Origin: Leptodactylus fallax
Lineage: Eukaryota > Chordata > Amphibia > Anura > Leptodactylidae
Length of the DNA stretch: 64,000 bases
NCBI GenBank assembly: GCA_947044405.1
Contig: CAMRHE010000331.1
Coordinates: forward strand, 434,001 to 498,000
Reading direction: 5' to 3'
Shown: positions 1-64,000 of the stretch, piece after piece
How the letters are laid out: the number at the start of each line of letters is the position of its first letter
Position numbering within the stretch: position 1 is the first letter of the stretch
Translations under genes and position numbers: made by a program
Notes under the pieces: generated by a model
The model's input: the letters and a program-made list of their open reading frames with translations, nothing else
Told to the model about the DNA's origin: nothing
Databases searched by the model: none

Positions 1-895
1 AGTAGATGAGATTGTAAGAAATCTCCCGGACACGCTGCGGGAATAACCTGCGGTGAGGAGATTACAGCTGCAGCATGTCAGTGTAAGGGTAAGGTCACAC
101 GATCAGGTTTTTTGATGCAGTTTTTGAAGCCAAATCCTGGTGTGGGTTAAGTGAAGAAATTTTGACCACAACCAAAGATTATCGAATTGCTCTGCGACCC
201 CTCTGTTAGTGAATGGAGTCGCCCCTGTATGTCTCAGGACCGCGGCTTCAAGTGACAAAAAAGTCATGCAATGTTTGATGTGAAGTCGCAGTCGCGGCAC
301 ACTAGGGGGCAACTCCTTTCATCAACATTAGAAGACTTGAATGGGGAGGAATTGGGAAAAAAAACTGCAATGTGGCCATTTTCTTCTGGGTTTCATTTTT
401 ATGTCACTCAATGTATGGTAAAAATGATGTTTGCTATATCCTGTGGGATTGTCCGATCACAGCGATATCAAAATGATTGGGTTTTTTTTGTGTTCATAAA
501 AAAAAGAAAAATGAAAAATTTCAAAAAATATAAGAATTTCTTTCTGTGTATGGAGCTTTGTAAGGCGTCTTGTTTTTTTGTGTAACAACGTGTATTTTTT
601 AATGATATTGTTTTGGGAAATGTTTTGATCACCTTTTATTGCATATTTTTTTGCAGGCAGAATGGTGAAAAAAACTGATTTGGTCATTTAGAATTTTTTT
701 TTCCTGGTATAACCTTCAATGTATGGTAAAAATATTTTTACATTTTTATAGTTCGGTCATTTTTGGACGTGGAAATATCTTATTTGTGTATAACTATTTT
801 TGTTTATTTTTATATGTGATCTAGAAAAAGGTTTTTTGCTTCTTTACTTTGGAATTTGCGAGGTTTTTACATTGTCTCATCTTCTCTCCATTCAG
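1..895. other. AT-rich sequence upstream of zinc-finger gene A, no gene seen
   Basis: No convincing coding region. From about 360 to 820 the sequence is T-rich and resembles the frog interspersed repeat that recurs near 9640, 22900 and 34090. The promoter and noncoding first exon of gene A must lie left of the window. An acceptor (CAG followed by GTTCCTACAATA) at 895/896 opens the exon carrying gene A's start codon. Confidence 0.5.
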
Positions 896-963
896 GTTCC
901 TACAATACAGAATCCTCTCAGTATCTTCTATATAAGAGAATATTCCTGATTGATCCATCAAGG

Positions 964-3900
964 ATGGAAAGAGACAGGAACAAGATGGCGGAAAGTATAT
1001 TAAATCTCACCCTAGAGATCATCTACCAGCTTACTGGAGAGGTGAGAGATTCTGATGATGTCACCTTACAATATTCTTATCTATAGTAATAACAGATGAT
1101 ATGACTGGAGAGGTGATGGACTCTGCACATGTATGTAGTGATATTTATTAATGTGTCTCCCCATAACCAGGATTACACAGTAGTGAAGAAGACCTCTAGT
1201 GGGCGCTGTCAGGCTCCTGTGTATGAAGGATATGGAGGAACTCTGAGCCCAATCCCGGGGCCTCCACCTCACTCCCTGATACAGGAGGAGATCAATGAAC
1301 AGAAGATCCTAGAACTCACCAACAAGATGCTGGAGCTGCTGACTGGAGAGGTGACACTGCTGGGAATGCTGGGACATTATACAGTAACTGGAGGGGTCTG
1401 AGTGATGACTGTATCATTGTGTTGTCAGGTTCCTATAAGGTGTCAGGATGTCGCTGTCTATTTCTCCATGGAGGAGTGGGAGTATTTAGAAGGACACAAG
1501 GATCTGTACAAGGAGGTGATGATGGAGGACCACCAGCCCCTCACATCACCAGGTAATAGACATGACTATATACACATGGACTTCCATTATTTGTATGTAC
1601 AGAAGCCTTTCAACCTTTTCAGGAATATGTCTCTTGATGTTTACGAGTGCAGAACATCTTTGGTTTTTGTGGAGCCACATTCAAGAAGCCACATTAGTTT
1701 TATTTTGCCATTGACATTGCCTGGACGGAATCAAAGGTTACCCTCAAGGCAGTTGACTTGTAGGACTGGATAGAGTTTGGAAACATTGACAGTAATTGAT
1801 TGCACATCCAAATCCTCAACACCTCCTGCCGCCTCCAACTCAAGAACATCCATCGAATCCGCTCCTTCCTCACCCCTGAAACTACAAAGATACTAGTCCA
1901 CGCCCTCATAATCTCCCACTTAGACTACTGTAACACCCTTCTCCATGGCCTCCCAGCTAACAGTCTCGCCCCCCTCCAGTCCACCTTAAATTGCGCCGCT
2001 CGCTTAATACACATCTCCTCCCCGTTCTTTATCGGCCGCCCCCCTCTGCCAATCCCTCCACTGGCTACCCATCGCCCAGCGAATAGAGTTCAAACTACTA
2101 ACGCTGACATACAAAGCCATCCACAGCCTGTCCTCTCCATATATCTCCGACCTAATCTCCCGCTAACTGCCCGCACGTAACCTCCAATCCTCCAAAGACC
2201 TCCTACTCCGCTCTGCTATCCTCTCTTCACACAACCGTCTCCAAGACTTCTCCCGTGCATCCCCCATACTCTGGAACTCATTACCAAGACACATAAGACT
2301 GACCCCCACAGTCACAAGCTTCAAGACTCTGAAGACTCACCTATTCAGGAAGGCCTACAACCTCCAATAACACTACTGTCACCACCCCACCACCTGAACA
2401 ACCTCTACCCCCACCTTCTGTCTCTATCCCTCTTCCCTCATAGATTGTAAGCCCTTGCGGGCAGGGCCCTCTATCCCACTGTGCCAGTTGATCACTGTTA
2501 GTGTTATATTTGTCTTGTATATTTTGTGTACTGTATGTAAACCCTCAAATGTAAAGCACCATGGAATTAATATAATAATGTACAGCACCATGGAATTAAT
2601 ATAATAATGTACAACCTCATGGAATTAATATAATAATGTACAGCGCCATGGGATTAATATAATAATGTACAGCACCATGGAATTAATATAATAATGTAAA
2701 GCACCATGGAATTAATATAATAATGTACAGCACCATGGGATTAATATAATAATGTACAGAACCATGGGATTAATATAATAATGTACAGCACCATGGGATT
2801 AATATAATAATGTACAGCACCATGGGATTAATATAATAATGTACAGAACCATGGGATTAATATAATAATGTACAGCACCATGGAATTAATGGTGCTATAT
2901 AAATAAACAATAATAATAATAGGTGAAGTAGGTAGGCTGAGTGACACAATGAGAAAATTTAGTTTTCTCCTTACCAAATTTTAGAAAGTGGGAGGAGAAG
3001 TAGGATATAGCTGAAGGACACTCTAGAACTCAGGAGAGCAGAGGTAACATCCAGGTCACAGAGGTACTGTATATTCAAGTGTCATGAGCATAGAAGCAGT
3101 ACAGAAAGCATTGGGACTCTATGAGTTTGGGAGACACTGACAGAGAAGCGTTGAGATGAAGTTTCGAGCATTGCTGCTGAGCAATGGAAATATCCAGAAA
3201 AGAGCCAAAAGAATGGTGGACTGTGTCAATGAGAGCAAGAAATTGTTGGAAAAATGCATATGAGTGTGACTTTTCAGAAACATCTGGTTTCAGATAAATT
3301 GAACTGTTTTTCAGTTCCAAAAATTTCTGCAAAAAATATGCTAGAAAAATAATGCACCTCTACAAAGTCGCAGCATTTTTCACTTATCTCCAATCCTCCT
3401 TACTAGGGACTTGCCTGTGTCTGCTTTTGGAAATACACTTGTGGTTAAGAGAATTATGTTCTCTTGGGGAATAGAAGAGGACTATTTTTTTGGAGTCCAA
3501 GAGAATTCAAAAATAGATAAATTTCTAATTTTTTGAGATTTATGATGTATCTAAAGTTTTGGAAGAACTGACAGGTCTTGAAGGTTGAGGAGGGAAAGTG
3601 ATTATCTAATAAGTAAGTAAACAAGAGAGTGAACTATGTTTTATGTCTTGATTTTTGAGAAGAAAAATGACTTCTGTCATGATTTTCGTAAAAATCCAGG
3701 CAGTGGAGCTGATGTTGAAGAAGACGGAGTAGTGATGGGTGAACCTTTTGACAATCGTGTCATGAAAATTCGCAAGGTTCGCCTGTGATTTTCAGCTCAA
3801 TTTTCACTCAGACCCCACAGTGTAATAACAAACATCTAATACTAACCTTTTTTTCACTCCAACGACCCTGGGGCCTTCAATTCTTTTCCTCTGGGATTTG

Positions 3901-5112
3901 ACGAGACCACAGAGTATAATATCTGATATTTGACAAAGTTGCTCGATGGTTCTAGCTTTATGATTTTTCTAATGTACCGTTCACTAAAAATAGCTATAAA
4001 TAATGTCTTGACCTTTTTCTTATTCTGTGGCTGGGGTAATTACCTGAATATGATGAATATGATAAAGTTTTCAGATACTTCAGTGTAGTTGTTGTAGAAG
4101 TGGACTTGAAATTCTTAATGGGTGAATTCTATCATGGATGGTATTCAGAATCCACTTATTTGAGGTCATCTTGGTTATCTTCAAATGTGATTTTGGGATA
4201 TTTCACTAGTTTTCTTGATAGATTTAATGGATGAACAATTGATGTACAGCACGGTCTAAGCTGCTATCAAACTCCATTTGATTATTCCATATTTTCAAAT
4301 GTTTTGTAGTTTGTACGGAAATTTAATATAAAAATGTTAAAAAATATCAATATAATTTTTCAATTTATAGGATTCAAAAATAATACAACTCAGTTTTCTT
4401 CTTGTCAGATGACTGTACCAGCAGCTCGGAGGAACCTCTGATATCAGATTTTAAAGTCGAGGATGGTGGTATCAAACAAGATCCATATGAAGAACTGGCC
4501 ATTACCCCAGATATACCCTTAGACCTTCACAGCAATGATCTCTCATCTGATCCTATTAAACCCGTGCAGAAAAATGAAAGTCACACAAGCAGCATTGAAC
4601 ATCTGATTATTGACACAGGGGAGAAGCCATTTTACTACTGTTTTACAGAAAATTCAGATCTCCCTAGACATCAGAGAATTTACACATGGGAGAAGCCATT
4701 TTCGTGCCCAGATTGTGGGAAATGTTTTCTCTACAAATCACATCTTGTCACACACATGAGAATTCACACAGGAGAGAAGCCATATTCATGTTCAAAATGT
4801 GGGAAACGTTTTAGCGTTCAATCAACTCTCCTTGAACATGAAAACACTCACACGGGGGAGAAGCCGTTTTCATGTTCAGAGTGTGGCAAATTTTTTACTC
4901 GGAAATCTAATCTTACTGAACATCAAAAAACTCACACAGGGGAGAAGCCATTTTCATGTTCAGAATGTGGGAAATATTTTACTCAGAAATCAACTCTTGT
5001 CAAACATCGGAGAACTCACACAGGGGAGAAGCCATTTTTATGTCCAGAATGTGGGAAATGTTTCGGTCAGAGGGCAACTCTTGTTAGACATCAGAGAATT
5101 CATACAGGGTAG
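964..5112 (+). CDS. C2H2 zinc-finger gene A with FAX/KRAB-like N-terminus (4 coding exons)
   Basis: Probable nuclear DNA-binding transcription regulator. Coding exons are 964-1041 (begins [11 protein letters not shown]), 1171-1350 (begins [11 protein letters not shown]), 1429-1552 ([20 protein letters not shown], a KRAB A-box-like segment) and 4409-5112 (fingers). All junctions are GT-AG, and exon phases 0, 0 and 1 join to an open frame of 361 codons. Exon 1 plus exon 2 match the finger-associated (FAX) modules of frog oocyte zinc-finger proteins (family knowledge). The start is the ATG in AAGGATGG, conserved in position in all five paralogues. The last intron (1553-4408) holds an L2/CR1 LINE fragment. 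It lacks the two extra exons seen in gene E, but joining exon 3 directly to the finger exon keeps frame. The short finger array and a decayed finger after the stop suggest this copy is shrinking. Transcription is not shown by sequence alone. Confidence 0.85.
1800..2549 (+). mobile_element. L2/CR1-type LINE, 3' fragment of reverse-transcriptase ORF
   Basis: Lies in the last intron of gene A. It encodes pieces typical of the C-terminus of L2/CR1 reverse transcriptases: [14 protein letters not shown] near 1914, then with frameshifts an [17 protein letters not shown] and a [18 protein letters not shown] segment up to about 2365. A 3' UTR follows with the usual TTGTAAGCCCTTGCGGGCAGGG stretch. The copy is 5'-truncated and frame-broken, so inactive. 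The tail leads directly into the 29-bp repeat array. Confidence 0.85.
2550..2921 (+). repeat. 29-bp tandem repeat grown from a LINE 3' tail
   Basis: About eleven units of TGTACAGCACCATGGAATTA plus ATATAATAA, period 29 (starts at 2550, 2579, 2608, 2637 and on to 2869). The last unit passes into the normal L2/CR1 end (GGTGCTATATAAATAAACAA) and an AATAATAAT tail. The unit is clearly the LINE's own 3' end, so the array arose by expansion within the tail. Confidence 0.9.
2931..4380. other. Rest of the last intron of gene A, no gene seen
   Basis: AT-rich intronic sequence. No domain-bearing frame on either strand and no recognisable transposon ends. It closes with the T-rich run and acceptor before the finger exon. 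Confidence 0.5.
4409..5112 (+). CDS. Zinc-finger exon of gene A: 5 intact C2H2 fingers plus 1 degenerate
   Basis: The acceptor TTCTTGTCAG precedes [13 protein letters not shown], an acidic linker of about 70 residues, and then the fingers. The first finger (near [13 protein letters not shown]) has lost its CxxC pair. Five standard Krüppel-type fingers follow, with TGEKP linkers and helices [36 protein letters not shown] and GQRATLVRH. The frame stops at TAG 5110-5112 right after HTG. Beyond the stop, 5128-5190 still reads as a CPRCWKF-like finger start with its histidines lost, a decayed extra finger. Zinc-finger identity is certain; DNA targets are unknown. Confidence 0.93.
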
Positions 5113-5990
5113 AAGTCGCTTTGATGTCCCAGATGTTGGAAATTTATCGTGTTCGATCAATTCTTATTTAACTTCAAAGAAGTCACACAGGGAGAAGCCA
5201 GTTTCATATTCTTTTTCGTCATATCTTTTGTTTTCATCTCATAGGCAACTATCTTCATTATTTTTCCACACTTGCATCACCAAGATGCCTTTTCCACAGT
5301 CTACTTGACAGACACCATGGATATGGTATACTTGAGTCACCTTTAACTTGTGTCAGAGACTTAGATACAGGGCTATGGAGTCGGAAAGAAAAGTTCCCAA
5401 ATCTGGCTTCAAAATGAAAGGATTATGGACTTAAACTATAGAATACAATTATTGATATTGTATAATAATTAGATACATAGTCTTTTACATATTTACTTTA
5501 ATAGAAATTCAATCATTAGCTGTGGCCCTTTATAAAGGAGTCGGAGACAGAGCAGGATTTGGGCTTTGGAAAATTAGAGGAGTTGGAATCTGAGTGGGTG
5601 ATTTGTTCTACCGAATCCACAACGTGACACGTTTGCCTGTCTGTGTATTTCTCCAGTAGATATCTCAGAGACATTGAAATCACTTTCTTGTATCTTGTTG
5701 TTTTCTTTTTATGGTGAAAATACAATAAAGCCCTTGATTTTCTCATATTCGGATACAGGGCTGTGGTTCTAGCTACACAGTGAAGATTCACACAGTAATA
5801 ACCGCGGAGTCAATAATGGGATGGCACCTTAGTTATGTCCAATAAAAATGAATCAGTTTTTAATGCTGTCTGACCTGACAGGCTTTTTTTTTTACACTGC
5901 CCATGGACTAGAGGGAATTTGTGCCTTTAGTTTCCCCTTTTTTAAAAAAAGGTGCAAGTCATAAATAGAGCATGAAAAACTCTACAACTC
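5113..5990. other. 3' flank of gene A
   Basis: Contains the decayed finger just after the stop codon, then sequence related to the 3' flank of gene B (a CATCTCATAGGCAACTATC-like segment). Around 5520-5590 GGAGTCGGAGACAGAG-type sequence looks like an old interspersed repeat. No further gene is seen. Confidence 0.45.
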
Positions 5991-5994
5991 TAGT

Positions 5995-6572
5995 ACATAA
6001 ACATAACTCGCGGACAGCTCCGCTATACACACATCACACACAGACAGCTCTGCTACATACACATAACACGCAGACAGCTCCGCTACATACAAGTCACACA
6101 CAGACGGCTCCGCTACATACACGTCACACACAAACAGCTCCGCTACATACACGTCACACACAGACAGCTCTGCTACATACACATAACACGCAGACAGCTC
6201 CGCTACATACACATAACACGCAGACAGCTCCGCTACATACAAGTCACACACAGACGGCTCCGCTACATACACGTCACACACAGACAGCTCTGCTACATAC
6301 ACGTCACACACAAACAGCTCCGCTACATACACGTCACACACAGACGGCTCCGCTACATACACGTCACACACAAACAGCTCCGCTACATACACGTCGCACA
6401 CAGACGGCTCCGCTACATACACATCACACACAGACGGCTCCGCTACATACACGTCACACACAGACAGCTCTAATACATACACGTCACACATAGACAGCTC
6501 AACTACATACACGTCACACACAGACAGCTCTGCTACATACACGTCACACACAGACAGCTCAACTACATACAT
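5995..6572 (+). repeat. 30-bp satellite array 1 (about 19 units)
   Basis: Head-to-tail units close to GCTCCGCTACATACACGTCA CACACAGACA, period exactly 30 (10 codons, so both strands stay open by chance). The same satellite recurs at 27155-27555 and 47495-47960, with a decayed trace near 59568. There are no unique spacers, so it is not CRISPR-like. The array lies about 0.9 kb upstream of the promoter segment of gene B, and the U2-headed retroposon is inserted at its right edge. Confidence 0.95.
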
Positions 6573-7361
6573 CCTTTTTTTTTTTTCTTTTTGAAGGCCC
6601 TTGCAGTCTTTTACCCAAGTGCCAAAAAAGTGGGATGTGCTACACTAAAAAAGTGCAAAATGATGGGATCTATCGCAAGCCCTGTCTGAAAAGAGAAGGT
6701 TCCTCGACCACCCCAACCCTCTGAGCCAAAAGGCTCTAGAAGAGTCAGAGAACAATGGTTTCCTCACGCTGAAGCATCTTGCTCCTGGCCTCCACATGGA
6801 CTCTCACCGCAATGTACTACCAGGAGGCTTCAATAAGATGCACCCTACTCCTTAGAAGTAGAGGTGGCCTGGGTAGCAAGAGAGGAGAGAACCTAATGGC
6901 CACACAACTCCTCCTTCTAGACCTCGGGTGGGGCCCAAAAGGGCAGCCGCATCCCTCAACCCTCGTGACATACAAAATGGTGAACACACAAAGAAATAAA
7001 TAAGTGGGAGAGTGTCGTGTATTACGACCCAGTCACCCTTCCGGATCTATAAAAATTCCTCTTGTAAGGCGGAAAAACTGGGCAAAAAGTGTTCTCACAA
7101 TCTGTGAAAGAAGAAGTGGTGAGCCATGTGCCTCAGTCAGTGGGATCCCATCTGCAGTGAGTCACCATCCCCTGGGGCACTTCAGCATCTCGAGCCTTCA
7201 AGCTCACGCACCTCGTAGCCCCTCTCATACCACCATGTGGTTCTTTGCCCTCCATCGCTAACGTTCTATTACCTCCCTACAGTAGGTGGCCACTAGCACT
7301 GGCGGAGGTAGTTACTAACCAATGATAAGAACAGATACTACACTTGGTCTTAGCCATAAGG
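6573..7361 (-). mobile_element. Retroposon with U2 snRNA-like head and oligo(A) tail
   Basis: On the - strand the insert begins with a segment matching the conserved 5' part of U2 snRNA (7323-7361, including AAGTGTAGTATCTGTTCTTA). About 700 bp of unrecognised sequence follow, ending in an A-run (the T-run at 6575-6586). It is flanked by near-identical 10-bp target duplications, CTACATACAT at 6563-6572 and CTACACACAT at 7362-7371. This is the layout expected from L1-type target-primed reverse transcription of a chimeric RNA or of a SINE with an snRNA head (SINEU-like). No coding function is seen in the body. The target was the 30-bp satellite. Confidence 0.7.
7323..7361 (-). ncRNA. U2 snRNA 5'-end fragment (pseudogene)
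   Basis: Read on the - strand, about 38 of 41 bases agree with the universally conserved U2 5' region from the GGCTAAGA box through the branch-site recognition GTAGTA and CTGTTCTTATCA. The remaining U2 domains are absent, so it cannot be a working U2 gene. It is the head of the retroposon at 6573-7361. Confidence 0.8.
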
Positions 7362-7439
7362 CTACACACATCTCCATCCACACACAGAACTTCACCTCAC
7401 ACCAGCCCTGTGTACACTGAGCAGAGAAATCTCTAACAC

Positions 7440-7628
7440 CTGGTCATGTGACTCCTTGACTCCTCCTGATCACATGACTATCACGTCATCACAGGTCCTT
7501 TATCCCACTAGGATTTAGCATCTACTGAGCAGCTGTAGCTATAACAACAGGACCTGATCACGTGACTCCTCTCACACATGTGACCACATCACAGATCCTG
7601 TAACCCCTCGGCTGCTGTACAGTTAGAG
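7440..7628 (+). promoter_or_regulatory. Probable promoter and noncoding exon 1 of zinc-finger gene B
   Basis: Shares an ordered set of motifs with segments upstream of genes C, D and E: TCATGTGA (7444), TGACTCC, TCACATGA (7470), TCACGTCATCACAGGTCCT (7481), TCACGTGA (7558), then a CACAGATCCTGTAACC block and a donor AGAG|GTAGGT at 7628/7629. The E-box palindromes fit MITF/TFE/USF-type bHLH-ZIP sites. The splice donor would join this exon to the acceptor at 10542/10543. The exact start of transcription is unknown. Confidence 0.55.
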
Positions 7629-7655
7629 GTAGGTGGACACTCACTACAGTCCCTC

Positions 7656-8039
7656 AGGGTTACGCATTGTGAACACGATGTGCCGGGGTCAGATCTCGGC
7701 AGTAGTCAGTCAGTTCACCGCACAGCCAATACAAATCTATATTACATACAGTATATTACTCTCAGCTGTGGTCATGTAATCCTGGTGTCAGACACATATT
7801 GGGCACAGTGTGACCCTAACCTGTAAACCCGGCCTGAGCCCGACCTATAACCTGAGCCATGTCCTCGCTGCGCCCCTTTACCGGACCCTCTAATCGGCCT
7901 TTTCTCCACTGGATTAGAGATCGGCGAACCTCGTCAGATTCATTTCACAAATATTCACAACGTTCATCCTTCTGTTTCATTTCCCAAACTTGAAGAGGCC
8001 CCAGAGTATAAGTGAAGGCTCAGGAACATAAATACTTAT
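7656..8039. other. Intron 1 sequence of gene B before a solo LTR
   Basis: No gene or clear repeat seen. It continues the diverged sequence downstream of the promoter segment and ends at the LTR target duplication CTTAT (8035-8039). Confidence 0.4.
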
Positions 8040-8902
8040 TGTGATGATTCTGCTTAAATATGGCTATAACTCAAAGCTGTATTTTGGTCTCTGTCTAGCG
8101 TATCTCTTTACTCATAAGGTGCGCAGCCATAATCATAGGTATATTGCCAATAGTGGCCGGACTGGAACAATAGGGCTTTGTATCCATCCCAGCAGGGCTC
8201 CATTGAATTCCTACACAGTCCTGGCTGATCAAACAAACATGCATGGTGCAGCCTGCACTGGTAGATCAGATATGGCTGATAACATTGTATCATTTCACTT
8301 GGTCTCAGCTCTTTACAAAGAATCTGGACTTGAGTGCATTAATCCATCAGACTTGCTGTTGCTGGTGACCTCATTCTGGGAGGTGGCATAAAGGGTATAT
8401 AAGATGAGGTAAGAGGTCAGTGAGAGAGATTGTGCTGGGACTACAAGAGAACACTATGAGGAGATTACAGACAGACTTCCACTGAGAGAGACTATTGGAT
8501 TATACTGTGAGGAGCATGCAAGCGGAGATGCTGGAGTTAATGCCGCTGCCTACACTGGTTATTCACACATACCAGAGCATGTGTGAGTGTTGGACTATAG
8601 AGCCACATCAAGGAGATGTGTGGTAAAGTAATTATTTCAATTTTAGTCCCTTTTATTTCATTGCACTGTATCTTGTAACTAGTAACTGTTAATGCTTGCA
8701 TATATCTGCATATCTGTTCTGAACTGCATGTGTTAGATGTTAATACCGACCCATTTAGGGGTTAATAAATATATAAAATTTAGAAAGCTTGTCTTGTATT
8801 TATCTTGTGGACCCGGCACTCACTGGCGGTGAGTGTGGTTTTATATGAAAGAAGACTCAGGTGTGAGCCAACGCGGGTTTGGCGCACTGAGGATCTTTCA
8901 CA
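8040..8902. mobile_element. Solo LTR (family 1), 863 bp
   Basis: Begins TGTGATGATTCTGC and ends ATCTTTCACA. It is bounded by perfect 5-bp duplications CTTAT at 8035-8039 and 8903-8907. A second copy of the same family lies at 44315-45254. It holds a polyadenylation-type AATAAA (near 8763) in its 3' third and no internal genes, so it is a solo LTR left by recombination. It sits in intron 1 of gene B. Confidence 0.93.
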
Positions 8903-8907
8903 CTTAT

Positions 8908-10541
8908 ACTCCCCTTTCTTAACCTCTTCTGCGTCCCCTCATGGCATCCAGCACTACGCTGGGGTCCTCTTCAGTCTTCCTGGTCTCTTCCAGCCTCCTG
9001 GGTGACGATATTGGGCCCCATGGGACTGCTGAGGCCTGTAATTGGGTGTCAGTGGTCACTTTGGGGCTCCGCTTTAACACAAGTGTCATGACATTGTGAC
9101 ATCCCATGTGAAAGCTCAATCACAGGCCTCATAAGTCCCCCAAAGCCATTGAGGTCACCCTAGAGGCTGGAAGACAATAAAAGAGGACCCCGCGGGAGGG
9201 CCAGATGCTATTAGGGAGCCCGGGAGAGATGAAGGAAGGTGAGTATCAGTGTTTTTTATTTTTCTGCACGTCCCCTGGGCCTCCGATTATTATATTTTGG
9301 GGTCTGCAGAGACCCTATAGTGTAATAGTCATTTGTGGGTGGTTGAACCCAAAACTTTACGCAATTCTGGTCAAATCCAGTTAATTCTGTACCAGTCTTC
9401 TCATCTCTACGTTAGATATAAAGGACCTTTAGTCATTTCTTACAATAGATTGTAAGCTCTTATGGTCTGGAGCCCTGTGATGTCATCCTTGGGCCATTTC
9501 CAAGTGTCCTATAAAGAAGCCTAAGAGAAAAATGTCAGAAAGAAACGTCATCCATAGAACATGCCGAGTACTGAAAACAGGCAAAAGCAAAAAGGCGCAT
9601 TTATTTCTTACTCAATTGTTATAGACTTTAACCCTTTTCTGCCGCAGGCATTTTTCGATTTTCGGTTTTGACTCTTCGCCTTCCAAACCCCATAACTTTT
9701 TCATTTGTCTGTTCACAGAGCCATGTGAGGGCTTACTGTTTGCAGGACAAATCGTACTTTGTAATGGTCCCATTTAATATTCCATACGATGTACTGGGAA
9801 GCTGAAAAAAAAAAAATCAGAATGGAGTGGAATTGAAGAAAAACCGCGTTTGTGCAACATTCTTATGGGCTTTGATTTTAAAGCGTTCTCTGTGCAGCCA
9901 AAATGACATCACCTGTATTCTATGGATTGCTACAATTCTGGAGATACTAAATTTATATATATATTTTTTATATTTTACGTTTTAAAGCCTTAAAAAATCC
10001 AAAGCAAAAAAAAATATATCTTGGAGTCGCCATATTCTGGTACCCCTAACTTTTTTAGATTTCTGTGTATAGGGATGTATAAGATGTCTTTCTGTGCGCG
10101 GTCAGATGTACTTTTTACATTCACTTACTATAGATGGAGATTTCCTGCACCTTTAGTTTGTTACCAATGGTTGAAACAACCCGTGAGTTTGAAATGTCCA
10201 TGTTAGTCCAGGGTTGGACTTTACCCGAAAGCCAACGCAGCGAACCTAGATGTATGCCTAACAGGAACCCTGTGCAAGCAGGAAAGCTGCTGTGTCTTAC
10301 TGCTGCGGGGCTGTGACTCCCACCTTGTTGGAAGGTTGTTGTTCTTTGATCCCCTTCAGTCAGGTCTATCAGATAGTCGCCTGCTGTAAGACCACGTCTG
10401 GTCAGTGATTGGTTGTAGAGGTCATGTGATAGACTGACGTCATTCTACACTGCTTTCATCACAGACATGGAGGATCGGCCTTGTCTGTTCCAAATACATC
10501 ATCTGCATTACATTATTATATATACTTACTGTATCTTTACA
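8908..10541. other. Intron 1 of gene B: decayed MITE and frog interspersed repeat
   Basis: 9240-9340 carries a piece of the palindromic MITE (GGGCCTCCGATTATTATA and GGGGTCTGCAGAGACC). 9640-10210 is a widespread frog repeat containing GAGGGCTTACTGTTTGCAGG; the same family lies inverted at about 50330-50520. No coding sequence is seen. The acceptor of gene B's first coding exon follows at 10542. Confidence 0.5.
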
Positions 10542-10615
10542 GGTTCCTACAATAAAGAATCCTCTCAGTTGAAATCTCCTGTATGAAATAATTTTTCCTG
10601 ATTTACTGATGAAGT

Positions 10616-15375
<4,760 letters not shown>

Positions 15376-15767
15376 AGGCCACTCTATCAGGAAAGTGGGA
15401 AATACTTTAGTGCTAAATCAGCTCTTATGTAATGTCGAATGTTCAAAATGTGGGAAATATATTTCTCAAAAATCCACTGTTGAATTTACACAGGGAGGCG
15501 TAATTTTCTTTCTATTTGACAAATAGAAACCGTAATAATACCATATGCTGATAAACCTGCTCTAGTACTACTCGAAAGAGCGCTGTAACACTACTGACTC
15601 AAGGAAACTACTATCTACTGTGTTGTATGTGGTTTTCATCTCGTAGCCAACCTTTTCCATTATTTTTTGCACTTGAAACATCGAGACGCCATGATCAAAG
15701 TGCACTAGACAAATACCATTTTTTTTTCCTCTAACTTTATTTTAATATCTCCACCATCTGTTATATA
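15376..15767. other. 3' flank of gene B
   Basis: 15400-15470 retains decayed finger sequence (ATGTTCAAAATGTGGGAAAT). Then comes the GAAAGAGCGCTGTAACACTA segment that also follows genes C and D, probably shared 3' UTR. No other gene. Confidence 0.5.
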
Positions 15768-16320
15768 CAATACCGTGCAAAAGTCTTAGGTAGGTGTGGA
15801 AAAATTGCTTAAAAAAATGCTCTAAAAAATAAAAGGGTAAATAGTTTATTTTTGCCAATTAACAAATTGAAGTAAATGAAGAAAAGAAAAATGTAAATCC
15901 CGTCAATATTTGGTGTGACTTTTGCCCTTTGACTTCAAAGCAGCATCAATTTTTCTAGATACACTTGCACAAAGTTGGAGATTTTGTAGGATTATAGGCA
16001 GGTGTATGGTTATCCAGTTCTACCAAAGAAATGATAATGATCATTTTCATAGGAGGCCGAAAACTGGTTGAGGAGGTGAGGTTGTGGTAGACCGTTTCAT
16101 GTCACAGGTCATGGCAAGACTCACCTCAGCAACAAGACACAAGGTAGTTATAATGCATCAACAAGGTCTCTCCCAGGCAAAGGGTTTTCAAGATGTGCCG
16201 TTCAAGATCTTTTGAAGAAGCACCAAGAACTGCACAATGTTGAGGTCCATAGACACAAAACACACGTGTGTCAATTCTGTCGAACTTTGTACTGCCTAAA
16301 CCTATGGATCCCATTCGTAG
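15768..16320 (+). mobile_element. Tc1-like transposon remnant (left end and transposase N-terminus)
   Basis: Starts with the Tc1-type end ACCGTGCAAAAGTCTTAGG. Around 16100-16250 it encodes a broken helix-turn-helix start (ATRHKVVIMHQQGLSQAK), followed by stops. No DDE part and no right end are found, so it is a decayed 5' fragment. Confidence 0.65.
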
Positions 16321-16522
16321 CTTTTAACACATATATAAATCTGTCATACGGACCTTCATAAATCTTTTTCACTTTCTGATGTGCCAAAAACCTTGTCTAT
16401 TGAATGCACAAGAAAATCTGTTCCAAATTCGTTTCTGTGTCATAAATGTTTCGTAAAGTTAGACATTTTTAAACCACGCCCATTTCAGTGCACATTTTTC
16501 AAAAAGTGTCGAGCCAGTCATA

Positions 16523-17122
16523 CAGTACAGACCAAAAGTTTGGACAAACCTTCTCATTCCAAGAGGTTTCTGTATTTTCATGACTATAAAAATTGTAGAT
16601 TCACACTGAAGGCATCAAAACTATGAATTAACACATGTGGAATTATATACTTAACAAAAAACTGATGGCCACTCGTTTTTCTTTACTTAGCTGCTTTTTT
16701 CTTGCCATAATACAAATTCTAACACTCCATTCAGTAGGACTGTCAGCTGTGTATCCACCTGACTTCTGAACAACACAACTGATGGTCCCAACCCCATTTA
16801 TAAGGAAAGAAATCCCACTTATTAAACCTGACAGGGCACACCTGTGAAGTGAAAACCATTTCAGGTGACTACCTCTTGAAGCTCATCAAGAGAATGCCAA
16901 GAGTGTGCAAAGCAGTAATCAAAGCAAAAGGTGGCTACTTTGAAGAACCTAGAATATAAGACATATTTTCAGTTGTTTCACACTTTTTTGTTAAGTATAT
17001 ATTTCCACATGTGTTAATTCATAGTTTTGTTGCCTTCAGTGTGAATCTACAATTTTTATAGTCATGAAAATACAGAAAACTCTTGGAATGAGAAGGTGTG
17101 TCCAAACTTTTGGTCTGTACTG
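16523..17122. mobile_element. Non-autonomous Tc1/mariner element, 600 bp
   Basis: Long terminal inverted repeats of roughly 160 bp begin CAGTACAGACCAAAAGTTTG and end in the complement, with TA duplications at 16521-16522 and 17123-17124. The interior keeps non-transposase flanks of the parental Tc1 (GTGGCTACTTTGAAGAACCT) but no coding region, so it is an internally deleted derivative. Confidence 0.9.
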
Positions 17123-18060
17123 TATATTTCAGTTTTTTTGGCGCACGCTGTCAATAAATATGTCATAAATTCCGTACATCATAAATTTTGGTGTAGATGT
17201 AGGCAGCAAAGTGTCAGACTTTTATTGATAAATTTGCCTCATGGTTTGCTTTCTCCAGCTTGCTTTTCAGGGTAGTCACGAGGGAGTAATGAGCTAGAAT
17301 GTCTTACGTGATATCCAGAGGTTTTTCTCCATGTGCAGTTTAGTTAGTTAATGTATTTTATGTCACACAGGGGCAGATTTATAATGTCCCACAGTGGCCT
17401 CCATACAATATAATGTCCCATAGTGGCCCCTACCCTTGTTCACGACCACCTCTGCTTACCCTTCAGCCCTCCAGGGGGCCCGGTTTGTCTCATATCAGGT
17501 TGCTGTCAATGACGTCCAGATGCTGTTCAACGTCAGCAAAGTGATATGAGATGCGTGGGGCCCCTTGGAGCGCTGAAGGAAAAGTGGAGGCGGCCGTAGG
17601 TAGGAGCAAGGATTGGTAAGTAAATAGGGACCATTACCCTGTTGGGGTTACTTCAGCAGGTACTAGCCTATTTAAAAAAATAAAAAAATAAAAAAGCAAG
17701 GCCCATCGGGTCCCTACAGCAGTAGTCCCACCACTGCATTGAAGTGTTACCCTGTCCAGGCAATAGCCCAGTTGTGAATCCAAGAGAACTCATGGCCAGT
17801 TCTAAGGTCAAAAAATAACAAAAAGGACCGTAATAAAAGTAGCAACTGATTGATTTGTTTTTCTAGCAGGTTACCTATATATGGTTTGGTCCGATCATCT
17901 CAAATTTGTATATCTTGTGTTATGTTTTAATACTTTTATAAAAATCCAAAAGAATTCCTTTAAGTCACCCTATTCTGATGCCTGTCACTTTTTTAAAGTT
18001 CCATACGGAGATGTGTAAGGCGTATTTTTTGGTGGGGCACATTTCCACATACACACAGCA
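17123..18060. other. Spacer between genes B and C, repeat-derived
   Basis: Includes a short piece of the GTATAATGT/CAGTGGCC repeat (17385-17440) related to the satellite at 19060, and a GC-rich inverted-repeat segment around 17470-17650. No gene is seen. Confidence 0.4.
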
Positions 18061-18089
18061 GGTCAACTACATAAGTCGACAGAGACTTG

Positions 18090-18264
18090 GAACTCCTGGA
18101 CATGTGACACCTTGACTGATCACATGACCGTGATCGCAGTTCCTTTAGTATCTAAGGAGCAGATGAAGCTATTACAACAGCACCTGACTCTTTGACTCCT
18201 CCCACACATGTGAAATCATCAGAGGTCCTGTAAACACACAATTGCCACCTGGCAGGAAGAAGAG
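18090..18264 (+). promoter_or_regulatory. Probable promoter and noncoding exon 1 of zinc-finger gene C
   Basis: Same motif order as at 7440, 27556 and 47990: ACATGTGAC (18100), TTGACTGATCACATGAC (18112), GACTCCTCCCACACATGTGA (about 18196), AGAGGTCCTGTAAAC, then donor AGAAGAG|GTATGT at 18264/18265. A block conserved with genes D and E follows (CTCGCCTGGGATCAGATGAA to GGAAACTGGG, to about 18450), probably intron 1 sequence carried along in the duplications. Confidence 0.5.
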
Positions 18265-18479
18265 GTATGTGTGTACCGTCACCTCAATCTCTCTGACCCT
18301 CAGGCTTACACAACTCGCCTGGGATCAGATGAATGCAATTGGAAGCACTTTTATTGTCAATGGCGGTGTGGTTATACAACAGATGTGTCCGCTCCCTGTG
18401 CCGCCATTACAAATAAAGGTGATTTCACCTGCGCCCATATGGAAACTGGGATTAGGATGTGGGGTGACGGAGGAGTGAC

Positions 18480-19060
18480 CGGCCACTAATCTGCCCTCAC
18501 ACCCTGCATAGGATGTGTAGTGCAGCTGTTCTCCACTTTTCTGCGTAGTCTACTGCTGCACTACATACCTCAGTAGACAGGCGCCATCTTGTGGAATATA
18601 GCACAGACTACACCAGATATATATACGGTATCACTTCCTATAAAACACTGTGCCCTACATCGTACTTGCTGACTCTCCCAGAAGCTCCCAAAAAATGGGT
18701 GACCTCCTGGACTACCAGAAGAGCAGGCAGACATCTGGGCAGTGTCAGACTGAAGGGCCTAGGGCCCACCATTGGAACTTGTTCTGGGGGCCCACCCAAC
18801 AGCTTCCTGCTAATAGCCTACACCACGGCTCCTTCACTGACATGTTACATATGTGCAGACTATCCGGTGTTACTGAGTATGTTCCCTGTATAGTCAGCCC
18901 CTATAGTACTGTGCAGGCCCCAATAGCTCCATGGCCAGTTCATGCACAGTACTGTATGGGGAATGACATGAACATAGAGCACTACACGTATGTGCAAGAT
19001 TATAGTGAGGGAGCTGTGATGCAGGCATAGCACACAGGGCTACCAGCAGGAATTGTGAGC
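18480..19060. other. Intron 1 sequence of gene C
   Basis: No gene. A short frame at 18591-18893 has no recognisable domain. The sequence passes into the 30-bp GGCCCC satellite. Confidence 0.4.
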
Positions 19061-20210
19061 CCTCCCCCACAGTATAATGCTCCATATGGTATAAAATGCT
19101 CCCCTGAGCTCCCCCACAGTGGTTCCACAAGGTATATAAAACTCCATAGTGTTCCAACACAGTATAAAATGCTCCCTTGAGCCCCCATAGTGTTCCTACA
19201 TGGTATATAAGGCTCCACACAGTATAATATGCTCCCCAGCAGACCCAAACATTATAAAATGCCCCACACAGTATAAAAGACTCTCCACAGTGGTCTCACA
19301 TAGTATATTATGCTCCCCAGAGCCCACCCCCACCACAGTATAATGCTGCACAGAGGCCCCACACAGTATAATATGCTCTCCCCAGTCCCCCCCTAGTATA
19401 ATGCTAAATAGTGGCCCCACACAGTATAATATGCCCCTCACATTCCCCCCCCCAGTATAATGCTCAACAGTGGCCCCCACAGATACAATGTGCTCCCAAG
19501 AAGCTCCACATAATATAATATGCTTTACAGTATAATATGCTCCCCACAGTGCAGAAGAATATATCTCTCAGTATAATAGGCTACCCACACTGCCCCCAGT
19601 ATAAAGCTCCACAGTGGTCCCACACAGTACAGTATATCTCTCCACTGTGGCCCCACACAATATATGTGACCCACAGGCTCTCCCAGTATAATGCTCCACA
19701 GCGGCCCCACACAATATCATAAGCTCCCCAGAGGCCCCACACAGTATAATATACTTCACAGTGGCCTCACACAATATAATATGTGACCCACAGGCCCCAC
19801 ACAGTATAATATACTTCACAGTGGCCTCACACAATATAATATGCTCCCCAGAGGCCCCACACAGTATAATATACTTTACAGTGGCCCCACACAATATAAT
19901 ATGCTCCCCAGAGGCCCCCCCAGTATAATGCTCAACAGTGGCTCCTTACAATATAATATGCTATCCAGAGGCCCCCCCAGTATAATAGGCTCCCCACAGT
20001 GGCCCCACACAGTATAATATGCTCCCCAGAGGATCCCCCCAATATAATGCTCCACAGTGGCCCCACACAATACGATATGCTCCACACAGTGGTCCCACAC
20101 AGTATAATATACTCCACAGTGGCCACACACAATATAATATGCTACCCAGAGGCCCTCCCAGCATAATAGTCTCCCCACAGTGGCCCCACACAATATAATA
20201 TGCTCTACAG
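19060..20210 (+). repeat. Degenerate 30-bp GTATAATAT/GGCCCC satellite
   Basis: Many degenerate units close to GGCCCCACACAGTATAATAT ACTCCACAGT, period about 30 with indels. It continues as 21592-21720 after the hAT insertion, and related units also occur inside that element (20290-20440). Its sequence is unrelated to the ACGTCAC satellite. Reading frames across it are repeat artefacts. Confidence 0.85.
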
Positions 20211-21591
20211 CAGGGGTCTCAAACTCAAACTCAGGGGCCGCTGGAGGTAGAGTCTGGGTGAGGCTGGGCCGCATCAGGTTTTCCACACTGGTAATATGCT
20301 CCATATTGGCCCCTGCACACGGTATTATATGCTCTAAAGGGGCCCCCACCCAGTAGTATATGCTCTACAGTGGCCCCCACCCAGTATTATATGCTCTACA
20401 GTGGCCCACACACAGTATTATAAGCTCCCAACAGCCCCCCTCCGCATCGGTGCTATTATTATACTTTGGGGTCTCCTCAGACCCCAGAGTATAATAATCG
20501 GAGGCCCAGGGAAGGTGATTAAAAATAACAAACATTCATACTCACCTTGCCTTACCTTTCCTTGGCATCCTCGCTCCATCCTCACATGGGGCGCACTGAC
20601 GTCATTACACGGCCGCACCCCATGTGACCGCTGGGGCCTAATCACAGGCCTCAGTCACATGACGGAAGAGCACCGGAGAGGACGCTGCGCCCAGGAGAGG
20701 TGAGAATATGTGTTTATTATTTTCAGTCACCTCCCCTGGGCTGGCATGTATTGGAAAGGGGCCTGCAATAATCCAATAACATTATGTATAGCGGTCGGGG
20801 AACCAGGCTTTCCCCGACCGCTATCATAATGGTCCGGGGCCCGGCCATCTCCAGCTGGCCGCGGGCTCCATAACCTGCCGGGTCCGGTCGCATTCGCACC
20901 CCCTGCGACCACGATCGTTACTGGCTTGTGGGGTTCGTGGTAGCGGCTGCCACAGGGCTCCGGGGCCCCTAATGTCCCGGGCCCTGTGGCAGCTGCTACC
21001 CCGATAGTTACGCCCCTGCTCTGGGGTCTGAAAAGACCCCGGAGTATAATAATAGTAGTATTTGAGGCCCGCAGCTGCTCACAGCGGCATCCAATTCCCT
21101 TTCTGCGTCCCATAGCAGAAGGGGAAGCGGTGGCGGCCACGAGCAGACGCGGGGTAGGTAAATAAATAGGTCATCACCTGCCGGGGATGCTCCAGCAGGT
21201 CACGGCCTATTTATATAAATAAAAAAAACTTATCCTCACCTACCTGCGATGCCTTGATGCAGCCGCCGCCTCCTCTTGTCCGAGACGTCTATGTCTCAGC
21301 GTAGGAGGCGATATGATGTCATTATATCGCTGCCTGCGCTGTGACGCGGATGTCTCGTAAGCCAGCCCAGGACAGGCCCCGCTCAGCGTTGTTTTTTTTT
21401 TTAAAGCAGCCTGTCCTGGGCTGGTTTACATTAGATAGTAAAAAATTCCGCCCCCCAGACAGTGCGCCCCTGGTGCCATTCGTATCAAACTCGGGCCGCA
21501 CTAACAACAAACTTTGATATTGAGGTGGGGGCCGCAAACTATTGTCCCGAGGGCCGCAGTTGGCCCGCGGGCCGCGAGTTTGAGGCCCCTG
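20211..21591. mobile_element. Non-autonomous hAT element with 8-bp target duplication
   Basis: Inverted ends CAGGGGTCTCAAACTC and GAGTTTGAGGCCCCTG, with perfect 8-bp duplications CTCTACAG at 20203-20210 and 21592-21599. No transposase. The interior has more of the GTATAATAT satellite (20290-20440), pieces of the palindromic TATTATTATACTTTGGGGTC MITE (20448-20510 and about 21020-21050), and a 15-bp-arm GC hairpin (AGCGGTCGGGGAA and complement, about 20790-20826). It is a mosaic of older repeats mobilised or assembled between hAT ends. Confidence 0.88.
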
Positions 21592-21784
21592 CTCTACAGA
21601 GTATCCTCCCATTATAATGCTCCACAGTGGTCCCACACCTTATAATATGCTCTCCAGAGGGCCCCCCAGTATAATGCTCCACAGTGGCCCCACACAGTAT
21701 AATATATTCCTCAGAGTCTCAAGCTGCTTCAGATCAAAATTTGTTTTGATGAATATTTGTGAGGTTCGCCTGTTCATTTCAGTG

Positions 21785-22090
21785 CTATTATTATACTCAG
21801 GAGTGTCTTCAGACCCCCAGAGTATAATAATCGGAGGCCCAGGGGAGTGAAAATAACAAACACTTATACTCACCTTGTCTCACCTCTCCTAGGCATCCTT
21901 GTGTTGCTCCCCTATCTCCACCAGCTTTGTCTTCAGGACTGCGGCTGACATCACGTGTTCTGGATATCACCGCTGGGGCCTGTGATTGGGCCTCAGTTGT
22001 GAAGTCTGTAATGCGTGACGTCAGATACAGGCCAGAAGATGACGCCGGATGTCCAGGAGAGGTGAGAGGTGTTTGTTATTTTTACAAACC
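21785..22090. mobile_element. MITE with palindromic TATTATTATACTC end
   Basis: The left end is self-complementary (TTATTATACTC ... GAGTATAATAA), followed by TCGGAGGCCCAGGGGAGTGA. The right side holds the complement of the subterminal GAGGTGAGAGG-type segment. The family also appears at 9240, 20448, 21020 and, most completely, 40283-40591. Confidence 0.6.
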
Positions 22091-22242
22091 TCCCATGAAG
22101 CTGGTCCCCTTTACATTATCGATGTGGCCAGGCTTGACTCCGAGATCTGTAGTCATCAGGCTCTAAATCCCGGGAGACCCTTTGTGGAAGGCACAAGGCC
22201 CACTGGTACCCACTGGTACCTCGACTGACTGACCGATCTAGG

Positions 22243-23036
22243 ATGGAAAGAAACAAGAACAAGATGGCGGAAAGTATATTAAATCTCACCCTAGAGATCA
22301 TCTACCAGCTTACTGGAGAGGTGAGAGATTCTGATGATGTCACATTACATCATTCTTATCTATAGTAATAACAGATGATATGACTGGAGAGGTGATGGAC
22401 TCTGGACATGTATGTAGTGATATTTATTAATGTGTCTCCCCATAACCAGGATTACACAGTAGTGAAGAAGACCTCTAGTGGGCGCTGTCAGGCCCCTGTG
22501 TATGAAGTATATGGAGGAACCCTGAGCCCAATCCCAGGGCCTCCACCTCACCCCCTGATACAGGAGGAGATCAATGGACAGAACATCCTAGAACTCACCA
22601 ACAAGATGATTGAGCTGCTGACTGGTGAGGTGACACTGCTGGGAATGCTGGGACATTATACAGTAACTGGAGGGGTCTGGGTGATGACTGTATCATTGTG
22701 TTGTCAGGTTCCTATAAGGTGTCAGGATGTCGCTGTCTATTTCTCCATGGAGGAGTGGGAGTATTTAGAAGGACACAAGGATCTGTACAAGGAGGTCATG
22801 ATGGAGGACCACCAGCCCCTCACATCACCAGGTAATCGGCCATTTTTGGTTCACCAGAATCAGAAATCCAATTTAATTATTTTTGTTTCCATTGACATTG
22901 TTATGTGAGTCTTTGTTTTCACGAGATTTGTTACATTTTTTAATAGAACCACATTGGGGGTAGATATCACTTGCAGTTAAATTTTGTGAAAAAAATAAAG
23001 TTTTTGTAACATTCAAAGAACCGCAGCTTTTCAATT

Positions 23037-23083
<47 letters not shown>

Positions 23084-24430
23084 CATATGAGGGCTTGTTT
23101 TTTGCAGGACAAGTTCTATTTTTTGAATGGGCCACTATAATGTGTTTAAAAAACAATAGAAAGGAAAAGGAAAAAAATATAGTATTAATTTTTTGTATGT
23201 TGTTCACAGCACAATGTAAATAATGTGGAATTTTATTATATGAACTGTTAGAAAAGGTATTTTTACGCTGTTCTTCCCGTCGTCGATACAGAGTTGAACA
23301 TGCTAACTGAATGCTCAAATCTCTTCTAGTTTGTATGGAACTTTGTACATAGAAATATTATAAAATATTAATATGATTTTTTTTTCTAGGTTATAGTATT
23401 TGTAATAACATCAGTTTTCTTCTTGTCAGATGACTGTACCAGGAGCTCAGAGGGACATCTGATATCTACAGATTATAAAGCAGAGGATCATGGTATCACA
23501 CAAGATCCATATGAAGAACATGCCATTACCCCAGATATACCCTCAGCCCTTCACAGCAAAGGTCTATCATCTGATCCTATTATACACCTCCGATCTTTTT
23601 ATTCAACACAGACTGTTAGACAAAGTAAAAGTCACAGAAGAGGTGTTAGACATCAGAGAATTCACACAGGAGAGAAGCCATTTTCATGTTCAGATTGTGG
23701 CAAATGTTTTATCCAGAAATCACAACTTCATAGACATCAGCAAATTCATTCAGGGGAAAAGCCATTTTCATGTTCAGAATGTGAAAAATGTTTTATCCAG
23801 AAATCAGATCTTGTCAGACATCAGAGAACTCACACGGGGGAAAAGCCATATTCATGTTTGGAATGCGGGAAAAGTTTTAGAGTTCAATATACTCTTGCTG
23901 AACATCTAAACACTCACACAGGGGAGAAGCCATTTGTCTGTTCAGAGTGTGGGAAATGTTTTACCCAAAAAGCATCTCTTATTGCACATCTGAGAATTCA
24001 CACGGGGGAGAAGCCATTTCTCTGTTCAGAATGTGGGCGAAGTTTTACTCAAAAACCATCTCTCATTAAACATCAGAGAACTCACACAGGAGAGAAGCCA
24101 TTTTTATGTTCCGAATGTGGGAAACATTTTACTCAGAAATCAACTCTCATTAAACATAACAGAATTCACGCAGAGGAGAAGCTAATTTCACAACCAGAAA
24201 GTGTGAATTCTGATCTTGTTAAACATCGAAAAATTCACACCTGGAAGAAAAAGTTTTCATGCCCAGAATGTGGGAAATTTTTCACTCGAAGATCAAATCT
24301 TATTGGACATCAAAGAATTCACACAGGAGAGAAGCCATATTCATGTTCTGTTTGTGGGAAATGTTTCACGCTGAAAGCAAGTTTATTAAAACACCGGAGA
24401 GTTCACACAGGAGAGAAGCCATATTCTTGA
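22243..24430 (+). CDS. C2H2 zinc-finger gene C with FAX/KRAB-like N-terminus (4 coding exons)
   Basis: Coding exons are 22243-22320 ([15 protein letters not shown]), 22450-22629, 22708-22831 (KRAB A-box-like) and 23430-24430 (fingers). They join in frame to 460 codons. The most compact unit: only 0.6 kb separates the KRAB-like exon from the finger exon. Intron 2 (22630-22707) is 78 bp with no stop, so exon 2, intron and exon 3 read through as one frame. The GTTCCTACAATA acceptor that precedes the ATG in A, B, D and E is missing, apparently replaced when the MITE inserted upstream, so how this copy links to its noncoding exon is uncertain. Closest relative is gene D, with which it shares a degenerate finger and homologous introns. 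Nuclear DNA-binding regulator by family. Confidence 0.87.
23041..23081. repeat. (TA)n microsatellite
   Basis: About 20 TA dinucleotides in the last intron of gene C, inside a frog interspersed repeat (CCCATATGAGGGCTTGTTTT at 23082) also present at 34090. Confidence 0.95.
23430..24430 (+). CDS. Zinc-finger exon of gene C: 8 intact fingers plus 1 degenerate
   Basis: After [14 protein letters not shown] and the linker, a vestigial [12 protein letters not shown] precedes six fingers with helices [45 protein letters not shown] and TQKSTLIKH. Then comes a dead finger ([17 protein letters not shown], both Cys lost) and two more ([18 protein letters not shown]). The frame ends TGA after TGEKPYS. The dead finger at the same place in gene D shows that it was lost before the C/D duplication. 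Confidence 0.94.
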
Positions 24431-24724
24431 ACGTTATTGACAAATAGAAGTGCACCAGATATGGAAAAACTTCCTGTAGTCATACTTGAAAGAGCGCTGT
24501 AACACTACTGAAGCAAGGACGTTGATATATATTTCTCTTTGTCTTCTAATTTATCCCTATGCAGATATATGGACTGATATAATAATTAAAATTATAAATG
24601 TTTGATACATGAAGTTATATATTATAATATTATATTTGATATATTTATATACATGTCTACGTCTATTTTAGTTAGAACCTCCATCATCCAAAACTTTTTA
24701 CCTTACAAGTGGCAGTGAATGGAG
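24431..24724. other. 3' flank of gene C
   Basis: Contains the GAAAGAGCGCTGTAACACTA block shared with the 3' flanks of B and D, then AT-rich sequence. Likely 3' UTR; a polyadenylation site was not pinned down. Confidence 0.5.
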
Positions 24725-24728
24725 TTAC

Positions 24729-25281
24729 AGGGAGTCTATCATTAGAAAAACACATTTTTAACTAATGGCATGTTGGAATAGCCTTTACTCCTACTTTCCA
24801 TTCTAAGCTTCTCCCCCGCCGTTTCTGATAAAACCGGTTTCTTCTGTTGTGCAAATTACGATCACGGAGCATCGGGGGCATTCCCCCTGTGCTCCGAGCA
24901 CCCTCTGCGTCATAAAATGGCCACACGGACATGCTTATGTACTGCACCGCAGTACGCTCGTGTAGCAGACCACCGGAAAATGGACGCCCGGACATGTGCA
25001 GGCCGATGCCTGTGAAAGGCAGAAGTTCCGACAAAGAGGAGGAGGGGAGTGAACATAAGCAGCTAAAGGGCGGTGCAGAGTTATGACACGGAAGGTGCTC
25101 AGAGTACATGGGGAACGTTCTCGGTTCTCCGTGATCGTAATTTGCATAACAGAAGAAACCGATCTTATCAGAAACGCCAGGGAGAAGCTAAGAATAGAAG
25201 GTAGGAGTAGAATAGCCTTTTTTAAAGGCTATTCCAACATGCCATTAGTTCAAAATGTGTTTTTCTAATGATAGACTCCCT
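24729..25281. mobile_element. TTAA-type MITE with ~200-bp inverted repeats
   Basis: Ends AGGGAGTCTATCATTAG and CTAATGATAGACTCCCT, with a right flank TTAA (25282-25285) and left flank TTAC (24725-24728), a decayed TTAA. Arms include CAAATTACGATCACGGAG and its complement. The ends and TTAA target fit the T2/Kolobok group known from frogs (family inference). No coding sequence. Confidence 0.75.
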
Positions 25282-25285
25282 TTAA

Positions 25286-25984
25286 ATAATCCCTCAAAGC
25301 ACAGGGAGTTGTTGGGTACAGGTACAGGTGCTCATCCACAAAGCAAACCCATACAATTACACAATTTCTCCTGACTATGGAAATGCCCCGCATGTGGACG
25401 AAATCCGCTGTATTGGAGCACGGCAGGACACAGAAGGCAGGGATTGGCATTAGGCTTTAGGAGGCCAGAATCATTTTCAGGTGCCATGACACATGTCTCC
25501 CTGCCTTCTGTGGCTAAAGCAGCAATTTACTGCAAAAAATATAATGTTTCATTTTCACTTCCCAATGTTAATGAAACAGCTGCGGGATCCAAATGCCCCT
25601 GATAAATTCCTCGAGGGGTGTAGTTTCCAATACGGGGTCATGTTTTGGGGTTTCCATGGTACTGGTACTTTAGAGGTTCTGAAAATATGACATGGCACCC
25701 AAAAACTAATCAGAATTCTTGAATTCCCAGATCTTTCTCGTTCTGTCTTTCTTGAAGAGACCTTTTAGGATCAGGACTGTTACGTTTGCTTCTCCTATGT
25801 AAATTCCTTCCTTGGGCCCCCTGTACACAGTATCATGTACACCACATTGGAGGATGGACATAAGAACGTTCCAGAAATGTTATAGTCCTGCTGTGTGTTT
25901 GGTACGTGGACGGCACTTGATGAAAATGGATGGAAATGTGCCAGTATCTGAGGGTGAGGCGAGGGCACTTCTAACCAGGAGATT
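25286..25984. other. Spacer between C and D, old repeats
   Basis: The GTGTAGTTTCCAATACGGGG segment (25616) belongs to a common frog repeat. No gene or RNA is recognised. Confidence 0.4.
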
Positions 25985-26635
25985 CCTTACCGGGCAAAAA
26001 TGTTTTTTTTTTTTAAATGTCTGTTAGTGCTATTAATGGGTTAATAAATGCACCCATATACCTTTAGCCAAGGTTTTGAGTGATTTCTGGGTGTCTCTGG
26101 GAGCTCCTGGCATCTTCTGCATTTGTTTACATGATTCAGCTTCCTGCTATGTAACTTCCACACTAACCCCTCTCCACCATCCTTTCTCTCTCCCCCCTCT
26201 CTCGCTCCCTCCCATACACCCCCCTCCCTGTCTCTCTAGCTATCCCTCCCTTCCCTACCTATTAGCCCAACCCCCCCGATGATACACCTCTACTGCGCAT
26301 GCGTGGAAGCTGCGCAGTAGAGGTGGATTATCGGCAGCAGTGTGCAGAGCAGCACTTGGAGAAGAGCGGGCGCCTGCAGAATCAGTAAAGAAGAAGGGGC
26401 CGTCCCCAGGAAGAAGCGTGGAAGATAAGTATAATGGGGTGGACGGGGCGGGGGAGTAGTAGTGACGATCCTCCTTTTTTTTTGGAAGTGGGGAAATGGA
26501 TCGTCACCGGATAATCAGAAAATGTAAAATATACATTTTTGATTAATTAATTATTATTATTTAGAAAGTAGCAGGGGGGAGGGTGTTTAGATTAGTGTAG
26601 GGATTTCCAGTTATTCCGGACAAACCCTTTAAGTT
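25985..26635 (+). repeat. Interspersed repeat (copy 1), TTAA-ended
   Basis: Starts with a T-run and TTAGTGCTATTAATGGG and ends CCGGACAAACCCTTTAA. The second copy is split around the chromodomain Gypsy insertion (55200-55341 and 58776-58995). It includes a perfect 15-bp-arm hairpin around 26287-26326 (CACCTCTACTGCGCA and complement). No transposase. Confidence 0.65.
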
Positions 26636-26759
26636 TGATGGTTGATTATATATGAGGAGAGGCAAATCTGGGAATACTTCATTTACTTTATTGTCCCTGT
26701 GAAATATTGGTTGAAGGTCAGCAGCAATTTTCTTCAAGATGTTCATTGAAGATCATATT

Positions 26760-26997
26760 TAACCACTAGGGGCGCCCTGCTGTTGTCCTTCAGGTTGTAT
26801 GTAATCACTAGGGACACCCTGCTGTTATCCTCCAGGTTGTATGTAACCACTAGGAGCGCCCTGATGTTGTCCTCCAGGTTGTATGTAACCACTAGGAGCG
26901 CCCTGCTGTTGTCCTCCAGGTTGTATGTAACCACTAGGAGCGCCCTGCTGTTGTCCTCCAGGTTGTATGTAACCACTAGGGCGCCCTGCTGTTATCC
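26760..26997 (+). repeat. 42-bp tandem repeat, about 6 units
   Basis: Units near CCACTAGGAGCGCCCTGCTG TTGTCCTCCAGGTTGTATGTAA, with starts 42 bp apart (GTATGTAA at 26797, 26839, 26881 and on). Open frames across it follow from a length divisible by three. Confidence 0.92.
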
Positions 26998-27154
26998 CCC
27001 TTTTTTTGTACTCTTTGGAATTCTTGTAGCTCTGTAGATGGTTTCCCTGTTATAAGAATGTATTTCTTAATGTTAGCAGAAGTGATCATTAACAAAAGGA
27101 CTCAATGTAACACCTGAAGTTATGAGCCCTTACATGGACACAATTCACTCCCTT

Positions 27155-27555
27155 CTACTACATACATGTCACACACAGACAGCTCCGCTACATACACGTC
27201 ACACACAGACAGCTCTACCACATACACGTCACACACAGACGGCTCCGCTACATACACATCACACACAGACAGCTCCGCTACATACACGTCACACACAGAC
27301 AGCTCTACTACATACACGTCACACACACACAGAACCACTACATACACGTCACACACACACAGCTCCGCTACATACACATCACACACACACAGCCCTGCTA
27401 CATACACGTCACACACAGACAGCTCTGCTACATACACGTCACACACAGACAGCTCCGCTACATACACGTCACACACAGACAGCTCCACTACATACACGTC
27501 ACACACAGACAGCTCCGCTACATACACGTCACACACACACAGCCCTGCTACATAA
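27155..27555 (+). repeat. 30-bp satellite array 2 (about 13 units)
   Basis: Same unit as at 5995 (GCTCCGCTACATACACGTCA CACACAGACA). Some units carry CACACACACAG variants. It runs directly into the promoter segment of gene D. Confidence 0.95.
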
Positions 27556-27667
27556 ATCCTGATCCAGACACATGATGTCAGCAGAGATCTGATCATATGA
27601 CTCATTGACTCCTCCCACACGTGACATCATCACAGGTCCTGTAACCACGGCTGCAGTACAGGAGGAG
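27556..27667 (+). promoter_or_regulatory. Probable promoter and noncoding exon 1 of zinc-finger gene D
   Basis: TCATATGACTCATTGACTCC (27593), CACACGTGACATCATCACAG (27616), GTCCTGTAACCACGGCTGCA, then donor GGAGGAG|GTAGGT at 27667/27668. Nearly identical to the segment before gene E. The 27900-28080 block (CAGCTCGCCCAGGATCAGAT onwards) is also shared with E; D has an extra insert of about 190 bp between the two blocks. Confidence 0.55.
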
Positions 27668-28429
27668 GTAGGTGTGTGCGGTCACCACAATGTCTCTTAC
27701 CCTCAGATTTATGTTAGATCGCTCTATTGTTCAGGGGACCTGAAAGACGGAGACCCTGTCCTCTTACAGAGCAGAAATTTGTGGACCTTATAGACTATAA
27801 TGGGGTCTGCTGGGTTTCTTCCTTGCAGGACTTTTCTCTTTGCCGATTTTCGGCAGAATCTGCGGCGGAGTCTCCTATAGAGATGTGAATCCAGCCATAT
27901 ACAGCTCGCCCAGGATCAGATGAATGCAGCAGTAAGAACCTTTATTGTTAATGGCGGCGTGCTTATACAAGAGATGTGTCCGCTCATTGTTCCGCCATTA
28001 CTAATAAAGGTGATTTCAGCTGCGCTCATATGGAAACTGGTTTCGAAGGTAGAGTGACCGCAACATGTAAAGTCGTATAAGACGTATAGTCACTGCGGCC
28101 TTACAATGGAGGGATTTGAGTAAGATGTCTTGTGCATCCACTAAGTGGGGGGAAGTGTTAGCTAACTGGTTTGGCAGGCTCCGTCCACCGGCCCGTCACA
28201 GGTAACACACCCGGTGCTTTGGCATTTTTGGGTGCACCATGGTCCAAGTAGAGGCCTACTCTTCCTCCCCAGACATGATGCCACTGCCATTAGGGGGAGT
28301 GTCATGGGAGCTGAAGTGCCCCTAGTAACCTGGGAGAGCTTGAAGCGGCTCTTATGATTGGACAGGGGAAGAAATAGAGATGGCCAGGAAAAACACCCGG
28401 AGGACGTAGAGAAAAACTTTTTCATATTT

Positions 28430-30029
28430 AGTCATATGAAAAAGTTTGGGCACCCCTATTAATCTTAATCATTTTTAGTTCTAAATATTTGGGTGTTTGC
28501 AACAGCCATTTCAATTTGATATATCTAATAACTGATGGACACAGTAATATTTCAGGATTGAAATGAGGTTTATTGTACTAACAGAAAATGTGCAATATGC
28601 ATTAAACCAAAATTTGACCGGTGCAAAAGTATGGGCACCTCAACAGAAAAGTGACATTAATATTTAGTAGATCCTCCTTTTGCAGAAATAACAGCCTCTA
28701 GTCGCTTCCTGTAGCTTTTAATCAGTTCCTGGATCCTGGATGAAGGTATTTTTGACCATTCCTCTTTACAAAACAATTCCAGTTCAGTTAAGTTTGATGG
28801 TCGCCGAGCATGGACAGCCAGCTTCAAATTATCCCACAGATGTTCAATGATATTCAGGTCTGGGGACTGGGATGGCCATTCCAGAACATTGTAATTGTTC
28901 CTCTGCATGAATGCCTGAGTAGATTTGGATCATTGTCTTGCTGAAATATCCATCCCTGGCGTAACTTCAAATTCTTCACTGATTCTTGTACATTATTCTC
29001 AAGAATCTGCTGATACTGAGTTGAATCCATGCGACCCTCAACTTTAACAAGATTCCCGGTGTCGGCATTGGCCACACAGCCCCAAAGCATGATGGAACCC
29101 CCACCAAATTTTACAGTGGGTAGCAAGTGTTTTTCTTGGAATGCTGTGTTTATTGGACGCCATGCATAACGCCTTTTTGTATGACCAAACAACTCAATCT
29201 TTGTTTCATCAGTCCACAGGACCTTCTTCCAAAATGAAGCGACTCTGTTTGTGGCGTGCTTTCAGAAACGGCTTCTTTCGCATCACTCTCCCATACAGCT
29301 TCTCCTTGTGCAAAGTGTGCTGTATTGTTGACCGATGCACAGTGACACCATCTGCAGCAAGATGATGCTGCAGCTCTTTGGAGGTGGTCTGTGGATTATC
29401 CTTGACTGTTCTCACCATTCTTCTTCTCTGCCTTTCTGATATTTTTCTTGGCCTGCCACTTCTGGGCTTAACAAGAACTGTCCCTGTGGTCTTCCATTTC
29501 CTTACTATGTTCCTCACAGTGGAAACTGACAGGTTAAATCTCTGAGACAACTTTTTGTATCCTTCCCCTGAACAACTATGTTGAACAATCTTTGTTTTCA
29601 GATCATTTGAGAGTTGTTTTGAGGAGCCCATGATGCCACTCTTCAGAGGAGATTCAAATAGGAGAACAACTTGCAATTGGCCACCTTAAATACCTTTTCT
29701 CATGATTGGATACACCTGGCTATGAAGTTCAAAGCTCAGTGAGGTTACAAAACCAATTTTGTGCTTCAGTAAGTCAGTAAAAAGTAGTTAGGAGTATTCA
29801 AATCAATAAAATGATAAGGGTACCCAAATTTTTGCACCGGTCAAATTTTGGTTTAATGCATATTGCACATTTTCTCTTAGTACAATAAACCTCATTTCAA
29901 TCCTGAAATATTACTGTGTCCATCAGTTATTAGATATATCAAATTGAAATGGCTGTTGCAAACACCCAAATATTTAGAACTAAAAATGATTAAAATTAAT
30001 AGGGGTGCCCAAACTTTTTCATATGACTG
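28430..30029 (-). mobile_element. Tc1/mariner transposon 1, 1.6 kb, inactive
   Basis: Terminal inverted repeats of about 200 bp start near AGTCATATGAAAAAGTTTGG and end CCAAACTTTTTCATATGACTG. A TA follows at 30030-30031; the left TA has changed. It carries a broken transposase on the - strand and lies in intron 1 of gene D. Confidence 0.92.
28657..29631 (-). pseudogene. Tc1 transposase 1 (frameshifted)
   Basis: Starts MGSSKQLSNDLKTKIVQHSC, with a paired-type helix-turn-helix (SQRFNLSVSTVRNIVRKWK) and GRPRK box, then the DDE catalytic domain: WTDETKIELFGH around the first Asp, FGGGSIMLWGC, QQDNDPN and WPSQSPDLNIIEHLWD. At least two frameshifts (near 29210 and 28900) separate these blocks, so no active enzyme is made. 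Cut-and-paste transposase at TA targets by family. Confidence 0.9.
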
Positions 30030-30031
30030 TA

Positions 30032-30597
30032 CATGTATGGAGCTGGGTATGGCGTCTTTTCATGCAGCACATGATGTTGTTTTTATTGACACCATTTGGA
30101 GGATGGTTTGATCACTTTGATCACTTTTTTGATCACACTGTTTTTTAGGAGGAGTGTTGAAAAAAATTACAATTGGCTTTTACACTTTTTAAAACTTTTT
30201 TTTTCTTTTTCTTTTTTTTTTTACGTTTATGTTCAGACCCCCCCTAAGGAACCTTAAATCCTAGGAGTTTTGATCGCTCATACAATACACTGCAATACTA
30301 ATGTATTGCAGTGTATAGTAAATTTCATTCACTTCTATTATACACTGCCTATGGCCAAAGAACTATGGTAATGACAAGCCCCGGAGCCTTCAATAAGCTT
30401 CCAGCTGTCTTCTGATTACATTCCGGAGGGCAACAATTGGTAAAAGATGGCAGCACCTATGGAACCTGCGCTTTAGATGCCTCAGTTGCATTTAACCACA
30501 GCATCTAAAGTGTTAACAGCCAGCATCCGCCATGTATGGAAAGAGCTCAGCTCCTGAACCCTCTCCATACATCCCCATGCGACCAATGATGCACATG
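30032..30597. other. Repeat-derived spacer between the two Tc1 elements
   Basis: Starts with part of the common frog repeat (GGAGCTGGGTATGGCGTC, TTTGATCACTTTTTTGATCA) and continues without a gene or recognisable ends up to the TA of the next Tc1. Confidence 0.45.
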
Positions 30598-30599
30598 TA

Positions 30600-32200
30600 C
30601 AGTGGGGAATAAAGTATTTAGTCAGCCACCAATTGTGCAAGTTCTCCTACTTAAAAAGATGAGGCCGGCCTGTAATTGTCATCATAGGTAGACCTCAAGT
30701 ATGAGAGACAAAATGAGAAAACAAATCCAGAAAATCACATTGTCTGATTTTTAAAGAATTTATTTGCAAATTATGGTGGAAAATAAGTATTTGGTCAATA
30801 ACAAAAGTTCATCTCAATACTTTGTTCTATATCCTTTGTTGGCAATGACAGAGGTCAAACGTTTTCTGTAAGTCTTCACAAGGTTGGCACACACTGTTGC
30901 TGGTATGTTGGCCCATTCCTCCATGCAGATCTCCGCTAGAGCAGGAATGTTTTGGGGCTGTCGCTGGACAACACGGACTTTCAACTCCCTCCAAAGGTTT
31001 TCTATGGGGTTGAGATCTGGAGACTGCCTAGGCCACTCCAGGAACTTGAAATGCTTCTTACGAAGCCGCTCCTTCGTTGTCCTGGCGGTGTGCTTGGGAT
31101 CATTGTCATGCTGAAAGACCCAGCCACGTTTCATCTTCAATGCCCTTGCTGATGGAAGGAGGTTTGCACTCAAAATCTCACCATACATGGCCCCATTCAT
31201 TCTTTCATGTACACGGATCAGTCGTCCTGGACCCTTTGCAGAGAAACAGCCCCAAAGCATGATGTTGCCCCCCCCCATGCTTCACAGTAGGTATGGTGTT
31301 CTTTGGATGCATCTCATCATTCACTCTCCTCCAAACACGGCGAGTTGTGTTTCTACCAAACAGTTCTACTTTGGTTTCATCTGACCATATGACATTCTCC
31401 CAATACTCTTCTGGAACATCCAAATGCTCTCTAGCAAACTTCAGACGGGCCCGGATATGTACTGGCTTAAGCAGGGGGACACGTCTGGCACTGCAGGATC
31501 TGAGTCCCTGGCGGCGTAGTGTGTTACTGACGGTAGCCTTTGTTACGTTAGTCCCAGCTTTCTGCAGGTCAGTCACTAGGTCCCCCCATGTGGTTCTGGG
31601 ATTTTTGCTCACCGTTCTTGTGACCATTTTGACCCCACAGGGTGAGATCTTGCGTGGAGCCCCTGATGGAGGGAGATTATCAGTGGTCTTGTATGTCTTC
31701 CATTTTCTAATTATTGCTCCCACAGTTGATTTCTTCACACCAAGCTGCTTGCCTATTGCAGATTCAGTCTTCCCAGCCTGGTGCAGGTCTACCATTTTGT
31801 TTCTGTTCCTTCCACAGCTCTTTGGTCTTCACCATAGTGGAGTTTGGAGTGTGACTGTTTGAGGTTGTGGACAGGTGTCTTTTATACTGATAACAATGTC
31901 AAACAGGAGCCATTACTACAGGTAATGAGTGGAGGACAGAAAAGCCTCTTAAAGAAGAAATTACAGGTCTGTGAGAGACAGAAATCTTGCTTGTTTGTAG
32001 GTAACCAAATACTTATTTTCCACCATAATTTGCAAATAAATTCTTAAAAAATCAGACAATGTGATTTTCTGGATTTGTTTTCTCATTTTGTCTCTCATAG
32101 TTGAGGTCTACCTATGATGACAATTACAGGCCGGCCTCATCTTTTTAAGTGGGAGAACTTGCACAATTGGTGGCTGACTAAATACTTTTTTTCTCCACTG
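30600..32200 (-). mobile_element. Tc1/mariner transposon 2, 1.6 kb, inactive
   Basis: Ends CAGTGGGGAATAAAGTATTT and AAATACTTTTTTTCTCCACTG, with about 205-bp inverted repeats and TA at 30598-30599 and 32201-32202. The two arms are still very similar, so it is fairly young. Carries a near-intact transposase gene with two frameshifts. Confidence 0.95.
30814..31835 (-). pseudogene. Tc1 transposase 2 (two frameshifts)
   Basis: Start MVKTKELWKEQ at 31835. After a frame change near 31810 it continues MVDLHQAGKTESAIGKQLGV, then the second helix-turn-helix, VIWSDETKVELFGRNTTRRV with the first catalytic Asp, [16 protein letters not shown] with the second Asp, and [19 protein letters not shown] with the catalytic Glu/Asp region, ending TKY. 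The frame changes again within the C-run at about 31270-31277, a typical slippage site. Otherwise full length, about 340 codons. Confidence 0.92.
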
Positions 32201-32202
32201 TA

Positions 32203-32632
32203 CACCATGTAACATGTAACACATTAGATGTTACCGTGACCAGTAGATAGTGGAGATAGTAGTAGTAGTATCTTCCTTCTCCAATCTAGACATAGCCTGA
32301 TTATAGGAAACCTGTGTGCCACATGCGATGCCGAGGAAGCCATGTCAGAGGGTGAACTCTCCACACAACCTGTCCTACTAGTATAGTGGCTTGTTTTAAA
32401 CATCTTACCAAGTCCTATAAAGAACATCTAAGATAGTGGTGGGAAGTGAAGACTTTAGAGGCCTACATGAAGCATAAAGCTGTACTCCGGGGCCTCAGGA
32501 CCACACAAGCACCGGCACACAGAAATCATTCCACAGAATTAGCCCAAAAGTGGGAGCAGAAACTTATAGAGTCCTCCCTCCGGCTTTTCAACATCTTATG
32601 AAAAATCTTCTCTTCAGGATAGTCGCTGGTCC
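32203..32632. other. Intron 1 of gene D, no gene seen
   Basis: Short stretch with GTAGTAGTAG microsatellite-like sequence (32257) and no recognised elements. It ends at the TTAA of the next MITE. Confidence 0.4.
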
Positions 32633-32636
32633 TTAA

Positions 32637-32913
32637 AGAGGACTTTTCATGTCTTCATGTACATGCAGTATTATATACCGCTAGAAAGCCGACAGTGCGC
32701 TGAACTCAGCGCACTGTCGGCTTTCCCGTTATGTGCCCTGGGGCTGGAGATTTCGGTGCCGTTAGTTTCGGCACCAATCTCTGCCCACTGTCAGAAGGGC
32801 ATTCCTGACAGTCTAGTTGAGCTGTGAGCACTGACAGTACAGAGCTATGGACGAGTACAGTCACGGAGGGTGTTCCTCACAGCCCATGTGCATGCGGACA
32901 TGAAAGGTCCTCT
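32637..32913. mobile_element. TTAA-flanked MITE with a perfect 20-bp-arm hairpin
   Basis: Ends AGAGGACTTTTCATGTC and GACATGAAAGGTCCTCT between TTAA at 32633-32636 and 32914-32917. Inside, 32684-32703 and 32706-32725 are perfect complements with a 2-bp loop (GAAAGCCGACAGTGCGCTGA and its reverse complement). T2/Kolobok-like by its TTAA target. No coding sequence. Confidence 0.85.
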
Positions 32914-33167
32914 TTAAAGAAGCAACAGAAAATTCACATCTCATCCAGACTGTGATAGAAAAGAGATCAATCTCCAACAAACAGTAGAAAATAGACAGAG
33001 TGTAACTAGATGTACTAGAGGTAGAGGAGCATCTGCATAAAAGATATGCACAGAACTATACTTGGGATATTGTATGGTTTATACATGGACTCATCTTTAC
33101 TTTCAGGTTCCTACAATATAGGATTAGTCTTCAATATAAGAGAATTTTCCTGACTGACTCATCAAGG

Positions 33168-35283
33168 ATGGAAAGAGACAGGAACAAGATGGCGGAAAGT
33201 CTATTAAATCTCACCCTAGAGATCATCTACCAGCTTACTGGAGAGGTGAGAGATTCTGATGATGTCACATTACATCATTCTTATCTATAGTAATAACAGA
33301 TGATATGACCGGAGAGGTGATGGACTCTGGACATGTATGTAGTGATATTTATTAATGTGTCTCCCCATAACCAGGATTACACAGTAGTGAAGAAGACCTC
33401 TAGTGGGCGCTGTCAGGCTCCTGTGTATGAAGGATATGGAGGAACCCTGAACCCAATCCCGGGGCCTCCACCTCTCCCCCTGATACAGGAGAAGATCAAT
33501 GGACAGAACATCCTAGAACTCACCAACAAGATGCTGGAGCTGCTGACTGGAGAGGTGACACTGCTGGGAATGCTGGGACATTATACAGTAACTGGAGGGG
33601 TCTGGGTGATGACTGTATCATTGTGTTGTCAGGTTCCTATAAGGTGTCAGGATGTCGCTGTCTATTTCTCCATGGAGGAGTGGGAGTATTTAGAAGGACA
33701 CAAGGATCTGTACAAGGAGGTGATGATGGAGGACCACCAGCCCCTCACATCACCAGGTAATCGGCCATTTTTGGTTCACCAGAATCAGAAATCCAAGTTA
33801 ATTATTTTTTTTTTCCTTTGACATTGTTATGTGAGTCTTTGTTTTCACGAGACTTGTTATATTTTTTAATGGAACCATATTGGGGGTTTATATCACTTAC
33901 TGAATAATTTTTATGAACCTTATTGAGGGAATTGAAAAAAAAGGCAATGTTTTTTGCTTGAAGTTTTGCCTTGTAAATTTTTGCTTTACTCAAATTATTA
34001 ACTTTATTCTATTTGTCAGTACAATTAATAAATGTGTAATTTTCTTATTTGGGTCACTGACGTTGCAGTTACAGCAATTTTTTATAAATACCCATATGAG
34101 GGCTTGTTTTTTGTAGGACAAGTTCTATGTTTTGAATGGGCCATTATAATGTATTGTTTAAAAAGAAATAGAAAAGAAAAGCACTAAAAAATATACTATA
34201 GATTTTTTTTTTTTTATGTTGTTCACAGCGCACTGTAAATAATGTGGAATTTTATTATATGGGCTGTTAGAAAAGTTATTTTTATGCTGTTCTTCTTGTA
34301 GGGTTGAACATGCTATCACATTTATCAAATTCTCAAATGTCTTGTAGTTTGTATGGACATTTTTGTATAGAAATGTTATAAAATATTAATATGATTTTTT
34401 TTTTACAGATTATAAAGCAGAGGATCATGGTATCAAACAAGATCCATATGAAGAACATGTCATTACCCCAGATATACCCTCAGCCCTTCACAGGAAAGAT
34501 CTATCATCTGATCCTATTATACACGTCCAATCTTCTGATTCATCACAGACTGTTAGACACGATAAAAGTCAAAGAAGAGGCGTTATAAATCTGAGAATTC
34601 GCACAGGAGAGAAGCCATTTTCATGCTCATATTGTGGCAAATGTTTTATCGAGAAATCAGAACGTAATAGACATCAGAAAAGTCACACAGGGGAGAAACC
34701 ATTTTCATGCCCAGAATGTGGGAAATGTTTTATCCAGAAATCAGATCTTGCTAGACATCAGAGATCTCACACGGGGGAGCAGCCATTTTCATGTTTGGAA
34801 TGTGGGAAACGTTTTAGAGTTCAATATAATCTTGTTGCACATCTGAGAATTCACACGGGGGAGAAGCCGTTTGTCTGTTTAGAATGTGGGAAAAGATTTA
34901 CTCAAAAACCATCTCTTGTTGTACATCAGAGAACTCACACAGGAGAGAAGCCATTTTTATGTACAGAATGTGGGAAATATTTTACTCAGAAATCAAGTCT
35001 TTATGTGCATAAGAGAGCTCACGCAGCAGCAAAGCTAATTTCACAATCAGAAAGTGTGAATTCTGATCTTGTTAAACATCAAAAATTTCGCACTGGGAAG
35101 AAAGAGTTTTCATGCCCAGAATGTGGGAAATGTTTCTCTCGAAGATCAAATCTTCTTGGACATCAAAGAACTCACACAGGAGAGAAGCCATATTCATGTT
35201 CTGATTGTGGCAAATGTTTTACTCTGAAATCAACTTTATTAAAACATGGGAGAATTCACACAGGAGAGAAGCAATATTCTTGA
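33168..35283 (+). CDS. C2H2 zinc-finger gene D with FAX/KRAB-like N-terminus (4 coding exons)
   Basis: Coding exons are 33168-33245 ([15 protein letters not shown]), 33375-33554, 33633-33756 (KRAB A-box-like) and 34409-35283 (fingers). Together they give 418 codons in frame. The acceptor TTTCAG|GTTCCTACAATA at 33106/33107 precedes the ATG. The finger exon begins later than in its paralogues: a deletion of about 80 bp relative to gene C removed the usual acceptor and the first 42 exon bases. The internal TTTTTTTTTTACAG|ATTATAAAGC now serves, with phase unchanged. Intron 2 is stop-free and 78 bp. Gene C is the closest relative, and the last introns are homologous (TCGGCCATTTTTGGTTCACC). If the new acceptor is not used, this copy would be broken. 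Confidence 0.82.
33780..34390. repeat. Frog interspersed repeat in the last intron of gene D
   Basis: CCCATATGAGGGCTTGTTTTTTG (34090) and GGACAAGTTCTATGTTTTGA match the intron of gene C at 23082. The similarity extends across most of the intron, so it was duplicated together with the gene rather than inserted twice. Confidence 0.6.
34409..35283 (+). CDS. Zinc-finger exon of gene D: 7 intact fingers plus 1 degenerate
   Basis: Begins [18 protein letters not shown] directly after the new acceptor, without the [14 protein letters not shown] leader. Fingers have helices [36 protein letters not shown] and [10 protein letters not shown] dead finger ([13 protein letters not shown], no Cys) and then SRRSNLLGH and TLKSTLLKH follow. 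Linkers are TGEKP-like, one changed to TGEQP. Compared with gene C, one finger of the middle block is missing. The frame ends TGA 35281-35283. Confidence 0.92.
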
Positions 35284-35590
35284 ACTTATTGACAAATAGA
35301 AGCAGTAATAGTAGAACATATGGAAAAACTTCCTGTAGTTGTACTTGAAAGAGCGCTGTGACACTACTGAAGCACGGATGCTGAAATTTTTTTTTCTATT
35401 CTGTAATTTTACCACTTTTAGATATATGGACTGATATTTTTATTAAAATTGTAAATGTTTGATACAGGAACTTATATATTATCTAATATATATATATATA
35501 TAGCTATATATATATATATCTATATATATAGATATATATATATCTGTGTGTGTGTCCATTTTAGTCTGACAAAGGGACCTTTATCATCCG
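35284..35590. other. 3' flank of gene D with AT microsatellites
   Basis: Shared GAAAGAGCGCTGTGACACTA block, then (TA)n/(TATC) tracts at 35485-35545. Likely 3' UTR followed by the tail of a LINE inserted on the opposite strand. Confidence 0.5.
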
Positions 35591-35591
35591 C

Positions 35592-38500
35592 AACTTTTTT
35601 TTTTCAATTGAAAGTTTATTGATTTCCAACAAAAAAAACCAAAACTTTGTACAACAGAATTGTAGAGAAGTCATACCGAGTATAACATTGTACAAGGGTA
35701 AACAATAGGATCAAGAACCTCGATCAGGTGCATCAGGGAAGAGCGAGAAGAAAGGAAAAGGGGGAAGAGGGACAGAGAAGAGCAAGGGAAGGAAAGGGGG
35801 AGAAGTTGAGAGAGGAGGGAAGTAGAATATTTTAGTAAGAAGATGTTAACTAAACTGAAGAAGAAAGGAGAAAAAAAGTGGAGAAATTTGTTTATGTAAA
35901 AGGGGGGGGGGGGTTTCCTAAATTTTAAGAATGAAGTCCAAGCAGGGGCCCAGAAGTCTGTACTGTCCAAGCCTCCAAACAATAGAAACAGTGCACCTCT
36001 GTGTACCTCAAAGCATAGGCACACGAGAGGGAAATAGGTGGGAGATCTATAGCTCTAGGAATCATTGTGCTACGGACTAGTCCCACAGGGTTGCCAAAGA
36101 CCCAAGAAGCGTCTGGTACTCTCCAGGGCGTTGGAATTCCAACCAATAGTACCAGGTTTTATTGAAGACTTTGACAGTGTTGTGCAGGAAAGAGGTGAGG
36201 TTCTCCATGAGCATAAACTCATTGACCTTCAAAATCCAGAGGGAGAGAGGAGGAGTCTCCACTCGCTTCCAGAATAGCGGAATGCAGGCCCTAGCCCCGA
36301 GGACCAAGAATCGAAGTAGGAAGTAGCAATTTTGAAGGGACACGATACCACTGGGATAGGATCTTGAAGCTGGCTTCCTGGTATCAGGGCTAATGGAGGA
36401 TTTGTGGGTGAGACAGTATATATGTTCCCTCTGCACCCGTGTGAGAGATAAGTTGAGGTCTGTCTCCCATTTCAGCATGAATGAAGGGTCAGCCTCATCC
36501 GCAGGATCAATCAGGAGTTTGTAAATGGCAGCGAGTGAATGGGCATTTGTCCAAACACAATCGTTTCAGGAGGATGTAGTTGCTTCTGAAATCCGTAGGG
36601 GAGGGGGGGAGAATGATTGTACGAAATAACAGAGAGGGGGGGGGGCGAGATCCAGACTCACCCGCCAACCAGAATCACCCCAGAGTTGTCCAACATGATA
36701 TATCCCGTGATGGTGCCAATTCCAAAAGACCCTGTCAGAGACCTCCAGAGGGGAATTTCGGGTTCCCCAGGACTCGATAGCATAAAGAGTCAAGCAGAAG
36801 AAAATGAGCACATACAAGGTGCTTGGAACAAATACGAAGTGTGGGGCCTTTTGTCGGATGGGATCAGAGAGAAGACACTAGTGAGGATTCAAGCCAAGGA
36901 ACTGTCTGCAATGGCAATGGAGAGAACGTCTTTTCAATGTAAACCCAAGGTTTTAAAGAGCCATGTCTGTACCAGTCAACTATTTGACTCAAATAGGCAT
37001 CAAAATAGTACAATTTTAGATCAGGGAGGGATAGTCCACTGCTAAGTTTTGGGTCGGGAGAGAAGGGCTCTGCTGACTCTCACCGATTTACCCGACCAGA
37101 TAAAAGTTAGTTGGATGGAAGAAAGGACCCCAAAGAAAGAGGATGGGATGTGAATGGACAGGGTCTGTATAAGGTAGAGGAGATGAGGCAGGATATTTAT
37201 TTTGAAGAGTACATCTACCAAACAATGTGAACGTGCCACTAGTCCAATTGGTGCAGTCTGCACGGATAGATGCAAGTATGGTCGGGAAGTTGGTTTGGAA
37301 AAGTTCTTTTGGGTCAGGAAGGAGGTAGACTCCCAAATACTTCAAGGCACGATCTGCCCATCAGAAGGCGAAAGATTGTCTCAAAGAGGAAACCTGTGGG
37401 GAGAGGGGTTCACATTGAGAACCTCTGATTTCAAAAAATTTATTTTAAAGTTGGAGAGTTTCAAATACTCATGGACATTAGGCATGGTAGAGAGACTTTC
37501 AGGCAGGAGAGAAAAAACAATAAGTCTTCGGCATATGCCGCCACCTTATAAAGGCGAGAAGCATGGGGTACACCTGAGATGTTGGTGTGAGCCTGAACAT
37601 GATGGAGGAAGGGTTCTAGTGTCAAAATGAAAATGAGCGGGAAAAGCGGGCAGCCCTGCCTGGTGCTGTTGGCTATGGAGAAAGGGTGGGAGAGTAGACC
37701 GTTAACCCTGACCTGAGCTGAAGGGTGAGAATAGAGAATCCTGCTCATCATATTCACGTGGAGTCTTACATGTAACAGAGTTTCCTCCATAAACTGCCAG
37801 TTAACCCTGTCAAAGGCCTTCTCAGTGTCTGTAGAGAGGAGCATGAGAGGCCTGTCGAGTACCCTAATACAATAGAGGAGATTGATAGCTTTAGTGGTAT
37901 TGTCCCAATCTTCATGCTGGGCATAAAGCCCACCTGATCACCTAACTAGGAAGTTAGCCGGGAGGAAATTATTTTGGCTAGGATTTAAGATCATCATTCA
38001 GATGCGATAGCGGACAGTAGCTCGGACAAAGGAGGGGATCTTTACCCGGTTTAGGGAGCACGATAATATGAGCACAGAGGGAGTCACGACATAGAGACGG
38101 GCTCAACGTCAGGGAGTTAAACACCTTTAGGAGGTTAGATCAAAGGTCTGGGCCAAGTTTCTTGTAATAGGCGAGAGGCAAGCCATCCGGACCCATGCCT
38201 GTAGTCATGTGTTTAATCGCCATGGAGAGTTCCTCATCCATTATAGGAGTCTCCAGAACCTCTAAGTCCTCATTAGACAATTTAGGAAGTCCCGAAGAGG
38301 ATAGATATTCCTGAATGCAGTTGCGGAAGAGTGCACTAGTCATTTCTGGGTTAGAAGTGTCGACTGAGTATAGTGTGGCGTAATATTCCCTTAACACCGC
38401 TGCGATCTTGGAAAGAAGGTGTACTCTCATGTGATGAGTAGTTTGGATTAAGTGGAGGCCTTTTGCGCACGAAGGGCTCTCTCCAACGATCTACTTAATT

Positions 38501-39540
38501 TATTGCCGAACTCATAGAAGTGCCTCTGACATTTAGCTAAGGTCCCCTTAGCTCTGTCCAGCAATTGCATCCAGCAATTGTTCGCAAACGTGTACAAGCT
38601 GGTCATAGGTGTCAGCACCTACCCGACATTTATGAAGTAATTCCATCTAGGGTATCTGTTGGAGGACTCTATATGCGTCTAGCGCTCCTTTTACAAACAA
38701 GAGCCATGGATTAGACATTTATGGGCCTCCCAGATTACAAGATGATCAAGCCCCCAGTCTCCGCTCTAGCAATATATTCAGTTAGATGGGTTTTAATGTC
38801 AGCAAGAACAGTCGCATCCTCCAAGAGGGAGGTGTTGAGTTTCCATTGATGTTGAAATGGAATCAGGGATATCATAGACAGTGTCAATGTAACTACTACG
38901 TGATCTGAGAATGTGATATTGTCTTTCGCTGCCAATACTAAAGAGTGAAGGTATTGGTGTTGGACAAAGAGAGAGTCAATACGGGAGTAACGATTAACCA
39001 GAGAATAGTACGAAGTATTTGCAATCCGCTGGGTGCAGGAGCCACCAAGAGTCGATGAGCTGGTGAGAATGAAGATCCCTCTTAACCCCTCGGAGAACCG
39101 CATGGGAGTGACAAGAAGTGCCGGATGACGTATTATGAGTGGGATCTAACACCATATTTTGATCGCCCCCAACTACCACAAAATCGTGATGCAACTCTAA
39201 ATAGGAGTCAAAAGTATAGCTCTGCGTGGTGTTGGGAAGGTAGAGGGAGACAAATGTATACATCTAAGACTTAAGACGTGCGAGTCTCCAAATGCTCAGT
39301 TCAGAGATCGAGAGATCAATATACTGGTCCCTCTCAATTTTAGGGTCAGGTGTAGGGCTATAGTAAGCATGAGGGAACCAGGAGTTGGAGACTTTAAATG
39401 GTTTATGAGAGCAAAAATGAGTTTCCTGCAGAAACACGACATGTAGTTGCTTACCTTTATGTAAGTTGAAGAGAATAGAGCGATTATCAGGACTGCGTGG
39501 CCCTCATGTCGAGAGTTCTCACCACGAGAGTAGTCTGCAA
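35592..39540 (-). mobile_element. Tx1-type L1 LINE, decayed
   Basis: Lies on the - strand with its oligo(A) tail at the left (T-run at 35596) after AATAAACTTTCAATTGAAA. It contains an APE-type endonuclease, a reverse transcriptase and a C-terminal segment in the expected order, all with multiple stops and frameshifts. ORF1 is not recognised; the 5' end fades near 39540. It sits between genes D and E in the opposite orientation to the genes. Confidence 0.85.
36077..39520 (-). pseudogene. L1/Tx1 ORF2 (endonuclease plus reverse transcriptase), degraded
   Basis: From the N-terminus: HVVFLQETHF (about 39430) and VVVGGDQNMVLDP (about 39170) of the APE endonuclease; PIMDEELSMAIKHM and GPDGLPLAYYK (38150-38260); DTEKAFDRVNWQFMEETL and TRQGCPL (37650-37830) of the reverse transcriptase; then AYAEDLLFF where the catalytic AYADD box has its first Asp changed to Glu (about 37525). 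KYLGVYLLPDPKEL (37340) and further C-terminal blocks follow to about 36080. Many frame changes, so inactive. Confidence 0.87.
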
Positions 39541-40280
39541 CCGGGGTGTCGCCATCTCCGGTTATTCAGATCGCACAACACGGACAGTCACTCACCAAGT
39601 AAGGGAGAGAAGAAGAGGAAAAAGGGGGGGGGGCTAAAAGGACAGAGGGAAGAGAGTAGGAACAGGCGAACAAAAGAGGACAAGACAGAAAAAAAAATAC
39701 AAGGAAGAAAACAAAAAAAAAAACTTATATAATACATATAATGTAGATGACTCTACAATGCAGAAATTTTTCAGTTTATTATACAAGTGATCACATGTAC
39801 CCTAGTGGGACTAAAAAAAATAAAATAAATAATAATATTACATTCCTCAACCTTGAAATTGTAATGCCAAGACGGACAAGCAATAAATTGCAGAAGTATT
39901 CGGTGTCGCTAAGATTTGCAAATGATCAAACTTTTAAGCCCCTGGCACCAATATGTGACCAGTGGGAGGGGTGATCTGAAGAGGCCCAAAAAAGGTATAT
40001 ATATATTTTAACAACATTTTTTAGTCATATGAAACCTCAAAAACTGGATCAAATGGTGCAGGATGATTGTGCGATGTTGGCAGTTCATCGTCGTGCTGTT
40101 CATCGGCACTTGTCACAATCTGAGAGGGACAGAGACCTTGGTTTATCACTCTAGCAGCTCGCTATGTGCCTAGGCCAGGAAGCCTGGCAAGCTCTGGAGT
40201 AGAGATGGGCGAATTGTTTCGTTACGAACCAGGCTCAAACCGAATATTCCAAACGGAACAAATGGAGATTAGTCTTGGAA
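39541..40280. other. Spacer, purine-rich then unassigned
   Basis: 39600-39740 is an AG-rich tract (possibly the LINE 5' UTR). The rest has no gene or recognised repeat. Confidence 0.4.
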
Positions 40281-40282
40281 GA

Positions 40283-40591
40283 GGCATTATACTCTATGCT
40301 CTCTTCAGACTCCAGAGTATAATAAGTGGAGGCCCAGGAGAGGTGAAAAAAACACATTCATATACACCTTTCATTACCTCTTTTGGGCCTCCTTTCGCGC
40401 ATAGCCCAGGCTCAGTGCTGAGGCCTCACTGGGAGCGCCAGACAAGGAAAGTGCCACATACCGCAAAGAGGCCTAAAAGAGGTAATGAAAGCTTGCGTAT
40501 GAATGTTTATTTTTTTATTTTTTACACCTCCCCTGGGCCTCCACCTATTATACTCTGGGGTGTGAAGAGATCTCAGAGTATAATAATATCA
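40283..40591. mobile_element. Palindromic-end MITE, most complete copy
   Basis: Both ends carry a self-complementary block (ATTATACTC...GAGTATAAT) followed by GTGGAGGCCCAGGAGAGGTG at the left and its complement CACCTCCCCTGGGCCTCCAC at the right, giving about 60-bp inverted repeats. Family members lie at 9240, 20448, 21020 and 21785. Confidence 0.75.
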
Positions 40592-40654
40592 CTATCACTT
40601 TGACATAACTTTGGCTGTGTTTGCCTTAGAGAGCTAGAAATTGGATAGATATAT

Positions 40655-40838
40655 TCCTAGGAGCCCTAAGAGTATCCTACACTATGTTTTATAGATAGGT
40701 TCCTAGCAGCCCTGACAGTGTCATACACTATGTTTTATAGATATATAGTCCTAGGAGCCCTGACAGTGTCATACACTATGTTTTATAGATATATAGTCCT
40801 AAGAGCTCTGACAGTGTCATACACTATGTTTTATAGAT
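40655..40838 (+). repeat. 48-bp tandem repeat interrupted by the Gypsy element
   Basis: Units of TCATACACTATGTTTTATAG ATATATAGTCCTAGGAGCCC TGACAGTG, period 48 (TCATACACTA at 40721, 40769 and 40817). Part units resume at about 47155 (TGTTTTATAGATATATAGTC) on the other side of the retrotransposon, so the element inserted into the array. Confidence 0.85.
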
Positions 40839-41312
40839 TGTGGGAGGATAGGCTCAGTGGTAGCAGCAGCAGACCCAGACAGTCAGAGACGGACACAAAA
40901 ATTGTGGTGTAAACAGATTTTACCCTATGCGTTAGTATGAGTGACTAACTATACAAAGAACACCCTAACTGTACGTGTGGCTTGCTCCAGCCTCACGGTC
41001 AACAAACAGGGCAAAAACAATAGCAGTAGTTCACACCAGCGTCTCACCAACTTTCACTGTGTTAAGACAGAACCCGACTCCTCCTTTCTCCCCCAGGAAC
41101 TGCTCAGTAGTGAGAACTGGCCAACCTTTTATAGGCCTTTAATGAGGCCCAGCTTCCACCTGTGGTTGAAGGCTCCTTCCTAGTAGGAGAGGAAGAGGTT
41201 AACAAAAGACAGCCTTCTCACAGCAAAGGTTTTACCTGATTTACCACACATAAGTAAGGAATCTGGGAGAGAGATAGCGATCTTCCAGAATCTTACCTGT
41301 CACCATCTCACA
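40839..41312 (-). repeat. 3' LTR of the Gmr1-like Gypsy element
   Basis: TGTGGGAGGATAGGC to CACCATCTCACA on the + strand (TG...CA on both). It is flanked on the element side by CCCTCCCCCTTT, the polypurine tract read on the + strand. It lacks an ~80-bp segment (ATTTATTTTACAAAAATACG region) present in the other LTR. Confidence 0.9.
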
Positions 41313-41419
41313 TACCCTCCCCCTTTGTTCGAACCTATAGGGGCGAACATTTTTCGCCATCATACAGTGTGCCCTGGTTAGAGCATCTGCATTCCCTTGT
41401 AACCTACCGGATCAGTGCT

Positions 41420-42905
41420 CTACCTTAAATTTGAAATTTTGTAAGGTGAGGAACCATCTAGTGACTCAGGCATTTTTCTCTTTGGCCTGAGACATCCATG
41501 TGAGAGGGGAGTTGTCAGTAACCAGCATAAAATGTCGGCCCAGCAAGTAATACCGTAGAGATTCCAGTGCTCATTTGATGGCCAAACACTCCCTTTCCAC
41601 AATACTGTAATTCCTTTCTGCAGGAGTAAGTTTTCTACTTAAGTATGTGACTGGATGTTCCTCATCTTTAATTTCTTGTGAAAGCACTGCACCTAACCCT
41701 ACATCAGAGGCGTCAGTCTGTACCACAAATTCTTTGGCATAGTCGGGAGTAATCAAAACTGGCTGCTTACAGAGGACTGATTTTAGCTCCCGGAATGCGC
41801 CCTCAGCCTCTTCACTCCACTTGATGAGACTAGATTTACCTCCCTTGGTAAGGTCAGTTAAGGGAGCTGCAATAGAGGCAAAATTGGGTATAAACCTGCG
41901 ATAATACCCCATCATTCCCAGGAAAGCCCTCGCTTCTTACTCAAGGGACGGGGCCAATTCTGGATAGCCTCTACTTTATTAACCTGAGGTTTTATTATCC
42001 CCCTTCCTATTGTGTACCCCAAATACCGGGCTTCTTCAAGGCCCAAGGCACACTTCTTGGGGTTAGCAGTTAGCCCAGCTGCCCAAAGGGAATCTAGTAC
42101 AGCATGGACTTTCAGCAAGTGACTTTCCCAATCAGGACAGAAGATAACAATATCATCAAGATAGGCTGAAGCGTACCTGCGATGTGGCTTAAGGATTTTG
42201 TCCATCAGTCGCTGGAAGGTTGCAGGAGCACCATGTAACCCAAAATGCATAGTCACGTACTGAAACAGACCATCTGGGGTGACAAACGCTGTTTTTTCTT
42301 TAGCCCTCTCTGAGAGGTACCTGCCAGTACCCCTTTGTTAAGTCGAGAAATACCTGGCAGATCCCAGCCTTTCAATCAGTTCATCTACTCTTGGCATCAA
42401 ACTTGGAATTTTCATTTAATTTACGAAAATCATTACAAAACCTGATTGTACCGTCAGGTTTGGGAATCAGAACAATTGGATTGGACCAGGCTCTCTTAGT
42501 CTCTTCAATCACCCCGAGGGCTAACATATCGTTTACCTCCTTGGATATGGCCTGTTTATGAGCTTCAGGTATTCGGTACAGCTTTAGATTGACTCGTACC
42601 TGCGGCTCAGTGACAATGTCATGCTCTATCAGATCAGTACGCCCAGGTAACTCAGAAAATACATCATTATTTCTCTGTACAAATTTTTTTGCCTCTTGTA
42701 CCTGTACCCTGGATAGGGTCTCAGATATTTGTATCTCAGGAAAATCCTTACCAAGTGCGCCCCCTGTTTTAGCAGTAACCTCTCTAGGGGTACTTATGGC
42801 AGACAAGGATTCTCTGTCTTTCCAGGGTTTTAACAAATTCATATGGTATATCTGTTCAGGTTTTCTCCTGCCTGGCTGAAAAACCTTGTAGTTTACATCA
42901 CCCAC
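41420..42905 (-). pseudogene. Gypsy reverse transcriptase and RNase H (Gmr1-like element)
   Basis: Continues directly from the integrase C-terminus (IYHMNLLKPWKDRE). Blocks are NPIVLIPKPDGTIRFCNDFR (about 42460), FGLHGAPATFQRLMD, SAYLDDIVIFCPDWESH (YxDD box, about 42150), RYLGYTIG, then YRRFIPNFASIAAPLTDLTK, VVQTDASDVGLGAVLSQ (RNase H Asp) and ERNYSIVERECLAIK. Frame changes near 42381, 42256 and 41600. It copies element RNA into DNA in the family; this copy is broken. Confidence 0.92.
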
Positions 42906-43697
42906 ATTTTCAATTATTTCTTAAGGGCCTTGCCACTTGGCTAGAAATTTACTTTCTACTGTGGGTACAAGCACTAACACTCGATCACCGGGGTTGAAGG
43001 TTCAGAGCTTAGCCTTCCTGTTATAAACACGGCCCTGAGCCAACTGGGCTTGCTCCATATGCTCCTTTATAATTGGCATTACTGCCGAAATTCGGTCTTG
43101 CATCTGGGTAATGTGCTCAATAATTCTACGGTACGGAGTTTGTTCCTGTTCCCACATTTCCTTAGCAATATCAAGGATTCCCCGTGGGTGTCTACCTTAC
43201 ACTAATTCAAACAGAGAGAAACCTGTGGAGGACTGGGGTACCTCTCAGATTGCAAACATGAGATATGGCAGCAAACAATCCCAACCCTTGCCATCTTTGC
43301 TAACCACCCTTTTTAACATTCCTTTAAGGGTTTTATTAAATCGCTCAACCAGGCCGTCTGGGGGTGATATACAGAGGTTCTCAGATGTTTGATACTCAGG
43401 AGCTTACACATCTCTTTCATTACTTTGGACATAAAGGGGGTCCCTTGATCGGTCTGGATCTCTTTAGGTATACCTGTCCGAGAAAACATAAAAAAGAGCT
43501 CCTTTGCAATTAACTTTGCTGAAGTATGTCTGAGGGGCACAGCTTCAGGGTACCGGGTAGCATAGTCTAATACCACTAATATATACTGATGTCCCCAAGT
43601 GGACTTAACAAGAGGACCCACCAAATCCATGGCTATACATTCAAATGGGACCTCTATAATAGGCAGGGGTACTAAAGGACTCCTGAAGTGTGACAGT

Positions 43698-44141
43698 TGT
43701 GAGAAAATGAAGGGTGTGGTTTGGGAGAACAGGTATGTTCCAGCCAGGCAGTTAAAGGGTGTGTGTTAGAAGCCCACAGCAGGGAGGTCACCTGACTAAT
43801 TAAGGCCTGATATAGGCTGTGTCAGAGCTAGGAGGTGGCACTACATGGAGGAAGCTGTCCTGTGTATCTTGATCCTGCATGAAGGTAATTCTGTGCCACC
43901 CGTTTGTAGTAACCAGAGCGAGAGTCTGGCAGCCAGGCTCCTGTACAGAAAGGGAACGTTTCTGTGTTACTTATTTCTCAGCCGAGAAGGGTTTTTTTTT
44001 GTTGTTGTTTTCTGTTCATGTCTTTGTAAAGGCAAACTGTTTATGCACCAAGTGAATAAACTCCAAACTTGAGTGTGATCCAGTCTCTGTGTCCCTGTTT
44101 CCTGCACTGCTACCAAGCATCTACCTGAGCGGTTCCCCACA
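43698..44141. mobile_element. Solo LTR (family 2), 444 bp, nested in the Gypsy integrase
   Basis: Starts TGTGAGAAAATGAAGG and ends GCGGTTCCCCACA, flanked by CAGT at 43694-43697 and 44142-44145. AATAAA at 44055. It splits the integrase frame of the host element exactly between the zinc-binding and core domains. Confidence 0.9.
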
Positions 44142-44314
44142 CAGTGGAGTGGTTAATTGGCACACCGGGCATGAGCTACAATAATCTCGCACGTCTATCC
44201 ACCCCGGCCAATAAAAATGCTGTAATATGCGCTCTTTGGTTTTCTCACACCCCATATGTCCTCCCAGCACATGCTTATGGGCTAATTCTAGAACCACTTT
44301 TTGAAAGGGCTGGG

Positions 44315-45254
44315 TGTGATGATTCTGCCTAAATATGGCCATAACTCAGCTATATTTTGGTCTCTGGGTATAGGATATCCCTTCTTCCTTGCTTGCATAC
44401 TGTGAGCAGCTACAAGCCTAGGTGCATATTGGCAGTAGCGTCTAGGCTGGAACAATAGGGCTCCATTGTATTCCTATACAGCCCTGGCTGATCAAACAAT
44501 AGTGCATTGTTCAAGCCTGGGCTGTTGACCAGATATGACTGATAACGGTATCAATTCACTTTGTCTCATCTACATACAAAGGGTCTGAACGTGATTGAAT
44601 TAACTCATCAGACATACTGTCACCAGTGACCTCATTCTGGGAGGGGGCATAAAGGGTATAAAAGATGAGGTAAGAGGTCTGTGAGAAGAGATATTGCAGG
44701 AGATTACACTATGGAGATTATGCTATGGAGTTTTGGGCTGAGACCATCACAGACTTCCACTGAGACAGACTTTGACTGAGATGCTACTATGAGCAGGCAG
44801 GTTGGAATGCTGCTGCTGACGATGATGAGCCTACAAGAGACTGTGAGAGACTGTTATGAGAGCATGCAGGCGGGATTATCGTTTTAATGCCACATGCTGA
44901 AAAGCCTCCACTGGTGACTCACACATGCCATGTGTGAGTGTTGGACTATAGAACCACATCAAGGACATATGTGGTAAAGTAATCATTTCACCTTTAATCC
45001 CTTTTATTTTATTTGTACTGTATCTTGTAACTAGTAACTGTTAATGCTTGCATATGTCTGCATATCTGTTCTGATCTGTATATGTTAGATTTTAATACCG
45101 ACCCATTTAGGGGTTAATAAATATATAAAATTTAGAAGGCTTGTCTTGTATTTATCTGGTGAACCCGGCACTCACTGGAGGTGAGTATGGTTTTTATATG
45201 AAAGAGGACTCACGGTGTGGCCAAAGCGGTTTGGCGCACGGAGGATCTTTCACA
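44315..45254. mobile_element. Solo LTR (family 1), 940 bp, nested in the Gypsy element
   Basis: TGTGATGATTCTGCC to ATCTTTCACA with perfect 5-bp duplications CTGGG at 44310-44314 and 45255-45259. Same family as 8040-8902, and about 80 bp longer through an internal segment near 44690-44880. Confidence 0.94.
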
Positions 45255-45303
45255 CTGGGGTACCACCAATTGTTCAATAACGTCACCTCTTATTTGGTCT
45301 ACC

Positions 45304-45915
45304 CTATATAACAGGTCTTGGTTCATGGCAAAATAAGGAAATTTCTTGGTCAGCCCCTGGATACTGGGACTTACCATTTATCACCTTAACTTTTTCTCTG
45401 GCATGAGACAAGTTTGGATCCCTGAGTTGAGCTGTACCAAAATTGTCATGGGACACCTCAAGTTCCGGCATTTCTCTCTGGCCTTTAGTGTCGCCAGCTA
45501 GCACAGTCAGAGGAAAGCTATTTTCTTCTGTGACTACCGCTGGAACTGCACTGTCCGGATCAGAAGGCTCAGGGTCCACCTTGGGCAACCTTTCACAGAC
45601 AGCATCATTAGTGTAGGGAACCTTCTGGTTTTTCCACAGGTTCCAAAACATAGGAAAATCTCTTCCAATAATCACATTGTGGAACAAGGACTTGACCACG
45701 CCAACCTGGTGACAGGCTATACCACAGGTAGTGTCTATAGTGACCTCTGCAATGGGGTATTCTCTGATTTCACCATGGATGCACAAAACACCAACAGTAC
45801 GTCCATTGTATAATGCAGGGTCTATCACAGTGGCACGCACCAGGGTCACCACACTCCCAGAGACCAAGAGAGCGGAAACAGGGCGCCCCCCCCCCCCCCC
45901 ACAGTTACCACACAC
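45304..45915 (-). pseudogene. Gypsy aspartic protease (catalytic Asp lost)
   Basis: After a zinc-knuckle-like CGNC and a G-run (14 C on the + strand at about 45887), the frame reads RPVSALLVSGSVVTLVRATV. The flap-side NVIIGRDFPMFW block lies about 80 residues on. In retropepsins the first block carries Asp-Ser/Thr-Gly; here the Asp position is Val (one base), so the enzyme would be dead. The C-terminal extension of about 100 residues leads towards the integrase. Confidence 0.8.
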
Positions 45916-45924
45916 ATTTGGGGA

Positions 45925-46428
45925 TCACAGTCTGTTGCAAGTGGTGCTAGACTGGGTGTACCTGTCCAAGACCACCCTTTCCACCATCTGTGCAGGGGTG
46001 GTCTCTTCAGGCTGTAGCCACTTTTTTACCAGGTACACGAGGTCATGCATTTGAGACCTGGGTGGGAGATTTTCGGAAAAAGTCCAATGATGTACCCTTC
46101 CGGCTCGCACATGCATATTTACTCCAAGACGCACCAGGATCTCACTCCTCAACGTGAGATAATCTCTAGCTGCTGTCTCACACAGATCGTAATAAGCCTT
46201 TTGGGGTTCCCCGGTTAAGAAAGGCGCCACGACATTGGCCCACTGTTCCTTTGGCAGCTTTTCATGTTCAGCAACTTGCTCAAAGACATGAAGATATGCC
46301 TCTACGTCGTCAGTGGACGTCATCTTCTGTAGTGAAGTTTGCACAGCTGCTTGAGCAGTGGGTCTCGCCATCTGAGTCTCAGCAGAAGTTTCTCCTACTG
46401 CCTTCTGACCAACAAAGGTCTCAGTCAA
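45925..46428 (-). pseudogene. Gypsy gag with SCAN-like capsid domain
   Basis: About 167 residues. DDVEAYLHVFEQVAEHEKLP and AYYDLC form the N-terminal capsid lobe. The C-terminal lobe (SQMHDLVYLVKKWLQPEETT PAQMVERVVLDRY) has the L-x-x-L...W-L-x-P-E-x-x-T-x-x-Q-x-x-E-x-x-V-L pattern of SCAN domains. SCAN domains of mammalian zinc-finger proteins are thought to derive from Gmr1-like Gypsy capsids. The frame is intact across this part but the knuckle region beyond is disrupted. Confidence 0.85.
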
Positions 46429-46660
46429 TACAGTCAGCTATTTAATGAACATCATACTCATTTCTCGTTGCCATTTTTCGGACGCCTCTATGACACGCTG
46501 TTGACACCTCTCAGCATCCAGCTGGGCCTGTCCAAGCAGCTTAACCAAGTCCTCCATGGTGGCAGCGTCCTTTTTTGCCTCTCCTACTGCCTTCACCCAG
46601 GACATAAGGTGGAGAGAAAAAAAAGTATCTATCTCTTTAAGACTTGTTTTAAACTGGGTC

Positions 46661-46682
46661 TACTCACATCCGAAGCACCAAA
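46661..46682 (-). other. Primer-binding site of the Gmr1-like Gypsy element
   Basis: Read on the - strand, TGGTGCTTCGGATGTGAG follows two bases after the 5' LTR end (CCTCCCACA). The TGG start fits priming by a tRNA 3' CCA; the tRNA is not identified. Confidence 0.6.
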
Positions 46683-47145
46683 TGTGGGAGGATAGGCTCA
46701 GTGGTAGCAGCAGCGGACCCAGACAGTCAGAGACAGACACCAAAATTCTGGTGTAAACAGGTTTTACCCTGTGCATTTATTTTACAAAAATACGGCAAAA
46801 CAAAATTAGACTTAACAGTCAGACAAAACCATAACAAAAAACTGCTCGTCTGAGCGACTAACTATACAAAGAACACCCTAACTGTACGTGTGGCTTGCTC
46901 CAGCCACACGGTCAAAACAGGGCAAAATACAATAGCAGTAGTTCACATCATCGTCTCACCAACTTTCACTGTGTTAAGACAGAACCCGTCTCCTCCTTTC
47001 TCCCCCAGGAACTGCTCAGTAGTGAGAACTGGCCAACCTTTTATAGGCCTTTAATGAGACCCAGCTTCCACCTGTGGTTGAAGGCTCCTTCCTAGTAGGA
47101 GAGGAAGAGGTTAACAAAAGACAGCCTTCTCACAGTAAAAGTTGG
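46683..47145 (-). repeat. 5' LTR of the Gmr1-like Gypsy element (outer end truncated)
   Basis: Starts TGTGGGAGGATAGGC like its partner. Similarity stops after TTCTCACAGTAAAAGTT, about 95 bp short of the partner's CACCATCTCACA end, where flanking 48-bp repeat sequence takes over. Confidence 0.87.
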
Positions 47146-47149
47146 GAGG

Positions 47150-47490
47150 TATGCACTGTGTTTTATAGATATATAGTCCTAGGTAAGTCTAAAAGTATTA
47201 TAGACTATGTTTTATAAGCCCCATATCCATATCATCCAATATCCTCCGTTTTATTACCCTGCCTTATTTCTCTATCATCTCATGATCTCGTTGCCTTTGT
47301 GTATTATCTCACCAGTGCTGTGTTCTCATCATTAATTTGTAAAGGCCTAAAGAAGGAGCTGTCGTGTGCTCTGAAAGTGGCCAAAGTCATTATTCTGCTA
47401 AGCCAATAAAGTTTTCATACCTACAAGACTTTTGTCTTTTTGACACAAAATTATCAAATATTGCAAGATTTATCTAATAAAGTAATATAC
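47150..47490. other. Spacer before satellite array 3
   Basis: Part units of the 48-bp repeat, then sequence with CCTAAAGAAGGAGCTGTCG and AAGCCAATAAAGTTTTCATA, reminiscent of Penelope-like 3' ends (weak). No gene. Confidence 0.4.
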
Positions 47491-47494
47491 AGGG

Positions 47495-47960
47495 TACAGT
47501 TACACACACAGACAGCTCTGCTACATACACATCACGGACAGTTCCGCTACATACACATCACACACAGACAGCTCTACTACATACACGTCACACACAGACG
47601 GCTCCGCTACATACACGTCACACACAGACGGCTCCGCTACATACACGTCACACACAGACGGCTCCGCTACATACACGTCACACACAGACGGCTCCGCTAC
47701 ATACACGTCACACACAGATGGCTCCGCTACATACACGTCACACACAGACGGCTCCGCTACATACACGTCACACACAGACGGCTCCGCCACATACACGTCA
47801 CACACAGACAGCTCCGCTACATACACGTCACACACAGACAGCTCTGCTACATACACGTCACACACAGACAGCTCCGCTACATACACGTCACACACAGACG
47901 GCTCCGCTACATACACGTCACACACAGACGGCTCCGCTACGTACACGTCACACACAGACG
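47495..47960 (+). repeat. 30-bp satellite array 3 (about 15 units)
   Basis: Same unit as at 5995 and 27155 but more homogeneous (CACACAGACGGCTCCGCTAC repeated), so this array was homogenised most recently. It runs straight into the promoter segment of gene E. Confidence 0.95.
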
Positions 47961-47974
47961 GCTCTCATCTGGAC

Positions 47975-48101
47975 ACATGATCTCAACAGAGAGACTGACA
48001 ACATCTGCTCATGTGACTCATTGACTCCCCCCACACATGACTGATCACATGACTATGACATCATCACAGGTCCTGTAACCACGGCTGCAGTACAAGAGGA
48101 G
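47975..48101 (+). promoter_or_regulatory. Probable promoter and noncoding exon 1 of zinc-finger gene E
   Basis: TCATGTGACTCATTGACTCC (48009), TCACATGACTATGACATCAT (48045), CACAGGTCCTGTAACCACGG, then donor AAGAGGAG|GTATGT at 48101/48102. Conserved intron sequence follows to about 48390 (CTCGCCCAGGATCAGATGAA), shared with C and D. Confidence 0.55.
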
Positions 48102-48389
48102 GTATGTGATTACGGTCACCACAATTTCTCTGACTCTCAGACTTACACAGCTCGCCCAGGATCAGATGAATGCAGCAGTAAGAACCTTTATTGTTAATGG
48201 CGGCGTGGTTATACAAGAGATGTGTCCGCTCATTGTTCCGCCATTACTAATAAAGGTGATTTCAGCTGCGCTCATATGGAAACTGGTTTCGGATGTAGAG
48301 TGACCGCAACATGTAAAGTCGTATAAGACGTATAGTCACTGCAGCCTTACAATGGAGGGGGTTTGAGTGAGATGTCTCGTGGATCCACT

Positions 48390-48883
48390 AGGTGGCGCTG
48401 CCACAGCTCAGACCTGGAATCTCGGTATCTTTGGGTAGAGCATGGCCCAAGTAGTGACTATCTCTACCTCCCCTATATGTAACCCTAACCTGCCTGGTAT
48501 GATGTGGACACAGCAGGTGGTGCCTCATAGTAACAGTCACCGAAGGCAACGCCACCAACTGGATCCACAGCGAACCGGGCAAAATTCCCATGTTCTGCGG
48601 AATGTACCAACATTCGCCCGGCTAAAAATCTCTGTATATGTGACATAGTATTTATAGACAAAAAAATCTGGGGGGAATTTAGGGCAGGATTTACGGGAAC
48701 AGCCGAGCAGAGCTTCTATATGTTATGCCCGTAACTAACATGAAGGAGATTGAGAGCCATAGAATCAGCATAGCACAGCTGTACTCTATGTGCAATACAG
48801 GAGCACCTGCCTACAACTTATGCTCAATACTATACATGTGATTTTATATAGTTTTTACATGCACTCATTTCCTTTACTTTCAG
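48390..48883. other. Intron 1 of gene E, no gene seen
   Basis: No recognised repeat ends or domains. It closes with a pyrimidine-rich run and the acceptor TTTCAG|GTTCCTACAG at 48883/48884. Confidence 0.45.
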
Positions 48884-48950
48884 GTTCCTACAGTATAGGA
48901 TCACTTGATGCCTTCTATATAAGACAAGTTTTCAGACTGACTCAACAAGT

Positions 48951-51900
48951 ATGGCTAGAAATGGGAACAAGATGGCGGAAAGTCTATTAAATCTCACCCT
49001 AGAGATCATCTACCAGCTTACTGGAGAGGTGAGAGATTCTGATGATGTCACATTATATCATTCTTATCTATAGTAATAACAGATGATATGACTGGAGAGG
49101 TGATGGACTCTGGACATGGATGTAGTGATATTTATTAATGTGTCTCTCCATAACCAGGATTACACAGTAGTGAAGAAGACCTCTAGTGGGCGCTGTCAGG
49201 CTCCTGTGTATGAAGGATATGGAGGAACTCTGAGCCCAATCCTGGGGCCTCCACCTCACCCCCTGATACAGGAGGAGATCAATGACCAGAAGATCCTAGA
49301 ACTCACCAACAAGATGCTGGAGCTGCTGACTGGAGAGGTGACACTGCTGGGAATGCTGGGACATTATACAGTAACTGGAGGGGTCTGGGTGATGACTGTA
49401 TCATTGTGTTGTCAGGTTCCTATAAGGTGTCAGGATGTCGCTGTCTATTTCTCCATGGAGGAGTGGGAGTATTTAGAAGGACACAAGGATCTGTACAAGG
49501 AGGTCATGATGGAGGACCACCAGCCCCTCACATCACCAGGTAATAGACATGACTATATACACATGGACTTCCATTATTTGTATGTACAGAATGAATTCAG
49601 TCCCTGTCTGTGTTTCCTACAGGTAGATCCAGTAAGAGGACAACACCGGAGAGATGTCCCAGTCCTCTTCTTCCACAGGATGATCAGGTAGATGGAGATA
49701 TTCCCTATGATGTGTAGACGGGCTGTGAAGTCCTTGTGGTCAGTCTTGGGTTATCCAGCAGTATTAGATGGTTTATACTTGTGTAATGAGAGGTGGAGAT
49801 GGAGGATAAAGCTGACCATAGACATTACATGTTGTCTGGATCTTCTCACAATCTTCTGTCTATGGAGACTGCTGGTTCCAGTAAGGAGTAGAGATTAGTG
49901 ATTTGGCACAAATCAAATTTGTTATGAGTTTCCCAAAAGTTTTAGATTTTAGTGACCACCAGGACCTCAGACCACATGAGCCTCCCCATAATGCCTTGCA
50001 GACAGCCCTCAGTCACTCAGGAGGATCTTTAGGTGAGAGGACATTGATGCACTGTATTGATTTCGGTGACCCATCATCTAATATCTATGTCCAGCTTCTA
50101 GAACAGCGACAGCTATTGGGCTCAGGTAACCCAATTTTTCCAGCTGTGATGACTTACATTATTTGTTTCACAGCTTTTAACTCAAGATAAAGATCTGGAT
50201 GCTATTGATGCTATATCCATAAGAATAAAAGAAGAGCCCTATGTGAGTGGTGATGGGAAGTGTGAGGAGGACATCCCTACAGGGAACCGCCCAGGTAAGG
50301 AGTCACCACTAGATAAAGCATGGAAGAGCCAAACCGACCATTTCCACCCCATTCTAAAATTTTTACAGCTTCCCAGTACATTGTACAGAATAATAAATGG
50401 GACCATTACAAAGTAAAATTTGTCCCGCAAACATTAAGCCCTCATAGGGCTCTGTGAACAGAAAAAATAAAATAGTTACAGGGTTTGGAAGACGAGGAGT
50501 CAAGAACGAAAATCGAAGGACTCCAGTTTTTCACATAAAACAATACAATATTGAGACATGGTAACAATGGCCATAATTCACAACACAGTGACTCCAAAGG
50601 GATGTAGTGAATAAAGTGGGTACTTTATTAGCCTATCGGTAGTGATGTTTCGGCTCACATCAGTTATTAACACGCCCACTTCTCACTTTATCTTTTTGGA
50701 TTGCACCCTTGTTTTTTGGTGATACAAAGAAATTATAAGTGGTTTAGACTGAGCGATGGAGAGATACAAGGGATCCTGGGCACTAAGCTATATGGTGCCC
50801 AAACTTTCTGATCCCAGTCCCGATTTGTATCCAAAATCAAAGTTTTTATTATTATTTTTTTTTTCCTATAATGTGGAGAAGCCTTTTGGGGTTTTACATG
50901 ATTAAAATCTTTGCATTTATCTCAATCCTTCGATCCCGGCTGTTTAACCCATTAGATGCCACGGTCAGTAGTGACCATGGCATAATAGTGGTTAAACAGA
51001 GCAGGGGGCCCATCTATCGGCTCCCCTGCAACATGATCATAAGGTGTTGATGATTTGGTATGGCCGCCAGGGATACTTCGCTGACCTAAGTATTGCAGTG
51101 TAGTATATCAGCCATCAGATGGTTGCACAGACAAGTCCTCTAGTGAGATTTTTTTTTAAAAAGTTTAAGATATTAAAAAATAATTACAAATCCCCTCTTT
51201 TCTTGCCATTAAAAATGTATCCTAATTTGATAATATTAAAAAGTAAACAAAAGTACATATCATGGGTATCGCTGTATCTGTGACAACCTGAACATACACA
51301 TTATCATGTTATTTAAGCCACACAATGAAGAACTATTTTTGGTTTTTTTTGTTCTTCCTGTCTCTGAAAAGAACTTGATCAAAAAGTTGTACGTATGCTA
51401 TAGTTGTCCAATAAGGAGTTAACTGCTCTCAATATTATTTTTAATTAAGCACTCAATATTCTTCTACACCCCGATTGAAAACAAGCTTTTAGAATGTAGG
51501 TTCTTCCCTCTGGAGCGCTGACCTCTTCTATGATCCTTTGTTGCACACAGTCTTTCCTGTATGAATAGGAACTCGCACCACAAATGTATTAGAATGTTTA
51601 TCTATCTATCTATCTATCTATCTATCTGACTCCCTCAGAGCTGCATTGTGCATTTGACCCCTGTTTATGCACGAAACACTGTGTGCATCAGAGAATCAGA
51701 AAGGAGGTCAGTGCATTGGAAGTGAGCACATAACTTCACAATAAAGTAGTCAATAAATTATTGGATAACTTTATACTACAGGATTATTTCAAATGGGGAG
51801 ACCAAAAAAATGACTGGTGGTGTTATGGTGTATTATTCAAAAATAATAAAATCCGTTTTCTTCTTGTCAGATGACAATACCCAGAGCTCGGAGGGACATC

Positions 51901-52769
51901 TGATATCTACAGATTATAAAGCAGAGGATCATGGTATCACACAAGATCCATATGAAGAACATGTCATTACCCCAGATATACCCTCAGCCCTTCACAGCAA
52001 AGATCTATCATCTGATCCTATTATACACGTCCAATCTTCTGATTCATCACAAAATATAAGTCACAGAAGGGGAGAACATCAAAGAGCTTACACTGGGGAG
52101 AAGGTACTTTTATGTTCAGAATGTGGCAAATGTTTTACCTATAAAGCAGATCTTGTTAGACATCAAAGAATTCACACAGGAGAGAGGCCATTTTCTTGTT
52201 CAGAATGTGGGAAAAGTTTTACAATGAAATCGCACATGGTTCAACATCAGAGAATTCACACAGGACAGAGGCCATTTTCTTGTTCCGAATGTGGGAAATG
52301 TTTTACTCAGAAATCGCACCTTGTTGACCATCATAGAGCTCACACAGGAGAGAAGCCATATTGGTGTGAAGAATGTGGGGAATATTTTCCTTGGAGATCA
52401 CATTTTGTTAGACATCAGAGAACTCAAGGAGGAAAGAAGACTTTTCCATGTTCAGTATGTGGGAAATGTCTTGCCAAGAAATCAGATCTTGTTGAACATC
52501 AGAGAATTCACACCGGGGAGAAGCCGTTTTCATGTACCGAATGTGGGAAATGTTTTACCCTAAAGTCATCTCTAAATGCACATCAAAGAATTCACAGAGT
52601 AAAAAAATTTTCATGTAACGAATGTGGGAAATGTTTTAATCGCAAATGGCATTTTGTTACACATCAGAGAATTCACACAGGAGAGAGGCCATTTTCATGT
52701 TCCCAATGTGGAAAGTGTTTTAACCAAAAGTCAATTCTAATGGTTCATCAAAGAATTCATATAGGGTAG
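48951..52769 (+). CDS. C2H2 zinc-finger gene E with full FAX/KRAB-like architecture (6 coding exons)
   Basis: The most complete copy: exons 48951-49028 ([15 protein letters not shown]), 49158-49337, 49416-49539 (KRAB A-box-like [11 protein letters not shown]), 49623-49687, 50174-50294 and 51871-52769 (fingers), all GT-AG, joining to 488 codons. Exons 4 and 5 together begin and end in phase 1, so they form a cassette that can be skipped or lost without shifting frame, as seems to have happened in A-D. Intron 2 is 78 bp and stop-free. Upstream lie the satellite array and a promoter-like segment. Expected role: nuclear sequence-specific transcription regulator; partners of the KRAB-like segment in frogs are not established from sequence. 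Confidence 0.9.
49623..50294 (+). CDS. Exons 4 and 5 of gene E (linker cassette with IKEEP motif)
   Basis: Exon 4 (49623-49687) encodes [22 protein letters not shown]. Exon 5 (50174-50294) encodes [45 protein letters not shown] fits a sumoylation consensus (hydrophobic-Lys-x-Glu). Both exon types are familiar from other frog FAX zinc-finger genes. No equivalents were found in genes A-D in this window. Confidence 0.85.
49690..50170. other. Intron 4 of gene E
   Basis: Partly open sequence without a recognised domain; no transposon ends seen. Confidence 0.4.
50295..51870. other. Last intron of gene E: inverted frog repeat and (TCTA)n
   Basis: 50330-50520 is the same repeat as 9640-9860 in opposite orientation (GAGCCCTATGAGGG-type core read on the - strand). 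51598-51627 is a (TCTA)n tract of 7-8 units. The rest is unassigned. Confidence 0.5.
51871..52769 (+). CDS. Zinc-finger exon of gene E: 8 C2H2 fingers, one missing a histidine
   Basis: [14 protein letters not shown] leader, acidic linker, then eight fingers with helices [63 protein letters not shown] and NQKSILMVH. Finger 4 ends HQRTQ, so the last zinc-binding His is Gln. The linker after finger 6 is shortened to HRVKKF. Helices differ more from the paralogues than the N-terminal exons do, as expected if DNA specificity diverged. Ends TAG 52767-52769. Confidence 0.94.
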
Positions 52770-54110
52770 TCGATATTTGCTTTGTTTACGGCATCATTCA
52801 TATCTATCATACAAAAATAACAGAAGAGTCGGAATGATTGTATGCAGCACACGCTGTTAAACAGATTTGTAATATCCATGGTCCATTTCTGGCCCCTTTA
52901 GGGTCACTTCTTGGTATAATTTAGTATTTTACACCTAAACAACTCTCAACTAGACAATTATTTTTATTGCGAAACAATACGTTTCTTAAAAATCCATTTT
53001 TGACACAATTCTGACAAAGAAATTCTAATTTAACATTAGTAAATCTGCCCCAATATTTTTGGTAAAACATCATTGTAGTTTTTGATGATGTTAGTTGAGC
53101 CATAACCATTGCGAAAGTGCATGGATATGTATACCCATTCACGCCACCCACAGGTTCTTGGCCACATACAGCTGATAACACATGTAAGCCCATCTTCAGG
53201 CTGCTTTCACACTACAGTTTTAGGGCTCTTTCACATGAATGACTTTGCTATCCATGAAAATAGGGATAGCGCACATATGGAAACAGGCCCATTGTAGTCA
53301 ATGGAGTCTTTCACACATCCATTTTTCTTTCATGGACTGAGGCTGAAAAATATAGAAGACAACATCCTATTTTACCAACGTAAAGAAAACACATGAATTG
53401 GACACAGATCGATCAATTTTTGTAGCCCTCAAAATAGGTTGTCCATGTGAATGCAGCCTTAATTCGTTGTATTGGTCCCAGATGGACCATACACGGATGG
53501 CATCTATGTGCTGTTTTTTTATCCTGACCCATTTGAATGGACGAGTCTAGCGTATGAAACAGATAAAACTAGAACATGCTGAGATTTTCTCGCAAGGGTC
53601 AGTGGTCCATGAGAAGAAGGCAATGCGTGAATTTGCGCATAGACTATTATGTGTCCGACTGGAAACAATAACTTCTGATCCATGTGTCCGTTTTTGACAT
53701 CCATGTTGCATTCGTTTTTCACTGATCACATTTTAGTAAATCTGGCAATGGTTTAGTAAAAGCCTGATGACACTTGAGTGAGGTCTGGTTTGTCACCCGG
53801 ATGTAGGGCTGGGGGGTTATGACCTAAATCAAAATCACGATTCATTGAACATTTTACCTCGATTACGATTAATGAACGATTATTTTAGTACACTCCCCTT
53901 TTTACATGTCACACCCCCTATTTATATGAATTTTGGTTTTGGTTATTCACATATAACCGATCTGAAATAATTGACGTTCAGAACGATTGAGATGACTTTT
54001 GATTATTTTTCGATGAATTGTCCAGCTCTATCTGGATGAGAAGCTGCTGTGTGTCCGAATTGATAAGAAATTTGTAGAATTACCAATAAACAACCTACAA
54101 GTATATTCCA
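52770..54110. other. 3' flank of gene E, unassigned
   Basis: 53215-53560 contains repeat-like segments such as GGCTCTTTCACATGAATGAC and its relatives, probably an old MITE. No gene recognised on either strand. Confidence 0.4.
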
Positions 54111-54365
54111 GATAACTCTCTTTATTTATTTCAGTAATTCAATTAAAAACACGAAACTACATTTTCATCTGATTCATTCCACACAGACTGATCTAATACA
54201 CAGACTGAGCTAATACAAACCCCCCAAAAATTAGAATATTGTGAATATGATCAGAATTGTAGACTCTGGTGTCACCTGCCAAAGTTCTCTTAGTCTGGTT
54301 CAGTGGGCTACACAATCATGGGGAAGACTGCAGAAGACAGCCACAAGGAGGGTAAAGATAAAAAA
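54110..54365 (+). mobile_element. Tc1-like transposon remnant (left end and HTH start)
   Basis: AAAAATTAGAATATTGTGAA end-like sequence, then CTCTTAGTCTGGTTCAGTGGGCTACACAATC. The transposase start ATGGGGAAGACTGCAGAAGA and CACAAGGAGGGTAAAG (54319-54358) are typical of a vertebrate Tc1 lineage. The rest is deleted. Confidence 0.55.
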
Positions 54366-54670
54366 CTTCCATTAGGAAGTTTATGTTGTCTGCAAAAAAC
54401 AAGCCCTCCTATGGCTCGGTCAATTGAAAAATGAAAAGTTATGGCTTTTGGAAGGGTAGAAGAATGTCGGATGGAGTGAGACAGAGAATTCCAGAAGAGA
54501 GGGGAAGCAGAAGAGAAGTCTTGTGATAACCATTTATAGAAGACATTGAGTTCAATGTGTCTATTCACATGACCCTTTTTTGTTAATAGTCCATTTTAAG
54601 GGGTCAAAAAGTAGGACAGCATATCATCATGGTAGAGGTACACACACAGATCTGCTGCAACTATACTTAA

Positions 54671-54956
54671 AGGGGCGATATCCTGTTTGAGGAGACCACA
54701 GTGTTCAGAAGAGCCCGGCAACTGCTTTTCTGCTTACCAAGCACAGCGCCGTACATTGTATAGTGGCTCTGCTTGGTATTACAGCTCAACCCATTCACCT
54801 GATTGGGACTGAGCTGCAAACAGACCGTGTGTCAGATGAACGTGACATCTCATAGCCTGTGATGTGGAAGCAACACTACAAACAACAGATCTGTAGGGAT
54901 CCCAGATGTCAGACTCCTGTGGATGACGTATCCTAAGTATAGTTATGAAAACCCCT
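54671..54956. mobile_element. TTAA-flanked MITE
   Basis: AGGGGCGATATCC ... AAAACCCCT between TTAA at 54667-54670 and 54957-54960. The interior has near-palindromic TACCAAGCACAGC...GCTCTGCTTGGTA. T2/Kolobok-like by target choice. Confidence 0.7.
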
Positions 54957-55104
54957 TTAAGACTTTACATACATGTTTTTTTTGTCTATGTTTGTTTTTT
55001 TTCAATGGCAATTACACTGACCTGTTCGTTTTTACAGGGCATGCACAAAACTTTAATTTTCATAGGTCCATGTGGGGGCTGCAAAACTCTGTCCCTTTAG
55101 GCTC

Positions 55105-55195
55105 CATTATTATTATTATTGATATAGCGCCCTTAATTCCATGGTGTTGGGGATGACATACATAGTACAAGTAGATCCAAGGGTGTAATATAAAG
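55105..55195 (-). repeat. L2/CR1 LINE 3' tail fragment
   Basis: Read on the - strand: ACACCATGGAATTAAGGGCG CTATATCAATAATAATAATA, the same terminal sequence as the element at 1800-2921. Confidence 0.75.
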
Positions 55196-55199
55196 GCTT

Positions 55200-55341
55200 T
55201 TTCCAGGCAAATTTTTTTTTTATTTTTTTTAAATGGTCTATTAGTGCTATTAATGGGCTAATAAGTGCACCCAAATACCTTTAGCAGTGTTTTGAGTGAT
55301 TTCTGGTTTTCTCTGGGAGCTCCTGGTATCTTCTGCATTTG
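55200..55341 (+). repeat. Interspersed repeat copy 2, left part (continues at 58776)
   Basis: TATTAGTGCTATTAATGGGC to CTTCTGCATTTG matches 25985-26130. The match breaks exactly where the Gypsy LTR begins. Confidence 0.75.
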
Positions 55342-56172
55342 TGTTAGGAAACAGATGCAGTGTAGAGCTAAGTAGTGAGTCCCAGCACCAGTCAAACCTA
55401 ATTAGAATGGTAAAAACCGTGCTGAACGTCCCGCGCTCTCCCAACCGCACTGAACCCCACCCCCCAGAGATGTTCACCAGGGCCCCTGATGGTGGGGATG
55501 GACTTGGAAGCTACTGACGGGCAGAGCGGCACGGGTCAGAGAGCGGAGAGCGCTGGACGCACAGCACACCACCAGACACAGCAGAACAGAAACCGGAATC
55601 ATTTACCAGTAGTAACAGGAGTAGGGATGTCAGTCTGCAGAGTAGAAAGCAGCAGATGGCTGCAGGCAGTAGATGGCAGCAGAGTTCCAAAGAGTTGTCG
55701 TACGGTCCGAGTCGTCAGCGTGAGGTTAGCGAAGTACAAAAGGGAAATCCAAATAGATGTGTCAAACAAGCCGGGTCGGTAACAGGAGTGCAGAGCGGTA
55801 CCAAATCCAAGTTCAAGAGGACGAAGTCTGAAGGCAAGCCGGGGTCGTTAGCAGGAGAGGGAAACCAAGGTACAAAATCGGAAGGCCAGAAGGATAGTCA
55901 AACAACAGAAGCAGGAGGTCTAGGCAGGAGATAACAGGACAGGAAATATGCAACGCTTGCTACCAGGGGAAACTGAATAGCCAGCGATTACCTGGAGCGG
56001 AAGTCCCGAAAATAAAGATTCCGACCGAGCACCTACTCCAAAACGGAATCCCGTGGGGAAGGACTGGCAAATCCCGCATACCGTCACGGAGGTTCCAGCC
56101 TGCCTCCCTAGTGGCCGGAAGCAGCACTTAGAGGATAGGACCGCTGCGGAGTTTCCGGTCCGGCTCCGTACA
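55342..56172 (-). repeat. 3' LTR of the chromovirus, 831 bp
   Basis: TGTTAGGAAACAG to GGCTCCGTACA on the + strand, next to the polypurine tract (TAACCCCCCCTTC read on +). The pol frame runs about 45 bp into it. Confidence 0.85.
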
Positions 56173-58775
56173 GTAACCCCCCCTTCTACGAGGGCCCACC
56201 GGGCCACTAAAGGCTGGACCAGGCTTGAGGGGAAACTTTTGGTGAAAATTTTTAATTAAAGTTGGTGCATGGACCAACCTGACTGACTCCCAGGAACGAT
56301 CCTCCGGCCCATACCCCTTCCAGTGTATCAGATACTGTAGAACACCTCTGAGCCTACGTGAGTCCAAAATTCTAGCCACCTCAAATTCCTGGTTCCCCTC
56401 AACTAATACAGGTGGAGGAGGGTTAACAGATGGAAGGAGATGAGGAATATATTTCTTCAACAGGGACTTATGGAAAACGTTGTGAATCTTGAGAGAAGGA
56501 GGAAGAGCCAGTGGGAAGGACACAGGGTTAATGATTTCAGTGACCTCATAACGACCAACAAATTTAGGCCCCAACGTATGAAAAGGGATTTTTAGCCTCA
56601 AATTCTTAGAGGAGAACCAAACCTTCTCCCCCAATGAAAACGTAGGACCCACCGAAGGAGCCCAATCAGCTATAGTCTTAGTAACTACCTCAATGTTCTG
56701 TAAATTACGCTGTACCTGAAGCCAGACAGTATGTAACGCCTCCGCCTCCCTATTCACCTCTGGAGTGACGGTGGTAGGAGAAAGAGAAGAAAAGCGGGGA
56801 TGGAAAGCGTAATAACAGAATAAAGGTGAAGAGTTTAAGGCAGCGTGGTGATGATTGTTCATAGCAAATTCCGCCATAGATAAATAGTTAACCCAATCAG
56901 ACTGGTTAGCAGAAATATAGCATCTCAAATACTGTTCCAAAGTCTGATTGAAGCGTTCAGTTTGTCCGTTGGTTTCAGGATGGTAAGCAGAGGGAAAAGA
57001 TAACTGGATCCCCAGAAGACTGCAAAAGCTCTCCAAAACTTAACAAGAAACTGAACGCCTCTGTCAGATGCAATGTTGTCCGGAATACCATGGAGCCTGA
57101 CCACATGGTCAAAACCAAACGGGATAATGTCTTGGCATTAGACAATTGGGCGAGAGGAACAAAGTGACACATCTTGCTAAACCTATCCACTATGGTCCAC
57201 ACAATAGTCTTTTCCCCAGAAATCGGTAAATCCGTAATAAAATCCATAGATATATGTGACCAAGGTCTGTCAGGTACCGGTAAAAAGAGTAATTCCCCAG
57301 AGGGTCTAGACCTCGGAACCTTGGCTCTAGCACATACCGAACATGCCGACACATAAGCCACAATGTCCCGAGACCTTCAATGCCACCAGTAATGTCGGGA
57401 CACTAGCCTCTTAGTACCCGAGATGCCTGGGTAGCCACATAACACGGAGTTGGAGTTCCTGTAAGACCCTAAGCCTCAACTGAGATGGGACAAACAGTTT
57501 ACCCTCGGGTGTCTCTGGAGGGGCAGAGTGCTGATTTTGCTTGATCTCGGATGCTAAGCCCAACGAGACAAAAGAAGCCACAATCCCCTGGGGGAGAATT
57601 GATTCTGGCTGGGAACAATCAGAAGAACCAAAACTTCTAGACAAAGCATCTGCTCTAATATTTTTGGACCCTAGCCTAAAAGTGACAACGAAATTGAACC
57701 TGGTAAAAAATAGTGCCTACCTAGTTTGTCTAGGCTTCAATCTCTTAGCAGATTCCAGAAATTCCAAATTCTTATGGTCAGTTAAGACAGTTATCTTGTG
57801 TCTAGCTCCCTGTAGGAAATGTCGCCACTCCTCAAAAGCCCATTTGATGGCCAATAGTTCTCAGTTACCAATATCATAATTCCTTTCGGAAGAGGAGAAT
57901 TTCCTGGAGGAGAAAGCACAGGGTCTGAGTTTAGTGAAAGAGGAAGGTCCTTGGGACAAGACAGCCCATACTCCTACTTCCGAGGCATCAACTTCAACAA
58001 TAAGAGGTTCGCTAAGATCGGGGTGAATAAGAACCGGAGCTCTAGAAAACGTTTGCTTTAAAAAAATCAAATCCATAGCCTCCTGATTCCAGTTTATCAA
58101 ATCCTCCCCCTTGTGAGTGAGATCAGTCAGCGGTTCTGCTATAGTGGAAAAATTGGCAATAAACCTCCGATAGTAATTTGAAAAGCCAAGAAACCTTTGC
58201 AAGGCCTTTAGTGAGGTGGGTCGAACCCAGTTGAGCACAGCCTGAACCTTGGCTGGGTCCATGCTGATGGCCGAGGAAGACAAGACATAACCCAGAAAAG
58301 ACAATTGCTGGACTCTAAAAAGGCATTTTTCCCACTTAGCAAATAACTTGTTGTCCCTCAGGACTTCCATAACAGACCTAACATGCTTAACGTGAGACTC
58401 CTAGTCTTGTGAAAAAAACAAAATATCATCTAATTAAACAATGACAAAATGACCAGTAAAATTCCGAAAAATGTCATTCACAAAATTCTAAAATACTGTG
58501 GGTGCATTACTCAAGCCGAAGGGCATTACCAAGTACTCGTAATGGCCCTCAGTCGTGTTAAATGTGGTCTTCCACTCGTCTCCCTCCCAAATCCGAATAA
58601 GATTATAGACCCCTCTCAAATCTAATTTGGAAAAAAATTTAGCCCCATAAATCTGGTTTAATAAATCGGGAATAAGAAGCAGAGGATACTGGTTCTTCAC
58701 CGTAATCTTGTTTAGGGCCCGGTAATCAATACAGGGCCTCAAACCGCCATCCTTCTTTTTAACAAAAAAGAATCC
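56128..58775 (-). pseudogene. Chromovirus pol (RT, RNase H, integrase, chromodomain), broken
   Basis: From the N-terminus: [18 protein letters not shown] (58740), [14 protein letters not shown] (58490); the YxDD box near 58430 has its Tyr codon changed to a stop; FLGYVLSSSAISMDPAKVQA and VEVDASEVGVWAVLSQ of RNase H (58260-57960); CARAKVPRSRPSG and WSHISMDFITDLP of the integrase (57330-57250); [20 protein letters not shown] (56990); then the chromodomain VARILDSRRLRGVLQYLIHW KGYGPEDRSWE (56390-56300), which in chromoviruses binds modified histone H3 to guide insertion. Several frameshifts. Confidence 0.93.
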
Positions 58776-58995
58776 GGTGGTGGTCGGGGGAGGGGGTGGA
58801 ATAGTATTGGTGACATTCTGTTTCCGGAAAAGGAAAACGGAATGTCACAGGAAAATCAGAAAATGTGCCTGGGGCCCCGGCGATCTGGGCAAATATACAT
58901 TTTTGATAAAGTAAGTTAGTTAGAAGTTAGGCGGTGGGGAGGGTGTTTAGTTTAGGCTTAAATTATCATTTTATAGTGGACAAACCGTTTAAGGC
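58776..58995 (+). repeat. Interspersed repeat copy 2, right part
   Basis: GGGGGAGGGGGTGGAATAGT to GTGGACAAACCGTTTAAG matches 26440-26635. About 300 bp of the repeat present in copy 1 are missing at the retrotransposon junction. Confidence 0.75.
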
Positions 58996-59675
58996 TCAGC
59001 TTTGGCCCCTGCTCAACTTCTCCACACAACCGTCAGCCATGTACATTTTAGCAGCATTTACATTTCCCTTTCCTTCTCTGTCTGGCCCAGACCACCATGA
59101 TAGCTTCTTCACAACACGTCTCTACACTCAAGCTTACCATCATTCCCATCCCGTATTAGTTACCCCAAATGTCTCCTTTTGTGCCTCTCCCAGAGAATCT
59201 CTCCTTGACGATATGCTGTTGAGAAGCTGGTTGCAGATTGGACCCCTATGTTTACATCAGTAAGCACAAGTATAACTAACTAGATGACCAATCTGATACA
59301 AGTAGGAAAAAGGGACCCTGCCCGCAGGCTACAATCTATATGGGAAGGTTGGTGGACACAATGGGTGCCGGTAACAGTTCCTCCTATAGCGGCACAGTGG
59401 CAGCAGCGTTACTGTGTGTCGTCTGCTACTCTATAGAGATGAGTCTTCAGGTGACGTCTGAAGGTTTGGATTGTTGGGGAAAGTCTTATGGAAAACATGG
59501 ACAGGACACTGATACATCCGTGTGCCACGTGTAGTGTTTTTCATGGACATGTACAGGACAATTACACATATAGCTCTGCTACACACAAGTTACACAGCTC
59601 TACTACATGTAACATGCACATCACACACTGCTAGGTGCACATTACGAAGGTAACCATTACATGGATGTTACACAT
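58996..59675. other. Spacer with decayed 30-bp satellite
   Basis: 59568-59640 still shows GCTCTGCTACACACAAGTTA CACAGCTCTACTACATGTAA, a worn version of the satellite at 5995, 27155 and 47495. The rest has no gene (59340-59534 is open but has no recognisable domain). Confidence 0.5.
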
Positions 59676-60201
59676 TGTAAGTATGTGAGCCAGAGGGCGC
59701 TGTTGAGCGACCCAGGCCAGGCCAGAAAAGGCTCTCAGCCACGCCTTTGGGTGGGGGCATGTATCTCCAGTAGTCTGGAGTATCCTGCAGGAAGCAGGAG
59801 ATGGTGGACCCACCTGGACAGATAGACGGTCTGTGCCAGAAGTGCTCAGGTCCACAGGGGACTTTTGGTGGAGCTGAGCAATAGTCAGGACCAGCCAGGG
59901 ACAGAGAGGAAGTCTGTCCAAGAGGGCTGGGATCCAGAGAGGACTTACAGAGACTAAGTCAAGCTCTTATTGCCCCCCCCCCCCCCCAGAGGCTAGTTAG
60001 GGACTCAAGAAGTCAGTTAGTGCCCTAACTGTGGCCTAGGTGTTTGTTGTTTTGCTGTGTTGCAGTAAAGCTGAATAAAGCCACTTTTATTTACACTTGG
60101 ACCGTCTGAAAGCTATCTTTCCGGCGCCCAGTACCACGAACCACCGCTGTCCGGACCAGGACAAGCCGCCATTTTGAGTGTAATTCCCCTAAACTGTCAC
60201 A
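59676..60201 (+). mobile_element. 5' LTR-like sequence upstream of the myosin-tail frame
   Basis: TGTAAGTATGTGAGCC to CCCTAAACTGTCACA (TG...CA), about 526 bp. AATAAA at about 60073 is followed by roughly 125 bp, the layout of a polyadenylation signal and R/U5. TATGGTGGAGAATCGCGCGC lies directly after the end and looks like a primer-binding site (TGG start). The matching 3' LTR would be right of the window, so the call rests on structure only. Confidence 0.65.
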
Positions 60202-60203
60202 TA

Positions 60204-60221
60204 TGGTGGAGAATCGCGCGC
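60204..60221 (+). other. Candidate primer-binding site
   Basis: TGGTGGAGAATCGCGCGC begins two bases after the LTR-like CA end. Consistent with tRNA priming, but the tRNA was not identified. Confidence 0.4.
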
Positions 60222-60674
60222 AGAAAGAGATCCACGCAAGTCCTGGAAGACAAGTGTTTGGTGACTGCAGTACTGCTAAGTGTGCATTGTGGCCTACAGC
60301 TGGAAGAAATCTGTGATTTCAACTGAAGAAACCCAGGAGGGGGTGAGTGATTTGCAACATAGCAAGGTGAAAGTAAAACTCTGGATGAGGAATCCAGGGA
60401 ATGGACTTTGTGTATACTGTGGCACAGAAGTCTGTGAAGTGTTTGCTGATGGCAAGAAAATAAGCAATGTGTGTAGAAGCTGGATATTGCAAACAGTGTG
60501 AAAGGCTATGGTGCCATGTTGGTGTTTTCTGTGGAAGACAGAAGAAAATGCTGGTTGTTGTAGTGCCACATAAGTTAACTGTTTGAATACATGTGACTGC
60601 AGAAGATAGCAAAAAGTTGCTGCCGGTTGAACCCAAGGTTGCTGTGAAATATTGTGTAAGCTTGTTAGTAAACC

Positions 60675-63600
60675 ATGGGCAAGAAAAAGAGAATTTCAGC
60701 TTGTAAAAAAGCAGAGAAGTCATGCACAGGTGTATTAGTGCAGCAGTCTGAATGCAGAGAGACACAAAACCCAGAACAGATCAGGTGGAGTGCAAGTAAA
60801 GATAAAGGGTTGCATGAGAGTGACTCAGTTTTTCTAAAGCACCTCTGTTCTATGAAAGAATATGTCCCTGCTGACTGTATGACTATGACTATGTCTCATA
60901 CTGGAGTGCATCAGAGCGCCAAAGATGAAAATGTTGTGGTGCAGCAGCTTCAAGATGAGATTAAAACCATCAGGTTCATTTATGAAGATGAAATATCTGA
61001 TTGGAAATGGCAACTTGAGGTATCAGAAAGAGAGAACCTTAAGTTAAAGAAAGAGCTTGAAACTATAAAGAGTTCATATCCTAGTCATTGTGAAAATGTG
61101 GTACTGGGTTTGCCTGGAATGGACTGTGTCACTGAGAAGGAGTTTGCTGATATGAAATGTGCTCTATCTAATAAAGTTATACAGAGTGTAGAGCAAAAGC
61201 AAGTGCTTGAGAAGCAATTGCAGAATTTAAAGGAGCAGCATGTCCAAGACTCCATTGCCAAAGAGAGTGTCATTGAAAAATTAAGAGATGACCTTGAAAC
61301 TGCTAAACGTGAGAGAAGTGAATTTTTGCAGTGTCAGTCAGAATGTCTGGATGACCAAGTGAGGAAGTGTGAAAAGCTTTCGGTGGCATTAATTAACAAA
61401 GAAAATGAAATTGCAGAGCTGAGGAAGCATGTGTCTGACCAAGAGAGTGATTTAGAATCTGTGGTGCAGACATTGCAGTCAGAGCAAAACTTGCATGCAC
61501 TAAAGCAGGTTCGCCTAAATAGTGAAGTCAATGAATGACGGAGCAGAGCTGGAGTTCTGGAACAAAGAGAAAGGGAACTCAAAACTAGAATATGTAGCCT
61601 GGAGAGGGCGCTGTCAGGATCTTGTGAAGATAAAGAGAAATTGTCTGTTTTGATGCAAAATAAAGACAAAGATTTGATGGAAATGTCGTCTGTCCATGCT
61701 CAGAAAGTGCAAGCCTTACAGGAGAGTCACAAAAAAGTAGAGACTCAACTTCAAGAGCTGCAACTACAGGTCACAGAAGGGGACAGGTTTCAAGCGGAGC
61801 TGCTAGACAAGGCAAACAGACTACAGGTGGAATTGGATAATGTCACAGGGCTTCTTTCTCAAGCAGACAGCAAGTTTATCAAACTTTCCAAAGATTTTTC
61901 TACACTAGAATCCCAGCTTCAGGACACTCAGGAACTTTTGCAAGAAGAAACCCGTCAGAAGCTTGACCTTAGTACAAAACTAAAACAAATGGAAGATGAG
62001 AAAAATGGTTTCCTTGAGCAACTAGAGGAAGAGGAGATAGCAAAAAGAGATTTGACAAAGCAGATTTCAACACTACAGGCTCGGGCGACTGATATGAAGA
62101 AAAAAATGGAGGATAGTATTGGGTCCTTGGACTCTGTTGAAGAACTAAAGGAAAAGTTGCAAAAGGAGCTAGAAGTTACAAATCAACGGTTTGAGGAGAA
62201 GGTTGCTGCTTATGACAAACTTGAGAAGACGAAAATTAGACTGCAGCAGGAACTAGAAGATGTAGGTGTAGATCTTGATCATCAACATCGGATGGTGTCA
62301 AATTTGAAAAGGAAGCAGAAAAAGTTTGATCAGCTGCTTGGTGAAGAGAAGACTCTTTCTGCTAGATATGCAGAAGAACGTGACCGTGCTGAAGCAGAGG
62401 CCCTTGAATTGAAGGCCGAGTTAGAGAGGCTCAACAAGCAACTGTGCACTGAAATGGAGAAATTGGTTAGCTCCAAGGATGAAGTTGAGAAAAACCTGGA
62501 ATCTGTGCAGATATTGTATGAGAACAAAGCTAATGCTTATGACAAGCTGGAAAAGGCCAAGAGAGAATTGGACCTCCAGACAGAAGACATGAGGATTCAG
62601 TTTGAAGGAAACCTGTCTAATTTGTCTGCTGAGATTGTAGATCTAAAAATGCTTGTTGCTAAATTAAAGGTGCAAGTGAACAAGCAGGAGGAAATCAAGA
62701 AACAGCTGGAGTTTCAGATGAATCAAGTGAAGCGTGAATCAAAAATAAAGTTGGAAGAGCGCACTGTTCAGATTGAACAGTTAAAAACCGAAGTGGAATC
62801 TAAAAAAGAAGAATTGGATCGATTGCAGCAGTCTTTATCCAATACGGAACAGTCGGCATCTGCATCAAAGCTGCCAGCACTAGAAGATGAGAAGGACTCG
62901 CTGCAGAGCCTGTTAACCTCTAAAGAATCAGAGCTGTTATCCCTGGAAAATGTGATTCAAGAAACAGAGTCTTTATTCAACCAAGAGCAAGATAAGAGAG
63001 CCACTGAGATACGGGACTTGAATGAAAGACTTGACAAAAAGTCTGCAGATGAGCAGAAGCTTTATCAGAAGATGTTGGAGAATCAATCCAATATAATTCA
63101 GGGAACAGTGGGGGAAGCAGAAAATATTATCCAGGATGCTGACCTGACAAATGTTAGAAGAACATTGCAGAATGTCCTAGAATTAGGAAGCATAGTGGAT
63201 AAAGAGATGGCATCTACATCTGCTGCCATAGAAGATGTCAGGAAGATTGAGGAAGTTCTGCAAGTTGCAATAGTAAAAACAGAGATGGAGGCTGTGCAGA
63301 AAAATGTGGCAGTGAAGAAAGTTCCGGAACTGGAATCAGAGATTTGTGTGCTACAGAGGGCGTTAGAATTGAAGAAAGCTGCCAGCATAGAGGCAGAGAA
63401 AGCAGAACCATTAAGGCAGCCAGAACATGTAACCAAAAAGCATCTGGGTACTGACAGAAAAAACTGTGATGGTGAAAACTTGGTATCCCAATCCTCCAGT
63501 GTTAGCACAGGGAATGAAAATAACTCGGAGAATGTTGAGATGACAATGTCACCAGCTCCTGTACTGTCAGAAAGGGGTTGGCACGAAACTTCTTGCAATC

Positions 63601-64000
63601 TATCACAGTACCGCAACATGCCTCCAGGAAGTTATGCGTATGAGAGAGAGGAAGTAAGACTAGAGTGTGGAAGTGGTCCTTCTGCTGCCGTACAGGTGCG
63701 GACGCATTATACAGAAACCATTCCAATATATGATGTGGCAGTTGATAAAGACATACCAGAAAATGTAGTTCAGCGTGATCTATTATGTGAGGGTGTACTG
63801 TATGGCCCTCGTGCAGAAGGAGAAGATATTGCAGTACAGAGCTTGTGTATCTCAAACAAAGAGGAGAGCAAGCAGCCTATGTCTCCTAAACTTCTAAGCC
63901 TTGATGGTGATGGCAAAGTTCGCTTTGAGATGAAGGTTACAGAAAAGGTACCCGTGAAATATTTATACTCTAAAGACATTGATGTACATGAAGTACGTGT
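60675..64000 (+). CDS. Long intronless frame with nonmuscle myosin II tail-like coiled coil (LTR element gag-like or retrogene), runs off window
   Basis: Starts at ATG 60675 in a strong context (AAACCATGGG) about 470 bp after the LTR-like end and stays open to the window edge, about 1108 codons, except for one TGA at 61536-61538. Residues 1-287 are mostly coiled coil after a basic [12 protein letters not shown] start. From about 61725 to 62520 it reads like the rod of nonmuscle/smooth-muscle myosin II heavy chain ([54 protein letters not shown]). In host genes this region is spread over several exons; here it has no introns, so it was copied from mRNA. Further heptads run to about 63400. A non-coiled part ([35 protein letters not shown]) that I do not recognise follows. 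No motor domain, IQ motif or retroviral enzyme is seen in the window. It is either a retroelement that took up a host myosin cDNA, or a host retrogene behind an old LTR. Confidence 0.7.
61725..62520 (+). other. Myosin II rod-like segment within the long frame
   Basis: About 265 codons, colinear with the central-to-distal rod of MYH9/MYH10-type myosins as I know them, from [11 protein letters not shown] through [21 protein letters not shown]. Between [12 protein letters not shown] and [12 protein letters not shown], about 15-20 residues of the usual myosin sequence are missing, an in-frame deletion. After SSKDEVEKN the similarity fades and [11 protein letters not shown] repeats part of the earlier block ([11 protein letters not shown]), hinting at internal duplication. 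Confidence 0.75.

Follow-up and report, generated by a model that had tools for sequence, protein, structure and literature searches.

Several systems are known in which LTR elements carry sequence of their hosts or move without a pol of their own. Among acute transforming retroviruses, E26 (gag-myb-ets) and GR-FeSV (gag-actin-fgr) each hold two captured genes, and among plant LTR elements the non-autonomous LARD class has a non-coding interior and TR-GAG elements have a recognisable gag. To our knowledge, multi-gene capture by LTR elements of vertebrates is represented mostly by single tumour isolates. In maize, the LTR element Bs1 holds segments of three host genes in one chimeric frame, according to the available part of a plant review (PMC13317346); the available sections on bdelloid rotifer LTR elements with an extra ORF3 describe them as keeping gag and pol and adding an ORF (PMC5408684). 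A search of the open-licence literature found no element of the kind described here, although an unnamed repeat entry (Repbase, Dfam) may exist.

Here we analysed the right end of a 64,000-nucleotide stretch of the Leptodactylus fallax genome (the window). It very probably carries a member of a large family of non-autonomous frog LTR retrotransposons, copied in trans, whose host-gene mosaic frame would have grown by stepwise in-frame capture, be kept by selection and encode a scaffold protein.

Element structure and the mosaic frame

The original prediction placed an LTR-like TG...CA segment at 59676, followed by an AATAAA and a TGG-starting primer site. The start proved exact: the 5' LTR (526 bp, TGTAAG...GTCACA) contains the AATAAA and is separated by 2 bases from the primer site at 60204, whose first 11 bases are probably the complement of a tRNA-Ala 3' end. 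The suggested extension to the right revealed the 3' LTR, which starts 372 bases beyond the window end and differs from its partner at 10 of 517 aligned bases (1.9%), and the 4-bp target duplication ACAT at both ends of the element. The total length is 5,214 bp, of which the internal region of 4171 bases comprises a leader and the mosaic frame. Two direct flanking LTRs with TG...CA ends, a PPT ahead of the 3' LTR and a primer-binding site (PBS) after the 5' LTR are the structure of an LTR retrotransposon.

From the window alone this reading was weak, because 35 combinations of a TG...CA segment with a primer-like match (at least 7 bases) occur in it, the LTR at 59676 having the longest match (11 bases), and because 12-base matches to a tRNA lie at three unrelated sites; no second copy of this LTR was found inside the window. 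The 3' LTR, the ACAT duplication and the other copies described below settle the matter. Pol, which was also looked for to the right, did not appear: neither reverse transcriptase, RNase H nor integrase was found in the window copy (Pfam scan of the frame; 372 bases up to the 3' LTR), and as there is no room for pol before the 3' LTR the element is non-autonomous. Another retroelement of the window, at 40935-47143, has an LTR and a primer site different from those of the myosin-bearing element.

The frame, expected to be intronless and of about 1100 codons, consists of 288 codons from 60672 (ATG at 60675), one TGA and then 820 codons without a stop up to where the window ends. Its middle had been assigned to the myosin II rod, and the match is colinear with the rod of myosin-9 (E = 1.2e-90 to PDB 9syu; Pfam Myosin_tail_1, E = 3.5e-86), not merely a generic coiled-coil likeness. 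Being intronless and limited to the rod, with no motor domain, it is not a functional myosin heavy chain gene. The prediction of a captured nonmuscle-myosin tail thus holds as regards the capture, but myosin is not the whole of it: by sequence similarity it is one of at least four donors, namely myosin, HIP1R, Bucky ball (Buc) and hnRNP U. The blocks follow one another as coiled-coil backbone, nonmuscle-myosin rod, HIP1R, Buc (a germ-plasm organiser) and an hnRNP U-like SPRY domain. They are listed here with reference to L040, a complete 3.7-kb element having only the backbone and the hnRNP-U part.

59672-59675, +, target-site duplication ACAT, left copy; the right copy lies directly after window coordinate 64889
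59676-60201, +, 5' LTR, 526 bp; matching 3' LTR at window coordinates 64373-64889
60074-60079, +, AATAAA polyadenylation signal within the LTR, seen in the sequence
60202-60674, +, leader between LTR and frame
60204-60221, +, primer-binding site, TATGGTGGAGAAT, also present after the 5' LTR in the 12 other copies whose 5' LTR edge was read
60675-61535, +, N part of the frame, predicted as long helices after roughly the first 80 residues, for which model confidence is low; matches the L040 backbone at 241 of 283 residues
61536-61538, +, TGA stop of the window copy; at this position the frames of L016 and L018 are open
61539-61733, +, backbone coiled coil (C1-65); 55 of 65 residues identical to L040 286-350
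61734-62480, +, captured myosin-9 rod block (C66-314), human MYH9 about 1249-1514; lies between L040 residues 350 and 351
62481-62687, +, backbone (C315-383); 59 of 69 residues identical to L040 351-419, its end weakly resembling myosin rod about 1054-1083
62688-63248, +, captured HIP1R block (C384-570), HIP1R about 491-805; lies between L040 residues 419 and 420
63249-63413, +, backbone (C571-625), resembling myosin rod about 1085-1132
63414-63908, +, captured Bucky ball (Buc/Velo1) block (C626-790), frog Buc 124-288
63909-64000, +, start of the hnRNP-U-like SPRY block, which continues past the window, in the window copy to a stop at about 64008

With pieces of at least two host genes in one frame between LTRs, the locus is a gene-transducing LTR element. 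Its HIP1R block lacks about 110 residues at one place and about 16 at another, both in frame, and its myosin block is about 17 residues shorter than in many other copies; as those copies have the residues, the shortening is a property of some copies only, and its reading as a capture junction was rejected. Likewise, C318-354 was considered as a second myosin piece and proved to be backbone. The Buc block is identical to Buc of L. fuscus at 125 of 165 residues and to the Buc gene of its own genome at 132 of 162. The host-derived pieces are all intronless; the host Buc gene has residues 47-679 in one exon, and therefore this block need not come from an mRNA.

Protein searches found no host parent for the N part or for C1-65, and none was found for the segment of subfamily B; an NCBIfam scan of the frame yielded nothing beyond generic coiled-coil hits and weak matches attributable to chance, and a search of viral contigs was a dead end. 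A simple heptad test marked 0 of 6 stretches of the N part, and a single-sequence structure model of it consists of long helices (mean pLDDT 72). From a jumping alignment of the frame we used only long segments and segments confirmed elsewhere, since the N part was also filled with decoy matches and short segments are therefore not evidence. Pfam scans of the window frame and of L040 detected no gag family, though the N part might hold a gag too diverged for such scans.

Copies in the genome and probable stepwise capture

In the search for other copies suggested with the original prediction, the LTR and the myosin-bearing frame recur in the genome, with at least 40 LTR matches scored (of 4668 candidates) and at least 55 places scored for the mosaic frame (of 5740 candidates). 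Forty of the latter cover essentially all 820 residues at 90-100% identity, and 23 of these 40, the window included, are stop-free over that stretch, open frames reaching 1334 aa; indels not a multiple of three relative to the window frame occur at least once in 14 of 17 copies. Identical 4-bp target duplications flank 9 of 10 complete copies (L015 is ambiguous), but three of the nine (L012, L014 and C139) are surrounded by AT repeats, in which such identity arises easily. They also flank 8 of 10 apparent solo LTRs, L033 being one base off and L030 lying in an AT repeat. L040 is bordered by GGTA at either end.

Block-poor relatives bear on how the mosaic arose. L040 runs uninterrupted across the precise sites at which the myosin and HIP1R blocks sit in the window element; L041 holds HIP1R, Buc and a longer hnRNP-U piece; L038 and L039 hold Buc, SPRY and a HIP1R block lacking the 110-residue gap, and L039 covers the myosin site without the myosin block. 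The uninterrupted joins of L040, together with the other block-poor elements, point to step-by-step, in-frame capture of host coding sequence, the blocks having probably been gained rather than lost. As judged from these alignments, the myosin block probably came in later, entering an older mosaic in which HIP1R, Bucky ball and the hnRNP-U-like SPRY domain are found as well. The capture of host myosin coding sequence by a vertebrate LTR element, as proposed originally, is thus borne out by the second LTR and the many copies.

Selection and rival explanations

Between copies the frame has a dN/dS of 0.58, with 135 of 136 pairs (which are not independent) below 1; private and shared changes give similar values (0.62 and 0.54), and the coiled-coil blocks range from 0.40 to 0.66. 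The ten copies with both LTRs contain 9 stops, against 9.3 expected since insertion from LTR ages alone and about 45 expected if half of the inter-copy divergence (mean dS 0.068) were unconstrained. When neutral evolution was simulated up to the residue change actually seen (14.5%), stops averaged 9.5-10.6, and 0 of 400 runs under each of two mutation settings had one or fewer; at a lower assumed change of 8-10%, 2 to 10 of 400 runs did. Because dN/dS is 0.58 and the stops match the LTR ages alone, the frame is, on this sequence evidence, kept open by selection. Of the earlier alternative "young or selected", the second term stands; the window copy is not especially young, its LTR divergence tying for the highest among ten copies. 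The Buc block looks unconstrained when copies are compared (dN/dS 1.00) and reaches 1.96 against the host Buc gene, so usefulness is not evident for every block. The short backbone pieces give 1.29 and 1.30 against L040.

These values also weigh on other accounts of the locus. The blocks could be passengers, that is host mRNAs captured at random and useless to the element, in a frame open only through youth. The small divergence of LTR pairs (only 0.39-1.93% in 10 copies) and the unconstrained Buc block fit this, but the divergence between copies far exceeds the LTR ages and the stops still fit the latter alone, which makes the idea quite improbable. A frame selected as a domesticated host gene, with the many copies as by-products, would account for long intact frames under constraint; however, that constraint is common to many dispersed, LTR-flanked copies of several subfamilies and the stops are as many as expected since their own insertions, a pattern of an active element and not of one conserved locus, so that we regard domestication as very improbable. 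Intronless host sequence could also come from a chimeric retrogene processed by LINE machinery that happens to lie next to a solo LTR of other origin. This is hardly credible, because the frame is followed by a second LTR and because copies inserted at unrelated sites have a PPT, a PBS and 4-bp duplications; an ordinary MYH gene and a chance LTR were likewise rejected on account of the second LTR, the duplications and the copies.

Host pieces might also shield the element, in that silencing small RNAs would strike essential oocyte genes as well, the protein itself doing little. The four donors are presumably maternal genes, which would suit such shielding. The available text of the plant review describes this dilemma, in which silencing of a captured fragment comes at the risk of damage to the gene that donated it (PMC13317346). 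Shielding by RNA identity, however, would need neither the amino-acid selection seen in the coiled-coil blocks nor an open frame, and we consider it improbable.

Proposed mechanism and known systems

Under the preferred reading, a selected mosaic of a non-autonomous family, the element would be copied in trans by proteins of an autonomous LTR element, and host pieces would have been acquired when reverse transcription switched template to host mRNAs packaged alongside, only in-frame joins surviving. The mosaic protein may form a long self-associating coiled-coil scaffold, gag-like or tethering RNA or germ plasm, that helps the element itself to spread; the gag-like self-assembly role originally suggested for the coiled coil is plausible. 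More tentatively, the lineage may have swapped its structural protein for an in-frame host mosaic (cytoskeletal coiled coils, a germ-plasm organiser and an RNP-binding SPRY domain) whose product packages its own RNA or carries it into germ plasm. A simple Buc-myosin partnership is disfavoured, since the available part of one study reports no binding of Buc to its 20-kD nonmuscle myosin II construct (PMC6219760).

Within one genome, elements apparently range in steps from the backbone to the four-donor mosaic; copies are numerous, as are intact frames. This makes it possible to follow each capture in its order, its junctions and the selection on it, and prompts the question whether host scaffolds can substitute for gag. 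Like acute transforming retroviruses, this is a defective, presumably helper-dependent vertebrate LTR element with probably spliced host coding sequence in a fused frame; unlike them, it has no recognised gag to which a host piece is fused, it forms a multicopy germ-line family, and it draws on structural, endocytic, germ-plasm and RNP proteins as donors. With LARD and TR-GAG it shares LTRs, PBS and PPT without pol, and presumably movement in trans, but its interior codes for a host-derived mosaic and is neither non-coding nor a recognisable gag. The bdelloid rotifer elements, as far as the available text describes them, show a similar modular uptake of foreign frames, whereas in the frog the mosaic is the sole long frame. 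Maize Bs1, as portrayed in the available part of the review, is likewise an LTR element with several host-gene segments fused into one frame; the frog family differs in being vertebrate, in its at least 55 scored places, selected frame and at least four donors, and in having block-poor elements in the same genome.

Structure and copies of the mosaic element

The LTR-like segment at 59676, the primer-binding site and an intron-free frame whose central part is a myosin rod, all proposed in the original prediction, are real, the frame being truncated by the window end. In this copy (G000:C331:434001-498000 of the 2.5-Gb assembly) the frame runs for 288 codons from 60672, meets one TGA and continues for 820 open codons to the window end. 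The 3´ LTR is present at window coordinates 64373-64889, giving an element of 5,214 bp with LTRs of 526 and 517 bp (10/517 differences), a purine-rich tract ahead of the 3´ LTR and the expected target duplication, ACAT, on both flanks. The pol gene envisaged alongside these features has no place here, since the window end and the 3´ LTR lie just 372 bases apart.

Other copies, likewise anticipated, were found at 27 further loci (taken as 28 stretches): 17 carry a whole or partial internal region and 10 are apparent solo LTRs. Identical 4-bp flanks border 9 of the 10 complete copies, three of the nine (L012, L014 and C139) sitting in AT repeats; the flanks of L015 are ambiguous. Among the apparent solo LTRs, eight clearly lie between identical flanks, L033 is one base off and L030 lies inside an AT repeat. 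Searching the genome with the 820 residues, we scored at least 55 places out of 5740 candidates, at least 40 of which span essentially the whole query at 90-100% identity, at least 23 of these (window counted) being free of stops across that span; the remaining 15 places have a match broken in two near residue 290. These counts of copies and frame states are lower bounds, and the longest open frames extend to 1334 aa. Where the window copy has its TGA, the frames of L016 and L018 carry no stop. Judged by eye, a retrovirus-like element whose long frames resemble pol and env, together with a Tc1-like transposase, breaks up the L018 copy (L018:4605-9537, minus strand, and L018:3174-4169).

The window also holds the following.

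40935-47143, minus strand: separate LTR element, LTR stretches ~96% alike, matching an integrase C terminus and, in a gag-like frame, a SCAN domain; its LTR and primer site differ from those of the mosaic element
56128-58844, minus strand: fragmented Gypsy-type pol with chromodomain, adjoining the mosaic element on the left and pointing away
4384-5112, 14443-15375, 22396-24430, 34390-35283 and 49104-52769: clustered KRAB boxes and C2H2 zinc-finger frames (four frames tested, others by eye), with related repeats of ~700 bp

Host-gene blocks and their assembly

The predicted myosin match is borne out by alignment of the second frame piece to human myosin-9 residues 1243-1603 (E 1.2e-90) and by Pfam Myosin_tail_1 (E 3.5e-86). 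In a protein search that scored the 7992 candidates sharing most words and reported 64 at E 0.001, frog HIP1R, frog Bucky ball and vertebrate myosins match separate parts of the frame; query coverage never exceeds 47%, thus no full mosaic is among the 64, where only candidates of 451-1435 residues could appear. Pairwise alignment places HIP1R (about 491-805) and then Bucky ball (124-288) in tandem order. Residues 535-624 of the 820-codon piece, used alone as a 90-residue query, match both myosin-9 1069-1133 (E 2.1e-5) and the HIP1R-family chain 1r0d (E 9.8e-5). Several of the search entries P0024-P0054 are from marmoset and tamarin, many being predicted proteins with the myosin tail as sole listed domain and no motor; P0001, a predicted Mixophyes fleayi HIP1R, seems by eye to repeat part of the very coiled coil taken up by the element.

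From the Bucky ball end to the 3´ LTR edge the frame is unbroken in 10 of 14 copies read, the exceptions, with a broken or cut frame, being L017, L019, L026 and the window copy. Pfam detects SPRY at this end (E 2.9e-6 in L019, 3e-7 in L016, 4.5e-13 in L040; 24.3 bits, under cut-off, in L039), and among solved structures the DDX1 SPRY domain comes closest (E 1.3e-11). A piece taken as human hnRNP U matches L038 at 52/77 residues (E 1e-35), and its genome matches (99 scored of 2340 candidates) are in many cases intronless, reaching only to about its residue 183. The hnRNP U identity is thus putative and consistent with these genome matches, and the SPRY fold rests on Pfam.

Assembly stages were read from copies chosen non-randomly (L038-L041), for high Bucky ball identity or long open frames. 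L040, complete at 3.7 kb, is bordered by GGTA on each side, has LTR stretches that are 94 and 98% alike and carries a single frame of 773 residues.

Window frame after the TGA (C1-820) aligned with the L040 frame
C1-65, L040 286-350: 55/65 identical
C315-383, L040 351-419: 59/69 identical
C571-629, L040 420-478: 45/59 identical
C791-820, L040 583-612: 26/30 identical

As these pieces abut, the myosin (C66-314) and HIP1R (C384-570) blocks each fall exactly between neighbouring L040 residues; Bucky ball lies between the L040 backbone and its hnRNP-U part. Across the HIP1R site the L040 backbone continues as myosin rod as far as residue 1132 (27 bits, strongly biased composition), an argument that the older state at this site is that of L040. 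L041 has HIP1R, Bucky ball and a longer hnRNP-U piece; L038 and L039 combine Bucky ball and SPRY with a HIP1R block free of the 110-residue gap, and L039 reads straight through the myosin site, the block being absent. The blocks were probably gained rather than lost; the argument draws on one site and on their host origin. Another subfamily comprises L013, L015 and L016 (98/97 support); in the two read, L015 and L016, an in-frame segment of ~180 residues without known parent replaces part of the Bucky ball block (about L016:3526-4182). A tandem repeat occurs at the SPRY end of this subfamily.

In trees the Bucky ball and HIP1R blocks group with hyloid frogs, with weak support. The host Bucky ball gene (C69:2494179-2496062), with residues 47-679 in a single uninterrupted frame, is 93% identical to that of Leptodactylus fuscus, which suggests a leptodactylid host. 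It is one of 59 places scored among 2389 candidates, the other 58 having matches confined to the captured part and its immediate surroundings (query residues 115-333). All 46 places scored for HIP1R (of 5009 candidates) are intronless pieces, ending at residue 808-821 in 43 and at 767-786 in three. Element Bucky ball blocks differ from the host gene by a dS of 0.03-0.05, which marks a fairly recent capture; in the backbone, subfamilies are separated by a dS of 0.11-0.16 where longer pieces are compared and of 0.05-0.23 for short ones.

Selection on the frame

Comparison of 17 family copies gave a dN/dS of 0.58, with values below 1 in 135 of 136 pairs.

dN/dS by block (17 copies)
N part, before the TGA: 0.61
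C1-60: 0.40
Myosin: 0.44
C317-386: 0.50
HIP1R: 0.66
Rear backbone: 0.47
Bucky ball: 1.00

Changes present in one copy have a ratio of 0.62, those in several 0.54 and those in all others 0.86 (13 changes), thus private and shared changes differ less than expected under a strict model. The ten copies that have both LTRs contain 9 stops, against 9.3 expected since insertion and ~45 had half of the mean pairwise dS been unconstrained. Relative to the window frame, 14 of 17 copies contain indels whose length is not a multiple of three, 1 to 8 in each. Of 110 residues that four reference myosins share without variation, the window copy has changed 16; neutral simulation to the observed level of myosin change yielded a mean of 9.5-10.6 stops, and none of 400 runs had one stop or fewer under either mutation setting (2 to 10 of 400 at 8-10% change). 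The myosin-like piece of the rear backbone differs at 11 of 24 invariant residues and is therefore older or freer than the myosin block. Counting against constraint are ratios of 1.96 for Bucky ball versus the host gene and of 1.29 and 1.30 for short backbone pieces versus L040. Structure, mosaic, stages, copies and constraint form the established part of this account.

Proposed working and comparators

The element may be moved in trans by another, autonomous element, host pieces would have been captured by template switching, and the mosaic protein could self-associate via its coiled coil. A single-sequence structure model (mean pLDDT 72) predicts helices at 80-134 and 155-287 of the N part. 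The BUVE region of zebrafish Bucky ball is placed at aa 23-136 in the relevant passage of PMC6219760, and the captured block begins, by eye and in frog numbering, about where that region ends; the block thus would not carry in the known aggregation motif. For this reason, and since no block is less constrained than Bucky ball, targeting of the product to germ plasm is only a bold reading.

Searches of an open-licence library, a scope outside which repeat databases fall, gave no report of this family. Acute retroviruses with two captured genes offer one comparator. Another is maize Bs1 which, as outlined in PMC13317346, fuses pieces from three host genes into a chimeric frame, much as the frog element joins its own host-gene segments.
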